Assembly: GCF_000938255.1 (NCBI RefSeq)
Contig: NZ_JYMR01000005.1
Location: 124,001 to 188,000 of the forward strand
Origin: Bradyrhizobium sp. LTSP849
GTDB taxonomy: Bacteria > Pseudomonadota > Alphaproteobacteria > Rhizobiales > Xanthobacteraceae
Direction of reading: 5' to 3'
Length of the DNA stretch: 64,000 bases
Shown here: in pieces, positions 1 to 64,000 of the stretch
Position numbering within the stretch: the first letter of the stretch is position 1
Layout: the number at the start of each line of letters is the position of its first letter
The notes under the pieces: generated by a model
Database searches by the model: none
What the model was told of the DNA's origin: nothing
The model's input: the letters and a program-made list of their open reading frames with translations, nothing else
Program-made: the position numbers and the translations under genes

Positions 1-70
1 TCTGCTCGCTGCTCAGCGTGGCATGGAACTGGTCCAGGGCAGGTTCAACCAGCTTGGCGGCCGTCAGCAT
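1..70 (-). CDS. possible C-terminal part of an LTXXQ/Spy-like protein (runs off left edge)
   Basis: Read on the minus strand from an ATG at 70, the frame gives MLTAAKLVEPALDQFHATL and then SSEQ at the window edge. This resembles the segment before the end of rhizobial LTXXQ-motif (Spy/CpxP-like) periplasmic proteins, where an 'ALxxFxxxLSxEQ' stretch is usual. The frame stays open for at least 50 bases upstream of that ATG, so this could be an internal Met or the remains of a longer gene. Only 23 codons are visible. The call is an inference from one short motif and is weak. Confidence 0.25.
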   Translation of the reverse strand, partial: MLTAAKLVEPALDQFHATLSSEQ

Positions 71-229
71 GGTCCCTCTGAATTGACGTCCGCTTTCTGC
101 GGCAGAACGGTGATTGGTCGGTTCGCAGCTGGCTCGCCCCGGCCGCGAATGACTCTGAGCGGTCGATTTCGATCTGCCGTCGAGGAACAACGCACGATCC
201 TGGCTGTGCCGCCGCGTACACTTGGAAAT

Positions 230-985
230 TCAGCGGCCGACAAGTGCTACGGCCTCCGGCGCTTCGGCAGGCGCGGCTTCGTTGGTCCGCATAAATACAA
301 AACGGGATGCCACGGAGATCTGTGTGTCGGCGCCGCCATCTTGGCCGATGAGAATTAGTCCCGCTCCGCCATTAGCTACATTCAGGATGACGGGGGCGCC
401 CTTCCACGTCCTGATTGGCTCCATTCCGACGATAAGAAATTCACCGATCGGCTGGTCAAAATATTGAAGCCTCAGCTGTGGCCCGACTTCTGCCGCCGCA
501 AGTCCGAAACCCAGCTGTTTGGCGCGCGCATAAATGTCCGCCAGCAACGCAGTATCGGTCTGAAAGCCGAGTTCGGCCGCCGACACCGTGAATAGCTCTA
601 TGTCTGTTTTCGTGTCGCGAAGGGTAAAGATCGGCCGTGCGAGAATCTCGCCAGCCGAGTTTCCAATGCCGCAACCTGCCGCATCCAATGCGTTACTGAG
701 GGCAAAGAAATTTGCAAAGGTCCCGATTGTGATCGTCTTCCACACGGGAACATCGACGGCGGATTTGATCAGAATTTGCGGCCTGTCAACTGACGGACCT
801 TTCTTGAGCCTTAGCTGGTTCTGCAGGACATTTCGCGCCGTGCATTGAGCTCTGGCTTCGCTCGCAAACAGGAGAGCGCATGTGGTACAGAGCATCGCAA
901 CAACGAGAACGCGACAGTGGCGCCATCCTGGCGAATGACGCTGGATGGCATGGCAACTGACTTTCTTGCCAGCTGTGCGGCCCAT
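230..985 (-). CDS. hypothetical secreted protein
   Basis: A 251-residue protein starting at the ATG at 985. This start is preferred over an upstream one at 1033 because a purine-rich AGAGGGG lies about 8 bases before it. A basic N-terminus (GRTAGKK, then RHSPGWRHCR) is followed by a hydrophobic stretch and an A-x-A-type cleavage site near EARAQC, so it is probably exported. The mature part has mixed alpha/beta composition and no motif that I recognise. It stands alone: the gene to its right is a truncated SUMF1-like gene on the other strand. No function is proposed. Confidence 0.55.
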   Translation of the reverse strand: MGRTAGKKVSCHAIQRHSPGWRHCRVLVVAMLCTTCALLFASEARAQCTARNVLQNQLRLKKGPSVDRPQILIKSAVDVPVWKTITIGTFANFFALSNALDAAGCGIGNSAGEILARPIFTLRDTKTDIELFTVSAAELGFQTDTALLADIYARAKQLGFGLAAAEVGPQLRLQYFDQPIGEFLIVGMEPIRTWKGAPVILNVANGGAGLILIGQDGGADTQISVASRFVFMRTNEAAPAEAPEAVALVGR

Positions 986-1033
986 AACGGACCCCTCTTG
1001 CGCAAATGCAGCGCCAATAAAATCAGACTTCAA

Positions 1034-1335
1034 TATGTTCGGGCCGGTTCACGGCAAAAAGCCGTCATTCTCGCAGCCTATAGAGGTTGGTCCCGGAAAT
1101 CCCGCAAAGGTTCAGCGAGGGTGACGTCGGATGACAAGCTCAACATAGGTCAGCGTGGGTGCCTTTCTTGCGCAAGTCTGCGGCGCCGCGCTACTTTCCC
1201 GGGGCCGTTTCAGTAGCCTCTACTACGGGGAGAGAGTCGGGTTGTGGCCCATCGTGTCAGTTGGCGCAGCGACAGTCTGGATTCCGGCGCGAACTGGAAG
1301 TCACCGGCTGAATGGCAAAGCGACGAGATTGACCC
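1034..1335. other. gene-free interval
   Basis: About 300 bases separate the secreted orphan (minus) from the truncated SUMF1-like gene (plus). Short open frames cross it on the plus strand, but none has a recognisable motif or a good ribosome binding site. It presumably holds the divergent promoters of the two flanking genes. I could not pick out a convincing -35/-10 pair. Confidence 0.4.
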
Positions 1336-2037
1336 ATGTGCAACATCAAGTCGCTGTGCTTTGCGGCTTATGGCGCGCATCGTTTCCGGATGGTCAGGTT
1401 TGGAGCGATTTCGGCGATTGGGACGATAGCTGTCTTGACGCTTGTTCAAGTTGGGCTTGCCGAAAATGGCCAGAGTGGCCCGAGTGCTCAACCATCGTTG
1501 CCACCAGCTCCAGGTACGAGGGACAGCCTGTTGCTGGAAGCACGTTTTCCGCAACCGCTGTCGCACAACGAAAATAATTCTCTGAGACCAATGGACCATT
1601 TCAAGGAATGCGAATCCTGTCCGGAGATGATCGTCGTTCCCTTGGGACAGTTCAGGATGGGAGCGAGCGAGAACGAGGTCGGGAGCACACCAGATGAAAG
1701 ACCACAGCATCTGGTCATTTTCGCAAAAACGTTCGCCGCAGGTCGCTTCGCGGTGACATTCGATGAATGGGACGCTTGCACAGCTGCAAAGGGTTGCAGC
1801 TATCGACCCTCCGATCAAAATTGGGGGCGCGGAAAACAACCAGTCATAAATATTCGTTGGGATGACGCCAAAGAATACGTGGCGTGGCTATCGCGCAAGA
1901 CAGGGCGACCTTATCGATTGTTGAGCGAAGCTGAGCGCGAATATGTTACGCGGGCGGGAACATCGACTGCATATTGGTGGGGCGATGATTTCAGAGCGCG
2001 TCAGGCCAACAGTCCCTCTTGTTCGATCAACTGCTAG
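1336..2037 (+). pseudogene. truncated SUMF1/formylglycine-generating-enzyme-like gene
   Basis: The 233-residue frame contains a hydrophobic leader (a start at 1390 would place VRFGAISAIGTIAVLTLV at the N-terminus) and then the front half of a SUMF1 (FGE-sulfatase) domain. Family hallmarks are 'MIVVPLGQFRMGA', 'DERPQH', 'FAVTFDEWDAC', 'PVINIRWDDAKEYVAWLSRKTG' in part, and 'YRLLSEAEREYVTRAG'. In intact members the 'YWWGDD' segment is followed by more than 60 residues including a G-N-V-W-E-W core. Here the frame instead enters a copy of a dispersed palindromic repeat at 2011 and stops at 2037. The metal- and substrate-binding C-terminal half is therefore missing. I see no continuation downstream, so this looks like a dead gene or remnant. 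Proteins with this domain also occur as non-catalytic, lectin-like modules, so the original function is open. Confidence 0.75.
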
Positions 2038-2080
2038 GATGAAGTTTGATGGGTTTCGCAAGAGCTCCCATCCTGCGAGC
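2011..2080 (+). repeat. dispersed palindromic repeat, single copy (R1)
   Basis: This 70-base stretch matches 3129-3202 almost base for base. Both begin AGTCCCTCTTGT, share GGATGAAGTTTGATGGGTTT followed by CGCAAGAGCT, and end CCATCCT-CGAGC; R1 lacks four bases relative to the other copy. It begins exactly where the SUMF1-like reading frame loses similarity to its family. Sequences with this core are, from memory, common between genes in Bradyrhizobium. Confidence 0.8.
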
Positions 2081-2232
2081 GGCATAGGACGGTGGTGTAG
2101 GTCCCACAAGCACGGCCCTCATGGCCTGCGAGCCGGTTGCGAATGGCCCGGAGCCGTCATTGGCTCCCTAACAATTCGACCTGCTGCCGCAACCGACATA
2201 GGCGTTGACTCGGCCGGTGAGCCATTGAAAAA

Positions 2233-2685
2233 ATGCATTTTATGAACGAGAGCCAGCCTCTTCTTGATTTCGATTCCGACTTTTGCCGCAAGATTGCTAA
2301 GTGGGGAGCAGTCATCTGCTTAGCATGGTTGGGGATCGCTATTTGCATTCTCGCTCTAGTCCATCCTGGTAGCCAATGTCCGGCCTGGACCATCTACGAC
2401 AAGAACGGTGGGGCTACTTCGTTGTGGGTGATGGTGGGCTTCTTTACAGGCTTTCCCACGATCTGGCTTTGCTTCATTGTCCTGCGATGGAAGGGCTTCA
2501 CCCGAAAAATCTACGATAGCGGCGCGGATAGCTATAAGCGCTTTCTAGCGTCGAAGGGTTGGGATTACCAAAGCAAACCTTCCGCTTACACCTTTCCTTT
2601 GAACTCGGTGTTCGTAGTCGTCATCGGGATGTGGAGCCTGTTTTGCTCAATGCCTCTCTGGGTGATGATCCTTCCTTGCTTTTAG
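2233..2685 (+). CDS. small hypothetical membrane protein
   Basis: A 150-residue protein with three hydrophobic segments, at about residues 24-44 (WGAVICLAWLGIAICILALV), 63-84 (SLWVMVGFFTGFPTIWLCFIV) and 124-148. A charged loop of about 40 residues lies between the second and third. A second Met (MNESQ) nine bases in is an equally good start. I recognise no family. It sits in the disturbed left edge between a broken gene and a rocD fragment, and its coding sequence is visibly less GC-rich than the rest of the window, which may hint at transfer. Confidence 0.5.
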   Translation: MHFMNESQPLLDFDSDFCRKIAKWGAVICLAWLGIAICILALVHPGSQCPAWTIYDKNGGATSLWVMVGFFTGFPTIWLCFIVLRWKGFTRKIYDSGADSYKRFLASKGWDYQSKPSAYTFPLNSVFVVVIGMWSLFCSMPLWVMILPCF

Positions 2686-2920
2686 AGACGGTGACCCAGA
2701 GCCTGCCCCGATGTATTCAAGTGGCCCATCGCGTCGTTTCGCGGCTATGCGGAATTTGATCGCTACCGGGGCATAACGGAGATTGGGCAAGCCTGCAGCA
2801 ATCAAGCTCGGTTTATTAGTACGCGCCGGCCTGGCAATTGCCCACAACTCTCAACGCACAGGTGACGGACGGGCTCGTATTGGCCGCGGCCAGCATCGCG
2901 ATCTTCCGACACAGGCCCCC

Positions 2921-3068
2921 TCACGAGAAATCCTGCGTCAGTATCGTCGCGAACTGCTCCAGCGCCCAGTCGACCTGGTCGCTGGTGATCACCAGCGGCG
3001 GGGCGATGCGGATGGTGTGCTCATGGGTGTCCTTGGCGAGGATGCCCTTGCCCCTTAGCGCCTCGCAG
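2921..3068 (-). pseudogene. duplicated 3' fragment of rocD
   Basis: This 148-base segment aligns without gaps to 4277-4424, the 3' end of the intact ornithine aminotransferase gene. By hand I count 9 differences, about 94% identity. It encodes the last 49 residues or so including the stop ([20 protein letters not shown], then [17 protein letters not shown]). The similarity stops at 3068, four bases before the palindromic repeat at 3072. There is no start codon from the original gene and no catalytic part, so it cannot make an enzyme. The two copies bracket the orphan binding-protein gene at 3286. Confidence 0.9.
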
Positions 3069-3071
3069 GCC

Positions 3072-3199
3072 CGTAGGATGGGTTGAGCTCTTGCGAAACC
3101 CATCGCCCTGACAACCAACGTAGTGTCTAGTCCCTCTTGTCCGATCCAACTGCGAGGATGAAGTTTGATGGGTTTCGCAAGAGCTCAACCCATCCTACG
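3072..3199. repeat. palindromic element with 33-bp perfect inverted arms (REPIN/MITE-like)
   Basis: Bases 3072-3104 and 3167-3199 are perfect reverse complements over 33 bp, with a 62-base spacer, making a 128-bp element. The arm contains GATGGGTTTCGCAAGAGCTC and continues AACCCATCCTACG on the plus strand. The right arm is part of a longer copy (3129-3202) of the repeat found singly at 2011-2080. Two inverted copies around a short spacer is the layout of REPINs, or of a small non-autonomous element. No transposase or RAYT gene lies in the window. Confidence 0.85.
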
Positions 3200-3285
3200 A
3201 GCTGTTGCAGCGCGTTGCCGCTCGCGTGACGCTCTGAGTCTGCTATAGTCGTTCGCTTGCACGCAGGGCTTTCCGGTGAGGCCAG

Positions 3286-4266
3286 ATGCGACGACGTGCT
3301 TTCATGGTGCTCCTTGGCGGAACGGTAACATGGCCGTTTTCCGCGTGGCCCCAATCACGTGCGTCACGCCCGCTGATCGCCATCCTGGTGGGAATCTCGC
3401 CGGTGGGCGCATCGCCATTTCTCAAGGGGTTCGCGCAGCAGATGGAAGCCCTCGGGCGCGTCGAAGGTCGGGACTACGATACTGCGGTACGGTTTGCGGA
3501 CGGCGATTTAGATCGCTTTCCAGGACTAGCGAGCGAAGTCGTGGGCCTTAAGCCAGATATCGTCGTCGCCGCAAACACCACAGCTGCCGTCGCCGCGAAG
3601 AAGGCAACCTCAACCATCCCGATTGTTTCGATAGCCTTGATTGAGCCCATAGAGAGAGGGTTAGTCGCAAGCCACGCCCATCCGGGCGGAAACTTGACGG
3701 GAATATTGATCTCGCTCGACACGCTGCTGGGCAAGCCGCTCCAGATTGCAACTGAGTTGCTTCCTGGTGCCAAGAAGGCCGGCTTACTCGTTAATGCTCA
3801 TTCGGCTTCCAGTGCAGTTCAACGGCCGGACGCCGAGAGGGTCGCCGCCGCCCTGCGCTTAGAACTCGTGGTCATCGATGTCGCGACAAAGGATCAAGTC
3901 GAGCCGGCAATTCGACAGCTTGCACGCAACGAGATCGATATTGCGATTATACCTACCGATCCACTTTTCTTGACCGAGCGCCAACGGATCGCTGCCCTCC
4001 TGGCAGCGTTGCGCTTGCCAGCTGTGTACGGCCTACGCGAACACGCCGAAGTCGGAGGTTTGATCAGCTACGGGATCGACCTGCTTGCCAACTGGCGCCA
4101 CGCGGCCGATCTGGTCGATAGGATACTCAACGGGACGGCTCCAGCTGAGATCCCGGTCGAGCTGCCGAGCAAATTGGAATTGGTCATCAATCTCAAGGCT
4201 GCCAAGACGCTTGGACTTGAGGTGCCGGCGGCGTTGATCGCACGCGCCGACGAGGTGATCGAATGA
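3286..4266 (+). CDS. ABC-type substrate-binding protein (PF04392-like), orphan
   Basis: A 326-residue protein of the 'ABC transporter substrate-binding' family typified by PF04392. It has a leader with two arginines (MRRRAFMVLLGGTVTWPFSAW) that could be Sec or Tat, then 'RPLIAILVG', 'DIVVAANTTAAVAAKKATSTIP', 'HPGGNLTGI', and the typical end 'AKTLGLEVPAALIARADEVIE'. Such proteins bind small ligands in the periplasm. No permease or ATPase gene is adjacent, which is common for this family in bradyrhizobia. The gene lies between two copies of the rocD 3' end, so it, or the DNA carrying it, was probably inserted there. The ligand is unknown. Confidence 0.85.
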   Translation: MRRRAFMVLLGGTVTWPFSAWPQSRASRPLIAILVGISPVGASPFLKGFAQQMEALGRVEGRDYDTAVRFADGDLDRFPGLASEVVGLKPDIVVAANTTAAVAAKKATSTIPIVSIALIEPIERGLVASHAHPGGNLTGILISLDTLLGKPLQIATELLPGAKKAGLLVNAHSASSAVQRPDAERVAAALRLELVVIDVATKDQVEPAIRQLARNEIDIAIIPTDPLFLTERQRIAALLAALRLPAVYGLREHAEVGGLISYGIDLLANWRHAADLVDRILNGTAPAEIPVELPSKLELVINLKAAKTLGLEVPAALIARADEVIE

Positions 4267-4276
4267 GGCTGCAGCA

Positions 4277-5491
<1,215 letters not shown>

Positions 5492-5648
5492 TTTTCGTCA
5501 CTCCCATTGGGCAGCCTGGGACGTGCGCGATGCTGCCGATTTGCTCCGGCGTGTCAAATGGTTCTGCGCATCCACCGGGCATTTTCGGCGGGCCCGTCTC
5601 CTACTGTGCATGGGGTTGTTTTCGACATTTTTGTTTGGCCGGTGCTTT

Positions 5649-6326
5649 TCAGGAGTCCTGATCGCGATGCGCGATCTCCAGCGTGACCAAGCGTGCGAGC
5701 AGCGTCGCAGGGTAAAGCTGGCCAAACACCGCCTCGATGTTGCACAGGCTGCGCACGATCGGATGCACCGGCGCGACATCGCCATAACCGGTCGTCGTCA
5801 GCGTCGCGAAGCTGAAATAGATCACCTGGCTCGCCAGCGCCGGACTGTCCTCGACCTTCATGCCGGCGAACGCGGTCGGCACCAGCGAGCCCATGAAGGT
5901 GTAGAGCGCCGAGAAGATCACCGCGATCGTCATATACAACAGCACCGCACCGATCACGCGATGATAGGTCACGCGCCCCGGCGCGAAGGTCGCGCGGGCC
6001 ACCGCCCAGGCCATTGTGGTGCCGACGATGAACCAGGAGCCGGCAAAGAGATTGAGATCGAGGATGGAGGGCGACCTGATCCGCAGGATCGCGCCGACCG
6101 TGATCATGCCGAGCGCGATCAGCATCGCCACGACCGCGACCGGGCTGCCCGAGATCACGAAGATGCCGACGACGAGCAGCAGCGCCAGCACCAGCTCTGA
6201 GGCCTGAAAGGCAAAGATCCCCAGCGCCTGGAGCGGGGAGACCACGAACATCATGATCATGAGCAAGGCGGTTAGCCCGGTCAGGAGCGGATCGGCCCAG
6301 CGCTCGCGGATCTCGTTGATGTTCAT
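5649..6326 (-). CDS. potassium-channel-type ion channel
   Basis: A 225-residue inner-membrane protein with about six hydrophobic helices. A classical potassium selectivity filter TTTGYGD lies at residues 177-183, preceded by a pore helix (YFSFATL) and followed by a last helix that begins 'SLCNIEAVFGQLYPATLLARLV'. The 'NIEAVFGQLYPA' stretch is typical of bacterial two-pore-helix 'ion channel family' proteins. There is no voltage-sensor arginine ladder and no C-terminal RCK domain, so gating is not evident. The start lies 7 bases after the end of the upstream P450 gene, so the two are very likely cotranscribed. The reason for that pairing is not obvious. Confidence 0.85.
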   Translation of the reverse strand: MNINEIRERWADPLLTGLTALLMIMMFVVSPLQALGIFAFQASELVLALLLVVGIFVISGSPVAVVAMLIALGMITVGAILRIRSPSILDLNLFAGSWFIVGTTMAWAVARATFAPGRVTYHRVIGAVLLYMTIAVIFSALYTFMGSLVPTAFAGMKVEDSPALASQVIYFSFATLTTTGYGDVAPVHPIVRSLCNIEAVFGQLYPATLLARLVTLEIAHRDQDS

Positions 6327-6333
6327 GAAATCC

Positions 6334-7566
6334 TCATCGGCCGATGGAGCAGGGCACGCTCAGGAAGCCGCGGAAGCGCACCCGGCCGCCGCGCACCGGC
6401 TCGCCGCTCACGGCATAGTTCGGGAAGCGCGCCAGGAAGCGCGAGATCGCGATGGCACCTTCCAGCCGCGCCAGCGCCATGCCGGCGCATTGATGCGCGC
6501 CAGTGGCGAAAGCGAGATGCCGGTTCGGCGCGCGTGCGACGTCGAAGGCTTCGGGATCGGGAAACTGCGCGGGATCGCGGTTGGCAGCACCGATGCACAG
6601 CGTGATCGACGTGCCGGCATCGAGCATGATTCCGCGGAGCTCGACCTTTTCCGTGGTCATGCGGTTGCCGAGCTGGTTCGAGCTTTCGTAGCGCAGCATC
6701 TCTTCCACGGCAGTCTTGATCAGGTCCGGGTTGTCGATCAGCCGCTGCTTCTGGTCCGGATTTCGGTTGAGCGTGACGAGGCCATTGCCGATCAGATTGG
6801 TGGTGGTCTCGTGGCCGGCATTGAGCAGGAAGATGCAATTGTGCAGCAACTCCTTCTCGGTCAGCCGCTCGCCGCTCTCCTCACCCTGGATCAAGCGCGT
6901 CAGCACGTCGCGCTCGGGATTGCCAGGCTTTTGGCGCCGGCGCGCCACTAGCGTCGAGAGATAGGCGAGAAAGTCCGTCACCGCCTTGTTGCCGCGCGCA
7001 GCGACTTCAGTCGATACCACGGGCTCGAGTGCACCGAGGATCGCCAGCGACCAGTCGCGCAATGGCCCACGCTCGTCATGGGGAACGTCGAGCAAATTGC
7101 CGATCACCTCGATGGGAATGGAGGCGGCGAAATCTTCGATCAGTTCGCAATCGCCTTTGGCGGCGATGGCGTCGAGCAGGCCGTCGATCAGCTTGATGAG
7201 GTCGCCCTCCATGCCGGCGATCGCGCGCGGCGACAGCGCGCCCATGATCAGCCGCCGCACGCGGGTATGCGCCGGCGGATCGTTGAACACGAGGCTCGTG
7301 GTGTGGTGCTCGTAAAGCGGGGTGTCGCCGTATTTCGGCGCGAACTCGCGCTTCTTGTCCGAGCTGAACGATTTTGTGTTCTTGTAGGTGGTGACGAGGT
7401 CGTCGTAGCGGGTCAGGAACACGGTGCCGTTCGGCAGGCGCTTGACAGGTTCGTTCTCCCGCAGTGCACGATAAGTCGGATAGGGATCGGCGTAGAATTC
7501 GCCCGTCAGCTTCTCCAGATCGAACCTGGCCGCCAGTTCTTTCGCATCTGCGTTCATTGCCGCCAT
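6334..7566 (-). CDS. cytochrome P450
   Basis: A 410-residue soluble bacterial P450. The I-helix oxygen-binding motif is AGHETT, the ExxR pair is in 'EEMLRY', and the heme ligand is C360 in 'FATGAHQCAGMALARLE'. Family members take electrons from separate ferredoxin and reductase proteins, and none is encoded next to this gene, so the redox partner must lie elsewhere. It is the first gene of a short minus-strand unit with the ion channel. It is divergent from the ThDP-dependent decarboxylase pair across a 99-base gap, which may hold shared regulation. The substrate cannot be read from the sequence. Confidence 0.92.
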   Translation of the reverse strand: MAAMNADAKELAARFDLEKLTGEFYADPYPTYRALRENEPVKRLPNGTVFLTRYDDLVTTYKNTKSFSSDKKREFAPKYGDTPLYEHHTTSLVFNDPPAHTRVRRLIMGALSPRAIAGMEGDLIKLIDGLLDAIAAKGDCELIEDFAASIPIEVIGNLLDVPHDERGPLRDWSLAILGALEPVVSTEVAARGNKAVTDFLAYLSTLVARRRQKPGNPERDVLTRLIQGEESGERLTEKELLHNCIFLLNAGHETTTNLIGNGLVTLNRNPDQKQRLIDNPDLIKTAVEEMLRYESSNQLGNRMTTEKVELRGIMLDAGTSITLCIGAANRDPAQFPDPEAFDVARAPNRHLAFATGAHQCAGMALARLEGAIAISRFLARFPNYAVSGEPVRGGRVRFRGFLSVPCSIGR

Positions 7567-7665
7567 ACTCGCCGGTTGAGACCGATATGCCGTTTTCGCT
7601 CTATCGAGCGATGCGGATCACCGTCTACAGTCGTGCCGTGATTAGCTAGCCGACCGGACAGGAAA

Positions 7666-8208
7666 ATGCACGCCCGCGCTGATGCTGCCGACACGGCCCC
7701 GAATTGGCCCGACGATATTTTCGCGACATTGCAACGCTTCGACGTCCGGCAGGTGCCTTACGTGCCGGACGCCGGTCATTCGAGGCTGATCCAGCACGTG
7801 CTGGGCTCATCCACGATGCGCGGCATTCCGCTCACGACGGAGGAGGAGGGCGTGGCGCTTCTCGCCGGCGCCTGGACCGGTGGGCAGCGCGGCGTGCTTC
7901 TGATGCAGTCGAGCGGGGTCGGCAATTGCATCAACATGCTCTCGCTGATCCCGATCCTGCGCTTTCCGTTCCTGACGCTCGTGACCATGCGTGGCGAGTG
8001 GGGCGAGTTCAATCCGTGGCAGGTGCCGATGGGATCGACCACGCAAGGCGTGTTCGAGCTTTCCGGCATCAAGGTGCTGCGCGCCTCGAACGCAGCCGAG
8101 GTGCCGGCGGTGTTAGAGGCGGCTGCCGGGCAGGCCTATAATGCGCTCACACCCACCGCCGTCCTGTTGTCGCAGCGCCTGATCGGCGCCAAGGTTTTCA
8201 CCAAATGA
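7666..8208 (+). CDS. ThDP-dependent decarboxylase, alpha subunit (sulfopyruvate/phosphonopyruvate decarboxylase-like)
   Basis: A 180-residue protein matching the N-terminal pyrimidine-binding domain of thiamine diphosphate enzymes. The activating glutamate is probably within 'TTEEEGVALLAGAW', followed by 'GVLLMQSSGVGNCINMLS' and 'MRGEWGE'. These are marks of the ComD / phosphonopyruvate decarboxylase group, which decarboxylates short 3-sulfo- or 3-phosphono-pyruvates. It overlaps the next gene by four bases (ATGA), so the two products probably form one enzyme with the active site at the subunit interface. No coenzyme M or phosphonate gene is adjacent, so the true 2-oxo acid is unknown. Confidence 0.8.
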   Translation: MHARADAADTAPNWPDDIFATLQRFDVRQVPYVPDAGHSRLIQHVLGSSTMRGIPLTTEEEGVALLAGAWTGGQRGVLLMQSSGVGNCINMLSLIPILRFPFLTLVTMRGEWGEFNPWQVPMGSTTQGVFELSGIKVLRASNAAEVPAVLEAAAGQAYNALTPTAVLLSQRLIGAKVFTK

Positions 8209-8795
8209 GCAAGGCCAATCTCCTCGATCGCCGCCAGGTGGTGTCCGCGCTGCTTGCGAACCGGAAGGACGTCGTTGCGATCGGCGGCCTCGGTGCATCG
8301 ACCAACGACATCACCGCCGCCGGCGACCACGCCCGCAATTTCTATCTCTGGGGCGGCATGGGCGGTGCGGCGATGATCGGGCTGGGCTTGGCGCTGGCGC
8401 AGCCAAAGTTGCCGGTGCTGGTCATCACCGGCGACGGCGAGATGCTGATGGGCATGGGCAGCCTCGCCACCATCGGGCTTCAGAAGCCGTCCAACCTCTC
8501 GATCGTCGTGCTCGACAACGAGGCCTATGGCGAGACCGGCGGCCAGACCAGTCACACCTCGGCCACCGCCGACCTCGTCGGTGTCGCCAGGGCCTGCGGC
8601 ATCGGGGACGCCTGCGCGATCTCGACCATGGCCGAGGTCGAGGCCTTCGCCAAGGCCGTCCACGACGTCTCGGCAGGCCCGCGATTTGCCAATGTGAAGA
8701 TCGACAGCGCCAACGTGGAGCGGATCCTGCCGAGCCGGGACGGAACTTACATCGTCAACCGGATCCGCGGTGATCTCGGGTTCCAGCCGATCTGA
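8205..8795 (+). CDS. ThDP-dependent decarboxylase, beta subunit (sulfopyruvate/phosphonopyruvate decarboxylase-like)
   Basis: A 196-residue protein equal to the C-terminal pyrophosphate-binding domain of ThDP enzymes. 'GDGEMLMGMGSLATIG' begins the GDG...N metal/diphosphate motif, which closes with 'VLDNEAYGETGGQ'. The 'YGETGGQ' ending is typical of the ComE / phosphonopyruvate decarboxylase branch rather than of acetolactate synthases. It is translationally coupled to the alpha subunit. The two genes form a compact operon divergent from the P450 gene, which suggests, without proof, a shared catabolic or detoxification role. Confidence 0.8.
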   Translation: MSKANLLDRRQVVSALLANRKDVVAIGGLGASTNDITAAGDHARNFYLWGGMGGAAMIGLGLALAQPKLPVLVITGDGEMLMGMGSLATIGLQKPSNLSIVVLDNEAYGETGGQTSHTSATADLVGVARACGIGDACAISTMAEVEAFAKAVHDVSAGPRFANVKIDSANVERILPSRDGTYIVNRIRGDLGFQPI

Positions 8796-8873
8796 CCCTG
8801 ATACGTGGCAAAATTGCCCTGAATCTGCACCCATTTAGGTTGCGGCGCACCATTTGGCTTGACTTTTGCGTGG

Positions 8874-8889
8874 GTGAGTGCTTACTCAC
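8874..8889. promoter_or_regulatory. palindromic operator and -35 element before the tetR gene
   Basis: GTGAGT-GCTT-ACTCAC is a perfect inverted repeat with 6-bp arms, ending 5 bases before the ATG of the TetR regulator. A TTGACT at 8859-8864 fits a -35 box and puts the palindrome over the expected -10 region. A repressor bound here would block polymerase. Palindromes with TGAGTG/CACTCA character are typical operators of TetR regulators of RND pumps, so autoregulation of the efflux operon is the likely meaning. Confidence 0.6.
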
Positions 8890-8894
8890 TAGCC

Positions 8895-9596
8895 ATGAGC
8901 TCATTGCGCATGACGAGCGACCTGAGGCGTCAATTGATCCTCGGAGCCGCGAAACGCTGCTTTGCCCGGCACGGCTATAACGGCACCACGACCAAGAGCG
9001 TGGCGGCCGCCGCTGCCATTTCCGAGGCGCTGCTGTTCAAGCATTTCCCCTCCAAGGCGGCGCTCTACGCTGAAATTCTCAGCGATGAATGCGAAGCCGA
9101 TCCGGCGCTGATGGATCTTCTGGAGCGAGAGCCGTCGACGGCGACCCTGGTCGAATTGATGCGTGGCATGGTCCAGCACTTCCTCCAGATCGCCGACGGC
9201 CCCGATCAGGAGGAGGCGCAGCGCCTGCGACTGATGGCCACGAGCCATTTGGATGATGGCGAATTCGCCCGTCTGCTATATGCCAAGATCGAGATGCTGA
9301 TCGGAGCAGTCTTCGTCGCCTCGCTCGAACGCGCGGTCGCCGCCGGCGATGCGCGGCCAAGCAGCAGCGAACCGCTCAACCTGTTCTGGTTTGCGCATCA
9401 CACGGTGATGACCGCTGCGCTGACCAGGCTGCCGGCCGTGCCCTGCCTCGCTTACGGCAAGGCGATCGATCTGGAACGGCAGCTGTGTGAGTTTCTTCTG
9501 AGGGGTATCGGACTTAACGACGCCGCAATTGCTTCGCATTTGGGCCGCGATCAGGCCGCGGATGCCGGCAAGACGGCGATTGCAGAAAGCGCATGA
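8895..9596 (+). CDS. TetR family transcriptional regulator of the efflux operon
   Basis: A 233-residue regulator read from the ATG at 8895. A TTG start at 8859 would lie inside the -35 box and is unlikely; an ATG at 8910 is also possible. The N-terminal helix-turn-helix is clear ('RQLILGAAKRCFARHGYNGT', 'TTKSVAAAAAISEALLFKHF', 'SKAALYAEIL'). The C-terminal ligand-binding part is helical and diverse. The gene ends one base before the membrane fusion protein gene, so regulator and pump form one unit. Expected role: repress its own operon until a toxic ligand binds. Confidence 0.9.
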   Translation: MSSLRMTSDLRRQLILGAAKRCFARHGYNGTTTKSVAAAAAISEALLFKHFPSKAALYAEILSDECEADPALMDLLEREPSTATLVELMRGMVQHFLQIADGPDQEEAQRLRLMATSHLDDGEFARLLYAKIEMLIGAVFVASLERAVAAGDARPSSSEPLNLFWFAHHTVMTAALTRLPAVPCLAYGKAIDLERQLCEFLLRGIGLNDAAIASHLGRDQAADAGKTAIAESA

Positions 9597-9597
9597 C

Positions 9598-10791
9598 ATG
9601 AACATCGTAACCGAACACAAGATTTCGGGCGAACCGATCGACAGCAAGGCTCCCAAGCGACCGGTCCGGCCGGTGCTCTGGTTCATCATCGTTGGCACGC
9701 TGCTGGGCGCGCTCGTCGGTGGCCTGGTCTGGTTCAATTATTTCCGCGGCCAGATGATCAAGCAGTTCTTCGCCAACAACAAGCCGCCGCCGACCGCGGT
9801 CAGTGCGGCCGAGGCGAAGTCCGAGGTGATCCCGAACCTGTTGACCGCGGTCGGCGGCCTCGCTGCCGTGCACCAGGTCGACGTCACTGCCGACGTCAAC
9901 GGCCGCGTCACCGAGATCAAGTTCGAACCCGGCGCGCACGTCGAGGCCGGTATGCCGCTGGTGCAATTGTTCGACGCGCCGGAGCAGGGCGACCTCGCGA
10001 GCTTCAAGGCGCAGGCAACCGTCGGGCAGCTTTCGCTCGACCGCGCCAAGCAGCTGGCGTCGCGCCAGTTCGGTCCGCAGTCGACCGTCGATTCCGCGCA
10101 GGCCGCCTACGATCAGGCGCTGGCCGGCATTGCCAAGACCGAAGCGCTGATCTCGCAGAAGCTGGTCCGCGCGCCGTTCTCCGGCGATCTCGGCGTCCGC
10201 AAGGTCGAGGTCGGCCAGTATCTCACTGCCGGCACGGCCATTGTCTCGCTGACTGATCTATCGGAGCTGTGGGCGAACTTCACGGTGACGGAAAAGGACT
10301 CGGGCAACCTCAAGGTTGGCCAGTCGGTCCGGCTGAAGGTCGACGCCTATCCTGGCCGCACCTTCGACGCCAAGGTCACCACGATCGAGCCGCAGATCGC
10401 GACCGACACCCGCAATATCCGCGTGCAGGCAACCGTCTCCAACCCGGAAAAGATCCTGAAGCCCGGCATGTTCGTGACCACCACGGTGGTGCTGCCGGAC
10501 AAGCCGGCGGTGGTCACCGTGCCAGAGACCTCGGTCGACTACACGCTGTACGGCGACTCTGTGTTCGTGATCACCGAGAAGAAGGAAGAGGACGGCAAGA
10601 CCAGCCTGAGCGCGGTGCGCACATTCGTGCAGACCGGCAACCGGGTCGATGGCCGTGCTGAAATCATCAAGGGCTTGAAGCCGGGCGACAAGGTTGTTGC
10701 CGTCGGCCAGCTCAAGCTGCAATCGGGCTCTGCCGTGTCGATTTCAACGGACCCGGCTCCGACAATTCCGGCGCAGCCGCCACGCTACTGA
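9598..10791 (+). CDS. RND efflux membrane fusion protein (periplasmic adaptor)
   Basis: A 397-residue adaptor starting at the ATG at 9598. A single N-terminal anchor (PVLWFIIVGTLLGALVGGLVWF) is followed by the barrel-sandwich hybrid ('VTADVNGRVTEIKFEPGAHV' and later 'LVRAPFSGDLGVRKVEVGQY'), with an alpha-hairpin between the halves. A beta-barrel ('LWANFTVTEKDSGNLKVGQS') and a membrane-proximal domain ('GLKPGDKVVAVGQLKLQSG') complete the MexA/AcrA plan. It joins the inner-membrane pump encoded next to an outer-membrane channel. No outer membrane factor gene is present here, so the pump must borrow one. Confidence 0.92.
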   Translation: MNIVTEHKISGEPIDSKAPKRPVRPVLWFIIVGTLLGALVGGLVWFNYFRGQMIKQFFANNKPPPTAVSAAEAKSEVIPNLLTAVGGLAAVHQVDVTADVNGRVTEIKFEPGAHVEAGMPLVQLFDAPEQGDLASFKAQATVGQLSLDRAKQLASRQFGPQSTVDSAQAAYDQALAGIAKTEALISQKLVRAPFSGDLGVRKVEVGQYLTAGTAIVSLTDLSELWANFTVTEKDSGNLKVGQSVRLKVDAYPGRTFDAKVTTIEPQIATDTRNIRVQATVSNPEKILKPGMFVTTTVVLPDKPAVVTVPETSVDYTLYGDSVFVITEKKEEDGKTSLSAVRTFVQTGNRVDGRAEIIKGLKPGDKVVAVGQLKLQSGSAVSISTDPAPTIPAQPPRY

Positions 10792-10801
10792 CAATGCGCT
10801 C

Positions 10802-10828
10802 GCATGATCCGGCAATGCCGGATCATGC
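10802..10828 (+). other. intercistronic stem-loop between pump genes
   Basis: GCATGATCCGGC and its exact reverse complement are separated by AAT, giving a 12-bp stem with a 3-base loop. It is not followed by a T-run, so it is not a typical intrinsic terminator. It may protect the upstream mRNA or tune the ratio of adaptor to pump. Confidence 0.6.
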
Positions 10829-10870
10829 TTCATAAGCCCAAGAAATCGAGATCGAATCGAGATCGCCGCG

Positions 10871-13800
10871 ATGCGCTTTACCGATATTTTCATCAAACGC
10901 CCGGTCCTGTCGGTCGTCGTCAGCCTGCTGATCCTTTTGATCGGCCTTCGCGCGGCGACGACACTGCCGATCCGGCAATATCCAAAACTGTCGAACACGG
11001 TCATCAACATCACGACCGTCTATCCCGGCGCGTCCGCGGAACTGATCCAGGGCTTCATCACCACGCCGATCGAGCAGGCGGTCGCTTCCGCCGAAGGCGT
11101 CGACTACATGACCTCGTCCTCGGTGCTCGGCACCTCGACGATCCAGGTCTACATCAAGCTGAACTTCGATCCGAACCAGGCGCTCACCGAAGTGTTGGCC
11201 AAGACGAACTCGGTCAAATATCTGATTCCGAAGGAATCCAACGACCCGATCGTCACCAAGACGACTGGCCAGACCACGGCCGTAATGTATCTCGGATTCT
11301 CGTCCGAGGAGTTGTCGGGTTCGGCGATCTCGGACTATCTCACGCGCGTGGTGCAGCCGGTGCTGTCGACCGTCGATGGCGTCGCATCCGCCGACATCCT
11401 CGGTGCCCAGAACTTTGCGATGCGGCTGTGGCTTGATCCCGTGAAAATGGCAGGCCGCAACATCTCGCCGGCCGACGTCGCCTCAGCGATCGCCGCCAAC
11501 AACTTCCAGTCCGCGGCGGGCCAGACCAAGGGTTATTTGATCGTCTCGAATATCTCGACGAATACCGACCTCGGTAACGTCGAACAGTTCAAGAAGATGA
11601 TCGTCAAGGCCAAGGACGGCGGCTTCGTGCGGATGGAGGACATCGCGAGCGTCGAGCTTGCCGCGCAGAGCACGGATGCGAGCGTCGCCTTCAACGGCGA
11701 GCACGCGATCTTCATCGGCGTGAACGCGACACCGCAGGGCAACCCGCTGACGCTGGTGAAAGGCGTGCGTGCGCTGTTCCCTGAGCTCGAGCGTAATTTG
11801 CCACCGTCGATGAAGATGAAGGTCGCCTACGATTCGACCAAGTTCATTCAGTCGTCGATCGACGAGGTCGAGAAGACGCTGGGCGAAGCCATCGTGATCG
11901 TCATCGTGGTGATCTTCCTGTTCCTGGCCTCGTTCCGCTCCGTCATCATTCCGGTTGTCACCATTCCGCTGTCGATGATCGGCGTCTGCACGCTGATGCT
12001 GATGTTGGGCTTCAGCTTTAACCTGCTGACACTGCTCGCGATGGTGCTCGCAATCGGCCTCGTGGTCGACGACGCTATCGTGGTGGTGGAGAACATCCAT
12101 CGGCATCTGGAAGAAGGGAAGACACCGGTACAGGCCTCATTGGAGGGCGCGCGGGAAATCGTCGGTCCCGTCGTCTCGATGACGATTACACTCGCCGCCG
12201 TGTACGCCCCGATCGGCTTCCTCGGCGGCCTCACCGGCTCACTATTTCGCGAATTCGCCTTCACGCTCGCGGGCTCAGTGATCGTGTCCGGCGTGATCGC
12301 GCTGACGCTGTCGCCGATGATGTGCTCGGTGTTGCTGAAGAACACCGAGGAGGGCCGGTTTGCAAAGCTGGTGAACGGGGTGTTTGGCGCCTTGACGCGC
12401 TGGTACGGCCGCAGGCTCGACCGCTCGCTTGACTACAAGGCCATCACCGGCCTGTTCGCGGTGACGATCCTCGGGCTCGTCGGCTTCCTCTACATGCACA
12501 CGTCGAAGGAACTGGCGCCGGAAGAAGACCAGGGCATCGTCTTCGCGGTGACCAAGGCGCCAAAATACGCCAACATCGACTATGTCGATTTCTATGGTGA
12601 CAAGCTCGACAAGGAATTCCAGAAATTCTCCGAGACTGATCTGCGTTTCGTCCTGAACGGCATCAACGGCCCGCAGGGCGGCATCGCCGGCATGCTGCTG
12701 AAGTCGTGGGATGAGCGCAAGCGCTCGTCGATCGCTCTGAAGCCGCTGGTCCAGGCCGAGCTCTCCAAGATCGAGGGCGTGCAGGCCTTTGCATTCAACC
12801 TGCCGCCGCTGCCGGGCGGGCCGGGCGGCCTGCCGGTGCAGATGGTGATCAACTCGACCGCGGGCTTCCAGGCTGTCTATGAGCAGATGGAGAAGTTGAA
12901 GGCCGCTGCGCGCAAGAGTGGCATGTTCATCGTCTCCGACAGCGATCTTGCTTATAACCAGCCGACGGTGACGGTGAAGATTGATCGCAGCAAGGCGCAG
13001 GATCTCGGCGTCAACATGCAGAATCTCGGCAGTTCGCTCGCGGTACTACTAGGCGGAAACTACATCAACCGCTTCAATCTCGAGGGCCGGTCCTACCAGG
13101 TGATTCCGCAGGTGCCGCGCAGCCAGCGGCTCTCGCCGGAATCGCTCGGCAGCTACTACGTTACGACCAACTCCGGTCAGCAGCTTCCGCTGTCGACGGT
13201 AGTGTCGATCCAGACCAGGACCGACCCGAATTCGCTAACCCACTACAATCAGCTCAATTCGGCGACGTTCTCCGCCGTGCCGATGCCCGGCGTGACCGTC
13301 GGTGCGGCGGTCGACTTCCTCGAAGGCGAGGCCAAGAATTTGCCGCAGGGCTTCAGCCACGACTATCTCGCGGACTCCCGGCAGTATGTGCAGGAAGGCA
13401 ACCAGCTCGCGATCACGTTCGGCTTCGCGCTGGTCATCATCTTCCTGGTGCTGGCAGCGCAATTCGAGAGCTTGCGTGACCCGTTTGTCATCATGATCTC
13501 GGTGCCGATGGCGATCGTCGGCGCGCTGATCCCGCTGTTCTTCGGCCTTGCCACGATGAACATCTACACCCAGGTCGGTCTGCTGACGCTGGTCGGGCTG
13601 ATCACCAAGCACGGCATCCTGATGGTGGAGTTCGCCAACGAGCTTCAGGTCAACGAACGGCTCGACCGCCGCTCGGCCATCGAGATGTCGGCCCGTATCC
13701 GCCTGCGACCGATCCTGATGACCACGGCCGCGATGGTCACCGGCCTGATCCCGCTCCTGACCGCGACCGGTGCGGGCGCGGCCAGCCGCTTCTCGATTGG

Positions 13801-13966
13801 CCTCGTGGTCGTGGCCGGCATGTCGATCGGCACGCTGTTCACGCTGTTTGTCCTGCCGGCGGTTTATGTCGTGCTGGCGACCGACCATCGCGCGGCAGCC
13901 GATTCTGAGCGGAACAAGCAGGTCAACGAGCTCGACCTCGATTCCAAAGCGCTGCGGCCGACCTGA
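10871..13966 (+). CDS. RND multidrug efflux transporter, inner-membrane pump
   Basis: A 1031-residue HAE1-type RND permease of full family length, with the usual two repeats of six membrane helices and large periplasmic loops. It begins 'MRFTDIFIKRPVLSVVVSLL'. The proton-relay aspartates are in 'GLVVDDAIVVVENIHRHLEEG', and the partner lysine is in 'LITKHGILMVEFANEL'. Drug/proton antiport across the inner membrane into a tripartite channel is the family function. An 11-bp tandem duplication sits immediately upstream of its start codon, and a clear terminator follows the gene, so the operon is regulator-adaptor-pump only. Confidence 0.94.
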   Translation: MRFTDIFIKRPVLSVVVSLLILLIGLRAATTLPIRQYPKLSNTVINITTVYPGASAELIQGFITTPIEQAVASAEGVDYMTSSSVLGTSTIQVYIKLNFDPNQALTEVLAKTNSVKYLIPKESNDPIVTKTTGQTTAVMYLGFSSEELSGSAISDYLTRVVQPVLSTVDGVASADILGAQNFAMRLWLDPVKMAGRNISPADVASAIAANNFQSAAGQTKGYLIVSNISTNTDLGNVEQFKKMIVKAKDGGFVRMEDIASVELAAQSTDASVAFNGEHAIFIGVNATPQGNPLTLVKGVRALFPELERNLPPSMKMKVAYDSTKFIQSSIDEVEKTLGEAIVIVIVVIFLFLASFRSVIIPVVTIPLSMIGVCTLMLMLGFSFNLLTLLAMVLAIGLVVDDAIVVVENIHRHLEEGKTPVQASLEGAREIVGPVVSMTITLAAVYAPIGFLGGLTGSLFREFAFTLAGSVIVSGVIALTLSPMMCSVLLKNTEEGRFAKLVNGVFGALTRWYGRRLDRSLDYKAITGLFAVTILGLVGFLYMHTSKELAPEEDQGIVFAVTKAPKYANIDYVDFYGDKLDKEFQKFSETDLRFVLNGINGPQGGIAGMLLKSWDERKRSSIALKPLVQAELSKIEGVQAFAFNLPPLPGGPGGLPVQMVINSTAGFQAVYEQMEKLKAAARKSGMFIVSDSDLAYNQPTVTVKIDRSKAQDLGVNMQNLGSSLAVLLGGNYINRFNLEGRSYQVIPQVPRSQRLSPESLGSYYVTTNSGQQLPLSTVVSIQTRTDPNSLTHYNQLNSATFSAVPMPGVTVGAAVDFLEGEAKNLPQGFSHDYLADSRQYVQEGNQLAITFGFALVIIFLVLAAQFESLRDPFVIMISVPMAIVGALIPLFFGLATMNIYTQVGLLTLVGLITKHGILMVEFANELQVNERLDRRSAIEMSARIRLRPILMTTAAMVTGLIPLLTATGAGAASRFSIGLVVVAGMSIGTLFTLFVLPAVYVVLATDHRAAADSERNKQVNELDLDSKALRPT

Positions 13967-13987
13967 GGCCGTTCGATCGAAGAGTGC

Positions 13988-14025
13988 AAAGCGGCAATGG
14001 CCATCGCCATTGCCGCTTTTTTCTT
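13988..14025 (+). terminator. intrinsic terminator of the efflux operon
   Basis: AAAGCGGCAATGG (13988-14000), a six-base loop, then CCATTGCCGCTTT (14007-14019) form a perfect 13-bp stem running into TTTTTTCTT. It lies 21 bases after the RND pump stop codon and separates the pump from the next gene. Confidence 0.9.
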
Positions 14026-14091
14026 GTCCCGTGCTAGACTTGCTCGGCGTGCGTTGCGCCAAGGCAGGGAAAGTATCAGGGCAGGGAAAGT

Positions 14092-15075
14092 ATGATGAGG
14101 CGGCGCGAATTCCTGGGCGGGCTCGGCTGTGCTTCGTTGTTGGTGCCGTGCTCTGCCGTGGCTCAGAGCGGCAAGGTCTATCATCTGGGCACGCTAACGC
14201 CGATCGCGCCGATTACGGCGGAGAGTCGAGGCGGCAAGATCCTGACCAAGGTGCTCGACGAGCGTGGTTTCAAGCTTGGTCAGAACTTGACCTTTGAAGC
14301 GCGGGGCGCGCTGGGCGATGTTACGATGCTTCCCGCGCTGATCGCGGAGCTGAAGGCCAAGAACGTCGATGCCATCGTGATCATTGGCTACCCGACGGCA
14401 ATGGCCGCCAAAGCGGCCGGCATTGCCACCGTCGCGGCCAGCGGCATCGGTGATCCCGTCGAAACCAGGTTGATCGAGAGCCTGGCGCATCCGGGCGGCA
14501 AGATCACCGGGATTTCGGACGTCGCAGCGACCCTCAGCGCCAAGCGGCTGTCGCTGCTCAAGGAGATGTCGCCGAAACTGACCAAGGTCGCGATGCTCTG
14601 GAACAAGGACGACCTCGGCATGACGACGCGCTATCAGGCGTCGGCGAAGGCTGCCCAGGCGCTTGGACTGACCGTGCAGGCGTTGGGCGTCCGCGAACCC
14701 GACGATTTCAACGAAGCTTTTTCGGCAATGAATGACGATTTGCCCGACGGCATCCTGATGGTGGCGGACGCGCTCACCATTCTCAACCGCGAGCGCGTCT
14801 TCGAGTTCGCCGCCACCCGGAAGCTGCCGGCGATCTACGAATTTGACCAATTCGCCCGCGACGGCGGTCTGATGTCTTATGGCGCCGACTCCTCGGAATC
14901 CTTCGAGCGGGCAGCCGCACTGGTCGCCCGCATCTTCAACGGGGCAAACCCCGGTGATCTGCCGTTCGAGCTGCCGACCCGCTATCCCCTGGTGATCAAT
15001 CTCAAGACGGCCAAGGCAACCGGACTTGAAATTCCGCCCACCCTGCTGGCACTTGCCGATGAGGTCATCGAGTAA
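14092..15075 (+). CDS. ABC-type substrate-binding protein (PF04392-like), beside sensor kinase
   Basis: A 327-residue periplasmic binding protein of the same family as the one at 3286. It starts MMRRREFLGGLGCASLLVPC (a second Met at 14095 is an alternative) with a possible Tat or lipoprotein-like leader. 'NVDAIVIIGYPTAMAAKAAGI', 'HPGGKITGISDV', and the C-terminus 'ATGLEIPPTLLALADEVIE' mark the family. There is no permease or ATPase nearby. It is 54 bases upstream of a histidine kinase with a large periplasmic sensing domain, on the same strand. One attractive reading is that it delivers a ligand to the kinase rather than to a transporter; that is inference. Confidence 0.85.
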   Translation: MMRRREFLGGLGCASLLVPCSAVAQSGKVYHLGTLTPIAPITAESRGGKILTKVLDERGFKLGQNLTFEARGALGDVTMLPALIAELKAKNVDAIVIIGYPTAMAAKAAGIATVAASGIGDPVETRLIESLAHPGGKITGISDVAATLSAKRLSLLKEMSPKLTKVAMLWNKDDLGMTTRYQASAKAAQALGLTVQALGVREPDDFNEAFSAMNDDLPDGILMVADALTILNRERVFEFAATRKLPAIYEFDQFARDGGLMSYGADSSESFERAAALVARIFNGANPGDLPFELPTRYPLVINLKTAKATGLEIPPTLLALADEVIE

Positions 15076-15129
15076 CCCTGTGCGCTGCGGTGAGAGACAA
15101 CCTCCGGCCTTCTTGCTAGGTTTCGCGGA

Positions 15130-17724
15130 ATGAGCATTTCCGTCCATCCCGACACCCCGCAAACCAGGACCCTGCCGCGTGCGACCGGGGATGGCGTCGC
15201 GTCCGGCGAGGCGGGGCGCGGGATCAGGACCCGGCTGTTCACCAAATATGTCGCGCTGTTCGTCGCCGTCGTCGCCGTAGCACTGCTGGCCAACGGCCTA
15301 TTCGAGGTCTTTTTCTATTATCGCGAACATAAGGCCTCGCTGATCCGGGTCCAGCATGAGCAGGCCGAGGCAGCGGCCGCCAAGATCAGCCAGTTCGTCA
15401 AAGAGATCGAGAGCCAGCTCGGCTGGACCACGCAACTGCCATGGACGGCGGGCTCAATCGAGCAGCGCCGGTTTGACGCGTTGCGGCTGCTGCGTCAGGT
15501 GCCGGCGATCACCGAGCTCGCCCAGGTGGATTCGACCGGCAAGGAGCGCTTGCGCGTCTCGCGGCTGGCCATGGACGCGATAGACAGCGGCATCGACCTG
15601 TCGAGCGATCCGAAATTCACCGAAGCCGTCGCGCACAAGGTCTATTATGGGCCGGTCTATTTCCGCCGGGAATCCGAGCCCTACATGACGCTGGCGCTGG
15701 CCGGCACACGCAAGGATGCCGGCGTCAGCATAGCTGAGGTGAACCTCAAGCTGATCTGGGACGTGGTCTCCCAGATCAAGGTCGGCGAGCATGGACACGC
15801 CTATGTGGTCGGTCAGCAGGGGCGCCTGATCGCGCATCCCGACATCAGCCTGGTGCTGCGCAACACCGACATGTCGGGGTTGGCGCAGGTGAAGGCCGTG
15901 CAAGCCAGCGGCGGAACGATGCCCGATGCATTGCAGGAGGCGACCAATATCCAGGGACAGAAGGTCCTGACAGCATCGGCACCGATCGCGCCGCTCGGCT
16001 GGACCATGTTCGTGGAGCTGCCAGTGGAGGAGGCTTATGCCGCGCTCTATGCGTCGCTGCAGCGGCTCGCAATCGTACTGCTCGCCGCGTCGATCTTCGC
16101 GGTGCTTGCGGGAATCTTCCTGGCGCGGCGGATGGTCGGTCCGATCCAGGCGCTGCGCAGCGGCGCCGAGCGCATCGGCGGCGGCGATTTCTCCCAGCGT
16201 ATCTCAATCAGGACCGGCGACGAGCTCGAAGGGCTCGCCGACCAGTTCAACGACATGGGCGCGCGGTTGCAGGAATCCTACGCGGATTTGGAAAAGAAGG
16301 TCGAGGTGCGAACGGCTGAATTGAGCGAGTCGCTGGAGCAGCAGACAGCGACTTCGGAGGTGCTGCAGGTCACTAGTTCGTCTCCGGGCGAACTCACGCC
16401 CGTGTTCCACAAGATGCTCGAGAATGCCACGCGAGTCTGTGGCGCGAGTTTCGGAATCATGAATCTGTGGGACGGTGAAGGTTTCACCATTGCGGCTGAC
16501 TACAACGTACCGCCTGCGTTCGCCGCTTCACGTAGAGATGTGGCGATCCGTCCTCATCCGGAGAGTGCGCTCGCCGCCGTCGTCGGGACACGTCAGGTTG
16601 TTCACGTTCACGATGTGCAAAACACGCCCGCCTATCTTGCTGGAGGTTCATCCATTCGAGGAATCTCCGACGTCGCCGGCGCCCGCACGATCGTCATCGT
16701 GCCGATGCTGAGGGAAGGCGATCTGATCGGCACGATCGCAGTCTATCGCAAGGAAGTCCGGCCGTTCACCGACAAGCAGATTGGGGTGGTCGAGAATTTC
16801 ACCAAGCAAGCCGTCATCGCCATCGAGAACACGCGGCTGCTGAATGAGTTGCGCAAGCGTACGATGGAGCTCTCGCAGTCGCTTGACGAATTGCGCACTG
16901 CGCAGGATCGCCTGGTCCAGACCGAGAAGCTCGCCTCGCTTGGCCAGCTCACGGCGGGCATCGCCCATGAGATCAAGAACCCGCTCAACTTCATCAACAA
17001 TTTCTCGTCGGTGTCGACAGAGCTGATCGACGAGCTCAACGATGTCCTGAAATCGGCTTCGCTCGGCGACAAGACGAGGGAAGAGGTCGACGAGCTGACC
17101 GGCATGCTCAGGGGAAATCTCGATAAGGTGGTACAGCACGGCAAGCGCGCCGATTCCATTGTCAGGAACATGCTGCTGCACTCGCGTGAAGGCTCCGGCG
17201 AGCATCGCGCTGCCGATATCAACGCGATCGTGGAGGAAGGTCTCAATCTGGCCTATCACGGCGCCCGCGCCGAGCGGCCCGGATTCAATGTCACGCTTGA
17301 GCGCGACTTCGATGCAGCGGCCGGCATGGCCGACATCTATCCGCAGGAGATTGCGCGCGTCTTCCTCAATTTGATTTCGAACGGCTTCTACGCGGCTGCC
17401 AAGCGCAAGGAAAGTGCGGCTGACGGTTTCGAGCCGACCCTGAGCGCAGCGACGAAGAGTCTCGGCAGCAGGGTCGAAATCCGGATCCGCGACAACGGCA
17501 CCGGGATTCCGCCGGAGGTGAAGGAGAAGATGTTCAATCCCTTCTTCACCACCAAGCCGGCCGGCGAGGGGACCGGGCTTGGCCTGTCCATGAGCCATGA
17601 CATCGTCGTGAAACAGCATGGCGGCACGATCGACGTGAACACCGAGCCCGGTGTATTCACCGAATTCATCATCACGCTGCCGCGCACGATGGCAGCGGGG
17701 CGCACATCCGGAGGCAGGACTTGA
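15130..17724 (+). CDS. hybrid-input sensor histidine kinase (Cache-HAMP-GAF-HisKA-HATPase)
   Basis: An 864-residue membrane kinase. A first membrane helix lies at about residues 40-62, a periplasmic double-Cache-like domain at about 65-305 ('[20 protein letters not shown]', '[17 protein letters not shown]'), and a second helix at about 312-332. A HAMP domain follows ('[20 protein letters not shown]'), then a GAF domain at about 420-570 and a coiled linker. The phosphoacceptor H613 is in '[20 protein letters not shown]'. The ATPase domain has the N-box '[12 protein letters not shown]', 'DNGTGI', 'FNPFFTTK' and 'GEGTGLGLS'. It overlaps the next receiver gene by four bases. It probably senses an external small molecule and an intracellular cue and phosphorylates one or both following receivers. 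Confidence 0.93.
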
Positions 17725-18110
17725 GCGTTTATATCCTGGTCGTCGATGACGAGCCCGACGTCGAGGCGCTGTTCCGGCAGCAGTTCCGGCGCGACCTGCG
17801 TGCCGGCCGCTTCCAGATGGAGTTTGCGCCCTCCGCGCCCGATGCGCTCAGGCGCGCGGCGGAGGTTCGCGATCCCTCGCTGATGATGATTCTGTCAGAC
17901 ATCAACATGCCCGGCATGAGCGGGCTCGACATGCTGCCCAAGGTGCGCGCCGATTACCCGCACGTTCCCGTCATCATGATCACGGCCTATGGTGACGCCG
18001 AGACGCGCCGGACCGCGATCGAGCGCGGCGCCACGGGGCTCCTCACCAAGCCGATCGACTTTGCGCAATTGCGCCAGGAGATCGATACCAGGCTCGAGCA
18101 GGCGGCATGA
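17721..18110 (+). CDS. single-domain response regulator (receiver)
   Basis: A 129-residue CheY-like receiver with no output domain. The acidic pocket is D9/D10 ('[13 protein letters not shown]'), the phosphorylation site D60 in '[16 protein letters not shown]', the switch threonine T88, and K110 in 'LLTKPIDF'. It starts with TTG inside the kinase stop codon and ends overlapping the cyclase gene by four bases, so all three are translationally coupled. It may act as a phosphate sink or shuttle between kinase and cyclase. Confidence 0.9.
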
Positions 18111-19360
18111 CGACCCCGACCATCCTCTTCGTCGACGACGAGCCGGATCTGGAAGCGCTGATCTTGCAGAAGTTCCGCAAGCAGATCCGCGACGGGCTGG
18201 TGAACATCATGTTCGCGCGCGACGGCCTCGACGCGCTGGAATCGATCGAGCGGCATCCGCACGTCGACCTTGTCGTCGCGGATATCAACATGCCGCGGAT
18301 GGACGGGCTGTCGCTGCTTGCGAAGCTCCAGGAGGCCGAGGACAAGAAGTCGACCATCATCGTCTCGGCCTATGGTGATATGAGCAACATCCGAACCGCC
18401 ATGAACCGCGGCGCGTTCGACTTTCTGACCAAGCCGATCGACTTCGTCGACCTGGAAACCACCATCCAGAAGACCATCCGTCACATCGAGATGCTGCGCG
18501 AGGTGCGGCGTCGCCAGCTAGAGGCCGAGCGGGCCCATGCCTCGCTGTCGCGCTATTTTTCGCCGGAGATCGCGAGGCGCTTGGCCGTGGATGCCGAGGG
18601 CAACGGCATGGAGGTGCAGTGGCGGAACGTCGCCACCATCTTCACGGATATCACCGGCTTCACGTCCTTGGTGGAGAGCGCGGCGCCGGAGACGCTCGGC
18701 GAGCTCCTCAACGAATATGTCGGCGGCATGACCGAGATCGTCTTCGAGCATGAAGGCACCGTTGCCAAGATCATCGGCGACGCGATCCAGGTGCTCTTCA
18801 ACGCGCCCGGCGACCAGCCGGACTATGCGACGCGTGCGGTCGCTTGCGTCCACGATCTCGACGCCTGGGCGCAGGATTTTTGCGCGCGCTGGAAGGCGAG
18901 GGGTGTGAGCTTCGGCGCCACCCGCATCGGCGCCCATGCCGGGCCGGCACTGGTCGGCAATTTCGGCGGCAATCGCTTCTTCGACTACACCGCCTATGGC
19001 GACAGCATCAACATCGCGGCGCGGTTGGAGGCGGCCAACAAGCATCTCGGCACGCGCATCTGTGTCAGTGCCAGCATTGCGGACGGAGCTGAGAATTTTC
19101 AGGGCCGCCCTGTGGGTGAGCTGATGCTGCGTGGACGCAGTGAGCCCCTGCGCGCGTACGAGCCGCTGCCGCAGGTCAGATTCGAAGCGCCGGAGACGGC
19201 GCAATATTCCGAGGCTTTCGCCAAGATGGAAACCGGCGACGTCGCCGCCATGCCGGCCTTCGCCGCGCTGATCGGCATGCATGCCGACGATCCCCTGGCC
19301 GGCTTTCACCTGAAGCGCCTGCTCAACGGTGCCAAGGGCATCCGCATGCAACTGGAATAG
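18107..19360 (+). CDS. response regulator with class III adenylate cyclase output domain
   Basis: A 417-residue cytoplasmic protein. The receiver at residues 1-125 has D10/D11, phosphosite D59 in 'VVADINMPRMDGLS' and K109. A helical linker leads to a class III nucleotide cyclase homology domain at about 170-350. The metal aspartates D181 ('FTDITGFTSL') and D225 ('KIIGDAIQVLF') are present, as are the purine-selecting K221 and D293 ('FFDYTAYGDS') and the transition-state N302 and R306 ('INIAARLE'). The Lys/Asp pair points to ATP and thus cAMP. The last 70 residues form an extra helical tail. The receiver probably controls cyclase activity, turning the kinase signal into cAMP. Confidence 0.92.
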   Translation: MTTPTILFVDDEPDLEALILQKFRKQIRDGLVNIMFARDGLDALESIERHPHVDLVVADINMPRMDGLSLLAKLQEAEDKKSTIIVSAYGDMSNIRTAMNRGAFDFLTKPIDFVDLETTIQKTIRHIEMLREVRRRQLEAERAHASLSRYFSPEIARRLAVDAEGNGMEVQWRNVATIFTDITGFTSLVESAAPETLGELLNEYVGGMTEIVFEHEGTVAKIIGDAIQVLFNAPGDQPDYATRAVACVHDLDAWAQDFCARWKARGVSFGATRIGAHAGPALVGNFGGNRFFDYTAYGDSINIAARLEAANKHLGTRICVSASIADGAENFQGRPVGELMLRGRSEPLRAYEPLPQVRFEAPETAQYSEAFAKMETGDVAAMPAFAALIGMHADDPLAGFHLKRLLNGAKGIRMQLE

Positions 19361-19369
19361 GAGTTTGAC

Positions 19370-20116
19370 ATGACGCGTGAATTCGCCGCCGGAAATTATC
19401 GTTTCATTCCGTCCGTGTTCCAGTATTCGGCCGGTGCAGCGGCAGATGCCGGCTATGAGATCGAGCGCGTCCGGTTCGACCGGCTCGTGCCGCTCGCCGA
19501 AGGCTTTGCACTCGCGGCGAAGTACATCAAGGAGGCCGGGCGCCCGCTGACGGCGTTCTGCGCTTGCGAGCTGCGCTCGCCGGCGGCCTTCAGCGAAGAA
19601 GGCTTTCGCGCCTTCAATCTGCACTATGTCAAGACGCTGTCGGAATGGAGCATCTTCGACGGCACCACCAATCCGGTGGCGCGCAGCAATGTCTGTCCCG
19701 AGCTCGATCCGCCGTCCGAGCCGTCGTTCTACGCCTTCTCGTTCACACGCCCGACGGGATCGAAGACGCCAAGCTTCGTGATCGCGGGCGGCGCCGAGGC
19801 GCGCGAGGGTAGCGGCACCTATGTCGAGCGCACCGTGCGCTACCGCGACCTCAGTCCGGAGGGCCTGCGCGAGAAGGTGCGCTTCACGACGACGTCCCAG
19901 ATGGAGAACCGGATGACCGCTTTCGGCTTCGGCTGGAAGGACACCACGGGCGTGCAGGCCTATTCCGTGCACGATTTCCACCATGCGCTTGTCGAAGAGC
20001 TGGTTCGTCACGGCGCGCTACGCTCCGGCCTGACCTGGCACTTTGCGCGGCCGCCGGTGGTCGATCTCGAATATGAGATGGATTGCCGCCGCGTGATGCG
20101 CGAGACGGTGATCTAA
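19370..20116 (+). CDS. uncharacterised protein, possibly Rid-superfamily (aminomuconate-deaminase-like)
   Basis: A 248-residue cytoplasmic protein with no signal or membrane segment, 9 bases after the cyclase gene and so probably in its transcript. It may contain two Rid/YjgF-like halves. 'PVARSNVCPELDPPSEPSFYAF' in the first half recalls the conserved R-x-x-V...P Rid motif, and the C-terminus has 'VQAYSVHDFHHALVEELV'. I have a vague memory that close homologues carry labels such as aminochloromuconate deaminase (CnbZ-like), and known 2-aminomuconate deaminases include Rid-family proteins; this is not certain. The link to the signalling genes is unexplained. It could equally serve the convergent peptide operon. 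Confidence 0.5.
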   Translation: MTREFAAGNYRFIPSVFQYSAGAAADAGYEIERVRFDRLVPLAEGFALAAKYIKEAGRPLTAFCACELRSPAAFSEEGFRAFNLHYVKTLSEWSIFDGTTNPVARSNVCPELDPPSEPSFYAFSFTRPTGSKTPSFVIAGGAEAREGSGTYVERTVRYRDLSPEGLREKVRFTTTSQMENRMTAFGFGWKDTTGVQAYSVHDFHHALVEELVRHGALRSGLTWHFARPPVVDLEYEMDCRRVMRETVI

Positions 20117-20117
20117 A

Positions 20118-20161
20118 GCGTTTTCAAGCGAAGTGGGTACCGGTTCGCGTCAAGAAAACGC
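20118..20161. repeat. dispersed intergenic palindromic repeat
   Basis: GCGTTTTC at 20118-20125 is mirrored by GAAAACGC at 20154-20161, around 'AAGCGAAGTGGGTACCGG' and 'TTCGCGT'. This sequence type is, from memory, a very common intergenic repeat in bradyrhizobia and relatives. It starts 2 bases after a stop codon and lies between two convergent genes. Confidence 0.65.
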
Positions 20162-20164
20162 GTC

Positions 20165-20198
20165 AAAAAAGGAATTAGAGCCCCGGAACGCGGCTCTA
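20165..20198 (-). terminator. intrinsic terminator closing the minus-strand peptide operon
   Basis: On the minus strand TAGAGCC, a nine-base loop, GGCTCTA, then ATTCC and six T residues follow one another. The first TAG is the stop codon of the last permease gene, so the hairpin starts at the end of translation. It marks the downstream end of the block that begins at 33950. Confidence 0.65.
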
Positions 20199-21083
20199 GC
20201 GCTGGCGCGGGTCGAGGGCGTCGCGCAGGCCGTCGCCGAGCAGGTTCAACGAGAGCACGACGAGGAAGATCGCGAGCCCCGGCCAGATCGCCATCCACGG
20301 CGCCTGGGTCAGGAAGCGTTGCGCCGCGTTGAGCATGCTGCCCCAGGACGGCGCCGGCGGCTGCTGGCCGAGGCCGAGGAACGACAGCGCGGCTTCGGCG
20401 ATGATGGCGGCCGCAATCGACAGCGTGGCCTGCACCAGCAGCGCGGGCATGATGTTCGGCAGGATGTGCGAAAACGCGATCCGCCAGCCGGGGTTGCCAA
20501 GCGCGCGCGCGGCCTCGACATAGTCTTCGGACTTGACGTTCAGCACCTGGCCGCGGGTCAGGCGAATGAAGATCGGCGTGGCCGAGATGCCGATCGCGAT
20601 CATCGCGTTGGTAAGGCTCGGGCCGAGGAACGCCGCCAGTGCAATCGCCAGGATCAGGAACGGGCAGGCCAGCATCGCATCGGTGATCCGGCTGATCAGC
20701 GCGTCGGTGAATCCGCCGCGATAGCCGGCGAGCAGGCCGAGCGGCACGCCGATGCCGAGCGCGATCGCGACCGAGATCAGGCCCGCAAGCAGCGAGGCCC
20801 GAGCGCCGTAGATGACGCGGCTGAGGATGTCGCGGCCGAGCTCGTCGGTGCCGAACCAGTGCGACATGGTTGGCGGCTTGCGCACCAGGCTCCAGCTCGT
20901 CGCAATGGGGTCGTAGGGCACGATGAGCGGGGCCAGCAGCGCAAGAGCGATGAACGTCGTGATTGCGACAAGGCCGAACACAGCAGCCTTGCGCTTGAAC
21001 AACCGCCGCCGCGCGCGGCGTGCCGGGCTGTCGAGCTCGTAGGCTTGCGTGACGGGGCTTACGGGTAGCGCGGCGTCGGTCAT
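20196..21083 (-). CDS. dipeptide/oligopeptide ABC transporter permease (DppC type), system 2
   Basis: A 295-residue inner-membrane permease read from the ATG at 21083; an upstream ATG at 21134 would overlap the previous gene by 47 bases. About six membrane helices are visible. It has 'DELGRDILSRVIYGARASLL', typical of DppC/OppC proteins, and the ATPase-docking EAA loop 'YVEAARALGNPGWRIAFSHI'. It pairs with the DppB-type gene ending 4 bases upstream. It is the last gene of the block, with its stop codon inside the terminator stem. Confidence 0.9.
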   Translation of the reverse strand: MTDAALPVSPVTQAYELDSPARRARRRLFKRKAAVFGLVAITTFIALALLAPLIVPYDPIATSWSLVRKPPTMSHWFGTDELGRDILSRVIYGARASLLAGLISVAIALGIGVPLGLLAGYRGGFTDALISRITDAMLACPFLILAIALAAFLGPSLTNAMIAIGISATPIFIRLTRGQVLNVKSEDYVEAARALGNPGWRIAFSHILPNIMPALLVQATLSIAAAIIAEAALSFLGLGQQPPAPSWGSMLNAAQRFLTQAPWMAIWPGLAIFLVVLSLNLLGDGLRDALDPRQR

Positions 21084-21087
21084 GGCG

Positions 21088-22029
21088 CTACCCCCGCAGT
21101 CGCGGATTGACGAGGATATAGGCGACGTCTGCAACGAGATTCAGGGTGATGTAGACGGTGGCGGTCACCAGCACGACGCCTTGCACGACCGCGTAGTCGC
21201 GGTTGAAGACGGCGTCCACGATCAGCTTGCCGAAGCCGGGAATGGAGAAGATCTGCTCGGTCAGCACCGCGCCCGACAGCAGCGTGCCGAGCTCGAGCGC
21301 GCCGAGCGTGATGATGGGTGTCAGCGCATTGCGCATGGCATGCTTGAGGATCACGGAACGCTCGGAGAGGCCCTTCGCGCGCGCCGTGCGGACGTAATCG
21401 CTCTCCAGCACTTGCAGCATGGCGCTGCGCGTATGCCGCATCAGGATCGCGGAAATCGCGTTGCCGAGCACGAAGGCCGGCATGATGGTGGCAGCCAGGC
21501 TCGCGCGCCAGTTCTCGCTGAGCGGCACATAGCCTGAGGCCGGCAGCCAGCCGAGCTCGATCGAGAACAGGAAGATCATCAGGATCCCGAGCCAGAAGTT
21601 CGGCGTCGAGATGCCCCATAGCGCGAACAGATTAGCGCCATAGTCCCAGACCGTGCCCCTCTTCACCGCGGAAACGATGCCGGCGGGAATGCCGATCAGG
21701 AAGGCGATCAGGATCGCCATCGAGCCGAGCTGGAGCGTCACCGGCAGCTTCTGTGCGATCAGCTCGCGCACCGGCATCTTGCTGCGCAGTGACTCCCCGA
21801 AATTGCCGGTCAGGACCCCCTTGAGCCAATAGACGTATTGCACGGGGATCGGCTGATCGAGCTTGTACTGCTGACGGATCTGTTCGATCACGGCGGGATC
21901 GCGTTCCTCTCCGGCCATGACCAGCGCGGGATCTCCCGGCAGCAATTGCTGGAGCGAAAAGATCAGCACCGACACGAAGAACAGCGTCGGTATGATCTGC
22001 GCGATGCGGCGAGCGAGGAAGTTCAGCAT
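21088..22029 (-). CDS. dipeptide/oligopeptide ABC transporter permease (DppB type), system 2
   Basis: A 313-residue permease with the DppB/OppB start 'MLNFLARRIAQIIPTLFFVS', the 'QLLPGDPALVMAGEE' segment that opens the periplasmic loop, and the EAA loop 'YVRTARAKGLSERSVILKHA'. About six membrane helices are visible. It follows its binding-protein gene by 31 bases. Together with the DppC-type partner it would form the translocation pore of the second importer. Confidence 0.9.
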   Translation of the reverse strand: MLNFLARRIAQIIPTLFFVSVLIFSLQQLLPGDPALVMAGEERDPAVIEQIRQQYKLDQPIPVQYVYWLKGVLTGNFGESLRSKMPVRELIAQKLPVTLQLGSMAILIAFLIGIPAGIVSAVKRGTVWDYGANLFALWGISTPNFWLGILMIFLFSIELGWLPASGYVPLSENWRASLAATIMPAFVLGNAISAILMRHTRSAMLQVLESDYVRTARAKGLSERSVILKHAMRNALTPIITLGALELGTLLSGAVLTEQIFSIPGFGKLIVDAVFNRDYAVVQGVVLVTATVYITLNLVADVAYILVNPRLRG

Positions 22030-22060
22030 GGCGCAGCTCGCGTCCTGGGCGCAGCCGCGA

Positions 22061-23581
22061 TCACTTGAACTTCAACCCGACCACGCGCACCAGCCCGTCG
22101 GGCATCTGCTTGTAGCCCTCCAGCTTGGTCGTGTGCGCGATCAGCAGCGTGCGGTGATAGATGTAGATGATCGGCAGGTCGGCGAGCAGGATCTTGGTCA
22201 GCTTTTCGTAGATCGCCTTGCGCTCATCAAAGCCCGCGACCGCCCTCGCTTCTTCCATCAGCTTGTCGGCTTCCGGGTTCGCGTAGCCGCCATCGTTCTG
22301 CGGCGCCTTGCTGCGCATGAAGATGTAGGAATTGCCGTCGGGATCGATGCGGCCGCTCCAGTTGATCTGGAACACCTGGAACTCGCCGGCCTGGGACTGC
22401 TTGAAGGTAGTCGCGAATTCGACGGCGCGAATCTTGATGTCGAAGCCGGCCTCCGCGGCCATGGACTGCACGACCTGGGCGACGGCCTCGTACTCGGTGC
22501 CCTTCGGGACCATGTAGTCGACGGTCACGGGAAGGCTGACGCCGGCTTCCTTCAAAAGCGCCTTGGCCTTGGCGATGTCGCGACCCTGAACGGGGAAGGA
22601 CTTCTGATAATAGGGATGCGTCGGGCTGACCCACTGATTGCCGGCCGTGAACTCGCCGTTGAACACGACCTGGTTGATGGCTTCGCGATCGATGGAGAGG
22701 TCAAGCGCCTGGCGCACCTTCGCCGACTGGCTCAGCGGCCCCTTGGCCTTGTCGTTGCCGATGTTGATGGTCAGGCCGAGATAGCCGAGCTCGGGGGCTG
22801 TCGACAGCACCAGCTTGGGATCGGCGCGGACGTCCTTGATGTCGGTGGCGAGCACGCGCTCGATCAGGTCGAGGCCGCCGGACTTGAGATTCGCCAGTCG
22901 CACCGTCGAGTCAACGATCGGCAGGAACACGACGCGGTCGATATGGACGTTGTCCTTGTTCCAGTAATCGGCGAATTTCTCGAAGACCATGCGGTCCTGC
23001 TGGATGCGCTCGACGAATTTATACGGGCCGGCGCAGACCGGATGGAGGCCGAACTTGTCGCCGGCTTCCTTGGCGGCCTTCGGCGACACCATCATGCCGG
23101 AGCGGTCGGTAAGCTGGGCGATCAGCGGCGAGTAGGGCGTCTTCAGCACCAGCTTGATGGTCAGGGGATCGACAACCTCGACATGATCGACGCTGGCGAG
23201 CTCCGACTTCCGGAACGAGGTCGGCAGCGTCATGTGACGCTCGATCGAGAATTTTGCGGCCTCCGCATCCAGTGGTTCGCCGTCATGGAATTTGACGTTC
23301 GGCCGCAGCTTGATCGTCATCTCCTTGCCGTCGGCCGAGGTCTGGTAGGACAGCGCGAGCTGCGGCACGACGTTGAGCTTCTCGTCGATGTCGAACAGCT
23401 TGTCGCAGAAGGCGGAGAACACGATGCGGCCGACATAGGTGCGGCCGATGCTGGGATCGAGGATGTCTGGGTCCTCGGCGATGCCGATGCGTAGCGTGGT
23501 CTGGGCTTGGGCTGTGCCCGCGAGCGACGTCAGCAATGCCGACGCCAGAAATGCCAAACGCACAAAACTCATCGTTCTCAA
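22061..23581 (-). CDS. peptide-type ABC transporter substrate-binding protein (SBP_bac_5), system 2
   Basis: A 506-residue family 5 extracellular binding protein with a Sec leader ending near 'SLAGTAQAQ'. Family marks are 'LRIGIAEDPDILDPSIGRTY', 'LALSYQTSADGKEMTIKLRP', 'VKFHDGEPLDAEAAKFSIER', and 'ALDLSIDREAINQVVFNGEF' further on. Members of this family bind di- and oligopeptides, glutathione, opines, nickel chelates and other compounds, so ligand identity needs context. Here the operon also encodes a gamma-glutamyltransferase, which makes gamma-glutamyl compounds a reasonable guess. Unlike the other system, its gene lies after its ATPases in transcription order. Confidence 0.9.
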   Translation of the reverse strand: MRTMSFVRLAFLASALLTSLAGTAQAQTTLRIGIAEDPDILDPSIGRTYVGRIVFSAFCDKLFDIDEKLNVVPQLALSYQTSADGKEMTIKLRPNVKFHDGEPLDAEAAKFSIERHMTLPTSFRKSELASVDHVEVVDPLTIKLVLKTPYSPLIAQLTDRSGMMVSPKAAKEAGDKFGLHPVCAGPYKFVERIQQDRMVFEKFADYWNKDNVHIDRVVFLPIVDSTVRLANLKSGGLDLIERVLATDIKDVRADPKLVLSTAPELGYLGLTINIGNDKAKGPLSQSAKVRQALDLSIDREAINQVVFNGEFTAGNQWVSPTHPYYQKSFPVQGRDIAKAKALLKEAGVSLPVTVDYMVPKGTEYEAVAQVVQSMAAEAGFDIKIRAVEFATTFKQSQAGEFQVFQINWSGRIDPDGNSYIFMRSKAPQNDGGYANPEADKLMEEARAVAGFDERKAIYEKLTKILLADLPIIYIYHRTLLIAHTTKLEGYKQMPDGLVRVVGLKFK

Positions 23582-23595
23582 CCTCTGTTTGACGG

Positions 23596-24696
23596 CTAGA
23601 CCGGGTCGGGCCTCAATGAACTAACCCCGCCGCCGCTCGCTGCTTCCAGGCTGCCGCTGAAGGCGGCGACCAATTTTTCAAGGACCGGCGAGAAGCCGCC
23701 GTCCATTGGGACGATCGCCTCGGACGACGGCAGTTCCGATGTTCGGTGGCAGGCCGTTGCATGTCCGATGCCATCCGGCACGAGCTGTGGCATTTCGCTG
23801 CGGCAGCGGTCGACGACGTAGGGGCAGCGGGTGTGGAAGCGGCATCCCGGCGGCGGGTTCAGCGCGCTGGGGATCTCGCCCTGAAGCACAATCCGGCTGC
23901 GCTTTGCCCGTGGTTTAGGCACCGGGATCGCGGACAGCAGCGCGCGGCTATAGGGGTGGCGCGGGGCGGCGAAAAGCGCATCCGCTTCCGCCGTCTCGAC
24001 GATCTGGCCGAGATTCATCACCGCGACGTGGTCGGCGATGTGCTTGACCACGGCCAGATCATGCGAGACGAAAATGTAGGCGAGGCCGAGCCGGTCCTGA
24101 AGCTCGCGCAGCAGGTTGAGGATTTGCGAGCGGATCGAGACGTCGAGCGCGGAGACCGGCTCGTCGCAGATAATCAGCTTCGGCTCGACCGCGAGCGCGC
24201 GGGCAATTGCGATGCGCTGGCGCTGGCCGCCGGAGAATTCGTGCGGATAGCGCCGCGCCAGCCGCGGCTCCAGCCCAACCAGCCGCAATATCTCCTCGAC
24301 GCGCTCGCGTCGCCGGGCAGGCGGCACGAGATTGTGCAGCGCCAGCGGCTCGGTCAGGATCTGGCCGACGGTCATGCGCGGATTGAGCGAAGCGTAGGGA
24401 TCCTGGAAGATAATCTGCGCCTCGCGGCGGAAGCCGCGCAGCGCGGCGGCGTCGAGAGCGAGAAGGTCGCGGCCTTCGAAGCGGATTGCGCCTGCATCCG
24501 GCTCGATCAACCGTAGCACCAGGCGGCTGACGGTGGATTTGCCGCAGCCGGATTCGCCGACCAGCGCCAGCGTCTTGCCGGCGTCGAGCGAGAAGGAGAC
24601 GCCATCGACTGCTTTGACATGTGCGAGCGCGCGACCGAAGATCGAGCGCTCGGCGACGAAATGCTTGACTAGGCCTTCGACCTCGAGCAGCGCCAT
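23596..24696 (-). CDS. peptide ABC transporter ATP-binding protein (DppF type), system 2
   Basis: A 366-residue ATPase read from the ATG at 24696, which overlaps the stop codon of the preceding ATPase gene (TGATG). It has Walker A '[13 protein letters not shown]', the Q-loop in 'IIFQDPYASLNPRMTVGQIL', signature 'FSGGQRQRIAIARALA', Walker B 'LIICDEPVSALD' and the H-loop 'FVSHDLAVVKHI'. The C-terminal oligopeptide/dipeptide extension carries the Cys pattern 'PPGCRFHTRCPYVVDRCRSE', which in relatives binds an iron-sulfur cluster. It forms a heterodimer with the DppD-type partner. A tail of about 40 residues beyond the usual end is unusual. Confidence 0.92.
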   Translation of the reverse strand: MALLEVEGLVKHFVAERSIFGRALAHVKAVDGVSFSLDAGKTLALVGESGCGKSTVSRLVLRLIEPDAGAIRFEGRDLLALDAAALRGFRREAQIIFQDPYASLNPRMTVGQILTEPLALHNLVPPARRRERVEEILRLVGLEPRLARRYPHEFSGGQRQRIAIARALAVEPKLIICDEPVSALDVSIRSQILNLLRELQDRLGLAYIFVSHDLAVVKHIADHVAVMNLGQIVETAEADALFAAPRHPYSRALLSAIPVPKPRAKRSRIVLQGEIPSALNPPPGCRFHTRCPYVVDRCRSEMPQLVPDGIGHATACHRTSELPSSEAIVPMDGGFSPVLEKLVAAFSGSLEAASGGGVSSLRPDPV

Positions 24697-25685
24697 CACG
24701 ACACCAGAAGTTCGAGCGGCGCGCGGATGCAGCGCGAGAGGTGGCCGGGGCTGACTTCCACGAGCGGCGGCGGCGCCTTGGTGCAGGCGTCCAGCACGAA
24801 CGGGCAGCGCGCGGCGAAGCGGCAGCCGGCGGGCGGCTGCATCATGTTCGGGACCATGCCCTCGATCGTCGCGAGCTGATCGGCGCGATGGTCGAGCCGT
24901 GGGATCGATCCGAGCAGGCCGACCGTATAGGGATGCTGCGGCATGGAGAACAATTCATCCACAGGCGCGCGCTCGACGATTTCGCCCGCGTACATCACAG
25001 CGACTTCGTCGCAGACCTCGGCAACCACGCCGAGATCGTGGGTGATCAGGATGATGGCGGCACCGCTCGCCGCCTTCAATTCCCGCATCAGCTCCAGTAT
25101 CTGCGCCTGCAAGGTGACGTCGAGCGCGGTGGTCGGTTCGTCGGCGATCAGGAGGCGTGGGTCGCAGGCGAGCGCCATCGCGATCATCACACGCTGGCGC
25201 ATGCCGCCGGAGAGCTTGTGCGGATATTCGTCGATCCGCCGCTCGGGCGAGGGAATGTGAACGCGGCGCAGCAGGTCGATCGCACGGTCCCGCGCGCTGC
25301 GCCGGGAGCCGCCGCGGTGACGCAGGATCGTCTCGGTGATCTGGTCGCCGATGGTGAGGCTCGGATTGAGCGACGTCATCGGTTCCTGGAAGATCATTGC
25401 CAGGCGGTTGCCGCGCAAGTCGCGCAGCGTCTGGTCCGACGTCTTCAACAGGTCGAAACCGTCGAAGCGGATTGCGCCGGATATTTCCGCGCTCTGCTTC
25501 GGCAGCAATCCCATGATCGCGAGTGACGTCACGCTCTTGCCGCAACCGGATTCGCCAACGAGCCCGAGCGTTGCGCCATTGGCGACGCTGAGATCGACGC
25601 TGTCGACCGCATGCGTGATGCGGCCGTCATCGCCGTGGAAGCGAATGCGGAGATCCCTGATCTCGATGAGGGGGCTAGCGCTCAT
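24696..25685 (-). CDS. peptide ABC transporter ATP-binding protein (DppD type), system 2
   Basis: A 329-residue ATPase. Walker A is '[19 protein letters not shown]', signature '[16 protein letters not shown]' (the GGMRQR form marks the DppD/OppD branch), Walker B '[20 protein letters not shown]', and the C-terminal Cys motif '[17 protein letters not shown]'. It overlaps the DUF1028 gene upstream and the DppF-type gene downstream by a few bases each. That tight coupling ties DUF1028 to the transporter. Confidence 0.92.
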
Positions 25686-26392
25686 GACTGCCTTGCACGC
25701 GCCGCGGCGATGCTGGCGTCGATGACGCCGCGATCGGTATTGCCGGCGGGATTGCGCCGCGTCGGAAGCGAGCCGCGGAAGTGCACCCAGAGCTCGTGAC
25801 TGACCCGCTCGAGCCGCTCGAGTTCGCCGAGCGGATCGGGATGATCATCGGCGCGAACGTCCAGCGCGGGCCACTCCTCCTCGCCGTGGATCAGGAGCGC
25901 CGCCGACTGCTTGCCGCGCTTGTCGCCGCCGGCGGCTTCGCCGGCGCGCATGGCCGCGAGCAGGCGGCGCGGGAAGGGCAGGCTGTCATTGGCGAGGTAG
26001 GTCTTTGCCGTCTCGTCGAGGACGTCCGAGCCTGCGAGCATATTGCCGGCGATCGAGAAGCCGCTGCCTGCGATGTGCCCGCACCAGTCGACGCAATCGC
26101 GGCCCGTATGCGCTGCGATCGCGCCATTTGCATCCATGATGTGGATCTGCCGGTTTTCGCGCCCGTCGTCGGTCGCGAGCAGTGTGGCGAGCACGTCGTG
26201 CGCGTTGAGGCCCTCGCGCAACAGCTTGATGCCGTCGATGCCGTAATAGGGATTGACGAAGGCTTGCGTGGCGATCGCGCCGAGGCCAGCGGCGATGTAA
26301 GGCACGCGTGCTCCGACGGCGAAGAAGCGGGTCGCAACGGCGATGCCGAACTGGCCGGTGGCAGGATCGCGGGCGATGATCGACCAGGTCAT
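25682..26392 (-). CDS. DUF1028 family protein, Ntn-hydrolase-like
   Basis: A 236-residue cytoplasmic protein read from the ATG at 26392, which gives the family start 'MTWSIIARDPATGQFGIAVA'. It continues 'GARVPYIAAGLGAIATQAFV' and 'YGIDGIKLLREG', then 'RQIHIMDANGAIAAHTG' and 'GSGFSIAGNMLAG'. DUF1028 (PF06267) is, as I recall, grouped with Ntn hydrolases, which use an N-terminal Thr/Ser/Cys nucleophile; Thr2 here would serve after Met removal. It sits between the gamma-glutamyltransferase gene (10 bases) and an ATPase gene (overlap). A role in hydrolysing an imported peptide or amide is likely but untested. Confidence 0.85.
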   Translation of the reverse strand: MTWSIIARDPATGQFGIAVATRFFAVGARVPYIAAGLGAIATQAFVNPYYGIDGIKLLREGLNAHDVLATLLATDDGRENRQIHIMDANGAIAAHTGRDCVDWCGHIAGSGFSIAGNMLAGSDVLDETAKTYLANDSLPFPRRLLAAMRAGEAAGGDKRGKQSAALLIHGEEEWPALDVRADDHPDPLGELERLERVSHELWVHFRGSLPTRRNPAGNTDRGVIDASIAAARARQS

Positions 26393-26402
26393 ATGTTGTC
26401 CA

Positions 26403-28208
26403 TCAGCGCCCCGCGGCGTAGCCCTGCATGCCGCGCGGATTGGCGGCGGCACGGCGGCGCACGCCGACACGCGAGGCCGCGGTGAGGCGGCCTTCGGACC
26501 AGTCCGGTCCGACCTCGACGATATGCCCGCGCTCGCGAAGGTTCTCGATCGTCGCCTCCGGCACGCGGTTCTCGATCACGAGCACGCCGGGGCGCGAGGT
26601 GCGCGGCCAGAACGAGATCGGGAAATGCTCGGAATGCCAGGCCGGCGCGTCGATCGCCTCCTGGAGATTGAGGTTGCAGTGGACGTGGCGCAGGAAGAAT
26701 TGCGTGATCCACTGATCCTGCTGGTCGCCGCCGGGCGAACCCCAGGCGAGGTACGGCTCGCCGTCGCGCAGCGCCATGGTCGGCGACAGCGTGGTGCGCG
26801 GCCGCTTGCCGGGCGCGAGCGAGCTCGGTTGGTTCTCCTCCAGATCGAACATCTGCGCGCGGCTGCCGAGGCAGAAGCCGAGCTCGGGAATGACAGGCGA
26901 GGATTGCAACCAGCCGCCGGACGGTGTCGACGAGATCATGTTGCCGGCCTTGTCGATGATGTCGAAATGCACGGTGTCGCCGCGTACTTCGCCGAAGCGG
27001 CCCACCGTCGGTTCACCGGCACCGAGCGCGCCAACGGCCTCGCGCTGGCCTTCGGCGCGGCGCAGCTTGACCACGCCGCCAAAGCCCTCGATCGCGCCGG
27101 GCCGGAGATCGAGCGAGGCCTTGTCGGTGACGAGCTTGCGGCGTTCGTCGTTGTAAGCATCCGACAGCAACGTCGCGATCGGGATCTCGCTGAATTTGGG
27201 ATCGCCGTAGAATTTCTCGCGATCGGCGAAGGCGAGCTTGGCGCATTCGATCTGGAGATGGATGAACTCAGGCCCGGTCGGGTCGAGCCCGTCGAGCGCA
27301 AAGCCCTTCAGCAAAGCGAGCTGCTGCAACGTCACCGGGCCCTGGCTCCAGACGCCCGCCTTGCAGACGGTGTAGCGGCCATAATCGTAGGTGAGCGGCG
27401 CTTCGATGGTCGGTTGCCAGCGCGCCATGTCGTCGGCAGAGAGCACGCCGCGATGCGGCGAGCCGCTGACGTCCATCACCTCCTGAGTGCGGCAGAACTT
27501 GTCGATCGCTTCGGCGACGAAACCGTGCGACCAGGCCTTCCGCGCGCGCTCGATCTCGGCATCGCGGCCGCCGCCGCCGCTCTCGGCCTCGCTCAGGATA
27601 CGAGCGTAGGTCGCCGCCAGCGTCTTGTTGGTGAAGAGCGTGCCGGGCCGCGGCACTTCGCCATTCGGCAGGTAGACTGCGGCCGAGGTCGGCCAGTGCT
27701 TGCGGAACAGTTGCTCGACGGTCTGGATCGTCGCGCAGGCACGCTCGACCAGCGGATGGCCGTCGCGCGCATAGGAGATCGCGGGCTCCAGCACGTCGCG
27801 CAGGCGCAGCGTACCGTAGTCGCGCAGCAGCATCATCCAGGATTCGAATGTACCAGGGACGCAGGCCGCGAGCAGGCCGGTGCCGGGCACCATGTCGAGG
27901 CCTTCGCTCCTGTAGTGGGCGATGGTGGCGCGCGCCGGCGCCGGGCCCTGGCCGCAGATCACCTCGGTGCGACCGCGCTTGACGTCATGGACGATGATGG
28001 GAACATCGCCGCCGGGGCCGTTGAGGTGCGGCTCGACCACCTGGAGCGTGAAGGCGGTGGCGACGCCGGCGTCGAAGGCATTGCCGCCTTTTTCCAGCGT
28101 GGCCATGCCGACGGCGGTCGCGATCCAGTGCGTGGTGGCGACCACGCCGAACGTGCCTTCGATTTCGGGGCGCGTCGTGAAGGGATCGGGATTGACTTTG
28201 CTGGCCAT
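26403..28208 (-). CDS. gamma-glutamyltransferase family protein, no signal peptide
   Basis: A 601-residue Ntn-hydrolase precursor of the gamma-glutamyltranspeptidase family. It has the N-terminal 'GVVATTHWIATAVGMATLEK' and 'GGNAFDAGVATAFTLQVVEP', then 'GPGGD'. The presumed autocleavage nucleophile is T412 in 'RGDTVHFDIIDKAGNMIS', where classical enzymes have T-T-H-(F/Y)-S-V-x-D. The small subunit has 'RPRTTLSPTMALRDGEPYLA' and 'GSPGGDQQDQWITQFFL'. The canonical glycine pair and carboxylate-binding residues are only partly recognisable. Unlike classical periplasmic enzymes it starts 'MASKVNPDPF' with no export signal, so it probably acts in the cytoplasm after uptake. Cephalosporin-acylase-like relatives exist, so the true substrate is open. 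Confidence 0.88.
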   Translation of the reverse strand: MASKVNPDPFTTRPEIEGTFGVVATTHWIATAVGMATLEKGGNAFDAGVATAFTLQVVEPHLNGPGGDVPIIVHDVKRGRTEVICGQGPAPARATIAHYRSEGLDMVPGTGLLAACVPGTFESWMMLLRDYGTLRLRDVLEPAISYARDGHPLVERACATIQTVEQLFRKHWPTSAAVYLPNGEVPRPGTLFTNKTLAATYARILSEAESGGGGRDAEIERARKAWSHGFVAEAIDKFCRTQEVMDVSGSPHRGVLSADDMARWQPTIEAPLTYDYGRYTVCKAGVWSQGPVTLQQLALLKGFALDGLDPTGPEFIHLQIECAKLAFADREKFYGDPKFSEIPIATLLSDAYNDERRKLVTDKASLDLRPGAIEGFGGVVKLRRAEGQREAVGALGAGEPTVGRFGEVRGDTVHFDIIDKAGNMISSTPSGGWLQSSPVIPELGFCLGSRAQMFDLEENQPSSLAPGKRPRTTLSPTMALRDGEPYLAWGSPGGDQQDQWITQFFLRHVHCNLNLQEAIDAPAWHSEHFPISFWPRTSRPGVLVIENRVPEATIENLRERGHIVEVGPDWSEGRLTAASRVGVRRRAAANPRGMQGYAAGR

Positions 28209-28295
28209 GGAAATTCGCTACCTTATTTGTCGCGCGCGCAATTGATCACAGGCAATGCCTGGCTGCCAATGCGTGGGCCGCATGGCACGCGCGCG

Positions 28296-29285
28296 TCACG
28301 CCGGGACCGGCGCGGTGTTAACCGCGTGGCAGGCGACGCCGTCAATCAGTTCCGGAGCCTCCTTGCGGCAGAGATCGAACGCCAGCGGGCAACGCGGATT
28401 GAAGGCGCAGCCGGGCGGTGGGTTGATCGGGTTCGGAATCTCGCCCTTCACCGGAATGCGCTGGCGGCCACTCATGGCCAGATCTGGCACGGCGCCTAGC
28501 AGCATCTTGGTGTAGGGCATACGCGGATGGGAGAACAGCTCGCGTCCTTCCGCGATCTCGACAATGCGGCCGAGATACATCACGCCGACACGGCTCGCCA
28601 TGTGGCGGACCACGGCGAGGTTGTGGCTGATGAACATGTAGGTCAGGCCGAACTTGTCCTGGAGGTCGCGCATCAGATTGAGGATCTGCGCCTGCACGGA
28701 GACGTCGAGCGCCGAGGTCGGCTCGTCGCAGACGATGAATTCGGCGTCGGAGGCAAGCGCCCGCGCAATCGCGATGCGCTGGCGCTGGCCGCCGGAGAAT
28801 TCATGCGGAAACTTCAACCGGTCGTCGGGATGCAGGCCGACGAGGCTGAGCAGTTCGCCGACGCGGGCCCGGATGTCGCGCTCGCCCTGGATCAGGTCGA
28901 AGGCACGGATCGGCTCGGCGATGATGGCGTCGACGCGGAAATGCGGGTTCAGGCTCGCATAGGGATCCTGGAAGATCATCTGGATGCGGCGGCGTAGTTT
29001 TCGGCGCGCTTGGGCCTGCCGCGGGTCGGTCATCGAAACGCCGTCAATCAATACGCTGCCGGAGCTTGGCGGCAGCAGGCCGACGACCATCCGCGCCACT
29101 GTGGTCTTGCCCGAACCGGATTCGCCGACCAGCGCAAAAGTCTCGCCCTTCCTGATGTCGAAGGTGACGGTGTCGACCGCCTTGAGGTATTCGAGCTGGC
29201 CGCCTTCGAGCACGCGGTTGAGCCATGGCTTCGAGACGTCGAAGACGCGGCGCAGGTTCTTGGCCTCGACGAAGGGCGCGCTCAT
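28296..29285 (-). CDS. peptide ABC transporter ATP-binding protein (DppF type), system 1
   Basis: A 329-residue ATPase with Walker A 'GESGSGKTTVARMVVGLLPP', 'IFQDPYASLNPHFRVDAIIA', signature 'FSGGQRQRIAIARALA', Walker B 'FIVCDEPTSALDVSVQAQIL' and H-loop 'FISHNLAVVRHM'. The C-terminal motif 'PPGCAFNPRCPLAFDLCRKE' is the oligopeptide-type extension. It overlaps its DppD-type partner by four bases. The gap of 87 bases to the gamma-glutamyltransferase gene is the second largest in the block. Confidence 0.92.
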   Translation of the reverse strand: MSAPFVEAKNLRRVFDVSKPWLNRVLEGGQLEYLKAVDTVTFDIRKGETFALVGESGSGKTTVARMVVGLLPPSSGSVLIDGVSMTDPRQAQARRKLRRRIQMIFQDPYASLNPHFRVDAIIAEPIRAFDLIQGERDIRARVGELLSLVGLHPDDRLKFPHEFSGGQRQRIAIARALASDAEFIVCDEPTSALDVSVQAQILNLMRDLQDKFGLTYMFISHNLAVVRHMASRVGVMYLGRIVEIAEGRELFSHPRMPYTKMLLGAVPDLAMSGRQRIPVKGEIPNPINPPPGCAFNPRCPLAFDLCRKEAPELIDGVACHAVNTAPVPA

Positions 29286-30268
29286 GCCGCGCTCTCCGCC
29301 GGCACGCCGTCATAGAGATGGCAGGCGACCGATTGCGCGCCGCGCGGCTGCGGCTCGGGCCGGTCGACACGGCAACGATCGAACGCGGAGGCACAGCGCG
29401 GATTGAACGAGCAGCCGCGCGGGATTGCCGACAGGCGCGGCATGGAGCCCGGGATTTGCACCAGCCGCTTGTCCTCACCTGCAAGCGTTGGGATGGCGCC
29501 CATTAATCCCTTCGCATAGGGGTGCAGCGGGTTCTTGACGACGTCCTGCACCGGTCCGATCTCGGCGACGCGGCCGGCATACATCACCGCGACGCGGTCG
29601 GAGGTCTCGGCGATCACGCCCATGTCGTGGGTCACCAGCATCACTGCAGTGCCGTGGTCGCGGCCGAGCCGCTTGATCAGCGTGATGATCTGCGCCTGCA
29701 CGGAGACGTCGAGCGCGGTGGTCGGCTCGTCCGCGATGATCAGCTCGGGCTCGGCGCAGATCGCCAGCGCAATCACCACGCGCTGGCGCATGCCGCCGGA
29801 GAATTCGTGGGGATAGCCGTCGATGCGCTTTTCGGGCGCGGGGATGCCGACTTCGGCAAGAAGGTCGATGGCGCGGCGGCGCGCGGCGGTTTCGGAGAGG
29901 TTCAGGTGGGTTCTGATCGTCTCCACGATCTGGTCACCGATCTTGTACAGCGGATTGAGCGAGGTGAGGGGATCCTGGAAGATCATGCCGATGCGCTTGC
30001 CGCGGACGCGGCGCATCTCCTCCGGCGGCAGATTGTCGATGCGCAGACCCGACAGGCGGATCTCGCCGCCGGAGATGCGGCCGGGCGGATCGATCAGGCC
30101 GATCACCGCGAGCCCGGTGACGGATTTGCCGGCGCCGGATTCACCGACTACGCCGAGCACCTCGCCCTTGGCGATGTCGAAGGAGACGCCGTCGATGGCG
30201 CGCAGTGTGCCGCGGCGCGAGGCGAACTCGACCTGAAGATTGCGGACGGAGAGAACGGGTTCGGTCAT
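29282..30268 (-). CDS. peptide ABC transporter ATP-binding protein (DppD type), system 1
   Basis: A 328-residue ATPase read from the ATG at 30268 (MTEPVLSVRNLQVEF); a longer frame to 30325 would run back over the preceding permease gene. Walker A is 'GESGAGKSVTGLAVIGLIDP', signature '[16 protein letters not shown]', Walker B '[20 protein letters not shown]'. The C-terminal Cys motif 'PRGCSFNPRCASAFDRC' is present. It would energise the first importer with its DppF-type partner. Confidence 0.92.
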   Translation of the reverse strand: MTEPVLSVRNLQVEFASRRGTLRAIDGVSFDIAKGEVLGVVGESGAGKSVTGLAVIGLIDPPGRISGGEIRLSGLRIDNLPPEEMRRVRGKRIGMIFQDPLTSLNPLYKIGDQIVETIRTHLNLSETAARRRAIDLLAEVGIPAPEKRIDGYPHEFSGGMRQRVVIALAICAEPELIIADEPTTALDVSVQAQIITLIKRLGRDHGTAVMLVTHDMGVIAETSDRVAVMYAGRVAEIGPVQDVVKNPLHPYAKGLMGAIPTLAGEDKRLVQIPGSMPRLSAIPRGCSFNPRCASAFDRCRVDRPEPQPRGAQSVACHLYDGVPAESAA

Positions 30269-30281
30269 GAACGCTGGATAC

Positions 30282-31250
30282 TCATCGGAGTTTCGGGTTG
30301 AGCGCGTCGCGCAGCCAATCGCCAAGCAGGTTGATCGACAGGATCAGGGCCGCGAGCGCGATTCCGGGGAATGCGACGATCCACCATTCGCCTGCGAACA
30401 GATAGCCGTTGCCGATGCGGATCAGCGTGCCGAGCGAGGGCATGGTCTCGGGCATGCCCGAGCCGAGGAAGGATAGCGTCGCCTCGGTGATGATCGCGAG
30501 CGCGAGGTTGATGGTAGCGATCACGAGGATTGGCCCCATCGTGTTCGGCAGCACGTGGCGCAGCATGATCACGGGGGCGGGCAGGCCGATCAATTGCGCG
30601 GCTGCGACGTAATCCTTGTTCTTCTCGACCAGCACCGAACCACGCACCGTGCGCGCGTACTGCACCCAAAAACTCAGCCCGATGGCGAAGACCAGGACCG
30701 CCAACATGCTCATCTCGTCGAGCTTGTTGCCGAAGACCGATTTGGCGATGCCGTTGATCAAGAGCGCAATCAGGATGGCTGGAAAGGAAAGCTGCACGTC
30801 GGCGATACGCATGATCAGCCCGTCGACGGCGCCGCCGAAATAGCCGGCCGTCAACCCAAGCATGATGCCGAGCGCGCCAGACAAGACGACGCCGAGGACG
30901 CCGACAAGCAGCGAGATGCGCAGGCCGTAGAGGATAGCCGACAGCACGTCGCGGCCCTGCTCGTCGGTGCCGAGCAGAAACGGGCTCTGGCCGTCGGCGG
31001 TCCAGAGCGGGGAGATGCGCGAATTCATCAGCTGGAGCTGCGCCGGATCGAACGGATTTTGTACCGACAACACCGAGGCGAAGATCGCGATCAGGAAGAA
31101 CAGCAGCGTCACCGCAGCCGCGATCATGGTGATTTTGGAGCGGCGGAAGGAATAGAACAGGTCGCTGTCGAGCGCGCGTTTGAACCAGCCCGGTGGAGCG
31201 GCGCGCGAGCCGCGGTCTTCGACCTTGTGCGGGACGACGGCTTCGCTCAT
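30282..31250 (-). CDS. dipeptide/oligopeptide ABC transporter permease (DppC type), system 1
   Basis: A 322-residue permease starting at the ATG at 31250, one base past the stop of the DppB-type gene. The N-terminal cytoplasmic stretch, then 'FYSFRRSKITMIAAAVTLLF', 'TDEQGRDVLSAILYGLRISL' and the EAA loop 'YVAAAQLIGLPAPVIMLRHV' place it in the DppC/OppC group. It shares this plan with the system 2 copy but differs clearly in sequence, so the two importers are not a recent duplication. Confidence 0.9.
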   Translation of the reverse strand: MSEAVVPHKVEDRGSRAAPPGWFKRALDSDLFYSFRRSKITMIAAAVTLLFFLIAIFASVLSVQNPFDPAQLQLMNSRISPLWTADGQSPFLLGTDEQGRDVLSAILYGLRISLLVGVLGVVLSGALGIMLGLTAGYFGGAVDGLIMRIADVQLSFPAILIALLINGIAKSVFGNKLDEMSMLAVLVFAIGLSFWVQYARTVRGSVLVEKNKDYVAAAQLIGLPAPVIMLRHVLPNTMGPILVIATINLALAIITEATLSFLGSGMPETMPSLGTLIRIGNGYLFAGEWWIVAFPGIALAALILSINLLGDWLRDALNPKLR

Positions 31251-31251
31251 C

Positions 31252-32232
31252 TCAGTGCGCCCCGCTGACCGTCGAGCGCAGCCGCGGATCGACGATGGTG
31301 TAGAGGATATCAACCACGAGATTGATGGTGACGAAGATCAGGGACACCATCATCAGATAGGCCGCCATGATCGGGATATCGACGTTCTGAACGGCCTGCA
31401 CGAACAGCAGCCCCATGCCCGGCCACTGGAATACGGTCTCGGTGATGATTGCGAAAGCAATGACCGAGCCAAATTGCAGGCCCGCCACAGTAATCACGGG
31501 AACCAGCGTGTTGCGCAGCGCGTGGCCGAAATGGATCGCCCGTGTGGTGAGCCCGCGGGCGCGGGCGAAGCGGATATAGTCGGTCCGCATGACCTCGAGC
31601 ATCTCCGCGCGGACGAGCCGCATGATCAGAGTCATCTGGAACAGGCCGAGCGTGATCGAGGGCATGATCAGCGCTTTCAACCCTGACCAAGTCAGGAGCC
31701 CAGTCGTCCACCAGCCGATATGCACCACATCGCCCCGCCCGAACGAGGGCAGCCAGCCGAGTGTCACCGAGAACAGGTAGATCATGAGGATCCCGATCAG
31801 GAAGGTCGGCAGCGAGATGCCGATCAGCGAGACGGCCTGGAATACATGCGCGAGCCAGCTGTCACGGCGAAGCGCCGAATAGACCCCCATCAGGATGCCG
31901 CTGACCATCGCGAAGATGGTGGCGCAGATGGCGAGCTCCAGCGTTGCCGGCATCCGCTCCATCAGGAGATTGCTGACGGGCAGACGGAACTGGTAGGAGA
32001 TGCCGAACTTGAACTGCGCGGCGTTGCCGAGGTAGTGGCCGAACTGCACGATCACGGGATCGTCGAGGCCGAGCGACTTGCGGATTGCGGCGCGTTCGGC
32101 GCCCGACGTATCCATCCCGACCATCTGGTTCACTGGATCGCCGGCGAAGCGGAACATCGAGAACGAGATGATTCCGACGGCGATCATGACACCGATGGCC
32201 TGGATGGCCCGGCGCAGTGTGAAAGCGAGCAT
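31252..32232 (-). CDS. dipeptide/oligopeptide ABC transporter permease (DppB type), system 1
   Basis: A 326-residue permease with the start 'MLAFTLRRAIQAIGVMIAVG', 'FRFAGDPVNQMVGMDTSGAE', and EAA loop 'YIRFARARGLTTRAIHFGHA'. Six membrane helices are visible. It follows the binding-protein gene by 116 bases that contain a strong hairpin, so its expression may be set lower than that of the binding protein. Confidence 0.9.
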   Translation of the reverse strand: MLAFTLRRAIQAIGVMIAVGIISFSMFRFAGDPVNQMVGMDTSGAERAAIRKSLGLDDPVIVQFGHYLGNAAQFKFGISYQFRLPVSNLLMERMPATLELAICATIFAMVSGILMGVYSALRRDSWLAHVFQAVSLIGISLPTFLIGILMIYLFSVTLGWLPSFGRGDVVHIGWWTTGLLTWSGLKALIMPSITLGLFQMTLIMRLVRAEMLEVMRTDYIRFARARGLTTRAIHFGHALRNTLVPVITVAGLQFGSVIAFAIITETVFQWPGMGLLFVQAVQNVDIPIMAAYLMMVSLIFVTINLVVDILYTIVDPRLRSTVSGAH

Positions 32233-32302
32233 CTGTTCCTTTCACATATCTTCAGGGGCGCGCATCATCGCGTTCGCCCGAAACGGCAAATCCTTAAACA
32301 GC

Positions 32303-32332
32303 AAGTCCCGGAAGCCGAGGCTTCCGGGACTT
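32303..32332. other. strong stem-loop between binding protein and permease genes
   Basis: AAGTCCCGGAAGCC and its exact reverse complement are separated by only GA, a 14-bp nearly loopless palindrome (in practice a smaller loop opens). It lies 16 bases after the stop codon of the binding protein on the minus strand and has no T-run after it. Hairpins at this position in ABC operons often protect the abundant binding-protein mRNA and allow partial read-through. Confidence 0.7.
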
Positions 32333-32348
32333 CACAACTCGTCGACAC

Positions 32349-33950
32349 CTACTCGTCCTGCTTGGTCGCCCAATAGAGCAGGACCTGGTTGTCCGCGCGC
32401 TGAGTCAGTTTCACCTTCTTCGACACGCCCCAAGCGAGCGCTTGCTGATGCAGCGGGACATAGGCCCAGTCCTTGATCGAGATGTCCCAGGCCTGCTTGA
32501 TCAGCTGATCGCGCTTGGCCGGATCGGATTCCACGAGGACCTTGTCGGCGATCTCGTCGAACTGCTTGTTGCAATAGCCGGCGAGATTGGCCTCGCCGCG
32601 GTTCGGATCCTTGGGATCGTCCCGGCAGCCCATGATGTCGTGCAGCACGTTATGGGCGTCGAGTGTATCCGGGGTCCAGCCGAGCATGAACAGCGAAGTT
32701 TTGTAGCCGCCGGGCTTCAGCACCTTGGCGAAATACAGCGCCTTGGGTTGCGCCAGCAGCTCCACTTTGATGCCGATACGGGCGAGCATTCCGACGACGG
32801 CCTGACAGATCGCGGCGTCATTGACGTAGCGATCGTTCGGGCAGTCCATCGTGACTTCGAAACCCTCGGGATAGCCGGCGTCCGCCAGGAGCTTCTTGGC
32901 GGCGTCGGGGTCGAACTTCGGCCGGGTGAAGTCCTTCGACAGCGAATAGAGCTCCGGCGCAACCATCAGCGCGGACGGTGTCGAGAGGCCGCGCATGACG
33001 CGGTTCTTGATCAGCTCGATGTCGATCGCCCGGTAGACGGCCTCGCGGACGCGAACGTCCTTGAATGGGTTCTTGCCCTTGACGTTGGAGTACAACAGCT
33101 CGTCGCGCTGCTGATCCATGCCGACGAAGATGGTGCGGAGTTCGGGTCCCGTCAGCACGGTGGCATTGGGGCTCGAATTGACACGTTGAATATCCTGGAC
33201 CGGAACCGGCTCGATCACGTCGACCTCGCCCGACAGCAGGGCCGCGACACGCGTGGCCGGGGATGCGATCGGCGTGAAGATGATCTCCTTCAGATTATGT
33301 TCCGGCTTGCGCCACCAGTTCGGATTGGCCTTGAAGACGGTCTTCACGCCCGGCTGATGGCTCTCGATCATGAAGGGGCCGGTGCCGTTTTCATGGAGCG
33401 AGGCGTAGCTCGGGGTCGTGGCGGCGGCCGGTGTCGGCGCCACCGCATCGTTCGCCTCTGCCCATTTCTTGTCCATGATGTACCAGGTCGCCCAGAGCGC
33501 CGTCAGGATGGGATTGGGCGAGGTCAGGACGAAATCGACGGTGTAATCGTCGATCTTGACCGCCTTGGCGTCGGCGGGAACGCGGCTCTGGAAATTCGAG
33601 CCTTTCGCCCGCACGCGCTCGGCCGAGAACACGACGTCGTCAGCGGTGAAGGGGTCGCCATTGTGGAATTTCACGTCCTTGCGCAGGTGAAAGCGCCAAC
33701 GTGTCGGCTCCGGTGTCTCCCAGCTCTCGGCAAGCCCCGGGATGATCTTCAGGTCCTTGTCGCGGGCGACCAAGCCCTCATAGACATGACCGAGATGCGC
33801 ACTGGTGGTCGACTCGTTCAGTGTGTAGGGGTCGAGCGACTTCAGCTCACCCTGGTTGGCGTAGCGCAGCGTCTGGCTCGACGCCGGCGAGACCGCCATC
33901 GCAAGCACACCGGCGAGCGTCGCCGCAAACAGACTTCGTCCGACTGACAT
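32349..33950 (-). CDS. peptide-type ABC transporter substrate-binding protein (SBP_bac_5), system 1
   Basis: A 533-residue family 5 binding protein with a Sec leader (MSVGRSLFAATLAGVLAMAV, cleavage near SPASSQ). 'LRYANQGELKSLDPYTLNES', 'GLAESWETPEPTRWRFHLRK' and 'VKFHNGDPFTADDVVFSAER' are family marks. It is the first gene of the minus-strand block, so the main promoter should lie in 33951-34335. It is only distantly like the system 2 protein, which suggests different ligands. Confidence 0.92.
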   Translation of the reverse strand: MSVGRSLFAATLAGVLAMAVSPASSQTLRYANQGELKSLDPYTLNESTTSAHLGHVYEGLVARDKDLKIIPGLAESWETPEPTRWRFHLRKDVKFHNGDPFTADDVVFSAERVRAKGSNFQSRVPADAKAVKIDDYTVDFVLTSPNPILTALWATWYIMDKKWAEANDAVAPTPAAATTPSYASLHENGTGPFMIESHQPGVKTVFKANPNWWRKPEHNLKEIIFTPIASPATRVAALLSGEVDVIEPVPVQDIQRVNSSPNATVLTGPELRTIFVGMDQQRDELLYSNVKGKNPFKDVRVREAVYRAIDIELIKNRVMRGLSTPSALMVAPELYSLSKDFTRPKFDPDAAKKLLADAGYPEGFEVTMDCPNDRYVNDAAICQAVVGMLARIGIKVELLAQPKALYFAKVLKPGGYKTSLFMLGWTPDTLDAHNVLHDIMGCRDDPKDPNRGEANLAGYCNKQFDEIADKVLVESDPAKRDQLIKQAWDISIKDWAYVPLHQQALAWGVSKKVKLTQRADNQVLLYWATKQDE

Positions 33951-34335
33951 TCTTGACCCTCTTCACTCGCCCGCACCGTCATTTTTATTGTTCGGCGGGG
34001 CCGATCGATCCATGTTGCCCAGAGTTCTCGACCCGTGCAAGCGCCATTCCAGCAAGGAACGCGCCAAGTTGCACCGCTGTGCAGCAATGCTGACCAACAA
34101 TTTGTGGGACGAGAGGCGCGTGGGCGCCATTCGACTTTCGACCTGCGAGATTCCGGAACAGGAGCGGAAATTGCCTCACCGGCCGCCAGGCGAGCGTGTT
34201 CGTGGGCGCGATTTGATTGACCATATCCGGCGATTGCAGGAGCCATTGTCCGGCCGTCCGTCTCAGGTCGCTTGCGTCGCATACCATGTCGCGGCGATAC
34301 TGTGCCGCGCCGCTCGAATCTCATCTGGAGGGGAC
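33951..34335. other. divergent intergenic region
   Basis: This 385-base gap lies between the first gene of the peptide block (minus) and the DUF6489 gene (plus). It must hold promoters for both. Short open frames cross it, but none shows a family motif. I did not find a convincing promoter box or palindrome by eye. A purine-rich GGAGGGGA just before 34336 is the ribosome binding site of the DUF6489 gene. Confidence 0.5.
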
Positions 34336-34593
34336 ATGAAAGTTAACATCGAAATCGACTGCACCCCCCTTGAGGCCCGCCAGTTCATCGGATTGCCCGA
34401 CCTGGCTCCGATGCAGACGGCGGTGATGGACAAGCTACAGCAGCAGGTGTTGAGCAACATCGACAAGGTCTCGCCGGAATCGCTGATCCAAAGCTGGTTC
34501 ACCTTCGATCCAAAGCTCGCCGAGCGGTTTCAGGACATGTTCGTCACCATGGCGGGGCTCGGCAGCCCGCGCGGCGCCGACAAGAAGAAATAA
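34336..34593 (+). CDS. DUF6489 family small protein
   Basis: An 85-residue protein starting 'MKVNIEIDCTPLEARQFIGL', which is the typical opening of the alphaproteobacterial DUF6489 family as I remember it. The rest is helical ('AVMDKLQQQVLSNIDKV', 'RFQDMFVTMAG') with a basic tail. The ATG at 34336 is chosen because of GGAGGGGA directly before it; a longer in-frame extension upstream has no such site. Its stop overlaps the ATG of the next gene (TAATG), tying it to the hydrolase. Function unknown; members often lie near lipid or polyhydroxyalkanoate genes. Confidence 0.75.
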   Translation: MKVNIEIDCTPLEARQFIGLPDLAPMQTAVMDKLQQQVLSNIDKVSPESLIQSWFTFDPKLAERFQDMFVTMAGLGSPRGADKKK

Positions 34594-35393
34594 TGCCGTC
34601 CGAGCCGGACGGGTCGCAGGCGTCAGGCCGGCTACGTCCGCCGGGCCTTGGTCTGCTGCTTGCGGAAGCGCGCAGCGTGTTCGAATTCAACGCCAGCCTT
34701 TTGCTGTCGCCTGTCCTGATGCGCGCGCCCAAAGGCGACGGCCATCCGGTGCTGGCGCTGCCGGGCTTTCTCGCCAGCGACCTCTCGATGGCGCCGATGC
34801 GACGCTATCTCGGCGCACTCGGCTATGAGGCGCAAGCCTGGCGGATGGGCCGCAATCTCGGTGGGCTGGGCCGGATGCGGGAAGCCCTGCGCGCCCGTCT
34901 CACGGAAATCCATGCCGCGAGCGGACGCAAGGTCAGTCTGGTCGGATGGAGCCTCGGCGGTGTCTATGCGCGCGATCTCGCGCTTCAGGCGCCCGACATG
35001 GTCCGCAATGTCGTTACGCTCGGCAGCCCCTTCGCCAACGATGTGCGGGCAACCAATGCGACCGCGCTCTACGAGATGTTGTCCGGCGAGCGCGTCGAGG
35101 ATTTTGCGGAAGCGCGTGAAGCGATCGCCGGCGATCTTCCAGTGCCGGCGACGTCGATCTATTCGCGCACCGACGGCGTCGTGAACTGGCGGACCTGCCT
35201 GCTGCGCCCCTCGGATCGTGCCGAGAACATCGAGGTGCACCTGGCGAGCCATATCGGGCTCGGGGTGAACCCGGCTGCGTTGTGGGCCGTGGCGGATCGC
35301 CTGGCACAACCGGAGGGGGAGTTCTGGCCATTTGACCGGGCAGGGCCGTTTGCCATTGCATATGCCCCGCCGGAACGGGCAATATCGACCTGA
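34593..35393 (+). CDS. alpha/beta hydrolase (lipase-like)
   Basis: A 266-residue serine hydrolase. The nucleophile S120 is in 'VSLVGWSLGGVYARDLA'; the likely acid is in 'YSRTDGVVNWRTC' and the histidine in 'ASHIGLGVNPAALW'. No signal peptide is evident. 'APKGDGHPVLALPGFLASD' is shared closely with the hydrolase at 48144, so the two are paralogues. It is translationally coupled to the DUF6489 gene and followed after 46 bases by a wax ester synthase/DGAT gene, which suggests an acylglycerol or ester substrate. Confidence 0.85.
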   Translation: MPSEPDGSQASGRLRPPGLGLLLAEARSVFEFNASLLLSPVLMRAPKGDGHPVLALPGFLASDLSMAPMRRYLGALGYEAQAWRMGRNLGGLGRMREALRARLTEIHAASGRKVSLVGWSLGGVYARDLALQAPDMVRNVVTLGSPFANDVRATNATALYEMLSGERVEDFAEAREAIAGDLPVPATSIYSRTDGVVNWRTCLLRPSDRAENIEVHLASHIGLGVNPAALWAVADRLAQPEGEFWPFDRAGPFAIAYAPPERAIST

Positions 35394-35439
35394 CGAGAAG
35401 CGCCAACCAAGGCGCCCGTCAAATATTCGGGAGGGAACT

Positions 35440-36990
35440 ATGGCTGACGGTAAGAAGCTGTCGTCGCTGGACGCATCATTTCTCTATCTGGAAACGCCGG
35501 AAATGCCGATGCATGTCGGGAGCATGGCGATCTTCCGCCTGCCCGACGACTACAAGGGTGACTTCTTCGAAGACTTCAAGGCGATGATCGTCTCGCGCCT
35601 GCATATCGCGCCGATCCTGAAAGCACGCCTGGAGAAAGCGCCGCTCGACATCGACCATCCCTCCTGGGTCGAAGACGACCAATTCGACATTGACCGCCAC
35701 ATCTTCCGCGCCAGCCTGCCGGCACCGCGCGACCGCGCTACGCTCGAGCGCATCGTCGGCTGGATGCACGCCAAGCTTCTGAACCGCGCTCGCCCGCTCT
35801 GGGAGTTCTACGTGTTCGAAGGCATGAAGGACAACGAGGTCGGTCTCTATTCCAAGATGCACCATGCCGCCATCGACGGCGGCGCCGGTGCTGCCTTGAC
35901 CAACATGATCTACGACATCTCGCCGGTCCCGCGGAAGGTCGATCCGCCGACGGGCGGCGTGAAGCCCGGACAGGAGCCGCGCGATATCGCCGCGACCCTG
36001 CTCGATTCATACCAGCAGCTCTTCACCCAGCCGCTCGATGCGTCGGCCGCCGCCAAGAACCTGCAACTGCCGCGAACCGGCAAGAGCGACATCGGCTCGA
36101 TTCTGTTCGACAATGCGATGTACCAGATCGAGAGCGCGGTCCGCTTTGCCGGCAATATCCCGACCATGGTCAAAAGCGTCTCCGACGTGCTCGGCAAGAT
36201 TTCCGATCCGAAGTCGCGCGAGAGCCTCGCCAGCATGATGTCGCCGCCGACCATGCTCAACAAGTCGATTTCCTCGGAGCGCAGCTTTGCCGGCGTGTCG
36301 ATCTCGCTGTCGCGATCCAAGGCGCTGGCCAAGCAGGCCGGCGGCAAGCTCAACGACGTGGTGCTGGCGCTCGCCTCCGGTGTGGTCCGGCGCTATCTCA
36401 AGCAATACAGTACGCTGCCGGCAAAATCGCTGACCGCTGCCGTGCCGATCTCGCTGCGCGAGGAGGGCAACACCGAGGCCAACAACCAGGTGTTCGGGAT
36501 GATCTGCTCGATCGCGACCAACATCGAGGACCCCAAGGCGCGGCTCGAAGCCATCATCGCGCAATCGACCAAGTCCAAGGAGATGTCGCATCCGCTGCGG
36601 GCGCTGATGCCGCAGGTTTCCAACATCTCGATGCTGGGTACGCCGATCATCGTCCAGATCCTGGCGCTGCTCTACAGCCGCTCCGACCTGTCGGACGTGC
36701 TGCCGCCGGCTGCGAACATCACGGTGTCGAACGTGCCGGGGCCGCGGCAGACGCTCTACGCCGCCGGCGCGGAGCTGCTGCACATCTTCCCGGTGTCGAT
36801 CGCGACGCATGGGCAGGCGCTCAATATCACCGTGCAGAGCTATCGCGACCAGCTCGATTTCGGCTTCATCGTCGGCGCCAACGTCATTCCGCATGTGCAG
36901 GTGATGTGCGACATGCTGCCGGCGGAGTTTGCCGCGTTGGAGGCGGCCTATACGCCACCGGCGGCCGACATCAAGGGCGCCGCCGAGTAG
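35440..36990 (+). CDS. wax ester synthase / diacylglycerol acyltransferase (WS/DGAT)
   Basis: A 516-residue acyltransferase starting at the ATG at 35440 after GGGAGGGAAC. The catalytic HHxxxDG motif is present as H141-H142-A-A-I-D146-G in 'KMHHAAIDGGAG'. Other family marks are 'LSSLDASFLYLETPEMPMHV', 'RPLWEFYVFEG', 'LNDVVLALASGVVRRYL', 'NQVFGM' and 'ITVSNVPGPRQTLY' (the PLW and ND motif regions). The family joins acyl-CoA to a fatty alcohol or diacylglycerol at the membrane, making storage wax esters or triacylglycerol. It lies between two hydrolases, upstream of a fatty-acid-type P450. Confidence 0.92.
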   Translation: MADGKKLSSLDASFLYLETPEMPMHVGSMAIFRLPDDYKGDFFEDFKAMIVSRLHIAPILKARLEKAPLDIDHPSWVEDDQFDIDRHIFRASLPAPRDRATLERIVGWMHAKLLNRARPLWEFYVFEGMKDNEVGLYSKMHHAAIDGGAGAALTNMIYDISPVPRKVDPPTGGVKPGQEPRDIAATLLDSYQQLFTQPLDASAAAKNLQLPRTGKSDIGSILFDNAMYQIESAVRFAGNIPTMVKSVSDVLGKISDPKSRESLASMMSPPTMLNKSISSERSFAGVSISLSRSKALAKQAGGKLNDVVLALASGVVRRYLKQYSTLPAKSLTAAVPISLREEGNTEANNQVFGMICSIATNIEDPKARLEAIIAQSTKSKEMSHPLRALMPQVSNISMLGTPIIVQILALLYSRSDLSDVLPPAANITVSNVPGPRQTLYAAGAELLHIFPVSIATHGQALNITVQSYRDQLDFGFIVGANVIPHVQVMCDMLPAEFAALEAAYTPPAADIKGAAE

Positions 36991-36996
36991 GATTTT

Positions 36997-37995
36997 ATGA
37001 TGATTGAAATGCCGCCGCTCAAGTTCGCGCAGACGAACGGAATCCGCATGGGCTATTACGAGGCGGGCCCGGTCACCGACAAGCCGCCGATCGTGCTGTG
37101 TCACGGCTGGCCCGAGCTGGCCTTCTCCTGGCGCCACCAGATCAAGGCTCTGAGCGAAGCCGGCATCCGGGTGATCGCGCCGGACCAGCGCGGCTATGGC
37201 GCGACCGATCGGCCCGAGCCGGTCGAGGCCTATGACATGGAACATTTGACCGGCGATCTCGTCGGTCTGCTCGATCATCTGAACATCGACAAGGCGATCT
37301 TCGTCGGCCACGACTGGGGCGGATTCGTCGTCTGGCAGATGCCGCTGCGCCATCCCACGCGCGTTGCCGGCGTGGTCGGGGTCAACACACCGCATTGGGA
37401 CCGCGCGCCGATGGATCCGATCGCGCTGTTCCGCCAGCGCTTCGGCGACCAGATGTATATCGTCCAGTTTCAGAATCCCGCGCGCGAACCCGACAGAATT
37501 TTTGGCAGCCGCGTCGAGCAGACCTTTGACGCTTTCATGCGCAAGCCGCTTGCCCGGCCGGAGGCGAAGACCACTGAGCCGCCGGTTGCGGGCGTCGGTG
37601 CCTCGTCGAAGACGAACCTGGCTTTCCCGCAGATGGTCGCCGCCTATGATGCAAGACACGATCCGCGCACGCCGATCCTGTCGGCCGACGAGAAGAAGGT
37701 CTTTGTCGATACCTTTACGACAACCGGCTTCACCGGCGGCATCAATTGGTATCGCAACTTCACCCGCAACTGGGAACGGTCGAAGGGGCTGGACCACCAC
37801 ATCCATGTGCCGTCGCTGATGATCATGGCAGAGAACGACGCGGTGCTGCCGCCGTCGGCGGCCGACGGCATGGAGAAGCTCATAGCCGATCTGGAGAAGT
37901 ACCTGGTGAAGGACAGCGGCCATTGGACGCAGCAGGAGAAGCCGGAAGAGGTCAGCGCCAAGCTGATCGAATGGCGTAGAAGGCGGTTTGGCTAG
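36997..37995 (+). CDS. epoxide-hydrolase-like alpha/beta hydrolase
   Basis: A 332-residue protein with 'LCHGWPELAFSWRHQIKAL' (oxyanion HGxP), 'PDQRGYGATDRPEPVEAYDM' and an aspartate nucleophile D106 in 'FVGHDWGGFVVW'. The catalytic His is in 'KDSGHWTQQEKPEEV'. An Asp nucleophile in this setting is shared by soluble epoxide hydrolases and haloalkane dehalogenases; HGWPE and the overall pattern favour epoxide hydrolase. It starts 6 bases after the WS/DGAT stop and 34 bases before the P450, so it may open fatty-acid epoxides made by that P450. Confidence 0.87.
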   Translation: MMIEMPPLKFAQTNGIRMGYYEAGPVTDKPPIVLCHGWPELAFSWRHQIKALSEAGIRVIAPDQRGYGATDRPEPVEAYDMEHLTGDLVGLLDHLNIDKAIFVGHDWGGFVVWQMPLRHPTRVAGVVGVNTPHWDRAPMDPIALFRQRFGDQMYIVQFQNPAREPDRIFGSRVEQTFDAFMRKPLARPEAKTTEPPVAGVGASSKTNLAFPQMVAAYDARHDPRTPILSADEKKVFVDTFTTTGFTGGINWYRNFTRNWERSKGLDHHIHVPSLMIMAENDAVLPPSAADGMEKLIADLEKYLVKDSGHWTQQEKPEEVSAKLIEWRRRRFG

Positions 37996-38029
37996 CGTTA
38001 ACGACCAAGGCAGGGGGAAGCGCTTTTAA

Positions 38030-41000
38030 ATGTCATCCAAGAACCGACTGGACCCGATTCCGCAGCCGCCGACCAAGCCGGTGGTCGGCAACATGCTGTC
38101 GCTGGATTCGGCGGCTCCCGTTCAGCACCTGACGCGGCTTGCCAAGGAGCTCGGCCCGATCTTCTGGCTCGACATGATGGGCTCGCCGATCGTGGTCGTC
38201 TCCGGCCACGACCTCGTTGACGAGCTCTCCGACGAGAAGCGTTTCGACAAGGCCGTGCGCGGCGCGTTGCGGCGTGTGCGCGCGGTCGGCGGCGATGGCC
38301 TGTTCACGGCCGATACCCGCGAGCCGAACTGGAGCAAGGCGCACAACATCCTGCTCCAGCCCTTCGGCAACCGCGCCATGCAATCCTACCACCCGAGCAT
38401 GGTCGACATCGCCGAGCAGCTCGTCAAGAAATGGGATCGCCTCAATGCCGACGACGAGATCGACGTCGTCCACGATATGACGGCGCTGACGCTTGATACG
38501 ATCGGCCTGTGCGGCTTCGACTATCGCTTCAACTCGTTCTACCGCCGCGACTACCATCCTTTCGTCGAGTCGCTGGTGCGCTCGCTCGAAACCATCATGA
38601 TGACCCGCGGCCTGCCGTTCGAGCAACTCTGGATGCAGAAGCGGCGCAAGACTATGGGCGAGGACGTCGACTTCATGAACAGGATGGTCGACGAGATCAT
38701 CGCCGAGCGCCGCAAGGGCGTGGAGGCCGTCGACGACAAGAAGGATATGCTCGCCGCGATGATGACCGGCGTCGATCGCTCGACCGGCGAGCAGCTCGAC
38801 GACGTCAACATCCGCTACCAGATCAACACCTTCCTGATTGCCGGCCACGAGACCACCAGTGGCCTTTTGTCCACCACGCTCTGTGCGCTGCTCAAGCACC
38901 CGGATATCTTGAAAAAGGCCTATGACGAGGTCGACCGTGTATTCGGCCCCGACGTCGATGTCAGGCCGACCTATCAGCAGGTGACGCAGCTCACCTACAT
39001 CACGCAGATCCTGAAAGAGGCGCTGCGGCTGTGGCCGCCGGCGCCGGCCTACGGTATCTCGCCGCTCAAGGACGAAACTATCGGCGGCGGCAAGTACAAG
39101 CTCAGGAAGGGCACCTTCATCACGATCCTGGTGACGGCGCTGCATCGCGACCCCAGCGTCTGGGGGCCGAATCCGGACGCCTTCGATCCCGAGAATTTCA
39201 GCCGCGAGGCGGAGGCCAAGCGGCCGGTCAATGCCTGGAAGCCGTTCGGCAACGGCCAGCGCGCCTGCATTGGCCGTGGCTTCGCCATGCACGAGGCGGC
39301 GCTCGCGCTCGGCATGATCCTTCAGCGCTTCAGGCTGATCGACCATCAGCGCTACCAGATGCATCTGAAGGAGACGCTGACGATGAAGCCGGAAGGCTTT
39401 AGGATCAAGGTTCGTCCGCGCGCCGATCGCGAACGGGGTGCCTATGGCGGGCCTGCGGTGGCGGCAACGACTGCCGTCACCACCGCGCCGCGCGCCACCA
39501 CGCGGCCCGGACACAACACCCCGCTGCTCGTGCTCTACGGTTCCAATCTCGGCACGGCGGAAGAGCTGGCAACCCGCGTTGCAGATCTTGCGGAAGTGAA
39601 TGGCTTTGCCACCAAGCTCGCGCCGCTCGATGACTATGCCGGCAAGCTGCCGGAAGAGGGCGGCGTGCTGATTTTCTGCGCCTCCTACAATGGTGCGCCG
39701 CCGGACAACGCCACGGAATTCGTCAAATGGCTCCATGGCGATGTATCGAAGGACGGGCTCGCCAAGGTGCGCTACGCCGTGTTCGGATGCGGCAACAGCG
39801 ACTGGGCCGCGACCTATCAGTCCGTGCCGCGCTTCGTCGATGAGCAGCTTGCGGCCCGCGGCGCGCGCAGCCTCTATGCGCGCGGCGAGGGTGATGCGCG
39901 GAGCGATCTCGACGGCCAGTTCGAGAAATGGTTCGCGGCCGCCGCCCCTGCGGCCATGAAGGAGTGGGGCCTCACCTCGGACTTCAGCCGCAGCACCGAC
40001 GACCAGCCGCTCTACAAGGTCGAGCCGGTGGCGCCGGGCGCGGTCAATGCGATCGCGGCGCTCGGTGGCGCCGTCGCGATGAAGGTGCTCGTCAACGACG
40101 AGCTTCAGACCAAGAGCGGGCCAAATCCATCCGAGCGCTCTACACGGCACATCGAGGTGCAGTTGCCGCAAGGCGCGAGCTACCGCGTCGGCGACCATCT
40201 CAGCGTGGTGCCGCGCAACGATCCGGCGCTGGTCGACGCCGTCGCGCGCCGCTTCGGCTTCCTGCCGGCCGACCAGATCAGATTGCAGGTCGCCGAGGGG
40301 CGTCGCGCGCAACTGCCGGTCGGCGATAGCGTCTCGGTCGGCCAGTTGCTGACCGATTTCGTCGAGCTTCAGCAGGTCACGACGCGAAAGCAGATCCAGA
40401 TCATGGCGGAGCATACGCGCTGCCCGGTGACCAAGCCGAAGCTGCTGGCCTTCGTCGGTGACGATGCCGAGGCAGGGGAGCGCTACCGCGTCGAGATCCT
40501 GGCCAAGCGCAAATCGGTGTTCGATCTGCTGTCGGAACATCCTGCCTGCGAGCTGCCGTTCCACGTCTATCTGGAAATGCTCTCGCTGCTCGCGCCGCGC
40601 TATTACTCGATCTCGTCTTCGCCGTCGGTGGACCCCGGGCGTTGCAGCGTCACCGTCGGCGTGGTTGGCGGGCCGGCCGCATCCGGTCGTGGCCTCTACA
40701 AGGGCATCTGTTCGAACTATCTCAGCGATCGCCGTGCGGGCGATACGGTCTACGCCACCGTGCGCGAGACCAAGGCTGGCTTCCGCCTGCCGGACGATTC
40801 ATCCGTGCCGATCATCATGATTGGGCCGGGCACAGGGCTCGCGCCATTCCGCGGCTTCCTCCAGGAGCGCGCAGCGCGCAAGGCGAAGGGTGCGGCCCTC
40901 GGTCCGGCCATGTTGTTCTTCGGCTGCCGCCATCCCGACCAGGACTATCTCTATGCGGATGAGTTGAAGGCGTTGGCCGCCAGCGGCATCACCGAACTCT

Positions 41001-41266
41001 TCACCGCGTTCTCGCGCGCGGATGGACCGAAGACCTATGTGCAGCACCTCCTTGCCGCGCAGAAGGACAAGGTCTGGCCGCTGATCGAGCAGGGTGCCAT
41101 CATTTATGTCTGCGGCGATGGCGGCAAGATGGAGCCCGACGTGAAGGCCGCACTCGTCGCAATCCATCGCGACAAGAGCGGCAGCGATGCGGCCGCCGGC
41201 GCGCGGTGGATCGAGGAGTTGGGCGCGAAGAATCGCTATGTGCTCGACGTCTGGGCGGGCGGGTGA
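38030..41266 (+). CDS. self-sufficient cytochrome P450-NADPH reductase fusion (CYP102 type)
   Basis: A 1078-residue fusion like P450 BM3. The heme domain (about 1-460) has I-helix 'FLIAGHETTSGLLSTTL', ExxR in 'LKEALRLWP', and heme ligand C413 in 'FGNGQRACIGRGFAMHEAAL'. 'DGLFTADTREPNWSKAHNIL' matches the BM3 region holding the substrate-gating Phe (F92 here). After a linker rich in A and T, the FMN domain starts 'PLLVLYGSNLGTAEELATRV'. FAD/NADPH domains follow ('RYYSISSSPS', 'IMIGPGTGLAPFRGFLQER', 'YVCGDGGKMEPDV', C-terminal W). The family hydroxylates or epoxidises medium- and long-chain fatty acids in the cytoplasm using NADPH. No BM3R1-like repressor is adjacent. Confidence 0.95.
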   Translation: MSSKNRLDPIPQPPTKPVVGNMLSLDSAAPVQHLTRLAKELGPIFWLDMMGSPIVVVSGHDLVDELSDEKRFDKAVRGALRRVRAVGGDGLFTADTREPNWSKAHNILLQPFGNRAMQSYHPSMVDIAEQLVKKWDRLNADDEIDVVHDMTALTLDTIGLCGFDYRFNSFYRRDYHPFVESLVRSLETIMMTRGLPFEQLWMQKRRKTMGEDVDFMNRMVDEIIAERRKGVEAVDDKKDMLAAMMTGVDRSTGEQLDDVNIRYQINTFLIAGHETTSGLLSTTLCALLKHPDILKKAYDEVDRVFGPDVDVRPTYQQVTQLTYITQILKEALRLWPPAPAYGISPLKDETIGGGKYKLRKGTFITILVTALHRDPSVWGPNPDAFDPENFSREAEAKRPVNAWKPFGNGQRACIGRGFAMHEAALALGMILQRFRLIDHQRYQMHLKETLTMKPEGFRIKVRPRADRERGAYGGPAVAATTAVTTAPRATTRPGHNTPLLVLYGSNLGTAEELATRVADLAEVNGFATKLAPLDDYAGKLPEEGGVLIFCASYNGAPPDNATEFVKWLHGDVSKDGLAKVRYAVFGCGNSDWAATYQSVPRFVDEQLAARGARSLYARGEGDARSDLDGQFEKWFAAAAPAAMKEWGLTSDFSRSTDDQPLYKVEPVAPGAVNAIAALGGAVAMKVLVNDELQTKSGPNPSERSTRHIEVQLPQGASYRVGDHLSVVPRNDPALVDAVARRFGFLPADQIRLQVAEGRRAQLPVGDSVSVGQLLTDFVELQQVTTRKQIQIMAEHTRCPVTKPKLLAFVGDDAEAGERYRVEILAKRKSVFDLLSEHPACELPFHVYLEMLSLLAPRYYSISSSPSVDPGRCSVTVGVVGGPAASGRGLYKGICSNYLSDRRAGDTVYATVRETKAGFRLPDDSSVPIIMIGPGTGLAPFRGFLQERAARKAKGAALGPAMLFFGCRHPDQDYLYADELKALAASGITELFTAFSRADGPKTYVQHLLAAQKDKVWPLIEQGAIIYVCGDGGKMEPDVKAALVAIHRDKSGSDAAAGARWIEELGAKNRYVLDVWAGG

Positions 41267-41296
41267 CCGCCGGCCCAATCGTGCTAAAGCTCTCGG

Positions 41297-41971
41297 ATGA
41301 TTCCCTGGGAAAAGATCGACACCGCCAAAATCCCCGGCTCCGACGAGGAACTCCGCCTGATGCGGCGCGGCAAGGAGTTCTCCATCAAGCTCGGCACCAA
41401 CGAGCTGATGAACAACCGTCTGTCGGGTTCGGAAGCCGCGCTCGCAACGCTCGCGGCGAAGCAGATCGAGAAGGTCAAGAAGCCGGTCGTCCTCATCGGC
41501 GGGTTGGGCATGGGCTTCACGCTGCGTGCGGCGCTGGCCGTGCTCGGAGACAAGGCCGAGATCGTTGTGGCGGAACTGGTCCCGGCCGTGGTGGCGTGGG
41601 CACGAGGTCCGATGGCTGAAATTTTCGGCGACAGTCTCAATGACCCCCGAGTCGAGATCCGCGAGATGGATGTCGCGCAGTTGATCGAGAGACATCCGCT
41701 CAGGTTTGATGCCATCCTGCTTGATGTCGATAATGGTCCGGAAGGACTCACCCGCAAGGCCAACGACGCCTTGTACGATGCTGCGGGCTTAAGGATAGCT
41801 CACACTGCGCTGCGGCGAGGCGGCGTGCTCGCGGTCTGGTCGTCCGGGCCGCATCCGAAATTCTCACGACATCTTCGTACCGCGGGCTTCGAGGTCAACG
41901 AAGTCAATATCCGCGCCACCGGAAGAGGCGGTGGCGCGCGCCATGTGATCTGGATGGCGAGGAAGAGTTAG
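41297..41971 (+). CDS. spermidine synthase-like methyltransferase-fold protein
   Basis: A 224-residue protein with a Rossmann nucleotide-binding start 'VVLIGGLGMGFTLRAALAVL', 'IVVAELVPAVVAWARG' and 'FDAILLDVDNGPEGLTRKAN'. These fit spermidine-synthase-like proteins (PF01564-related). The polyamine synthase aspartates are only partly matched, so it may be another aminopropyl- or methyl-transferase. It follows the CYP102 gene by 30 bases on the same strand, and a palindromic repeat follows it. Function is tentative. Confidence 0.75.
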   Translation: MIPWEKIDTAKIPGSDEELRLMRRGKEFSIKLGTNELMNNRLSGSEAALATLAAKQIEKVKKPVVLIGGLGMGFTLRAALAVLGDKAEIVVAELVPAVVAWARGPMAEIFGDSLNDPRVEIREMDVAQLIERHPLRFDAILLDVDNGPEGLTRKANDALYDAAGLRIAHTALRRGGVLAVWSSGPHPKFSRHLRTAGFEVNEVNIRATGRGGGARHVIWMARKS

Positions 41972-42008
41972 GCGGCGTTTCTGCGCTGCGCTCCACAGGA
42001 TCGGACTT

Positions 42009-42105
42009 GTAGGGTGGGCAAAGCGAAGCGTGCCCACCCTTTTCATCATCGTTGCGGATGGATGGTGGGCACGGCGCGCGAAGAGCGCGCCTTTGCCCAC
42101 CCTAC
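42009..42105. repeat. palindromic REP-type repeat between convergent genes
   Basis: GTAGGGTGGGCAAAG at 42009-42023 is the exact reverse complement of 42091-42105. Inside, each half can also fold on itself (GGTGGGCA with TGCCCACC). Sequences of this type are widespread between genes in Bradyrhizobium and relatives. It fills the gap between a plus-strand and a minus-strand stop codon and may act as a two-way transcription end. Confidence 0.85.
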
Positions 42106-42108
42106 GCG

Positions 42109-42573
42109 CTAGAACATCGTGTTGTTGTTCGCCGGATTGTCGGTGATCGGCTGGACCACGTCCCAGTGCTCGACGATCTTGCCGTTCTCCAGCTTGAAGA
42201 TGTCGACGATCGCACTGCCTTTTGTACCGGCTTCGCGAACCGCGTGAACGTGGAGAATGACATAGTCGCCGTCCACGAAAGAGCGCTTGATCTCGCTGTG
42301 CGAGTTCGGAAATTTTTCACGGAGAAAGCCGATGAATTTACGAAAGCCGTCGGGACCATCGGGTGCGTTCGGGTTGTGCTGAACATAGCGATCGCCGACA
42401 TAGGCGAGCGCTGCGTCGGCATCCTTCTGATTGAGGCCCTTTTCGTAGAAGGCAAGCACGGTCTTGCGGTTGGCCTCCTCTTGCGTGTCGCCGGCACTGG
42501 CGCTGACGTGAGCGGAGAGCACAAAAAGAGCCGAGGCGGCGATCATCGCGCCCGACCGGAAGATGAAATCCAT
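42109..42573 (-). CDS. secreted NTF2-like (SnoaL/ester-cyclase-type) protein
   Basis: A 154-residue protein read from the ATG at 42573, with a Sec leader (MDFIFRSGAMIAASALFVLS, cleavage near ASAG). The mature domain has 'NRKTVLAFYEKGLNQKDADA', 'YVGDRYVQHNPNAPDGPDGF' and 'IVDIFKLENGKIVEHWDVVQ', the marks of the SnoaL-like NTF2 fold common in predicted periplasmic proteins. These small alpha+beta cones bind hydrophobic ligands or act as cyclases. The active-site content gives no clear reaction here. Monocistronic by position. Confidence 0.85.
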   Translation of the reverse strand: MDFIFRSGAMIAASALFVLSAHVSASAGDTQEEANRKTVLAFYEKGLNQKDADAALAYVGDRYVQHNPNAPDGPDGFRKFIGFLREKFPNSHSEIKRSFVDGDYVILHVHAVREAGTKGSAIVDIFKLENGKIVEHWDVVQPITDNPANNNTMF

Positions 42574-42698
42574 GATTACTCCGAGAGGCCATAGCCTGCT
42601 TGTGATTGCGGAGCGTTGATATAGCGTCCGCGCCGGCCGGCCGTAAGATAGTAACGGGCAGCTCACATGGTCACCGCGAGGAAACCAGTCGCCTCGCG

Positions 42699-43619
42699 CT
42701 ACGCCGCCTTTGCCGCCGCGCCATGCGCATGCTTGTCGATGGCGTCGATGATTTGAGGCCAGAACCGTGCTGGCAGTGCGTGGCCCATGCCGTCAATCAT
42801 CAAGAGCTTTGCGCCCGGGATCGAGGCGGCCGTGTCCTTACCGCCTTCGGGCGGTACCAGTGGATCGACGGTGCCGTGGATCACGAGTGACGGTGTCTTG
42901 ACGGCGTGCAGCCGTTCCTTGCGGCTGCCGGACGCGAGCACAGCGCGCATCTGGCGGCCGACGCCGGCCGGATTGAGGCCGCGCGCAAATGTGCGTTCGG
43001 CCCGGCCGGGATCGAGTGCTTCCTCTTCGGGGAAAGAGCCGGCGCGCAGCACCGTCCAGTTTCGGCAGAAGCGTGCGATGTACTCTTCCTTGCTGCGCGG
43101 CGGCGGCGCCATCAGCACCGCGACCGCTTCTCGGCTCGGCGGCGGCAGGCGGGGATTGCCCGTTGTCGACATGATCGAGGTCAGCGAACGCACGCGCTGT
43201 GGAAACGACAGGGTTACTTCCTGCGCGATCATGCCGCCCATGGACGCGCCGACGAGGTGTGCGGACTTGATGCCGAGCGCGTCCATCAGGCTGACCGTGT
43301 CTTTCGCCATGTCGATCAGCTTGTAGGTCGCCGCGACCGGGATCTTCAGAAACCGCAGCTTCAACAGCTCGAGCGGCGTTAGGCGCTTGCCGCCGGTCAG
43401 ATGGCTGGACTTGCCGATATCGCGATTGTCGAAGCGGATCACGCGAAAGCCGCGCGCAGCGAGTTGCTCGCAGAACCCATCGTCCCAGTGGATCATCTGC
43501 GCCGCGAGCCCCATGATCAGCAGCAGAGGCTCGGCATTATCGTTGCCGAAGATCTCGTAGCAAATGTCGATGCCGTTGGCGCGGACAGTCTGGGGCGGCT
43601 GATGGGCGGAGGTGTTCAC
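42699..43619 (-). CDS. alpha/beta hydrolase
   Basis: A 306-residue hydrolase. The GTG at 43619, preceded by GAGGGAAC, is the likely start; the frame stays open further upstream but runs into the 5' region of the divergent PHA genes. Marks are 'LLLIMGLAAQMIHWDDGFCE', 'VIRFDNRDIGKSSHL', nucleophile Ser in 'LVGASMGGMIAQEV', acid in 'IHGTVDPLVPPEGGKD' and His in 'IDGMGHALPARFW'. It is divergent from the PHA synthase genes. Some intracellular PHA depolymerases have this fold, but so do many esterases, so the substrate is unknown. Confidence 0.85.
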   Translation of the reverse strand: MNTSAHQPPQTVRANGIDICYEIFGNDNAEPLLLIMGLAAQMIHWDDGFCEQLAARGFRVIRFDNRDIGKSSHLTGGKRLTPLELLKLRFLKIPVAATYKLIDMAKDTVSLMDALGIKSAHLVGASMGGMIAQEVTLSFPQRVRSLTSIMSTTGNPRLPPPSREAVAVLMAPPPRSKEEYIARFCRNWTVLRAGSFPEEEALDPGRAERTFARGLNPAGVGRQMRAVLASGSRKERLHAVKTPSLVIHGTVDPLVPPEGGKDTAASIPGAKLLMIDGMGHALPARFWPQIIDAIDKHAHGAAAKAA

Positions 43620-43770
43620 GGGCCCGTTCCCTCGAATTCTTTGATCTGCTGTATTGCACGGTTTTGTTCCGCGAAGAAGCCGTCTGCGCGACACCGGTTG
43701 ACCGGCACCTCGCAACGGTGTGGTATGGCGGAAAAGAAGGGCACAAGCCCTCCACATTGGGAGGACGCTG

Positions 43771-44151
43771 ATGACCGACAAGATCACTGATCCGGTCGCC
43801 TTGTGGCAGAAGATGGTTGGCGAAATGGAGAAGGGCTTCAACTCCTTTGCCACCAAAGCCATGGAGACGCCCGAATTCTCGCAGGCCGTGAACCGCGCCG
43901 GTGGCGTTGCTGCGGGTGCTCAGAAGCAGTTCGGCGATCTCATGGAGAAATACCTGCTCTCCATGAACCTGCCGAGCCGCGAGCAGATGACCGGCATCGC
44001 CGAGCGGCTGCAAGCGATGGAAGGCCAGATCGGCGAGATCAAGTCGATGCTGAGCCAGATGTCGGCCAACTCGGGCGGTGCGCAGATCGGTGCCGCGCCG
44101 CGGCCGCCGCGCACAAAACGTCCGCCCTCCGAAGGCGGAGAGCAAAAATGA
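43771..44151 (+). CDS. short PhaE-like PHA synthase subunit
   Basis: A 126-residue helical protein starting at the ATG at 43771 after GGGAGGAC. 'DPVALWQKMVGEMEKGFNSF', 'KYLLSMNLPSREQMTGIAER' and 'LQAMEGQIGEIKSMLSQM' resemble the C-terminal part of class III synthase subunit PhaE, whose 'LxxxNxPSrxxxxxLxxRLxxLE' segment is typical. It is much shorter than ordinary PhaE (about 350 residues). Its stop overlaps the PhaC ATG (ATGA), which strongly supports a partner role in one synthase complex on the granule. Confidence 0.75.
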   Translation: MTDKITDPVALWQKMVGEMEKGFNSFATKAMETPEFSQAVNRAGGVAAGAQKQFGDLMEKYLLSMNLPSREQMTGIAERLQAMEGQIGEIKSMLSQMSANSGGAQIGAAPRPPRTKRPPSEGGEQK

Positions 44152-45230
44152 ACGCGCCGACGGGACTTGATTTCGCGGCCATCCCGGAGCGCATCCAGTC
44201 GGAGGTGCAGCGCGCCATCCAGCGCAGCATCAAGGGCGTCGAATATTTCTCGACCTCCGGTCCGACGCTCGGCTCGACGCCGAAGGACGTGCTGCACTCG
44301 CGCGGCACGATGAGCCTCTATCACTACCGGCCGATGTCCGACGAGATCTATCGCGTGCCGGTCCTGGTCGTGATGGCGACCACCAACCGCGGCTATATCC
44401 TCGATCTCGTGCCCGGCCAGAGCTTCATCGAGTTCCTGCTCAAGCGCGGCTACGACGTCTATATGCTCGACTGGAGCGCGCCGCGGCCGGAGGAGAAGAG
44501 CCTGCGGATGGAGGACTATGTCCTCGACTTCATCCCCGATTGCGTCCGTCGCGTGCAGCAGGATTCCGGCGAGCAGGACGTCTCCGTCATCGGCTATTGC
44601 TTCGGCGGCGTGCTGTCGCTGCTCTATGGCTCGATCTTCCCGGATGGTCCGATGAAGAATTTGATCTGCTTCACCACGCCGGTCGATTTCCGCGAGATGA
44701 AGCTGTTCTCCAACTTCTCGGACCGGCGCTATTTCGACGTCGACCGTCTGGTCGACAGCGTCGGCAACGTGCCGCCGGAAATGATCCTGTCGTCCTTCGA
44801 GATGCTGCGCCCGGCCTCGCGCACGGTGAGCCAGATCCAGCTCTGGGAGAACATCTGGAACGACGAGTTCGTGAAGTCGTACCGGATGTTCGACCGCTGG
44901 GCGACCGACACGCTGCCGCTGGCCGGCGAGTATTTCCGCACCATCACCAAGGATCTGATGTGGGACAACAAGCTCTACAACGACACCATGTCGGTCGGCG
45001 GCCGTGCGGCGAAGCTCGAGAACATCAAGGTGCCATTCCTGCACGCGGTCGCCGAGCACGATCACATCGTGCCCTATGAGGCCGCAAAGCATCTGATCAC
45101 GAAGATCGGGTCTGTCGACAAGGAAGAGGTGATGCTCAAGGGCGGTCACGTCTCGCTGGTCGCCGGTGCCAACGCGGTGAAGCGGCTGTGGCCGAAACTG
45201 GATTCCTGGCTGGGGACAAGATCGACATGA
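44148..45230 (+). CDS. phaC: class III-like polyhydroxyalkanoate synthase
   Basis: A 360-residue synthase of class III/IV length (class I and II are near 560-600). The catalytic Cys C151 sits in the lipase-like box 'VIGYCFGGVLSLLYG', with D305 in 'AEHDHIVPYEAAKH' and H334 in 'KGGHVSLVAG'. 'FLLKRGYDVYMLDWSAPRPE' and 'SFEMLRP' are further family marks. It polymerises (R)-3-hydroxyacyl-CoA into storage polyester. It overlaps the PhaE-like gene before it and the GNAT gene after it. Bradyrhizobia carry several phaC genes, so this is probably one paralogue. Confidence 0.92.
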   Translation: MNAPTGLDFAAIPERIQSEVQRAIQRSIKGVEYFSTSGPTLGSTPKDVLHSRGTMSLYHYRPMSDEIYRVPVLVVMATTNRGYILDLVPGQSFIEFLLKRGYDVYMLDWSAPRPEEKSLRMEDYVLDFIPDCVRRVQQDSGEQDVSVIGYCFGGVLSLLYGSIFPDGPMKNLICFTTPVDFREMKLFSNFSDRRYFDVDRLVDSVGNVPPEMILSSFEMLRPASRTVSQIQLWENIWNDEFVKSYRMFDRWATDTLPLAGEYFRTITKDLMWDNKLYNDTMSVGGRAAKLENIKVPFLHAVAEHDHIVPYEAAKHLITKIGSVDKEEVMLKGGHVSLVAGANAVKRLWPKLDSWLGTRST

Positions 45231-45820
45231 GTGAACAGCGTGCCTATCCGCGTCACGTCAAGACCGAAGCCGGCGACATTGAGATCCGCCTGATGTCGCC
45301 TGCCGACGAAGCCGCGGTGCTGGTCTTCGGCAAGGGCCTGCCGACCCACGACCTGTTGTTCCTGCCGCGCAACATCAGCGAGCCAAAGGTGCTCTCCGCC
45401 TGGGTCAAGGAGATCGAGCGCGGCGCGATCACGAGCCTGCTCGCGGTGAGGGATGGCAAGGTGGTCGGCTGCGGCACGCTGGTGCGCGATCCGCATTCCT
45501 GGTCGCCCCATGTCGGCGAGATCCGCATGGTGGTCTCGCCCGACGTCCGCGGAAAGGGGGTAGGGAAGGCGCTGTCGCAGGAGACCTTTGCGCTCGCACT
45601 GGGGGCGGGCCTCGAGAAGCTCTCCGTGCAGATGACAGTCGATCAGCAGGCGGCGATCGCCCTGTTCGAGAGCCTTGGCTTCAAGGCTGAGGCGCTGCTG
45701 CGGGATCATGTCCGGGACGTCGGCGGCAAGACCCACGACATCGTCGTGCTCGGCCACAACATCGCGCAGGTCCAGGCCCAGATGGAGGCCTACGGGCTGC
45801 CAGGCGCCGTCCAGCACTAA
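45227..45820 (+). CDS. GNAT family N-acetyltransferase
   Basis: A 197-residue acetyltransferase starting at the ATG at 45227, overlapping the phaC stop codon. The acetyl-CoA site is 'EIRMVVSPDVRGKGVGKALS' (V-x-x-x-x-R-G-x-G-x-G/A), followed by 'LSVQMTVDQQAAIALFESLG' and 'FKAEALLRDHVRDVGGKTHD'. Coupling to phaC suggests it could modify a protein or metabolite linked to PHA, but the acceptor cannot be read. The stop codon lies in the first of three short tandem repeats. Confidence 0.85.
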   Translation: MSEQRAYPRHVKTEAGDIEIRLMSPADEAAVLVFGKGLPTHDLLFLPRNISEPKVLSAWVKEIERGAITSLLAVRDGKVVGCGTLVRDPHSWSPHVGEIRMVVSPDVRGKGVGKALSQETFALALGAGLEKLSVQMTVDQQAAIALFESLGFKAEALLRDHVRDVGGKTHDIVVLGHNIAQVQAQMEAYGLPGAVQH

Positions 45821-45863
45821 GAGTGCCGTCCAGCATTAGAGAAGCGCCGGCCAGCATTGAAGA
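45804..45863 (+). repeat. three short tandem repeats at the end of the GNAT gene
   Basis: Three imperfect units of about 20 bases follow each other: GCGCCGTCCAGCACTAAGA, then GTGCCGTCCAGCATTAGAG plus AA, then GCGCCGGCCAGCATTGAAGA. The first holds the last codons and the stop of the GNAT gene. Slipped-strand copying is the simplest origin. Confidence 0.7.
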
Positions 45864-45954
45864 CCTCCGGGAACTTTAATGGCTAGGGAGGCGCCATATT
45901 GCCTTCCATTAAGGCTATTCACGGCCTCGTGATATCGCAGTGCAATATGAATAT

Positions 45955-45966
45955 TGCATCGCACAA
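45955..45966 (+). promoter_or_regulatory. candidate PhaR binding site upstream of the phasin gene
   Basis: TGCATCGCACAA fits the rhizobial PhaR/AniA consensus that I recall, TGCRNYGCASMA, at all twelve positions. It lies 86 bases before the phasin ATG, next to a further palindrome TGCAATATGAATATTGCA at 45941-45958 that shares its TGCA end. PhaR represses phasin genes and is released when PHA granules form, so such a site here is expected. Confidence 0.6.
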
Positions 45967-46051
45967 TTAACTATGCCATATAAGTCGTGCCCCGGGCCAA
46001 ACAGGACGGGGTGAGCCCATAGCTCAACCCAATGAGGATGGAGAGACCCCA

Positions 46052-46507
46052 ATGACCACCGAAACCAACACCGCTTTCGAAGGCTTCAAGGACGCGTTCA
46101 AGAACATCCAGAACCTGGAAGTTCCCGAGGCTGCTCGCGAGTTCGTCAAGAAGTCCGCCAGCACCGCCAAGGACCGCGCTGCCGAGGCTTTCGCCGGCTC
46201 CGAGCGGGTGACCGCCGCCGTCGAGAGCGCGGTGACCGAATCCGTCGCCGAGGCCGGCAAGATCAGCCGCAACATCCAGCAGGCGATCTATGAGGACGCC
46301 GAGGCATTCTTCTCGAGCATCGACAAGCTCGCGTCCGCCAAGTCGTTCAGCGAAGCCGTCGAGATCCAGTCCGGCCTGCTCCGCGCTCGCGGCGAAGCCT
46401 TCGTCTCGCGTGCCAAGGCGACCACCGACTATCTCGGCAAGCTCGCCGCCAACGGTGCGAAGTCCGCTCAGGACAACTTTGCCAAGGTCTACACCAAGAC
46501 CGCCTGA
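46052..46507 (+). CDS. phasin family protein
   Basis: A 151-residue helical protein of the phasin_2 type. It has 'EGFKDAFKNIQNLEVPEAAR', 'FVKKSASTAKDRAAEAFAGS', and 'EDAEAFFSSIDKLASAKSFS'. Phasins coat PHA granules through amphipathic helices and control granule size and number. The start follows GGAGAG at a normal distance. It has its own promoter region with a candidate PhaR site and its own terminator, so it is a single-gene unit placed next to the phaC cluster. Confidence 0.92.
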   Translation: MTTETNTAFEGFKDAFKNIQNLEVPEAAREFVKKSASTAKDRAAEAFAGSERVTAAVESAVTESVAEAGKISRNIQQAIYEDAEAFFSSIDKLASAKSFSEAVEIQSGLLRARGEAFVSRAKATTDYLGKLAANGAKSAQDNFAKVYTKTA

Positions 46508-46536
46508 TCCGGCGCTTGAGTGAAAAACTGAATTTT

Positions 46537-46566
46537 AAGGCCCGCTTCGGCGGGCCTTGTTTTTTG
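46537..46566 (+). terminator. intrinsic terminator of the phasin gene
   Basis: AAGGCCCGC, a TTCG loop, and GCGGGCCTT form a perfect 9-bp stem followed by GTTTTTTG. It lies 29 bases after the phasin stop codon. Confidence 0.92.
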
Positions 46567-46577
46567 CGCTGCGTCCA

Positions 46578-46650
46578 TCATTGCGCGCGAAGCGATCCAG
46601 GGTCTTTCCGCGGAGGCGGTCTGGATTGCTTCGCTTCGCTTGCAATGACG
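46578..46650. repeat. palindromic REP-type repeat upstream of the DUF445 gene
   Basis: The left part TCATTGCGCGCGAAGC and GATCCAG are mirrored on the right by CTGGATTGCTTCGCTTCGCT and TGCAATGA, with a short GC-rich centre. This 'CAATGACG / CTGGATTGCTTCG' type is another repeat that I associate with Bradyrhizobium intergenic DNA. It lies between the phasin terminator and the DUF445 gene, probably in its leader. Confidence 0.75.
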
Positions 46651-46668
46651 GAGTATTGTGATGCAGTC

Positions 46669-47955
46669 ATGACTCCACCCGCCAGCTTCTCCTTCGACAC
46701 TCCCGGTGACGCCGAACGCGCGGCCGAGTTGCGCCGCGTGAAAGCGCTGGCGACGCTGGTGCTGGCTTCGACGCTCGCACTGTTCGTCGTCGCGAAGTTG
46801 CTGCTGAACGTGCACCCCGTGTTCGGCTTCATCGCCGCCTTCGCGGAAGCCGCGACCATCGGCGGGCTCGCGGATTGGTATGCCGTGGTCGCGCTGTTCA
46901 AGCGGCCGCTCGGCCTGCCGATCCCGCATACCGCGATTATCCAGAGCAACCAGGCCCGCATCGCCGACAAGCTTGGCGAATTCATCCAGGTGCACTTCCT
47001 CGAGGCAGGTCCTGTCGAGGCCAAGCTGAATGAGATCGATTTCGGCTCCTTCGTCGCCGACTGGCTGCGCGACCGCAAACGCAGCGATGATCTCGCGCGC
47101 TTTGCGCTGCGCTTATTGCCTGAGGCGTTCTCGGCGACGGAAAACTCCGGTCTGATGACTTTCATCATCCGCCGCATGTCCTCGCAGCTCCAGGCGATCG
47201 ATCTTGCGCCGCTCGCCGCCGGCACGCTGCGCGGTTTCGTGGCCGAGGGGCGGCACCAGATCCTGTTCGACGATCTCCTGCGCGTGATGCACGAGACGCT
47301 GAATCAGAAGGAAACCATGGCGATGATCCGCGAGAAGGTGCGCGCGGAATTGCCGACCCTTCTCAGGCTCTACCGCGCCGACAAGTTCCTGGTGAACAAG
47401 ATCGTGGCGTCTGCCACCGCCTTCTTCGATGAAGTGCGCGGCGATCCAAAACATCCGTTCCGCGGTGAGTTCGACCGCATGCTGCTGACCTTCGTCGACC
47501 GGCTCGGCTCCGACCAGGCTTACATCGATCGCATCGACGGGCTGAAGCGCGATCTCCTGGCGCGGCCCGAGCTTGCCGATCTCGCCCGCACTGTCTGGGC
47601 CAACGCGCGGTCCTTTATCGAGCGCAGCGCAAGCGGCGAGACGCAGGTGTTGCAGCATCATCTTGCCGGCATGTGCGTTGCCGCCGGCGAAGCGCTCGCC
47701 GGCGATGCCGAGCTGCGCGGCGAGATCAACAAGGGTCTGGTGACGGTGCTGCGCAGCTTCGTCGCCGACCAGAAGAGCGGCGTTTCCACCTTCATCTCCG
47801 ACCAGGTGAAATCGTGGAATATGACGCAGCTGATTTCGCTGATCGAAATCAACATCGGCCGCGACCTGCAATACATCCGTTTCAACGGCTCGCTGATCGG
47901 CGGTCTCGCCGGTCTCGCGCTTTACTCCGTAGAATTCCTGCTTCGTTTGTTGTGA
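46669..47955 (+). CDS. DUF445 family membrane-associated protein
   Basis: A 428-residue protein read from the ATG at 46669 (MTPPASFSFDTP); a longer frame upstream would translate the REP repeat. It matches the DUF445 (PF04286, YjiN-like) family: membrane segment 'LATLVLASTLALFVVAKLLL', then 'FIAAFAEAATIGGLADWYAV' and 'FKRPLGLPIPHTAIIQSN', a long helical middle, and a C-terminal hydrophobic end ('NGSLIGGLAGLALYSVEFLL'). The cellular role of the family is not known. It is a single-gene unit here. Confidence 0.88.
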   Translation: MTPPASFSFDTPGDAERAAELRRVKALATLVLASTLALFVVAKLLLNVHPVFGFIAAFAEAATIGGLADWYAVVALFKRPLGLPIPHTAIIQSNQARIADKLGEFIQVHFLEAGPVEAKLNEIDFGSFVADWLRDRKRSDDLARFALRLLPEAFSATENSGLMTFIIRRMSSQLQAIDLAPLAAGTLRGFVAEGRHQILFDDLLRVMHETLNQKETMAMIREKVRAELPTLLRLYRADKFLVNKIVASATAFFDEVRGDPKHPFRGEFDRMLLTFVDRLGSDQAYIDRIDGLKRDLLARPELADLARTVWANARSFIERSASGETQVLQHHLAGMCVAAGEALAGDAELRGEINKGLVTVLRSFVADQKSGVSTFISDQVKSWNMTQLISLIEINIGRDLQYIRFNGSLIGGLAGLALYSVEFLLRLL

Positions 47956-48143
47956 CTTTTGCGTCACGGCCGTTAGCATTAATGCCTGGGCCTATTGTGG
48001 CCCGGTGCTCCACCGGCTTGAATATCGGGAACCGGCCGCCTAGCTGATTCATGTTGCGCTGCGGAACATTCAAGAAGCCGGCGTATTGGAATTCATGCCC
48101 ATTTGCCGGCATCGCGCCCGGCACCTTCTCAGGGGAAACATTG

Positions 48144-48914
48144 ATGACCGCTACTGCCCAGACGCTGCGTCCGCCGTCCCGTACCCTGATGTTTCTGGAG
48201 GGGCGCGCGATCCATGAGCTCGGTGCATTCCTCGGCGCGCTGCCGCTCTTGAGCCTCGCGCCGCGCGGCGATGGACACCCGGTGCTGGTGCTGCCGGGCT
48301 TGGTGGCATCCGACGCGTCCACGCGGCCGCTGCGCGCGTTCCTCACGTCCAAGGGCTATGCGGTGAGCGGCTGGCGCCAGGGCCGCAACTACGGCCTGCG
48401 TCAGGGCGTGCAGCATGCGATGGTCGATCTGGTCCGAGAGCTCAACGACACCCATGGCCGCAAGATCAGCCTCGTCGGCTGGAGCCTCGGTGGCCTCTAT
48501 GCCCGCCAGCTCGCCAAGATGATGCCGGAGCGCGTCCGTCAGGTGATTACGCTTGGCAGCCCCTTTGCGGGCGATCCCCATTCGACCAATGCCTGGCGTG
48601 TCTATGAATGGGCGAGCGGGCGGAAGTCCGACGAGGTCGATCCGCAGTTCGGCGGCGAACTCGCCGTTCCACCGCCCGTCCCGACCACGGCGATCTTCAG
48701 CCGCACCGACGGCGTCTGCGCCTGGCAGGGCTGCATGGAGAAGACCGGCGCCGAGACCGAGAGCATCGAGGTCGAGAGCAGTCATTGCGGCATGGGGCAT
48801 CACCCCGCCGCGGTCTATGCGGTGGCCGACCGGCTCGCCCTGAAGGAAGGCGTGTGGCAGCCTTTTGATCGCAGCGGCTGGCGCAGCCTGGTCTATCCCG
48901 ATCCGCATCGGTGA
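48144..48914 (+). CDS. alpha/beta hydrolase (lipase-like), paralogue of the one at 34593
   Basis: A 256-residue hydrolase read from the ATG at 48144 after AGGGGAAA. Nucleophile S114 is in 'KISLVGWSLGGLYARQLA', the acid in 'FSRTDGVCAWQGC', and the His in 'SSHCGMGHHPAAVY'. 'APRGDGHPVLVLPGLVASD' and 'SLVGWSLGG.YAR' match the gene at 34593 closely, so they are paralogues. No signal peptide. It stands alone between DUF445 and paaX. Substrate unknown. Confidence 0.85.
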   Translation: MTATAQTLRPPSRTLMFLEGRAIHELGAFLGALPLLSLAPRGDGHPVLVLPGLVASDASTRPLRAFLTSKGYAVSGWRQGRNYGLRQGVQHAMVDLVRELNDTHGRKISLVGWSLGGLYARQLAKMMPERVRQVITLGSPFAGDPHSTNAWRVYEWASGRKSDEVDPQFGGELAVPPPVPTTAIFSRTDGVCAWQGCMEKTGAETESIEVESSHCGMGHHPAAVYAVADRLALKEGVWQPFDRSGWRSLVYPDPHR

Positions 48915-49021
48915 TTTCTTCTCCCTCTCTCCGTAAGGACGGGGCGAGGGAGATACAGCGGCGCGGCAGGCGTTGCTCCCGTCCATTGTCCCGCCCGATC
49001 AAATCGCGCTATGCCTCGCGC

Positions 49022-49888
49022 ATGGCGCATCCGCTCTCTCGCATCATCGACCAGCTCAAGCGCGAGCCTTCGCGCACCGGCTCCATCGTCATCACCGTGT
49101 TCGGCGATGCCATCGTGCCGCGCGGCGGCTCGGTGTGGCTCGGCACGTTGCTGGAATTCTTTGAAGGCCTCGCCATCGACAGCGGCGTGGTGCGCACGGT
49201 GATGTCGCGGCTTGCGGCCGACGGCTGGCTGACGCGCGAAAAGGTCGGCCGCAACAGCTTTTATCGCCTTGCCGAAAAGGGCCGCCAGACGTTCGAGGCC
49301 GCAACGCGCCACATCTACGATCCGCCCCAGTCTGACTGGACCGGCCGCTTCGAGTTGCTCTTGATCAGCAATGGCGAGGGCCGGGACGCTTCGCGCGAGG
49401 CGCTGCGCAATGCCGGCTTCGGCAGTCCGCTGCCAGGTGTGTGGGTCGCGCCATCAGGCGTGCCGGTGCCGGAGGAAGCTGCCGGCGCCATTCGGCTTGA
49501 AGTCTCGGCCGAGGATGACAGCGGGCGCCGTTTGCTCAGCGCGAGCTGGCCGCTCGACCGCACAGCAGACGCCTATCTGAAATTCATGAAGATGTTCGAG
49601 CCGCTCCGCGCCGCGATCAGGAGGGGCACGGATTTGTCCGAAGCCGACGCCTTCACCGCACGTATCCTCCTGATCCATTACTACCGCCGCGTCGTGCTGC
49701 GCGATCCGCTGCTGCCCGAGAGCCTGCTGCCGGCGGATTGGCCGGGCAGGGCCGCCCGCGCGCTCTGCGGCGAGATCTATCGCGCGCTGCTGGCCCGGTC
49801 CGAACATTGGCTTGATAGCCATGGAACCAATGAAAAGGGGCCATTGCCGCCGGCGCTAAAGCTCCTGGAGCGGAGGTTCGGCGTCTGA
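49022..49888 (+). CDS. paaX: PaaX family repressor of phenylacetate catabolism
   Basis: A 288-residue regulator read from the ATG at 49022. The N-terminal winged helix matches PaaX ('GSIVITVFGDAIVPRGGSVW', 'VRTVMSRLAADGWLTREKVG', 'RNSFYRLAEKGRQTFE'), and the C-terminus has the PaaX effector domain ('LLIHYYRRVVLRDPLLPESL', 'LPADWPGRAARALCGEIYRA'). PaaX represses paa genes and is released by phenylacetyl-CoA. It lies on the same strand directly upstream of paaA, with a 76-base gap that holds an AT-rich palindrome. Confidence 0.93.
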   Translation: MAHPLSRIIDQLKREPSRTGSIVITVFGDAIVPRGGSVWLGTLLEFFEGLAIDSGVVRTVMSRLAADGWLTREKVGRNSFYRLAEKGRQTFEAATRHIYDPPQSDWTGRFELLLISNGEGRDASREALRNAGFGSPLPGVWVAPSGVPVPEEAAGAIRLEVSAEDDSGRRLLSASWPLDRTADAYLKFMKMFEPLRAAIRRGTDLSEADAFTARILLIHYYRRVVLRDPLLPESLLPADWPGRAARALCGEIYRALLARSEHWLDSHGTNEKGPLPPALKLLERRFGV

Positions 49889-49899
49889 ACTTTATGTTA

Positions 49900-49928
49900 C
49901 AGAAATATCTTGCAAGAATAAAATTCTG
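49900..49928. promoter_or_regulatory. candidate operator upstream of paaA
   Basis: A 29-base AT-rich segment in the paaX-paaA gap has the core palindrome TCTTGCAAGA at 49908-49917. CAGAA on the left is mirrored by TTCTG on the right, slightly off centre. It lies about 37 bases before the paaA start codon. The neighbouring paaX product is the obvious candidate to bind it; I cannot match it to the enterobacterial PaaX consensus. Confidence 0.45.
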
Positions 49929-49964
49929 ATATATATTGCCTCCCAATGAAACGGGAGGACGCGC

Positions 49965-50957
49965 ATGTATACCCAGGCGCTCAACACGGCTGAGGCGGAC
50001 GACCGCAACGTCGAGGATGCGGCGAGGGCGGCGCAATTCCAGGCGCGCATCGATGCCGAGGAGCGCATCGAGCCGAACGACTGGATGCCGGCGGCCTATC
50101 GCAAGACGCTCACCCGCCAGATCTCCCAGCACGCCCATTCCGAAATCGTCGGCATGCTGCCGGAAGGCAACTGGATCACGCGCGCGCCGAGCTTGCGACG
50201 CAAGGCGGCGCTGCTCGCCAAGGTTCAGGACGAATGCGGCCACGGGCTCTATCTCTACGCCGCCGCCGAGACGCTCGGCACCTCGCGCGAAGAGCTGGTC
50301 GATGCCATGCTCGCCGGCAAGGCCAAATACTCATCGATCTTCAACTATCCGACGCTGACCTGGGCCGACATCGGCACCATCGGCTGGCTGGTCGACGGCG
50401 CCGCGATCATGAACCAGATCCCGCTGTGCCGCTGCTCTTACGGCCCCTATGCGCGCGCGATGATCCGCGTCTGCAAGGAGGAGTCCTTCCATCAACGGCA
50501 GGGCTACGAGATCATGCTGACGCTATGCCGTGGCTCCGACGAGCAAAAGGCGATGGCGCAGGAAGCGCTGGACCGCTGGTGGTGGCCGGTACTGATGATG
50601 TTCGGTCCGCCCGATGCCGCCAGCCAGCACAGCGACGTCTCGACCAAGTGGAAGATCAAGCGCTTCTCCAATGACGAGCTGCGCCAGAAATTCGTCGATG
50701 CCACCGTGCCGCAGGCGCAATATCTCGGCCTCGCCATTCCCGATCCCGGCATGACGCAGGATGCTGACCGGCACTGGCGCTACAGCGAGATCGACTGGAC
50801 CGAGTTCAAGCAGGTGCTCGCCGGCAACGGCCCCTGCAACCGCGATCGTATCGCGGCGCGCCGCAAGGCGCACGATGATGGCGCCTGGGTGCGTGAGGCG
50901 GCCGCTGCCTATGCCGCGAAGCGCGCGCATCGCCAGACCGCACAAGCCGCGGAATAA
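49965..50957 (+). CDS. paaA: 1,2-phenylacetyl-CoA epoxidase, catalytic subunit A
   Basis: A 330-residue diiron oxygenase subunit. Iron-ligand regions are '[20 protein letters not shown]' and '[17 protein letters not shown]'. It starts at the ATG at 49965 after CGGGAGGAC. PaaA forms the active complex with PaaC; the complex epoxidises the ring of phenylacetyl-CoA with O2 and NADPH. It is the first gene of the tightly packed paaABCDE operon. Confidence 0.96.
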
Positions 50958-50967
50958 GGAGATTACG

Positions 50968-51255
50968 ATGGCCACGCCGAACACGCCGCTGTGGGAAGTC
51001 TTCATTCGCAGCCGCAACGGGCTTGCGCACAAGCATGTCGGATCGCTGCATGCGAGCGACGCGACCATGGCCCTGCAAGCCGCCCGCGACATCTACACCC
51101 GCCGCGGCGAGGGCCTCTCGATCTGGGTCGTGCCGTCGACCGCGATCACCGCGAGTGATCCCGCCGAGAAGGGCATGATGTTCGAGCCGGCAGAGTCGAA
51201 GATCTACCGGCACCCGACGTTCTATGAGGTGCCCGAAGAAGTGGGGCACATGTGA
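50968..51255 (+). CDS. paaB: 1,2-phenylacetyl-CoA epoxidase subunit B
   Basis: A 95-residue protein starting at the ATG at 50968 after AAGGAGA. 'LWEVFIRSRNGLAHKHVGSL', 'HASDATMALQAARDIYTRRG' and 'EGLSIWVVPS' are the PaaB signature. It bridges PaaAC units and is needed for activity in vivo. It lies 10 bases after paaA, and its stop overlaps the paaC start (TGATG). Confidence 0.95.
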   Translation: MATPNTPLWEVFIRSRNGLAHKHVGSLHASDATMALQAARDIYTRRGEGLSIWVVPSTAITASDPAEKGMMFEPAESKIYRHPTFYEVPEEVGHM

Positions 51256-52031
51256 TGACCGTCGCCAACATCAATGTTTCCGAAACGCCGCTGGTGCTCT
51301 ACGCGCTGCGCCGCGCTGACGATGCGCTGATCCTCGGCCATCGGCTGTCGGAATTGTGCGGGCATGCGCCGATGATGGAAGAGGACATGGCGCTCTCCAA
51401 CGTCGCGCTCGACCTGATCGGCCAGGCGCGCGAGCTCTACACCTATGCCGCCAAGGTCGAGGGTAAGGATAACGACGAGGACAAGCTCGCTTACCTGCGC
51501 GATGTCCGGCAGTACCGCAACCTGCTGCTGGTCGAGCAGCCGAACGGCGATTTCGCCCAGACGCTGGTGCGCCAGTTCTTCTATTCCGCCTTCGCCGATC
51601 TCTATTGGCGCGCGATGATGAATTCTCGCGACACGACGCTTGCGGCCATTGCCGCGAAGTCCGAGAAGGAGACCGCGTATCACCTTCGTCATGTTTCGGA
51701 ATGGATCATCCGCCTAGGTGACGGCACCGAAGAGAGCCACGCCCGCGCGCAAGCCGCGATCGATCACCTCTGGGCCTTCACCGGTGAGATGTTTGCCGTC
51801 GATGACGGCGAGCGTGCTCTGATCCATGCCGGTATCGCCATCGATCCGGAGACCTTACGCGGTCGCTGGATGACGACGCTCTCCGATATCGTCAGCGAGG
51901 CAACGCTGGTATTGCCACAAAGCGACTGGATGCAGCAGGGCGGTCGTTCCGGCCGGCACAGCGAGCATCTCGGCCATCTCCTGTCCGAGCTGCAGTCGAT
52001 GCAGCGGACTTTTCCGGGGCAGACATGGTGA
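51255..52031 (+). CDS. paaC: 1,2-phenylacetyl-CoA epoxidase subunit C
   Basis: A 258-residue diiron-fold structural subunit, read from the ATG at 51255 (a GTG at 51252 in frame is an alternative). 'LYALRRADDALILGHRLSEL', 'MEEDMALSNVALDLIGQARE' and 'SEKETAYHLRHVSEWIIRLG' mark PaaC. It holds PaaA in the complex. It overlaps paaD by seven bases. Confidence 0.95.
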   Translation: MTVANINVSETPLVLYALRRADDALILGHRLSELCGHAPMMEEDMALSNVALDLIGQARELYTYAAKVEGKDNDEDKLAYLRDVRQYRNLLLVEQPNGDFAQTLVRQFFYSAFADLYWRAMMNSRDTTLAAIAAKSEKETAYHLRHVSEWIIRLGDGTEESHARAQAAIDHLWAFTGEMFAVDDGERALIHAGIAIDPETLRGRWMTTLSDIVSEATLVLPQSDWMQQGGRSGRHSEHLGHLLSELQSMQRTFPGQTW

Positions 52032-52528
52032 CCGTGCTCGAACGTGATAGCGAGTTGCGCCAACGCGCGTGGGACGCCGCGGCGAACGTCGTCGATCCAG
52101 AGATTCCGGTGCTGACCATCGCCGATCTCGGTGTGCTCCGCGATGTCGTGCTCGACGGCGAACATGTCGAGGTTGCGATCACGCCGACCTATTCGGGCTG
52201 TCCGGCCATGAACATGATCGCGCTCGAAATCGAGCTCGCGTTGGAGCGCGCCGGCTTTCGTCAGCCGAAAGTCCGCACCGTGCTCTCGCCGGCCTGGACC
52301 ACCGACTGGATGAGCGAGGAAGGCCGCCGCAAGCTGCATGCCTATGGCGTCGCGCCGCCCCAGGCCTCAAGCTCGCGCCGTGCGTTGTTCGGTGAGCAGG
52401 CGGTTGCCTGCCCGCAATGCGGTTCGAACAATACCGAGCTGCTGTCCGAATTCGGCTCGACCTCCTGCAAAGCGCTCTGGCGCTGCAAGGCCTGCCGCGA
52501 ACCCTTCGATTATTTCAAGTGTCATTGA
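52025..52528 (+). CDS. paaD: 1,2-phenylacetyl-CoA epoxidase subunit D (PaaD)
   Basis: A 167-residue protein. The N-terminal MIP18/DUF59-like domain has 'DPEIPVLTIADLGVLRDVVL' and 'YSGCPAMNMIALEIELALER'. The C-terminus is a zinc- or iron-binding Cys cluster ('CPQCGSNNTELL' and 'CKALWRCKACREPFDYFKCH'). PaaD is thought to help assemble metal centres of the epoxidase complex. It lies 2 bases before paaE. Confidence 0.95.
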   Translation: MVTVLERDSELRQRAWDAAANVVDPEIPVLTIADLGVLRDVVLDGEHVEVAITPTYSGCPAMNMIALEIELALERAGFRQPKVRTVLSPAWTTDWMSEEGRRKLHAYGVAPPQASSSRRALFGEQAVACPQCGSNNTELLSEFGSTSCKALWRCKACREPFDYFKCH

Positions 52529-52530
52529 CC

Positions 52531-53613
52531 ATGTCCGCAGCCGCACCGCGCTTCCATCGCCTGGCCGTCAGCGATCTCCGCCGCGAGGCATCCGACGCCA
52601 TCTCGATGACATTCGCCATTCCGCGCGAACTCGCCGACGATTATGCTTTCAACCCCGGGCAGTATCTTACGCTCCGCACCACGCTCGACGGGGAGGAAGT
52701 GCGCCGCTCCTATTCCATCTGCTCCGGTCCTGACGATGGCGAAATCCGCATTGCGGTGAAGAAGGTCGACGGCGGCGCGTTCTCGAGCTGGGCGGCGGAT
52801 GACCTGAAATCCGGCGACGAGCTCGACGTGATGACGCCGACCGGACGCTTCGGCGCGGTCCCGCCGGCCGATGCTGCGCGCATCCACGTCGGCTTTGCCG
52901 CCGGCTCCGGCATCACGCCGATCCTCTCGATCGTGAAGGGCGTGCTGGCGCGCGAGCCCGAAAGCCGCTTCTTCCTGTTCTATGGCAACCGCGCGACCGA
53001 CAACATCATGTTTATCGAGGCGCTCGAGGAGTTGAAGGACCGTTTCATCGACCGTCTCTCGATCTTCCACGTTATCTCGGGCGAGGAGCAGGACATCCCG
53101 ATCCTGCATGGCCGGCTCGACGGCGGGAAGGTGAGGGTGCTGCTGCGCTCGCTGGTGCCGGCGGCGAGCGTCGATCATGTCTTCGTCTGCGGTCCAACGG
53201 GCATGAGCGAGGAGATCGAGGCGACCTGCCGCGACATCGGCATTGCCGAGGACCGGATTCACGTCGAACGTTTCGTCTCGGAGTTCGGTGGCAAGCCGCG
53301 GCCGAAGAAGGTCGTTGCTCCCGATGCGCCGCCAAAGGCGATTGCGTCCCTGATCATTGACGGCAAGCGCCGCGACGTGCCGGTCGCCGAGGACGAAGCG
53401 ATCCTCGATGCCGCACTACGCGCCGGCGTCGACCTACCCTTCGCCTGCAAGGGCGGCATGTGCTCGACCTGCCGCGCAAAACTGGTGGAGGGCGAGGCGC
53501 CGATGGACATTAACTACTCGCTGGAGCCATGGGAGCTGAAGGCGGGCTTTGTGCTGACCTGCCAGGCCAAGCCGTCCTCCGCGCGGGTCGTGGTCGACTA
53601 CGACCACGTTTGA
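52531..53613 (+). CDS. paaE: 1,2-phenylacetyl-CoA epoxidase reductase subunit E
   Basis: A 360-residue reductase read from the ATG at 52531. The FAD domain has 'FNPGQYLTLRTTLDGEEVRR' and 'SYSICSG', the NADPH part 'FAAGSGITPILSIVKGVLA', and the C-terminal plant-type 2Fe-2S ferredoxin 'FACKGGMCSTCRAKLVEG' with a later Cys in 'VLTCQAKPSS'. It passes electrons from NADPH to the PaaAC diiron centre. Confidence 0.95.
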   Translation: MSAAAPRFHRLAVSDLRREASDAISMTFAIPRELADDYAFNPGQYLTLRTTLDGEEVRRSYSICSGPDDGEIRIAVKKVDGGAFSSWAADDLKSGDELDVMTPTGRFGAVPPADAARIHVGFAAGSGITPILSIVKGVLAREPESRFFLFYGNRATDNIMFIEALEELKDRFIDRLSIFHVISGEEQDIPILHGRLDGGKVRVLLRSLVPAASVDHVFVCGPTGMSEEIEATCRDIGIAEDRIHVERFVSEFGGKPRPKKVVAPDAPPKAIASLIIDGKRRDVPVAEDEAILDAALRAGVDLPFACKGGMCSTCRAKLVEGEAPMDINYSLEPWELKAGFVLTCQAKPSSARVVVDYDHV

Positions 53614-53668
53614 CACGTCTCGCCAACCGGCAGAACATCTTGAGTAGACATTCAACCCGGAGGAACGC

Positions 53669-54118
53669 GTGAACGTCAAAGCCGCCTTGTCGCCCCAAGA
53701 CGTCGCCCGCGCCTGCGCCGATGCGATGTGGACGGAGGACGACGCCTCAAAAGGCCTCGGCATGGAGATCGTCGAGATCGGTCCGGGCTTTGCGACGCTG
53801 GCGATGAATGTGCGACCGGACATGGTCAACGGCCAGCGCATCGCCCACGGCGGCTTCATCTTCACGCTCGCCGATTCGGCTTTCGCCTTCGCCTGCAATT
53901 CGCACAATGATCGTGTGGTGGCAGCGCAAGGTCAGATCACCTTCATCAAGCCCGGCAAGCTCGGTGATCGCCTTGTTGCAAAAGCGCGGGAGGTTACGCG
54001 TAGTGGACGCTCCGGCATCTATGACGTGCGCGTTACCGCCGGTGACACTGTCATCGCCGAATTCCGTGGGCATTCACGCGTCATTCCCGGGACGTGGCTG
54101 CCAACGCAAGACCAATAA
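53669..54118 (+). CDS. paaI: acyl-CoA thioesterase PaaI
   Basis: A 149-residue hot-dog fold thioesterase starting with GTG at 53669 after GGAGGAA. Signature 'RIAHGGFIFTLADSAFAFAC' has the catalytic H-G-G...D pattern, then 'VVAAQGQITFIKPGKLGDRL'. PaaI hydrolyses stalled (hydroxy)phenylacetyl-CoA species, preventing CoA from being tied up by dead-end intermediates. It lies between paaE and paaK on the same strand. Confidence 0.93.
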   Translation: MNVKAALSPQDVARACADAMWTEDDASKGLGMEIVEIGPGFATLAMNVRPDMVNGQRIAHGGFIFTLADSAFAFACNSHNDRVVAAQGQITFIKPGKLGDRLVAKAREVTRSGRSGIYDVRVTAGDTVIAEFRGHSRVIPGTWLPTQDQ

Positions 54119-54150
54119 ACAGAAGAACAAATCAATGTGGGGAAACGAGG

Positions 54151-55482
54151 ATGGCTTTGACCAGGCTCAAGGAAGGCGGCCACACCTATAAGGCCGAGCT
54201 GGACGCGCATGAGCGCGCGTCACGCGAGGAGATCATGGTGCTCCAGACCCAGCGCCTCGCTTGGTCGCTGAAGCACGCCTACGACAACGTCGCGCACTAC
54301 CGCAAGGCCTTCGACAAGGCCGGAGTGCATCCGTCCGACTTTCGCGAGCTGTCGGATCTCGCGAAATTTCCGTTCACCGTGAAGACGGATTTGCGCGACA
54401 ATTATCCCTTCAATATGTTCGCCGTGCCGCGCGAAAAATTGGTGCGCGTGCATGCCTCTTCGGGCACGACGGGAAAGCCGATCGTGGTCGGCTACACCCA
54501 ACGCGACATCGACACCTGGTCAGAGGTGGTGGCGCGCTCGATCCGCGCCGCCGGTGGCCGCACCGGCATGATCATCCACAACGCCTATGGCTATGGCCTC
54601 TTCACCGGCGGCCTCGGCGTGCATTATGGCGCCGAGAAACTCGGCTGCACCGTGGTGCCTATCTCCGGCGGCATGACCGAGCGGCAGGTCCAGCTCATCA
54701 ATGATTTCCGACCCGACATCATCACGGTGACGCCGAGCTACATGCTGGCGATCCTCGACGAGTTCAAGCGCCAGAAACTCGACCCGCGTCAATGCTCGCT
54801 CAAGGTCGGCATCTTTGGTGCCGAGCCCTGGACCAATGCGATGCGCGGCGAGATCGAGGATGCGTTCGACATGGACGCGACCGACATCTACGGCCTCTCT
54901 GAAGTGATCGGTCCCGGCGTCGCGCAGGAATGCATCGAGACCAAGGACGGCCTGCACATCTGGGAGGACCACTTTTATCCCGAAGTGATCGATCCCCAGA
55001 CCGGTGCGGTGCTGCCGGATGGCGAGAAGGGCGAGCTGGTCTTCACCTCGCTGACCAAGGAAGCCTTTCCGGTGATCCGCTATCGCACCCGCGACCTGAC
55101 GCGGCTGCTGCCGGGCACGGCGCGACCGGGCATGCGGCGCATGGAGAAGGTGACGGGGCGCTCCGACGACATGATTATTCTGCGCGGCGTCAATTTGTTT
55201 CCGACCCAGATCGAGGAAGTCCTGCTCGCGACCGACTGGTGCGGCGGGCACTTCGTCATGGAGCTCACCCGCGAAGGCCGCATGGACGAGCTGACCATCA
55301 TCGCGGAGGCACGACCGGAGAGCTGGGATGGTCGCGGGCTCGTCGACCATGCCGACCGTATCTCGACCCATATCAAGAACACCATCGGGATCAGCTCCAA
55401 TGTGCGGGTGGTTGCACCCGCCACGCTGGAGCGCTCGCTCGGCAAGGCCAAGCGGCTCTACGACAAGCGGCCGAAGGATTGA
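54151..55482 (+). CDS. paaK: phenylacetate--CoA ligase
   Basis: A 443-residue adenylate-forming ligase read from the ATG at 54151 after ACGAGG. The phosphate-binding loop is 'HASSGTTGKPIVVGYT'; 'TDIYGLSEVIGPGVAQEC' and 'VTGRSDDMIILRGVNLFPTQ' are typical of PaaK, and the C-terminal Lys is in 'LGKAKRLYDKRPK'. It activates phenylacetate with ATP and CoA, the first step of the pathway. The later steps (paaG, paaZ, paaJ, paaH) are not in the window. Confidence 0.95.
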   Translation: MALTRLKEGGHTYKAELDAHERASREEIMVLQTQRLAWSLKHAYDNVAHYRKAFDKAGVHPSDFRELSDLAKFPFTVKTDLRDNYPFNMFAVPREKLVRVHASSGTTGKPIVVGYTQRDIDTWSEVVARSIRAAGGRTGMIIHNAYGYGLFTGGLGVHYGAEKLGCTVVPISGGMTERQVQLINDFRPDIITVTPSYMLAILDEFKRQKLDPRQCSLKVGIFGAEPWTNAMRGEIEDAFDMDATDIYGLSEVIGPGVAQECIETKDGLHIWEDHFYPEVIDPQTGAVLPDGEKGELVFTSLTKEAFPVIRYRTRDLTRLLPGTARPGMRRMEKVTGRSDDMIILRGVNLFPTQIEEVLLATDWCGGHFVMELTREGRMDELTIIAEARPESWDGRGLVDHADRISTHIKNTIGISSNVRVVAPATLERSLGKAKRLYDKRPKD

Positions 55483-55533
55483 CTTGACCACCCGTAGGGG
55501 CGACAAGGCCCGCGAGAAATCGTGGGTCTTTCG

Positions 55534-56538
55534 ATGTCATCAGCCGATCCAAAAGCCGTCGAGGCGCGCTGCGTCCGCCTCAATGCCAAGGCCGAGAACG
55601 CCGCCGCGATTGCGCCGGTGGTCGAGCGTCATAAGCTCACGTGCGGTCCCGATGATCTCCTGATCGAGGTGAAGGCGGCCGCCGTCAATCCGTCCGACGT
55701 CAAGGCTGCGACCGGGCTGATGCCCTACGCCGTCTTCCCGCGCACGCCCGGCCGCGATTACGCCGGTGTGGTGATCGACGGGCCGGCCGGCACGGTCGGC
55801 CGCGAGGTGTTCGGCTCCTCCGGCGATCTCGGCATCCGCCGCGACGGCACGCACGCAACCCATCTCGTCATCGAGGTAGATGCTGTCGTCGAGAAGCCGA
55901 AGACTTTATCCTGGGAGGAGGCTGCCGGCATCGGCGTTCCCTTCGTCACGGCGATGGAAGGCTTTCGCCGCGCCGGCGTACCGAAGAGCGGAGAGACCGT
56001 TCTGGTGTTCGGCGTCAATGGCAAGGTCGGTCAGGCCGCGGTGCAGATCGCGACCTGGCAGGGCGCGCGCGTCATCGGCGTGGTGCGCAAGGCGGAGGCT
56101 TATGAAGGTCACGCCAACGCGCCCATTGAGGTGATCGATGCGTCCGTTACCGACGTCGCCACGCGCGTGCGCGAACTGACCGCCGGTAAGGGTGCTGACA
56201 TCGTCTTCAACACGGTGGGCGATCCCTATTTCCAGGCCGCGCACAAGTCGCTTGCATTGCGCGGTCGTCAGATCCTGATTGCCGCGATCGATCGCATCGT
56301 GCAGTTCAACATTCTCGAATTCTACCGGGGCCAGCACACTTATGTCGGCATCGACACGCTCGGCCTGTCGTCGGCCGCGACCGGCGCGGTGCTGCGCGAA
56401 CTCGGGCCCGGCTTTGCGAGTGGTCCCCTGAAGCCGTTTCCGATCAAGGCGAACGCCGTCTATCCGCTGGAGCGCGCCACGGAAGCGTATGCGGCGGTCG
56501 CCGGCTCGTCGCGGGATCGCGTGATCCTGAAGCCATAA
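55534..56538 (+). CDS. zinc-type alcohol dehydrogenase / quinone oxidoreductase family protein
   Basis: A 334-residue MDR-family oxidoreductase read from the ATG at 55534 (a GTG at 55522 is possible). It has 'IEVKAAAVNPSDVKAATGLM', 'PGRDYAGVVIDGPAGTVGRE', 'AAGIGVPFVTAMEGFRRAGV' and the NADPH loop 'VLVFGVNGKVGQAAVQIA'. Structural zinc cysteines are absent, which fits the quinone oxidoreductase branch. It lies 51 bases after paaK, so it may be read through, but no paa function is known for it. Confidence 0.85.
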   Translation: MSSADPKAVEARCVRLNAKAENAAAIAPVVERHKLTCGPDDLLIEVKAAAVNPSDVKAATGLMPYAVFPRTPGRDYAGVVIDGPAGTVGREVFGSSGDLGIRRDGTHATHLVIEVDAVVEKPKTLSWEEAAGIGVPFVTAMEGFRRAGVPKSGETVLVFGVNGKVGQAAVQIATWQGARVIGVVRKAEAYEGHANAPIEVIDASVTDVATRVRELTAGKGADIVFNTVGDPYFQAAHKSLALRGRQILIAAIDRIVQFNILEFYRGQHTYVGIDTLGLSSAATGAVLRELGPGFASGPLKPFPIKANAVYPLERATEAYAAVAGSSRDRVILKP

Positions 56539-56540
56539 TC

Positions 56541-57599
56541 ATGGAGCCGTCCGCCCAGCTCGTTATCCTCGCCGGGTTCGCCATCGGCCTGATCTACGGC
56601 GCTGTCGGCCTGCTCAGCGGCTTCTGCCTGATGAGCAGCATGCGGGGCTTTCTCGCGAAGGGTGACAGTCGGCTGGTGCGGACCTATGCGCTGGCAATCG
56701 CCGTTGCGATTTTCGCCAGTCAGTTCCTCGCCGGGAATGGCATGGTCGACCTCGGCAAGTCGATCTATCTGCAACAGACGTTTTCGGCGCCGGTGCTGTT
56801 TCTCGGCGGTGTGCTGTTCGGCTACGGCATGGTGCTGTCGAACGGCTGTGGCTCGCGTGCGCTGGTCCTGCTCGGGTGCGGTAATCTGCGCTCCTTCGTC
56901 GTCGTGATCGTGCTCGCCATTGCTGCACAGATGACGCTCAAGGGTTTGATCGCACCAGCCCGCATTGCGCTGGTTCAGGTTTCGCAAGCCACGGTCAACG
57001 CCAACTCGCTGCCGTCGATGCTGGCGACGCTTGGTCTCGGCGAATCTGTGTCGCGGATTCTGGCTTCCGCCGCGATCGTCATTGCCCTGATCCTCTTTGC
57101 ATTCGCGCACCCGGCGTTCCGGCGTTCGCCGGGTCAGATCGCGGCGGGCGTTATCGTTGGTTTCCTCGTCGCCAGCGGCTGGTTCGTCACCGGCTATCTC
57201 GGCGCCGATGACTTCAATCCGGTCCCGGTAACGTCGCTCACCTTCATCGCGCCGATTGCGGATGCCCTGCAATACGCCATGCTCTCGACCGGCCTGACGC
57301 TGAACTTCGGCATCGCGACGGTTGCCGGTGTCTTCGGCGGCAGCCTGGTCACCGCGCTCGCGACGGGCCGCTTCCATCTCGAGGGCTATTCTTCGCCACG
57401 CCACATGCTGCGCTCGGCCGGTGGTGCTGCGCTGATGGGGGTCGGCGGCGTGATGGCGTTTGGCTGCTCGGTCGGGCAGGGGCTTACGGGCGTGTCGACG
57501 CTTGCGCTGGGCTCGTTCATTGCTGTCGCTGGCATTTTGATCGGCACAGCCGCAGGCCTGCGCGGCGTGCTGCGCGTTCAGCCCCTTGCGGTGGCCTGA
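56541..57599 (+). CDS. YeeE/YedE family (thiosulfate-type) transporter
   Basis: A 352-residue protein with about ten hydrophobic segments. Cysteines sit in the places used for thiosulfate relay in YeeE/TsuA proteins: C29 in 'GLLSGFCLMSSMRGFL', C103 in 'LSNGCGSRALVLLGCGN', and C309 in 'VMAFGCSVGQGLTGVST'. This makes uptake of thiosulfate or a similar sulfur species likely. It starts 2 bases after the oxidoreductase stop and overlaps the end of the convergent EamA gene by 22 bases. Confidence 0.88.
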   Translation: MEPSAQLVILAGFAIGLIYGAVGLLSGFCLMSSMRGFLAKGDSRLVRTYALAIAVAIFASQFLAGNGMVDLGKSIYLQQTFSAPVLFLGGVLFGYGMVLSNGCGSRALVLLGCGNLRSFVVVIVLAIAAQMTLKGLIAPARIALVQVSQATVNANSLPSMLATLGLGESVSRILASAAIVIALILFAFAHPAFRRSPGQIAAGVIVGFLVASGWFVTGYLGADDFNPVPVTSLTFIAPIADALQYAMLSTGLTLNFGIATVAGVFGGSLVTALATGRFHLEGYSSPRHMLRSAGGAALMGVGGVMAFGCSVGQGLTGVSTLALGSFIAVAGILIGTAAGLRGVLRVQPLAVA

Positions 57600-58492
57600 C
57601 CGCGCAGCAGGCGATCCCCCAGCGTCGCGAGACCGATGCCAGTGACGATCAGGGCCGCAGCGACAGCAAGGCTCTTGTCGATGGGCTCTCCCAGCAGGAT
57701 CGCAGCACTGGCAATGCCGACGAGCGGCGTCGCGGTGGTGCCGAGCGCCGTGGTCAGGGCCGAGATGCTCTTGTTGACCATCGACATCGCCCAATAGGCC
57801 AGCGCCGTCCCGATCAGCCCCGAATACAGGAACAGCAGCACGAGTCTCCACGACCATTCTGCGTGCGGCAGGCCATCTGTGACCGCCGCCGATCCTGTCA
57901 GTACGATCGTTGCCACGAGCACCTGCCAGATCAGGAGCTGGAGCGGGGACGCGATCCAGTGGTGCGCGCGGATATAGACGATGTTCGCAGCCCAGGAGAT
58001 CGCGGCCAGGATGACCATGCCGGCGCCGAGCACGACATGGGTATTGGTCCAGTCGATCGATGCCGGGTTCAGGATCACGGCAAGACCGATCAGCCCGAGC
58101 AGGGCGCCGGCGAGTTTTGGCGCAGTCAGCGTATCTTTCCCGAGCAGGGGCGCGGCGATCGCGACCCAGAGCGGCGTGGTGTAGCCGAGCACGATGGCCT
58201 TGCTCGCGGGCAGAAAGCGCACACCGGCCGCAACCAGAACCGAGAACACCGTCATGTGCAGCAGCGCCACGCTCAGGACCACAGGAATGTCGCGCCGCTC
58301 CGGGATCACCAGATTGTTGCTCAGTCCGAGGATCACGAACAACGCGGCCAGCGCGATCCAGCTCCGGATCGCCGAAGTCCACAGTGGCGAGAGGAATTGG
58401 ACGAGCTGCTTCGTCACCGACCAGTTCACGCCCCAGGCGAGCACGACGATGAGAAACAGGCCGATGGCCGCGCGGCGTGACAGGGAGTTCAT
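57578..58492 (-). CDS. EamA (DMT) family transporter
   Basis: A 304-residue protein with ten membrane helices in two EamA repeats ('LIVVLAWGVNWSVTKQLVQF' near the start, 'WAANIVYIRAHHWIASP', 'LYSGLIGTALAYWAMSMVNK' late). DMT proteins of this type export amino acids or metabolites. It is divergent from a MocR-type regulator across an 83-base gap with a clear inverted repeat, a common regulator-exporter pairing. Confidence 0.88.
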   Translation of the reverse strand: MNSLSRRAAIGLFLIVVLAWGVNWSVTKQLVQFLSPLWTSAIRSWIALAALFVILGLSNNLVIPERRDIPVVLSVALLHMTVFSVLVAAGVRFLPASKAIVLGYTTPLWVAIAAPLLGKDTLTAPKLAGALLGLIGLAVILNPASIDWTNTHVVLGAGMVILAAISWAANIVYIRAHHWIASPLQLLIWQVLVATIVLTGSAAVTDGLPHAEWSWRLVLLFLYSGLIGTALAYWAMSMVNKSISALTTALGTTATPLVGIASAAILLGEPIDKSLAVAAALIVTGIGLATLGDRLLRGQATARG

Positions 58493-58537
58493 CTTGGAGG
58501 TCCTTGAAGCAGTCCAGCCTGGCGGATAGCATCCGGT

Positions 58538-58583
58538 CTGGTACCTACGAAAGTGCCAGATTGAGAAGGAATAAGGTGCCAGT
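58538..58583. promoter_or_regulatory. candidate MocR operator between the EamA and mocR-type genes
   Basis: CTGGTAC at 58538-58544 and GTGCCAG at 58553-58559 form an inverted repeat with one mismatch and an 8-base spacer. A second GTGCCAG at 58577-58583 repeats the right arm directly, 24 bases on (about two helix turns), overlapping the regulator's start codon. MocR proteins typically bind direct or mixed repeats, so this is a good candidate for control of both divergent genes. Confidence 0.55.
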
Positions 58584-60024
58584 TTCAGAAGAGACGATGA
58601 CCGGGCTGATCGAGCTGAAGCGGGCCAGTGCGGAAGGGCTGGTAGCTCAGCTGACGAGCCAGCTCAGGGAGCTGATTGGAAGCGGCCGCATTGGCCGGGG
58701 CCGCGCGCTGCCGTCGAGCCGCCAGCTTGCGAGCGATCTCGGCGTCTCCCGCAACACCGTCACCTATGCCTTCGAGCAACTTGCCGCCGAGGGGTATCTG
58801 GCGGCGTCGCACGGGCGGCGCCCGGTCGTGACGGTCGACGGCGCCGAGCGTATCGAAGCAGCAGGCGCCGCCACATCGCGTGTGCGCTCGACGAGGCCGC
58901 GGCTCTCTCCGTGGGCGTCGAAGCTCAAGCAGACCGATTGGCCGATGTCCTATCAAGCGCCGCTAAAACCCTTGCGTCCGGGGCATGGCGATTTCAGGGA
59001 GTTTCCGGGCGAGGTTTGGGCCCGCTGCCTGCGCCGCAGTGCCGTGCGTGCGGCCAAGCGCGAGCTCGGCTCGGTCAACCGGCCGCGCCTGCGCGAGGCG
59101 CTGGCGCATTATCTTGCGAGCAGCAGGGGTGTCCGTGCCACCGCGGATCAGATCATGATCCTGCCGAGTGCGCAGGCCGCGCTGACCTTGATTGCGGCTG
59201 CCGTCATCACGCCCGGCGACGACGTCTGGGTCGAGGATCCCGGCTATCCCGGCGCGGCGGCCGCCTTTCGTGCATCCGGCGCGCGCGTGACCGGCGTGAG
59301 GCTGGACGAGCAGGGTATGCAGCGGATGCCGAAAATAGCGGCGCCCACGCTGATCTTCATGACGCCGACGCATCAGCACCCGACCGGACGGTTGATGTCG
59401 CTTGCACGCCGCACTGAATTTCTTGGGCTCAGCCGGCCCGGCAAGACCTGGATCATCGAGGACGATTACGACGGCGAATTCCACTATGACAGCCGGCCGG
59501 TGCCGGCTTTGCAGGGGCTCGATGCCCATGGCCGCGTGTTCTATGTCGGCACCTTCTCGAAGGCGATGACGTCGGACATCCGGCTCGGCTATCTCGTCGT
59601 GCCGCCGGCGCTGGTCAGCACCTTGGAGATCGCGCAGCGGCACATTGGCCTGATTGCGGCCAGCCATATCCAGGAAGCGCTGGCCGAGTTCATCGTCGAT
59701 GGTCATTTCCTCGCGCATGCACGGCGGATGCGGCGGCTCTATCACGCTCGTCGCGATCACCTCGTCGACTGCCTGCAACGCCATCTCGGCGATGTGCTTT
59801 CGGCCGAAGTGCCCTCAGGCGGCATCCAGCTGGTCGCGCGCTTGACGCGCGGTACGGCTGATCAGGCCGCGGTGAAACGGCTGGTCGCGGCGGGAGTCGA
59901 GACGCGCGCCTTGTCGAGCTTGTCGCTCGAAAAGCCGCGCGATCATGGTCTGTTGCTCGGGTTTGCGGCCTGGCGCGAGACCGAGATCAGCGCGGCGGTG
60001 CGAACGATGGCGTCCTGTTTCTAA
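58576..60024 (+). CDS. MocR-type GntR/aminotransferase transcriptional regulator
   Basis: A 482-residue regulator read from GTG at 58576 after AGAAGGA; an ATG at 58597 is also possible. The N-terminal GntR winged helix has 'RIGRGRALPSSRQLASDLGV' and 'SRNTVTYAFEQLAAEGYLAA'. The long aminotransferase-like domain has 'EDPGYPGAAAAFRASGARVT', 'TPTHQHPTG', 'EDDYDGEFHYDSRPVPALQG' and the PLP lysine in 'VGTFSKAMTSDIRLGYLVVP'. MocR proteins use PLP or a PLP adduct as effector. It probably controls the divergent EamA exporter. Confidence 0.92.
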   Translation: MPVSEETMTGLIELKRASAEGLVAQLTSQLRELIGSGRIGRGRALPSSRQLASDLGVSRNTVTYAFEQLAAEGYLAASHGRRPVVTVDGAERIEAAGAATSRVRSTRPRLSPWASKLKQTDWPMSYQAPLKPLRPGHGDFREFPGEVWARCLRRSAVRAAKRELGSVNRPRLREALAHYLASSRGVRATADQIMILPSAQAALTLIAAAVITPGDDVWVEDPGYPGAAAAFRASGARVTGVRLDEQGMQRMPKIAAPTLIFMTPTHQHPTGRLMSLARRTEFLGLSRPGKTWIIEDDYDGEFHYDSRPVPALQGLDAHGRVFYVGTFSKAMTSDIRLGYLVVPPALVSTLEIAQRHIGLIAASHIQEALAEFIVDGHFLAHARRMRRLYHARRDHLVDCLQRHLGDVLSAEVPSGGIQLVARLTRGTADQAAVKRLVAAGVETRALSSLSLEKPRDHGLLLGFAAWRETEISAAVRTMASCF

Positions 60025-60034
60025 CGTGATCGCC

Positions 60035-61258
60035 CTAGTCCACCGCCCTGGTCACGATGCGAATCTCCGATGTCAGCGTCCGGTGCACCGGGCACTTGTC
60101 GGCGATCTCCATCAGCTTCTTGCGCTGCTCGGCGTCAAGCGCACCGTCCATCGCGATGTCACGCTCGATCTGATCGAGCATGCCCTCGCGCGTCTCGCAC
60201 TCCTCGCAGTCTTTTGCGTAGATCTTGGAATGCTTCAGCGTGACCGTGACACGGTCGAGCGGCAGCGACTTGCGGTCGGCATAGAGGCGCATGGTCATGG
60301 ATGTGCAGGCGCCGAGACCGGCGAGCAGGAAATCATAGGGTCCGGGGCCGGCATCCTCGCCGCCGGCCGCGATCGGCTCGTCTGCCGCCAGATGATGGGA
60401 ACCGACGGTGATGATCTGGTCGAACTTGCTCTTGCGGGTTTCCTGCACGACGACCTTGCGCGGCGCTTCGGACGTATCCGCTACTCCAGCGGGCTTTGCG
60501 ACTTCGACGTAGCGGCTTGCCCAAGTCGCAATCACGTCGGCGGCGTAGAGCGCGTCTGCCGGCTTGGTCAGGAGATGATCGGCGTGGTCGAGCGAGACGA
60601 AGCTCTTGGGATGCTTCGCCGACACGAAAATCTTCGTCGCATTGTCGATGCCGACGGTGTCGTCTATCGGTGAATGCATCACCAGCAGCGCCTTGTGCAG
60701 GCCGGTGACGTCCTTCATCAGCTCATGCTCGACAATGTCGTCGAGGAATTCGCGCTTGATCCGGAACGGACGGCCGGCAAGTGAAACCTCGACCTCGCCT
60801 TGCGCGCGGATCGCGTCGACATGTTCCTTGAACAGTCCAGTGACGTGGGCGGGATCGGATGGTGCCGCGATGGTCGCGACCGCCTTCGCTTCCGGGATCT
60901 TCCCGGCCGCGGCGAGGATCGCCGCGCCGCCGAGGCTGTGACCGATCAGGATCGACGGTGCCTTGCGCGTTGCGCGCAAATGATCGGCCGCGTGCACGAG
61001 ATCGGCGACGTTGGAGGAGAACGTCGAATTGGCAAACTCGCCTTCACTGGAGCCGAGCCCCGTGAAGTCGAAACGCAGCACTGCAATGCCTCTGGCCGCA
61101 AGCGCGACCGAGATGCGCTTGGCGGCCAGCGTATCCTTGCCGCAGGTGAAGCAATGCGCGAACAGCGCGAAAGCCGCGGGCTCGCCGTCCGGCAGCTCGA
61201 GCGCGGCCGCGAGCTGATGGCCGCCTTCGCCGGTGAATTGAAAGCGTTCCGTCGGCAT
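60035..61258 (-). CDS. fused alpha/beta hydrolase - OsmC family protein
   Basis: A 407-residue two-domain protein. The N-terminal hydrolase (about 1-250) has 'FAHCFTCGKDTLAAKRISVA', 'VLRFDFTGLGSSEGEFANST', the nucleophile Ser in 'LIGHSLGGAAILAAA' and 'LVMHSPIDDTVGIDNATKIF'. The C-terminal OsmC domain (about 265-407) has 'FLLAGLGACTSMTMRLYADR' and 'CEECETREGMLDQIERDIAM', with cysteines suited to peroxide reduction. OsmC proteins remove organic hydroperoxides; the fused hydrolase might act on peroxidised esters. It lies 25 bases upstream of nothing on its own strand but 25 bases downstream of the molybdoenzyme gene, so it is probably in one operon with it. Confidence 0.9.
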   Translation of the reverse strand: MPTERFQFTGEGGHQLAAALELPDGEPAAFALFAHCFTCGKDTLAAKRISVALAARGIAVLRFDFTGLGSSEGEFANSTFSSNVADLVHAADHLRATRKAPSILIGHSLGGAAILAAAGKIPEAKAVATIAAPSDPAHVTGLFKEHVDAIRAQGEVEVSLAGRPFRIKREFLDDIVEHELMKDVTGLHKALLVMHSPIDDTVGIDNATKIFVSAKHPKSFVSLDHADHLLTKPADALYAADVIATWASRYVEVAKPAGVADTSEAPRKVVVQETRKSKFDQIITVGSHHLAADEPIAAGGEDAGPGPYDFLLAGLGACTSMTMRLYADRKSLPLDRVTVTLKHSKIYAKDCEECETREGMLDQIERDIAMDGALDAEQRKKLMEIADKCPVHRTLTSEIRIVTRAVD

Positions 61259-61283
61259 GGCTCCCTCCGTTCTTGTTTGAATC

Positions 61284-61949
61284 CTAGTCGCCGGAATAGC
61301 GCTGCTCGGCCCAGGGATCGCCGCGGTTATGGTAGCCGCGGACTTCCCAGAAGCCCGGCGCGTCCTCCGTCACGAACTCGATGGCCTGGAGCCATTTGGC
61401 GCTCTTCCAGAAATAGAGATGCGGCACGACAAGCCGCACCGGGCCGCCATGCTCATCCGACAGCGGCTCGCCTGACCAGCTATGGGCGAGCAGGGCATCC
61501 TCGGCGGCAAAGTCGTCCAGCGCGAGGTTGGTGGTGTAACCGTCAAAAGAATGCAGCACCACGAAGCGCGCATCCTCGCGTGGCTGGCAGGCCGCGAGCA
61601 GCTCGCGGGTTGCGAGCCCCTCCCACTGGTTGTCGTAGCGCGACCAGGTTGTCACGCAGTGGATGTCGGAGGTGAACTGCGACTGCTTCTGAGCGGCGAA
61701 CTCGGCATAGGTCCAGAACAGGGGATTCTCGAGCGCGCCATAGACGTCGAGCCGCCAGCGGTCGCGCGAAACCGGCGGCACGACGCCGAGGTCGAGCACC
61801 GGCCAGTCCTTGGTGAGATGCTGGCCGGGCGGCAAGCGCTGGTCTTCCGGGCGTGTGATTCGGCCCGTGAGAAAGCGCCCTTCGCGCGCCCATGTTTCCT
61901 TGGTGCGCGTCAGCTTGCTGTCGGATGGCGGCTCGTTGTCGTCGGCCAT
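61284..61949 (-). CDS. sulfite oxidase-like molybdopterin oxidoreductase
   Basis: A 221-residue protein made of the molybdopterin-binding domain of the sulfite oxidase family, without a heme or dimerisation domain. 'WRLDVYGALENPLFWTYAEF', 'DIHCVTTWSRYDNQWEGLAT' with the molybdenum ligand C98, 'DDALLAHSWSGEPLSDEHGG' in part, and 'PVRLVVPHLYFWKSAKWLQA' are typical. No signal peptide, so it is cytoplasmic. The electron partner is unknown. The upstream MFS gene ends 3 bases away, so they are cotranscribed. Confidence 0.9.
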   Translation of the reverse strand: MADDNEPPSDSKLTRTKETWAREGRFLTGRITRPEDQRLPPGQHLTKDWPVLDLGVVPPVSRDRWRLDVYGALENPLFWTYAEFAAQKQSQFTSDIHCVTTWSRYDNQWEGLATRELLAACQPREDARFVVLHSFDGYTTNLALDDFAAEDALLAHSWSGEPLSDEHGGPVRLVVPHLYFWKSAKWLQAIEFVTEDAPGFWEVRGYHNRGDPWAEQRYSGD

Positions 61950-61952
61950 GGC

Positions 61953-63275
61953 CTACTCGTGGCGATGCATCGCCGAGGCATGCTTGGTGTCGCGCATGGT
62001 AGAGTAGATGATCAGCGACAGGCAGATGATGCCGCTGAGGTAGAAGTAGAACCACTCCTCATGCCCGATGCTCTTGAAATAGAGCGCGATCGCCGGCGCC
62101 GTGCCACCGAAGATCGAGACCGTGATCGCATAGGGCAGGCCAACGCCGAGCGCGCGGACGTTCGTCGGGAACAGCTCGGCCTTTACCACCGCGTTGATCG
62201 AGGTGTAGCCGGCGACGAACAGCCAGGCGCAGCAGATCAGAATGAACGCCATGAAGGGCGACTTGGTCTCCTTCAGCGTCATCAAAAGCGGCACGGTCGC
62301 GAGCGTGCCGGCGACGCCGAAGAAGATCAGCAGCGGCTTGCGCCCGATCTTGTCGGAGATCGCGCCATAGATCGGTTGCAGGATGGTGGCGAAGATCAGC
62401 GTGCCGAAGATCACGAAGGTGGTCTGGTCCTCGGTCAACCCGACCGAAAGCTTGACGAAGGTCTGCATGTAGGTGGTGAAGGTGTAGAACGCCGCGGTGC
62501 CGCCCGCGGTGAGGCCGACCACGAGCAACAGCTCCCGCGGATATTTCAGCAGGTTGGTGATCGAGCCGGTCGGCTTCACCACCTTCTTGGCTTCCTCGAA
62601 CGCCTCGGTCTCTTGCAGATTGCGCCGCATGACTGCGGCAAAGATCGCGAGCGCCGCGCCGATCGCAAACGGAATGCGCCAGCCCCAGGCCCGCAGCTCC
62701 TCCGGCGTCAGGAAGACCTTTTGCAGGAGCAGCAGCACGATGATCGCGGTGAGCTGGCCGCCGATCAGCGTGACGTACTGGAAACTCGAATAGAAGCCGC
62801 GGTGCTTGGGATCGGCGACCTCGCTCAGATAAGTCGCGCTGGCGCCATACTCGCCACCGAGGCTCAGGCCTTCGATGACGCGTGCCAGCGCCAGGATCAC
62901 CGGTGCGGCAAAGCCGATCGTCGCATAGGTCGGCGTCAGCGCGATGATCAGCGAGCCGAAGCACATGAAGACGACCGATAGTGTCAGCGAGATGCGCCGG
63001 CCGTAATGGTCGGCGATATAGCCGAACAACCAACCGCCCAGCGGACGCATCAGGAACGTCGCCGCGAACACCACGGCGATGTTCAATTGCTGCACGACGG
63101 GGTCGCTGCCGGGGAAGAAGGCTGGGGCGAAGTAGAGCGCGAACGCCGTATAGGCGTAGAAATCATACCATTCGACGAGGTTGCCGATCGAGCCGATCAA
63201 GATCGCCTTGATCCGCCGCTCGGCGTCGGCGACGTCAAAATGCTCGGAAGCCGGTTTGATTGCCTGCTCTGTCAC
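61953..63275 (-). CDS. MFS transporter, metabolite:proton symporter (MHS family)
   Basis: A 440-residue transporter with twelve helices. 'IGSIGNLVEWYDFYAYTAFA', 'LMRPLGGWLFGYIADHYGRR', 'LSLGGEYGASATYLSEVADP' and 'RGFYSSFQYVTLIGGQLTAI' mark the MHS branch (KgtP/ProP/ShiA-like), which takes up dicarboxylates, betaines, shikimate and similar acids with protons. KgtP-like 2-oxoacid uptake is the closest guess. It is the first gene of a unit with the sulfite-oxidase-like enzyme and hydrolase-OsmC fusion. Confidence 0.9.
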   Translation of the reverse strand: MTEQAIKPASEHFDVADAERRIKAILIGSIGNLVEWYDFYAYTAFALYFAPAFFPGSDPVVQQLNIAVVFAATFLMRPLGGWLFGYIADHYGRRISLTLSVVFMCFGSLIIALTPTYATIGFAAPVILALARVIEGLSLGGEYGASATYLSEVADPKHRGFYSSFQYVTLIGGQLTAIIVLLLLQKVFLTPEELRAWGWRIPFAIGAALAIFAAVMRRNLQETEAFEEAKKVVKPTGSITNLLKYPRELLLVVGLTAGGTAAFYTFTTYMQTFVKLSVGLTEDQTTFVIFGTLIFATILQPIYGAISDKIGRKPLLIFFGVAGTLATVPLLMTLKETKSPFMAFILICCAWLFVAGYTSINAVVKAELFPTNVRALGVGLPYAITVSIFGGTAPAIALYFKSIGHEEWFYFYLSGIICLSLIIYSTMRDTKHASAMHRHE

Positions 63276-63308
63276 GTCCGGCCTCCCAGAAATCCAATGT
63301 CTGGGAGC

Positions 63309-64000
63309 CTACATCGCCTTTCCAAGCAGAAATGGCAACTGGCGGGGGCCTCTCACCGTACCCTGCGACCAGGTCACGGTGCCCGCCGGGTCGAGCCGGA
63401 AGTCCGGAATCCGCTTCAGCCATTCCTCCAGCGCAACCTGCATCTCCATCCGCGCCAGATTGGAACCGACGCAGCGGTGGATGCCGAGGCCGAAGGCGGC
63501 ATGGCGGTTCTCCCGCCGGTCGATCACGACCTTGTCGGCGTCGGGAAACATCTTTGGGTCGCGGTTAGCGGCCGGGAAGGACAGCAGCACCATATTGCCC
63601 GCCTTGACCGGGCAGCCCGAAATCGTCGTTTCCCTGACCACCTCGCGCGCCATCGTCACCGGTGAGTAGGCGCGCAAAAGCTCCTCCACGGCGGTCGGGA
63701 TCAGCCCGGGCTCGGCGATCAGGCGCTCGCGGTCGGCTGGCGTCCGGGCGAGGTGCCAGAGCGAGGAGCCGATCGCGCTCCAGGTGGTGTCGATGCCGGC
63801 GATCAGCAGCAGCCGCAGTGAGCCCAGCACATGCGACTCTTCCAGCGGCTGGCCTTCTTTGTCTTTGGCATTCATCAAATAGGAGATGAGGTCGTTCGTC
63901 GGCTTCGATCGACGCTCCTCGATATGCGTCCTGAAATAGTCGCTCATCTCATGCACAGCCTGGAGCAGCATGGTCTCGTCCTTGATGCCGAGCTCCAGGA
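63309..64000 (-). CDS. cytochrome P450, C-terminal part (runs off right edge)
   Basis: About 230 residues of a bacterial P450 are visible; the N-terminal half lies beyond position 64000, and the frame is open to the edge. I-helix 'LLLIAGIDTTWSAIGSSLWH' (AGIDTT), ExxR in 'EELLRAYSPVT', and heme motif 'AAFGLGIHRCVGSNLARMEM' are present. The sequence differs clearly from the P450 at 6334. It ends 33 bases before the MFS gene on the same strand and could lead that operon. Substrate and redox partner unknown. Confidence 0.93.
   Translation of the reverse strand, partial: LELGIKDETMLLQAVHEMSDYFRTHIEERRSKPTNDLISYLMNAKDKEGQPLEESHVLGSLRLLLIAGIDTTWSAIGSSLWHLARTPADRERLIAEPGLIPTAVEELLRAYSPVTMAREVVRETTISGCPVKAGNMVLLSFPAANRDPKMFPDADKVVIDRRENRHAAFGLGIHRCVGSNLARMEMQVALEEWLKRIPDFRLDPAGTVTWSQGTVRGPRQLPFLLGKAM

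What the first reader, a model, noticed from the sequence alone, without database searches (positions are those of the whole stretch)
20196..33950. Two complete peptide importers wrapped around a gamma-glutamyltransferase and a DUF1028 protein
Twelve consecutive minus-strand genes are packed with mostly 0-90 base gaps and end at one terminator. The order is binding protein, DppB, DppC, DppD, DppF, gamma-glutamyltransferase, DUF1028, DppD, DppF, binding protein, DppB, DppC. Each importer has all five parts, but the gene order differs and the sequences are not close, so this is not a simple tandem duplication. Placing two Ntn-type hydrolases between them suggests a scavenging system that imports two classes of gamma-glutamyl (or similarly protected) peptides and opens them inside the cell.
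Basis: partly seen in the sequence, partly recalled or inferred. Interest (0 to 1): 0.8.

Follow-up and report, generated by a model that had tools for sequence, protein, structure and literature searches.

The report
Import-and-split operon, perhaps for D-glutamate
Bradyrhizobium soil bacteria share a twelve-gene block that pairs two peptide-type importers with two predicted amide-splitting enzymes; one of these belongs to the gamma-glutamyltransferase family but has replaced that enzyme's glutamate-binding residues, and in related bacteria it often sits beside D-glutamate-degrading genes, so the block likely takes up and splits D-glutamate-containing compounds rather than glutathione-like ones.

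Summary
In detail: twelve minus-strand genes encode two complete Dpp/Opp importers around a PF01019 ("GGT") protein and DUF1028. The full order recurs in 50 of 64 related loci with long enough flanks. The interpretation needs correction. (1) The "GGT" is 56.5% identical to a solved structure that I identify as Streptomyces LmbA2991, an Ntn hydrolase shown to cleave a C-C bond; it is 27% identical to E. coli GGT. The six residues that hold L-glutamate in E. coli GGT are replaced (two conservatively), and an arginine (96 of 96 sequences) sits on the amine side. The genome has a separate canonical GGT. (2) Importer 2 travels with the enzyme across families; importer 1 was seen with it only in Bradyrhizobium-type loci. 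(3) In Alphaproteobacteria the GGT-like gene lies within 2 kb of dgcN (D-glutamate catabolism) in 15 of 50 genomes that have both (about 0.1 expected); a small canonical-GGT control gives 0 of 9. I infer a stereo-inverted relative of GGT that releases D-glutamate from imported amides. This is untested; a C-C or oxalyl hydrolase remains the main rival, and the window's own genome lacks dgcN.

The parts
32349..33950 (-). A1: substrate-binding protein of importer 1 (SBP_bac_5), signal peptide by eye
   Evidence: the DppA Asp408 position is D here but S or G in six other Bradyrhizobium-type proteins aligned
31252..32232 (-). B1: DppB-type permease of importer 1
30282..31250 (-). C1: DppC-type permease of importer 1 (ORF list gives 31313; start set by codon score)
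29282..30268 (-). D1: DppD-type ATPase of importer 1 (ORF list gives 30325)
   Evidence: Walker A and signature motifs
28296..29285 (-). F1: DppF-type ATPase of importer 1
26403..28208 (-). GGT-family Ntn hydrolase of LmbA2991 type; predicted processing between D411 and T412 (nucleophile); no signal peptide by eye
   Evidence: 56.5% identical to 6j3a
25682..26392 (-). DUF1028 protein (ORF list gives 26470; likely start 26392), SPO2555-type Ntn family, Thr2 predicted to be exposed by Met removal
   Evidence: Thr at this position in 53 of 53 rows printed
24696..25685 (-). D2: DppD-type ATPase of importer 2
23596..24696 (-). F2: DppF-type ATPase of importer 2
22061..23572 (-). A2: substrate-binding protein of importer 2, family motif WSGRxDPDGN in place of the DppA Asp408 region
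21088..22029 (-). B2: DppB-type permease of importer 2
20196..21083 (-). C2: DppC-type permease of importer 2 (start uncertain: 21134 in the ORF list, 21083 or 21002 in other readings)
20158..20200 (-). possible intrinsic terminator: short palindrome overlapping the C2 stop, then T-rich run
   Evidence: seen by eye; not listed by the scan

Best explanation
The twelve genes are a conserved Bradyrhizobium block whose core, importer 2 with a GGT-family hydrolase and DUF1028, likely imports amide-linked D-glutamate compounds (probably gamma-D-glutamyl peptides from peptidoglycan) and would split them in the cytoplasm, while importer 1 was seen beside the enzyme only in Bradyrhizobium-type loci. 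Proposed steps: (a) importer 2 (A2-B2-C2-D2-F2) brings in the conjugate [component set shown, ligand inferred]; (b) the GGT-like precursor cuts itself between Asp411 and Thr412, and Thr412 becomes the nucleophile [D-T pair and oxyanion glycines shown, processing inferred from LmbA2991]; (c) the acyl group is bound with its carboxylate on the side where canonical GGT holds the amine (Arg450 replaces Gln430, Met453 replaces Asp433, Gln87 replaces Arg114), as would suit a D-configured glutamyl group [substitutions shown, binding mode inferred]; (d) D-glutamate is released and enters central metabolism, by DgcN-DgcA in the relatives that have them, by an unidentified route in Bradyrhizobium [inferred]; (e) DUF1028 cuts a second amide of the same cargo [inferred from linkage and fold family only]; (f) importer 1 adds a second, probably different, cargo [inferred].
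For: Enzyme class: best solved relatives 6j3a/6j3i, E about 1e-197; the TCHLDVVDRW motif and D420/T421 numbering equal those published for LmbA2991 (PMC5519988, passages). Residues: E. coli contacts are R114/S462/S463 (carboxylate) and N411/Q430/D433 (amine) (PMC6769717 passage); in 96 LmbA-type sequences position 114 is Q in 95, 430 is R in 96, 433 is M in 92 and never D, 463 is T in 96, 462 is T in 87 and S in 9. Canonical GGTs can use D-glutamine as donor (PMC8062742 passage), so D-gamma-glutamyl chemistry is within reach of the fold. Linkage: in the same 385 Alphaproteobacteria genomes the enzyme is in 76, DgcN in 97, both in 50; within 2 kb in 15 of 50, from 11 families, about 0.09 expected by random placement; co-occurrence odds ratio 10.7 (not corrected for phylogeny). 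All 15 adjacent DgcN matches are over the family cut-off; one DgcA neighbour was tested and passes its cut-off. Control: a canonical GGT in 24 of 385 genomes, 9 with DgcN, none within 2 kb (small: 0 of 9 has probability 0.04 at the rate 15/50). Importer 2 with the enzyme recurs in Rhizobium, Tritonibacter, Sulfitobacter, Paracoccus, Qingshengfaniella, Pseudochrobactrum and the actinomycete Nonomuraea and in 12 of 63 class-draw loci examined. In two Bradyrhizobium loci (L040, L061) a D-amino-acid-dehydrogenase-like gene (best model below its cut-off; L061 member tested) lies divergently beside the enzyme. A Thermomicrobium locus has an SBP/permease set with DUF1028 beside annotated amino-sugar and anhydromuramic-acid genes.
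Against: The only activity assayed in this family, as far as I read, is C-C cleavage releasing oxalate (PMC5519988), and its authors state that LmbA/Ant6 lack gamma-glutamyl activity (PMC6085292; whether D donors were tried is not said in what I read). Canonical GGT already accepts D-glutamine with its usual residues, so the charge swap is not required for a D substrate; any acyl group with a carboxylate there would fit. The window's genome and the other Bradyrhizobium genome tested lack DgcN. None of 63 class-draw loci has importer 2 and DgcN together, so the two contexts are tied only through the shared enzyme family. In 35 of the 50 genomes with both, they are not within 2 kb. Other neighbours are common: TctC-type binding proteins, sugar-acid dehydratases, a TPP enzyme; 38 of 94 survey loci carry none of my labels. 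In a Comamonadaceae plasmid, DUF1028+importer 2 lies beside an annotated oxalate/formate antiporter. No ligand, activity or transcript was tested.
Confidence: 0.35

Rival explanations
1. The enzyme is an oxalyl/C-C hydrolase as its assayed relatives are: the operon imports a compound with a terminal alpha-keto-acid or N-oxalyl group, and the enzyme releases oxalate through an oxalyl-threonine intermediate.
For: LmbA2991 and Ant6 cleave a pyrroline alpha-keto-acid side chain with oxalic acid as co-product (PMC5519988); the window enzyme shares all ten diagnostic positions and 56.5% identity with 6j3a. DUF1028+importer 2 beside an annotated oxalate/formate antiporter; CoA-transferase III genes near some loci.
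Against: LmbA2991 worked at about 37% of Ant6 and its own role 'remains unclear' (PMC5519988), so this may be a side activity. It does not explain linkage to DgcN-DgcA. The two neighbouring TPP enzymes tested score best as acetolactate-synthase-like, and no oxalyl-CoA decarboxylase model is among the 25 best shown.
Confidence: 0.2
2. The enzyme removes a small N-acyl group (acetyl or similar) from glutamate, i.e. it supplies the deacylation after DgcN and DgcA have made N-acetyl-glutamate, and importer 2 brings in N-acylated amino acids.
For: DgcN (N-acetyltransferase) and DgcA (N-acetyl-D-Glu racemase) create a need for a deacylase; a two-carbon acyl-threonine fits the oxalyl precedent; M20-type or annotated amidohydrolase genes accompany importer 1 relatives, and annotated acetylornithine deacetylase genes accompany DUF1028 elsewhere.
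Against: 47 of 97 genomes with DgcN lack this enzyme at the threshold used; the 12 class-draw loci with importer 2 have no DgcN; the two Bradyrhizobium genomes tested lack DgcN.
Confidence: 0.15
3. One reading: it scavenges ordinary L-gamma-glutamyl peptides such as glutathione.
For: Close relatives are named gamma-glutamyltransferase or glutathione hydrolase; among NCBIfam models GsiB (glutathione) is the best for both binding proteins; E. coli has iaaA, recalled as an Ntn hydrolase, beside gsiABCD.
Against: Residues holding L-glutamate are replaced; scores below the GGT and GsiB cut-offs; a canonical GGT, 50% identical to E. coli, is encoded elsewhere; LmbA/Ant6 reported inactive on gamma-glutamyl substrates (PMC6085292).
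Confidence: 0.07
4. The neighbours share only regulation or history; the two importers and two hydrolases act on unrelated cargo.
For: Partial versions occur: enzyme alone at the same site (L061), with importer 2 A-B-C only (L040), with importer 1 only (L047, L051, L058, L059). Importer 1 relatives live without the enzyme.
Against: Importer 2 with the enzyme is found from an actinomycete to Alphaproteobacteria and on several branches of the enzyme tree.
Confidence: 0.2

Closest known systems
LmbA2991 / LmbA / Ant6 (gamma-GT homologues of actinomycetes; 6j3a, 6j3i by my identification)
   Same: 56.5% identity to 6j3a, same ten diagnostic residues, same Asp-Thr processing pair
   Different: LmbA and Ant6 belong to antibiotic gene clusters and no importer is mentioned in the passages I read (the term ABC transporter occurs 0 times); here the gene sits in an importer operon and its substrate is untested
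E. coli glutathione hydrolase Ggt and the window genome's own canonical GGT (L118)
   Same: PF01019 family, threonine nucleophile, oxyanion glycines
   Different: 27% identity to each; the six residues holding L-glutamate are replaced; no signal peptide by eye
E. coli iaaA-gsiABCD
   Same: A hydrolase gene (recalled as Ntn type) beside a Dpp/Opp-type importer for a gamma-glutamyl peptide
   Different: Different family, one importer, fused ATPase (recalled); both binding proteins here are below the GsiB cut-off
DgcN-DgcA D-glutamate catabolism
   Same: Genes within 2 kb of the same enzyme family in 15 of 50 Alphaproteobacteria genomes with both
   Different: DgcN absent from the window's genome; no GGT-family step found in the passages and listings seen
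DUF1028 / SPO2555 Ntn subfamily (2imh)
   Same: Pfam match 254.9 bits; solved relative at E 4e-28; 2imh is classed as an Ntn hydrolase with N-terminal Thr, uncharacterised (PMC9140057 passage)
   Different: Here Thr directly follows the start Met and the gene sits in an importer operon; function unknown in both
Dpp/Opp peptide importers
   Same: Both sets have all five components
   Different: A2-type proteins carry WSGRxDPDGN where DppA has Asp408; importer 1 proteins do not conserve that Asp

Membership tests
Canonical gamma-glutamyltransferase | Thr nucleophile and oxyanion glycines | tested here: met
   T412, G493, G494 align with T391, G483, G484
Canonical gamma-glutamyltransferase | L-glutamate carboxylate contacts (R114, S462, S463) | tested here: not met
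   Q87, T472, T473; the Ser-to-Thr changes are conservative
Canonical gamma-glutamyltransferase | L-glutamate amine contacts (N411, Q430, D433) | tested here: not met
   G432, R450, M453
Canonical gamma-glutamyltransferase | score above NCBIfam TIGR00066 cut-off | tested here: not met
   272.7 against 357.85 bits
LmbA-like gamma-GT homologues | sequence as close as members are to each other; Asp-Thr processing pair | tested here: met
   56.5% to 6j3a; LmbA2991-LmbA is 48.4% in PMC5519988; D411-T412 present; 6j3a nests inside the family tree
LmbA-like gamma-GT homologues | C-C bond cleavage releasing oxalate | not testable with these tools
   no assay possible
DUF1028 (PF06267) | full-length Pfam match | tested here: met
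   profile 1-193 of 193, 254.9 bits
Dpp/Opp-type ABC importer (both sets) | SBP_bac_5, two BPD_transp_1 permeases, two ABC ATPases with oligo_HPY | tested here: met
DppA-type dipeptide binding | Asp408 (recalled as the amine ligand) conserved | tested here: not met
   A2: absent in 13 of 13 A2-type proteins aligned; A1: D in the window, S or G in six other Bradyrhizobium-type proteins, S/N/N/G in four relatives elsewhere; E. coli GsiB lacks it too
GsiABCD glutathione importer | GsiB cut-off | tested here: not met
   A1 147.4 and A2 197.4 against 594 bits
DgcN-DgcA pathway in this genome | DgcN gene present | tested here: not met
   no match to NF041892

The most novel reading that the evidence does not exclude
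LmbA2991-type 'GGTs' are stereo-inverted gamma-glutamyl hydrolases: by moving the arginine from the carboxylate side to the amine side of the pocket they came to hold D-glutamate, and they form, with importer 2, DUF1028 or DgcN-DgcA, an undescribed system for feeding on D-glutamate amides such as peptidoglycan stem peptides. The oxalate-releasing antibiotic enzymes LmbA and Ant6 would then be recruits from this catabolic family.
Probability: 0.27. Interest if true: 0.75.

Novelty: new variant of a known kind. Interest (0 to 1): 0.55.

Why it matters
The native role of LmbA2991 is stated as unclear in print (PMC5519988). This work gives its family, present in 115 of 117 Bradyrhizobium genomes drawn and 76 of 385 Alphaproteobacteria genomes drawn, a conserved importer partner and a physical link to D-glutamate catabolism, which turns the question into a few simple assays. 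It also warns that relatives named 'gamma-glutamyltransferase' or 'glutathione hydrolase' in databases may be misnamed.

Tried and rejected
Canonical glutathione scavenging: rejected as the leading idea after the residue test and the finding of a separate canonical GGT. Recent tandem duplication of one importer: rejected, 25-52% identity. Oxalate pathway as leading idea: the oxlT neighbour was suggestive, but no oxalyl-CoA decarboxylase model was among the 25 best for the two neighbouring TPP enzymes tested, and DgcN linkage was far stronger. LptD and DUF924 neighbours (c17, c32) were set aside as chance. TauE/SafE exporters recur and stay unexplained. Pfam counts of neighbours: around importer-2 or DUF1028 loci, GntR/FCD regulators led (8 of 75 proteins scanned); around loci without these labels nothing stood out (at most 4 of 97). 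The 75 were chosen from 156 listed, the 97 from 185 listed. Papers on DUF1028 by that name or Pfam number: none. Papers linking DgcN/DUF1611 with gamma-glutamyl enzymes: none relevant in three searches of this open-access library. 6j3a/6j3i in papers: none. Structure prediction, fold search and transcript data were not used.


Full report
Observation. The window lies in an 8.57 Mb genome; the nearest named relatives of its GGT-like protein are Bradyrhizobium. The twelve minus-strand genes are present as described. Likely starts remove the larger apparent overlaps: DUF1028 starts at 26392, ten bases after the GGT-like stop. Both binding proteins begin with signal peptides by eye; the GGT-like protein and DUF1028 do not. 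The two importers share only 25-52% identity, part by part. No tRNA and no Rfam match at gathering scores was found in the window.

Conservation. Of these 80 loci, 50 have all twelve genes in order; 64 loci have enough sequence on both sides, so 50 of 64. By the titles, 48 of the 50 are Bradyrhizobium; the others are L014 (titled Frankia) and L060 (an alphaproteobacterial MAG). The rest are informative: importer 1 with the enzyme only (L047, L051, L058, L059), the same plus DUF1028 (L032, L053, L063), no D2/F2 (L065), enzyme with A2-B2-C2 (L040), enzyme alone at the same chromosomal site (L061), and more distant loci with the enzyme alone. The enzyme gene itself is in 115 of 117 Bradyrhizobium genomes drawn; the two without it are 4.3 and 4.4 Mb assemblies, one of them 67% complete.

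What the 'GGT' is. Its best solved relatives are 6j3a and 6j3i (E about 1e-197), far ahead of any other entry. The chain carries TCHLDVVDRW from residue 421 after D420, exactly the small-subunit start and processing pair published for Streptomyces lincolnensis LmbA2991 (PMC5519988; passages and the discussion section read); 6j3i has Ala at that Thr. I therefore take 6j3a to be LmbA2991 or a near-identical protein; no paper naming the entry was found. Identity to the window enzyme is 56.5% over 584 positions, against 27% to E. coli GGT. In PMC5519988 LmbA2991 and Ant6 cleave a C-C bond, oxalic acid is the co-product, and the intrinsic role of LmbA2991 'remains unclear'.

Residue test. In E. coli GGT the carboxyl group of bound L-glutamate contacts Arg114, Ser462 and Ser463, and the amine contacts Asn411, Gln430 and Asp433 (PMC6769717, passage). 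The window has Gln87, Thr472, Thr473 and Gly432, Arg450, Met453. Across 96 sequences (94 survey loci, the window, 6j3a) the replacements are nearly fixed: Gln at 114 in 95, Arg at 430 in 96, Met at 433 in 92 and never Asp; Ser is kept at 462 in 9. The genome has six PF01019 match stretches in about five genes; one (L118) is 49.9% identical to E. coli GGT with these contacts kept, Gln430 as Glu. So a positive charge has left the carboxylate side and one has appeared on the amine side. That would suit a D-configured glutamyl group, but it is not required for one: canonical GGT can use D-glutamine as donor (PMC8062742, passage), and any acyl group with a carboxylate placed there would fit.

Which importer belongs to it. 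In Tritonibacter, Sulfitobacter, Paracoccus, two Rhizobium, Qingshengfaniella, Pseudochrobactrum and Nonomuraea (eight loci, L099-L106) the importer beside the enzyme matches importer 2; in the seven measured, A2 41-52%, B2 55-67%, C2 51-72%, and L106 is similar. Gene orders vary. DUF1028 is present in five of the eight, a GntR/FCD-type regulator in all eight, a TauE/SafE exporter in four. In the class draw, 12 of 63 loci have importer 2, 9 have DUF1028, and none has importer 1. Importer 1 and the enzyme occur in one stretch in 61 loci, all of them among the 80. Five importer 1 relatives elsewhere have no enzyme gene in the fetched stretch: Shinella has an M20 gene (Pfam), Pseudosulfitobacter an annotated M20 aminoacylase, Agrobacterium an annotated amidohydrolase, Nitratireductor none of these, Microvirga has no annotation. 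A2-type proteins share WSGRxDPDGN where DppA has its Asp408 (13 of 13 aligned; 11 of 12 in the class draw), so ordinary dipeptide recognition is unlikely; the role of Asp408 is recalled.

Link to D-glutamate. In the same draw of 385 Alphaproteobacteria genomes, the enzyme is in 76 (81 places) and DgcN in 97. Both are in 50 (odds ratio 10.7, Fisher p 1.6e-17, not corrected for shared ancestry). In 15 of the 50 they lie within 2 kb, from 11 families, where random placement predicts about 0.09 (a mean genome of 3.8 Mb was assumed). The 15 adjacent DgcN matches are over the family cut-off; tested singly, one DgcN neighbour scores 545.9 against 480 and one DgcA neighbour 499.1 against 400. DgcA neighbours of the other loci were assigned by sequence clustering. 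As a control, the genome's canonical GGT finds relatives in 24 of the 385 genomes; nine have DgcN, none within 2 kb. The control is small: 0 of 9 has probability 0.04 at a rate of 15/50. The tree puts importer-2, DUF1028 and DgcN contexts on several interleaved branches of one family, with 6j3a beside the Nonomuraea importer-2 protein (many inner supports are low). Further hints: a D-amino-acid-dehydrogenase-like gene divergent from the enzyme in L061 (best model below cut-off) and, by clustering, in L040; hydantoinase/oxoprolinase-type genes within six genes of four loci (clustering; one pair tested); DUF1028 with an SBP and permeases beside annotated NagA and anhydro-N-acetylmuramic acid kinase genes in Thermomicrobium.

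DUF1028. Its solved relative 2imh (SPO2555) is classed as an Ntn hydrolase with N-terminal Thr and no characterised function (PMC9140057, passages). Thr follows the start position in 53 of 53 rows printed, directly after Met in 50 (four genes appear twice). Removal of Met would expose the Thr; this is inferred. Elsewhere DUF1028 sits near RidA and annotated acetylornithine deacetylase genes.

Results against. The window's genome and a second Bradyrhizobium lack DgcN; none of 63 class-draw loci joins importer 2 and DgcN; other contexts (TctC, TPP enzyme, glucarate dehydratase, amidase) are common; the assayed reaction in the family yields oxalate. Hence confidence of about one third in the D-glutamate mechanism, but high confidence (about 0.9) in the anatomy, the enzyme class and importer 2 as the enzyme's usual partner importer.

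Verdict. Its enzyme is probably misnamed, its two importers have different histories, and its cargo is open. The D-glutamate link is the new, testable part; I found no report of it in three library searches, which cover only open-access papers. Papers were seen as passages, apart from the discussion section of PMC5519988; the others named only in search listings were not opened.

Noticed in passing
window 15130-17724, 17721-18110, 18107-19360: dCache-HAMP-GAF histidine kinase, a small gene, and a response regulator fused to an adenylate/guanylate cyclase domain, convergent with the operon end.
   Followed up: no
window 35332-36990: Wax ester synthase/diacylglycerol acyltransferase on the plus strand just beyond the operon start.
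   Followed up: no
L014: Record titled Frankia sp. RB7 carries the full operon at 96% enzyme identity; probably a mislabelled or mixed assembly.
   Followed up: no
L100, L104, L106, L145, L103: TauE/SafE-type exporter within two genes of the enzyme in four Alphaproteobacteria loci and in Nonomuraea; exported anion unknown.
   Followed up: partly
L125 12433-13728: Annotated oxalate/formate antiporter beside DUF1028+importer 2 in a Comamonadaceae plasmid; the enzyme itself is on another plasmid of that strain.
   Followed up: partly
L066, L067, L077, L082: TPP enzyme near the GGT-like gene (immediately upstream in L066 and L067); the two tested (L066, L077) score best as acetolactate-synthase-like.
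   Followed up: partly
L110, L150, L157, L159, L165, L180, L181, L184: A MATE transporter cluster member lies directly downstream of the enzyme in eight survey loci, four of them with DgcN; the one tested is nearest the DinF model, below its cut-off.
   Followed up: no
L132, L135, L136: RidA, DUF1028 and annotated argE genes close together in Burkholderia, Pantoea and Aminobacter plasmids.
   Followed up: no
plasmid collection: DUF1028 matches occur on 110 Klebsiella plasmid records and DgcN matches on 20; their neighbourhoods were not looked at.
   Followed up: no
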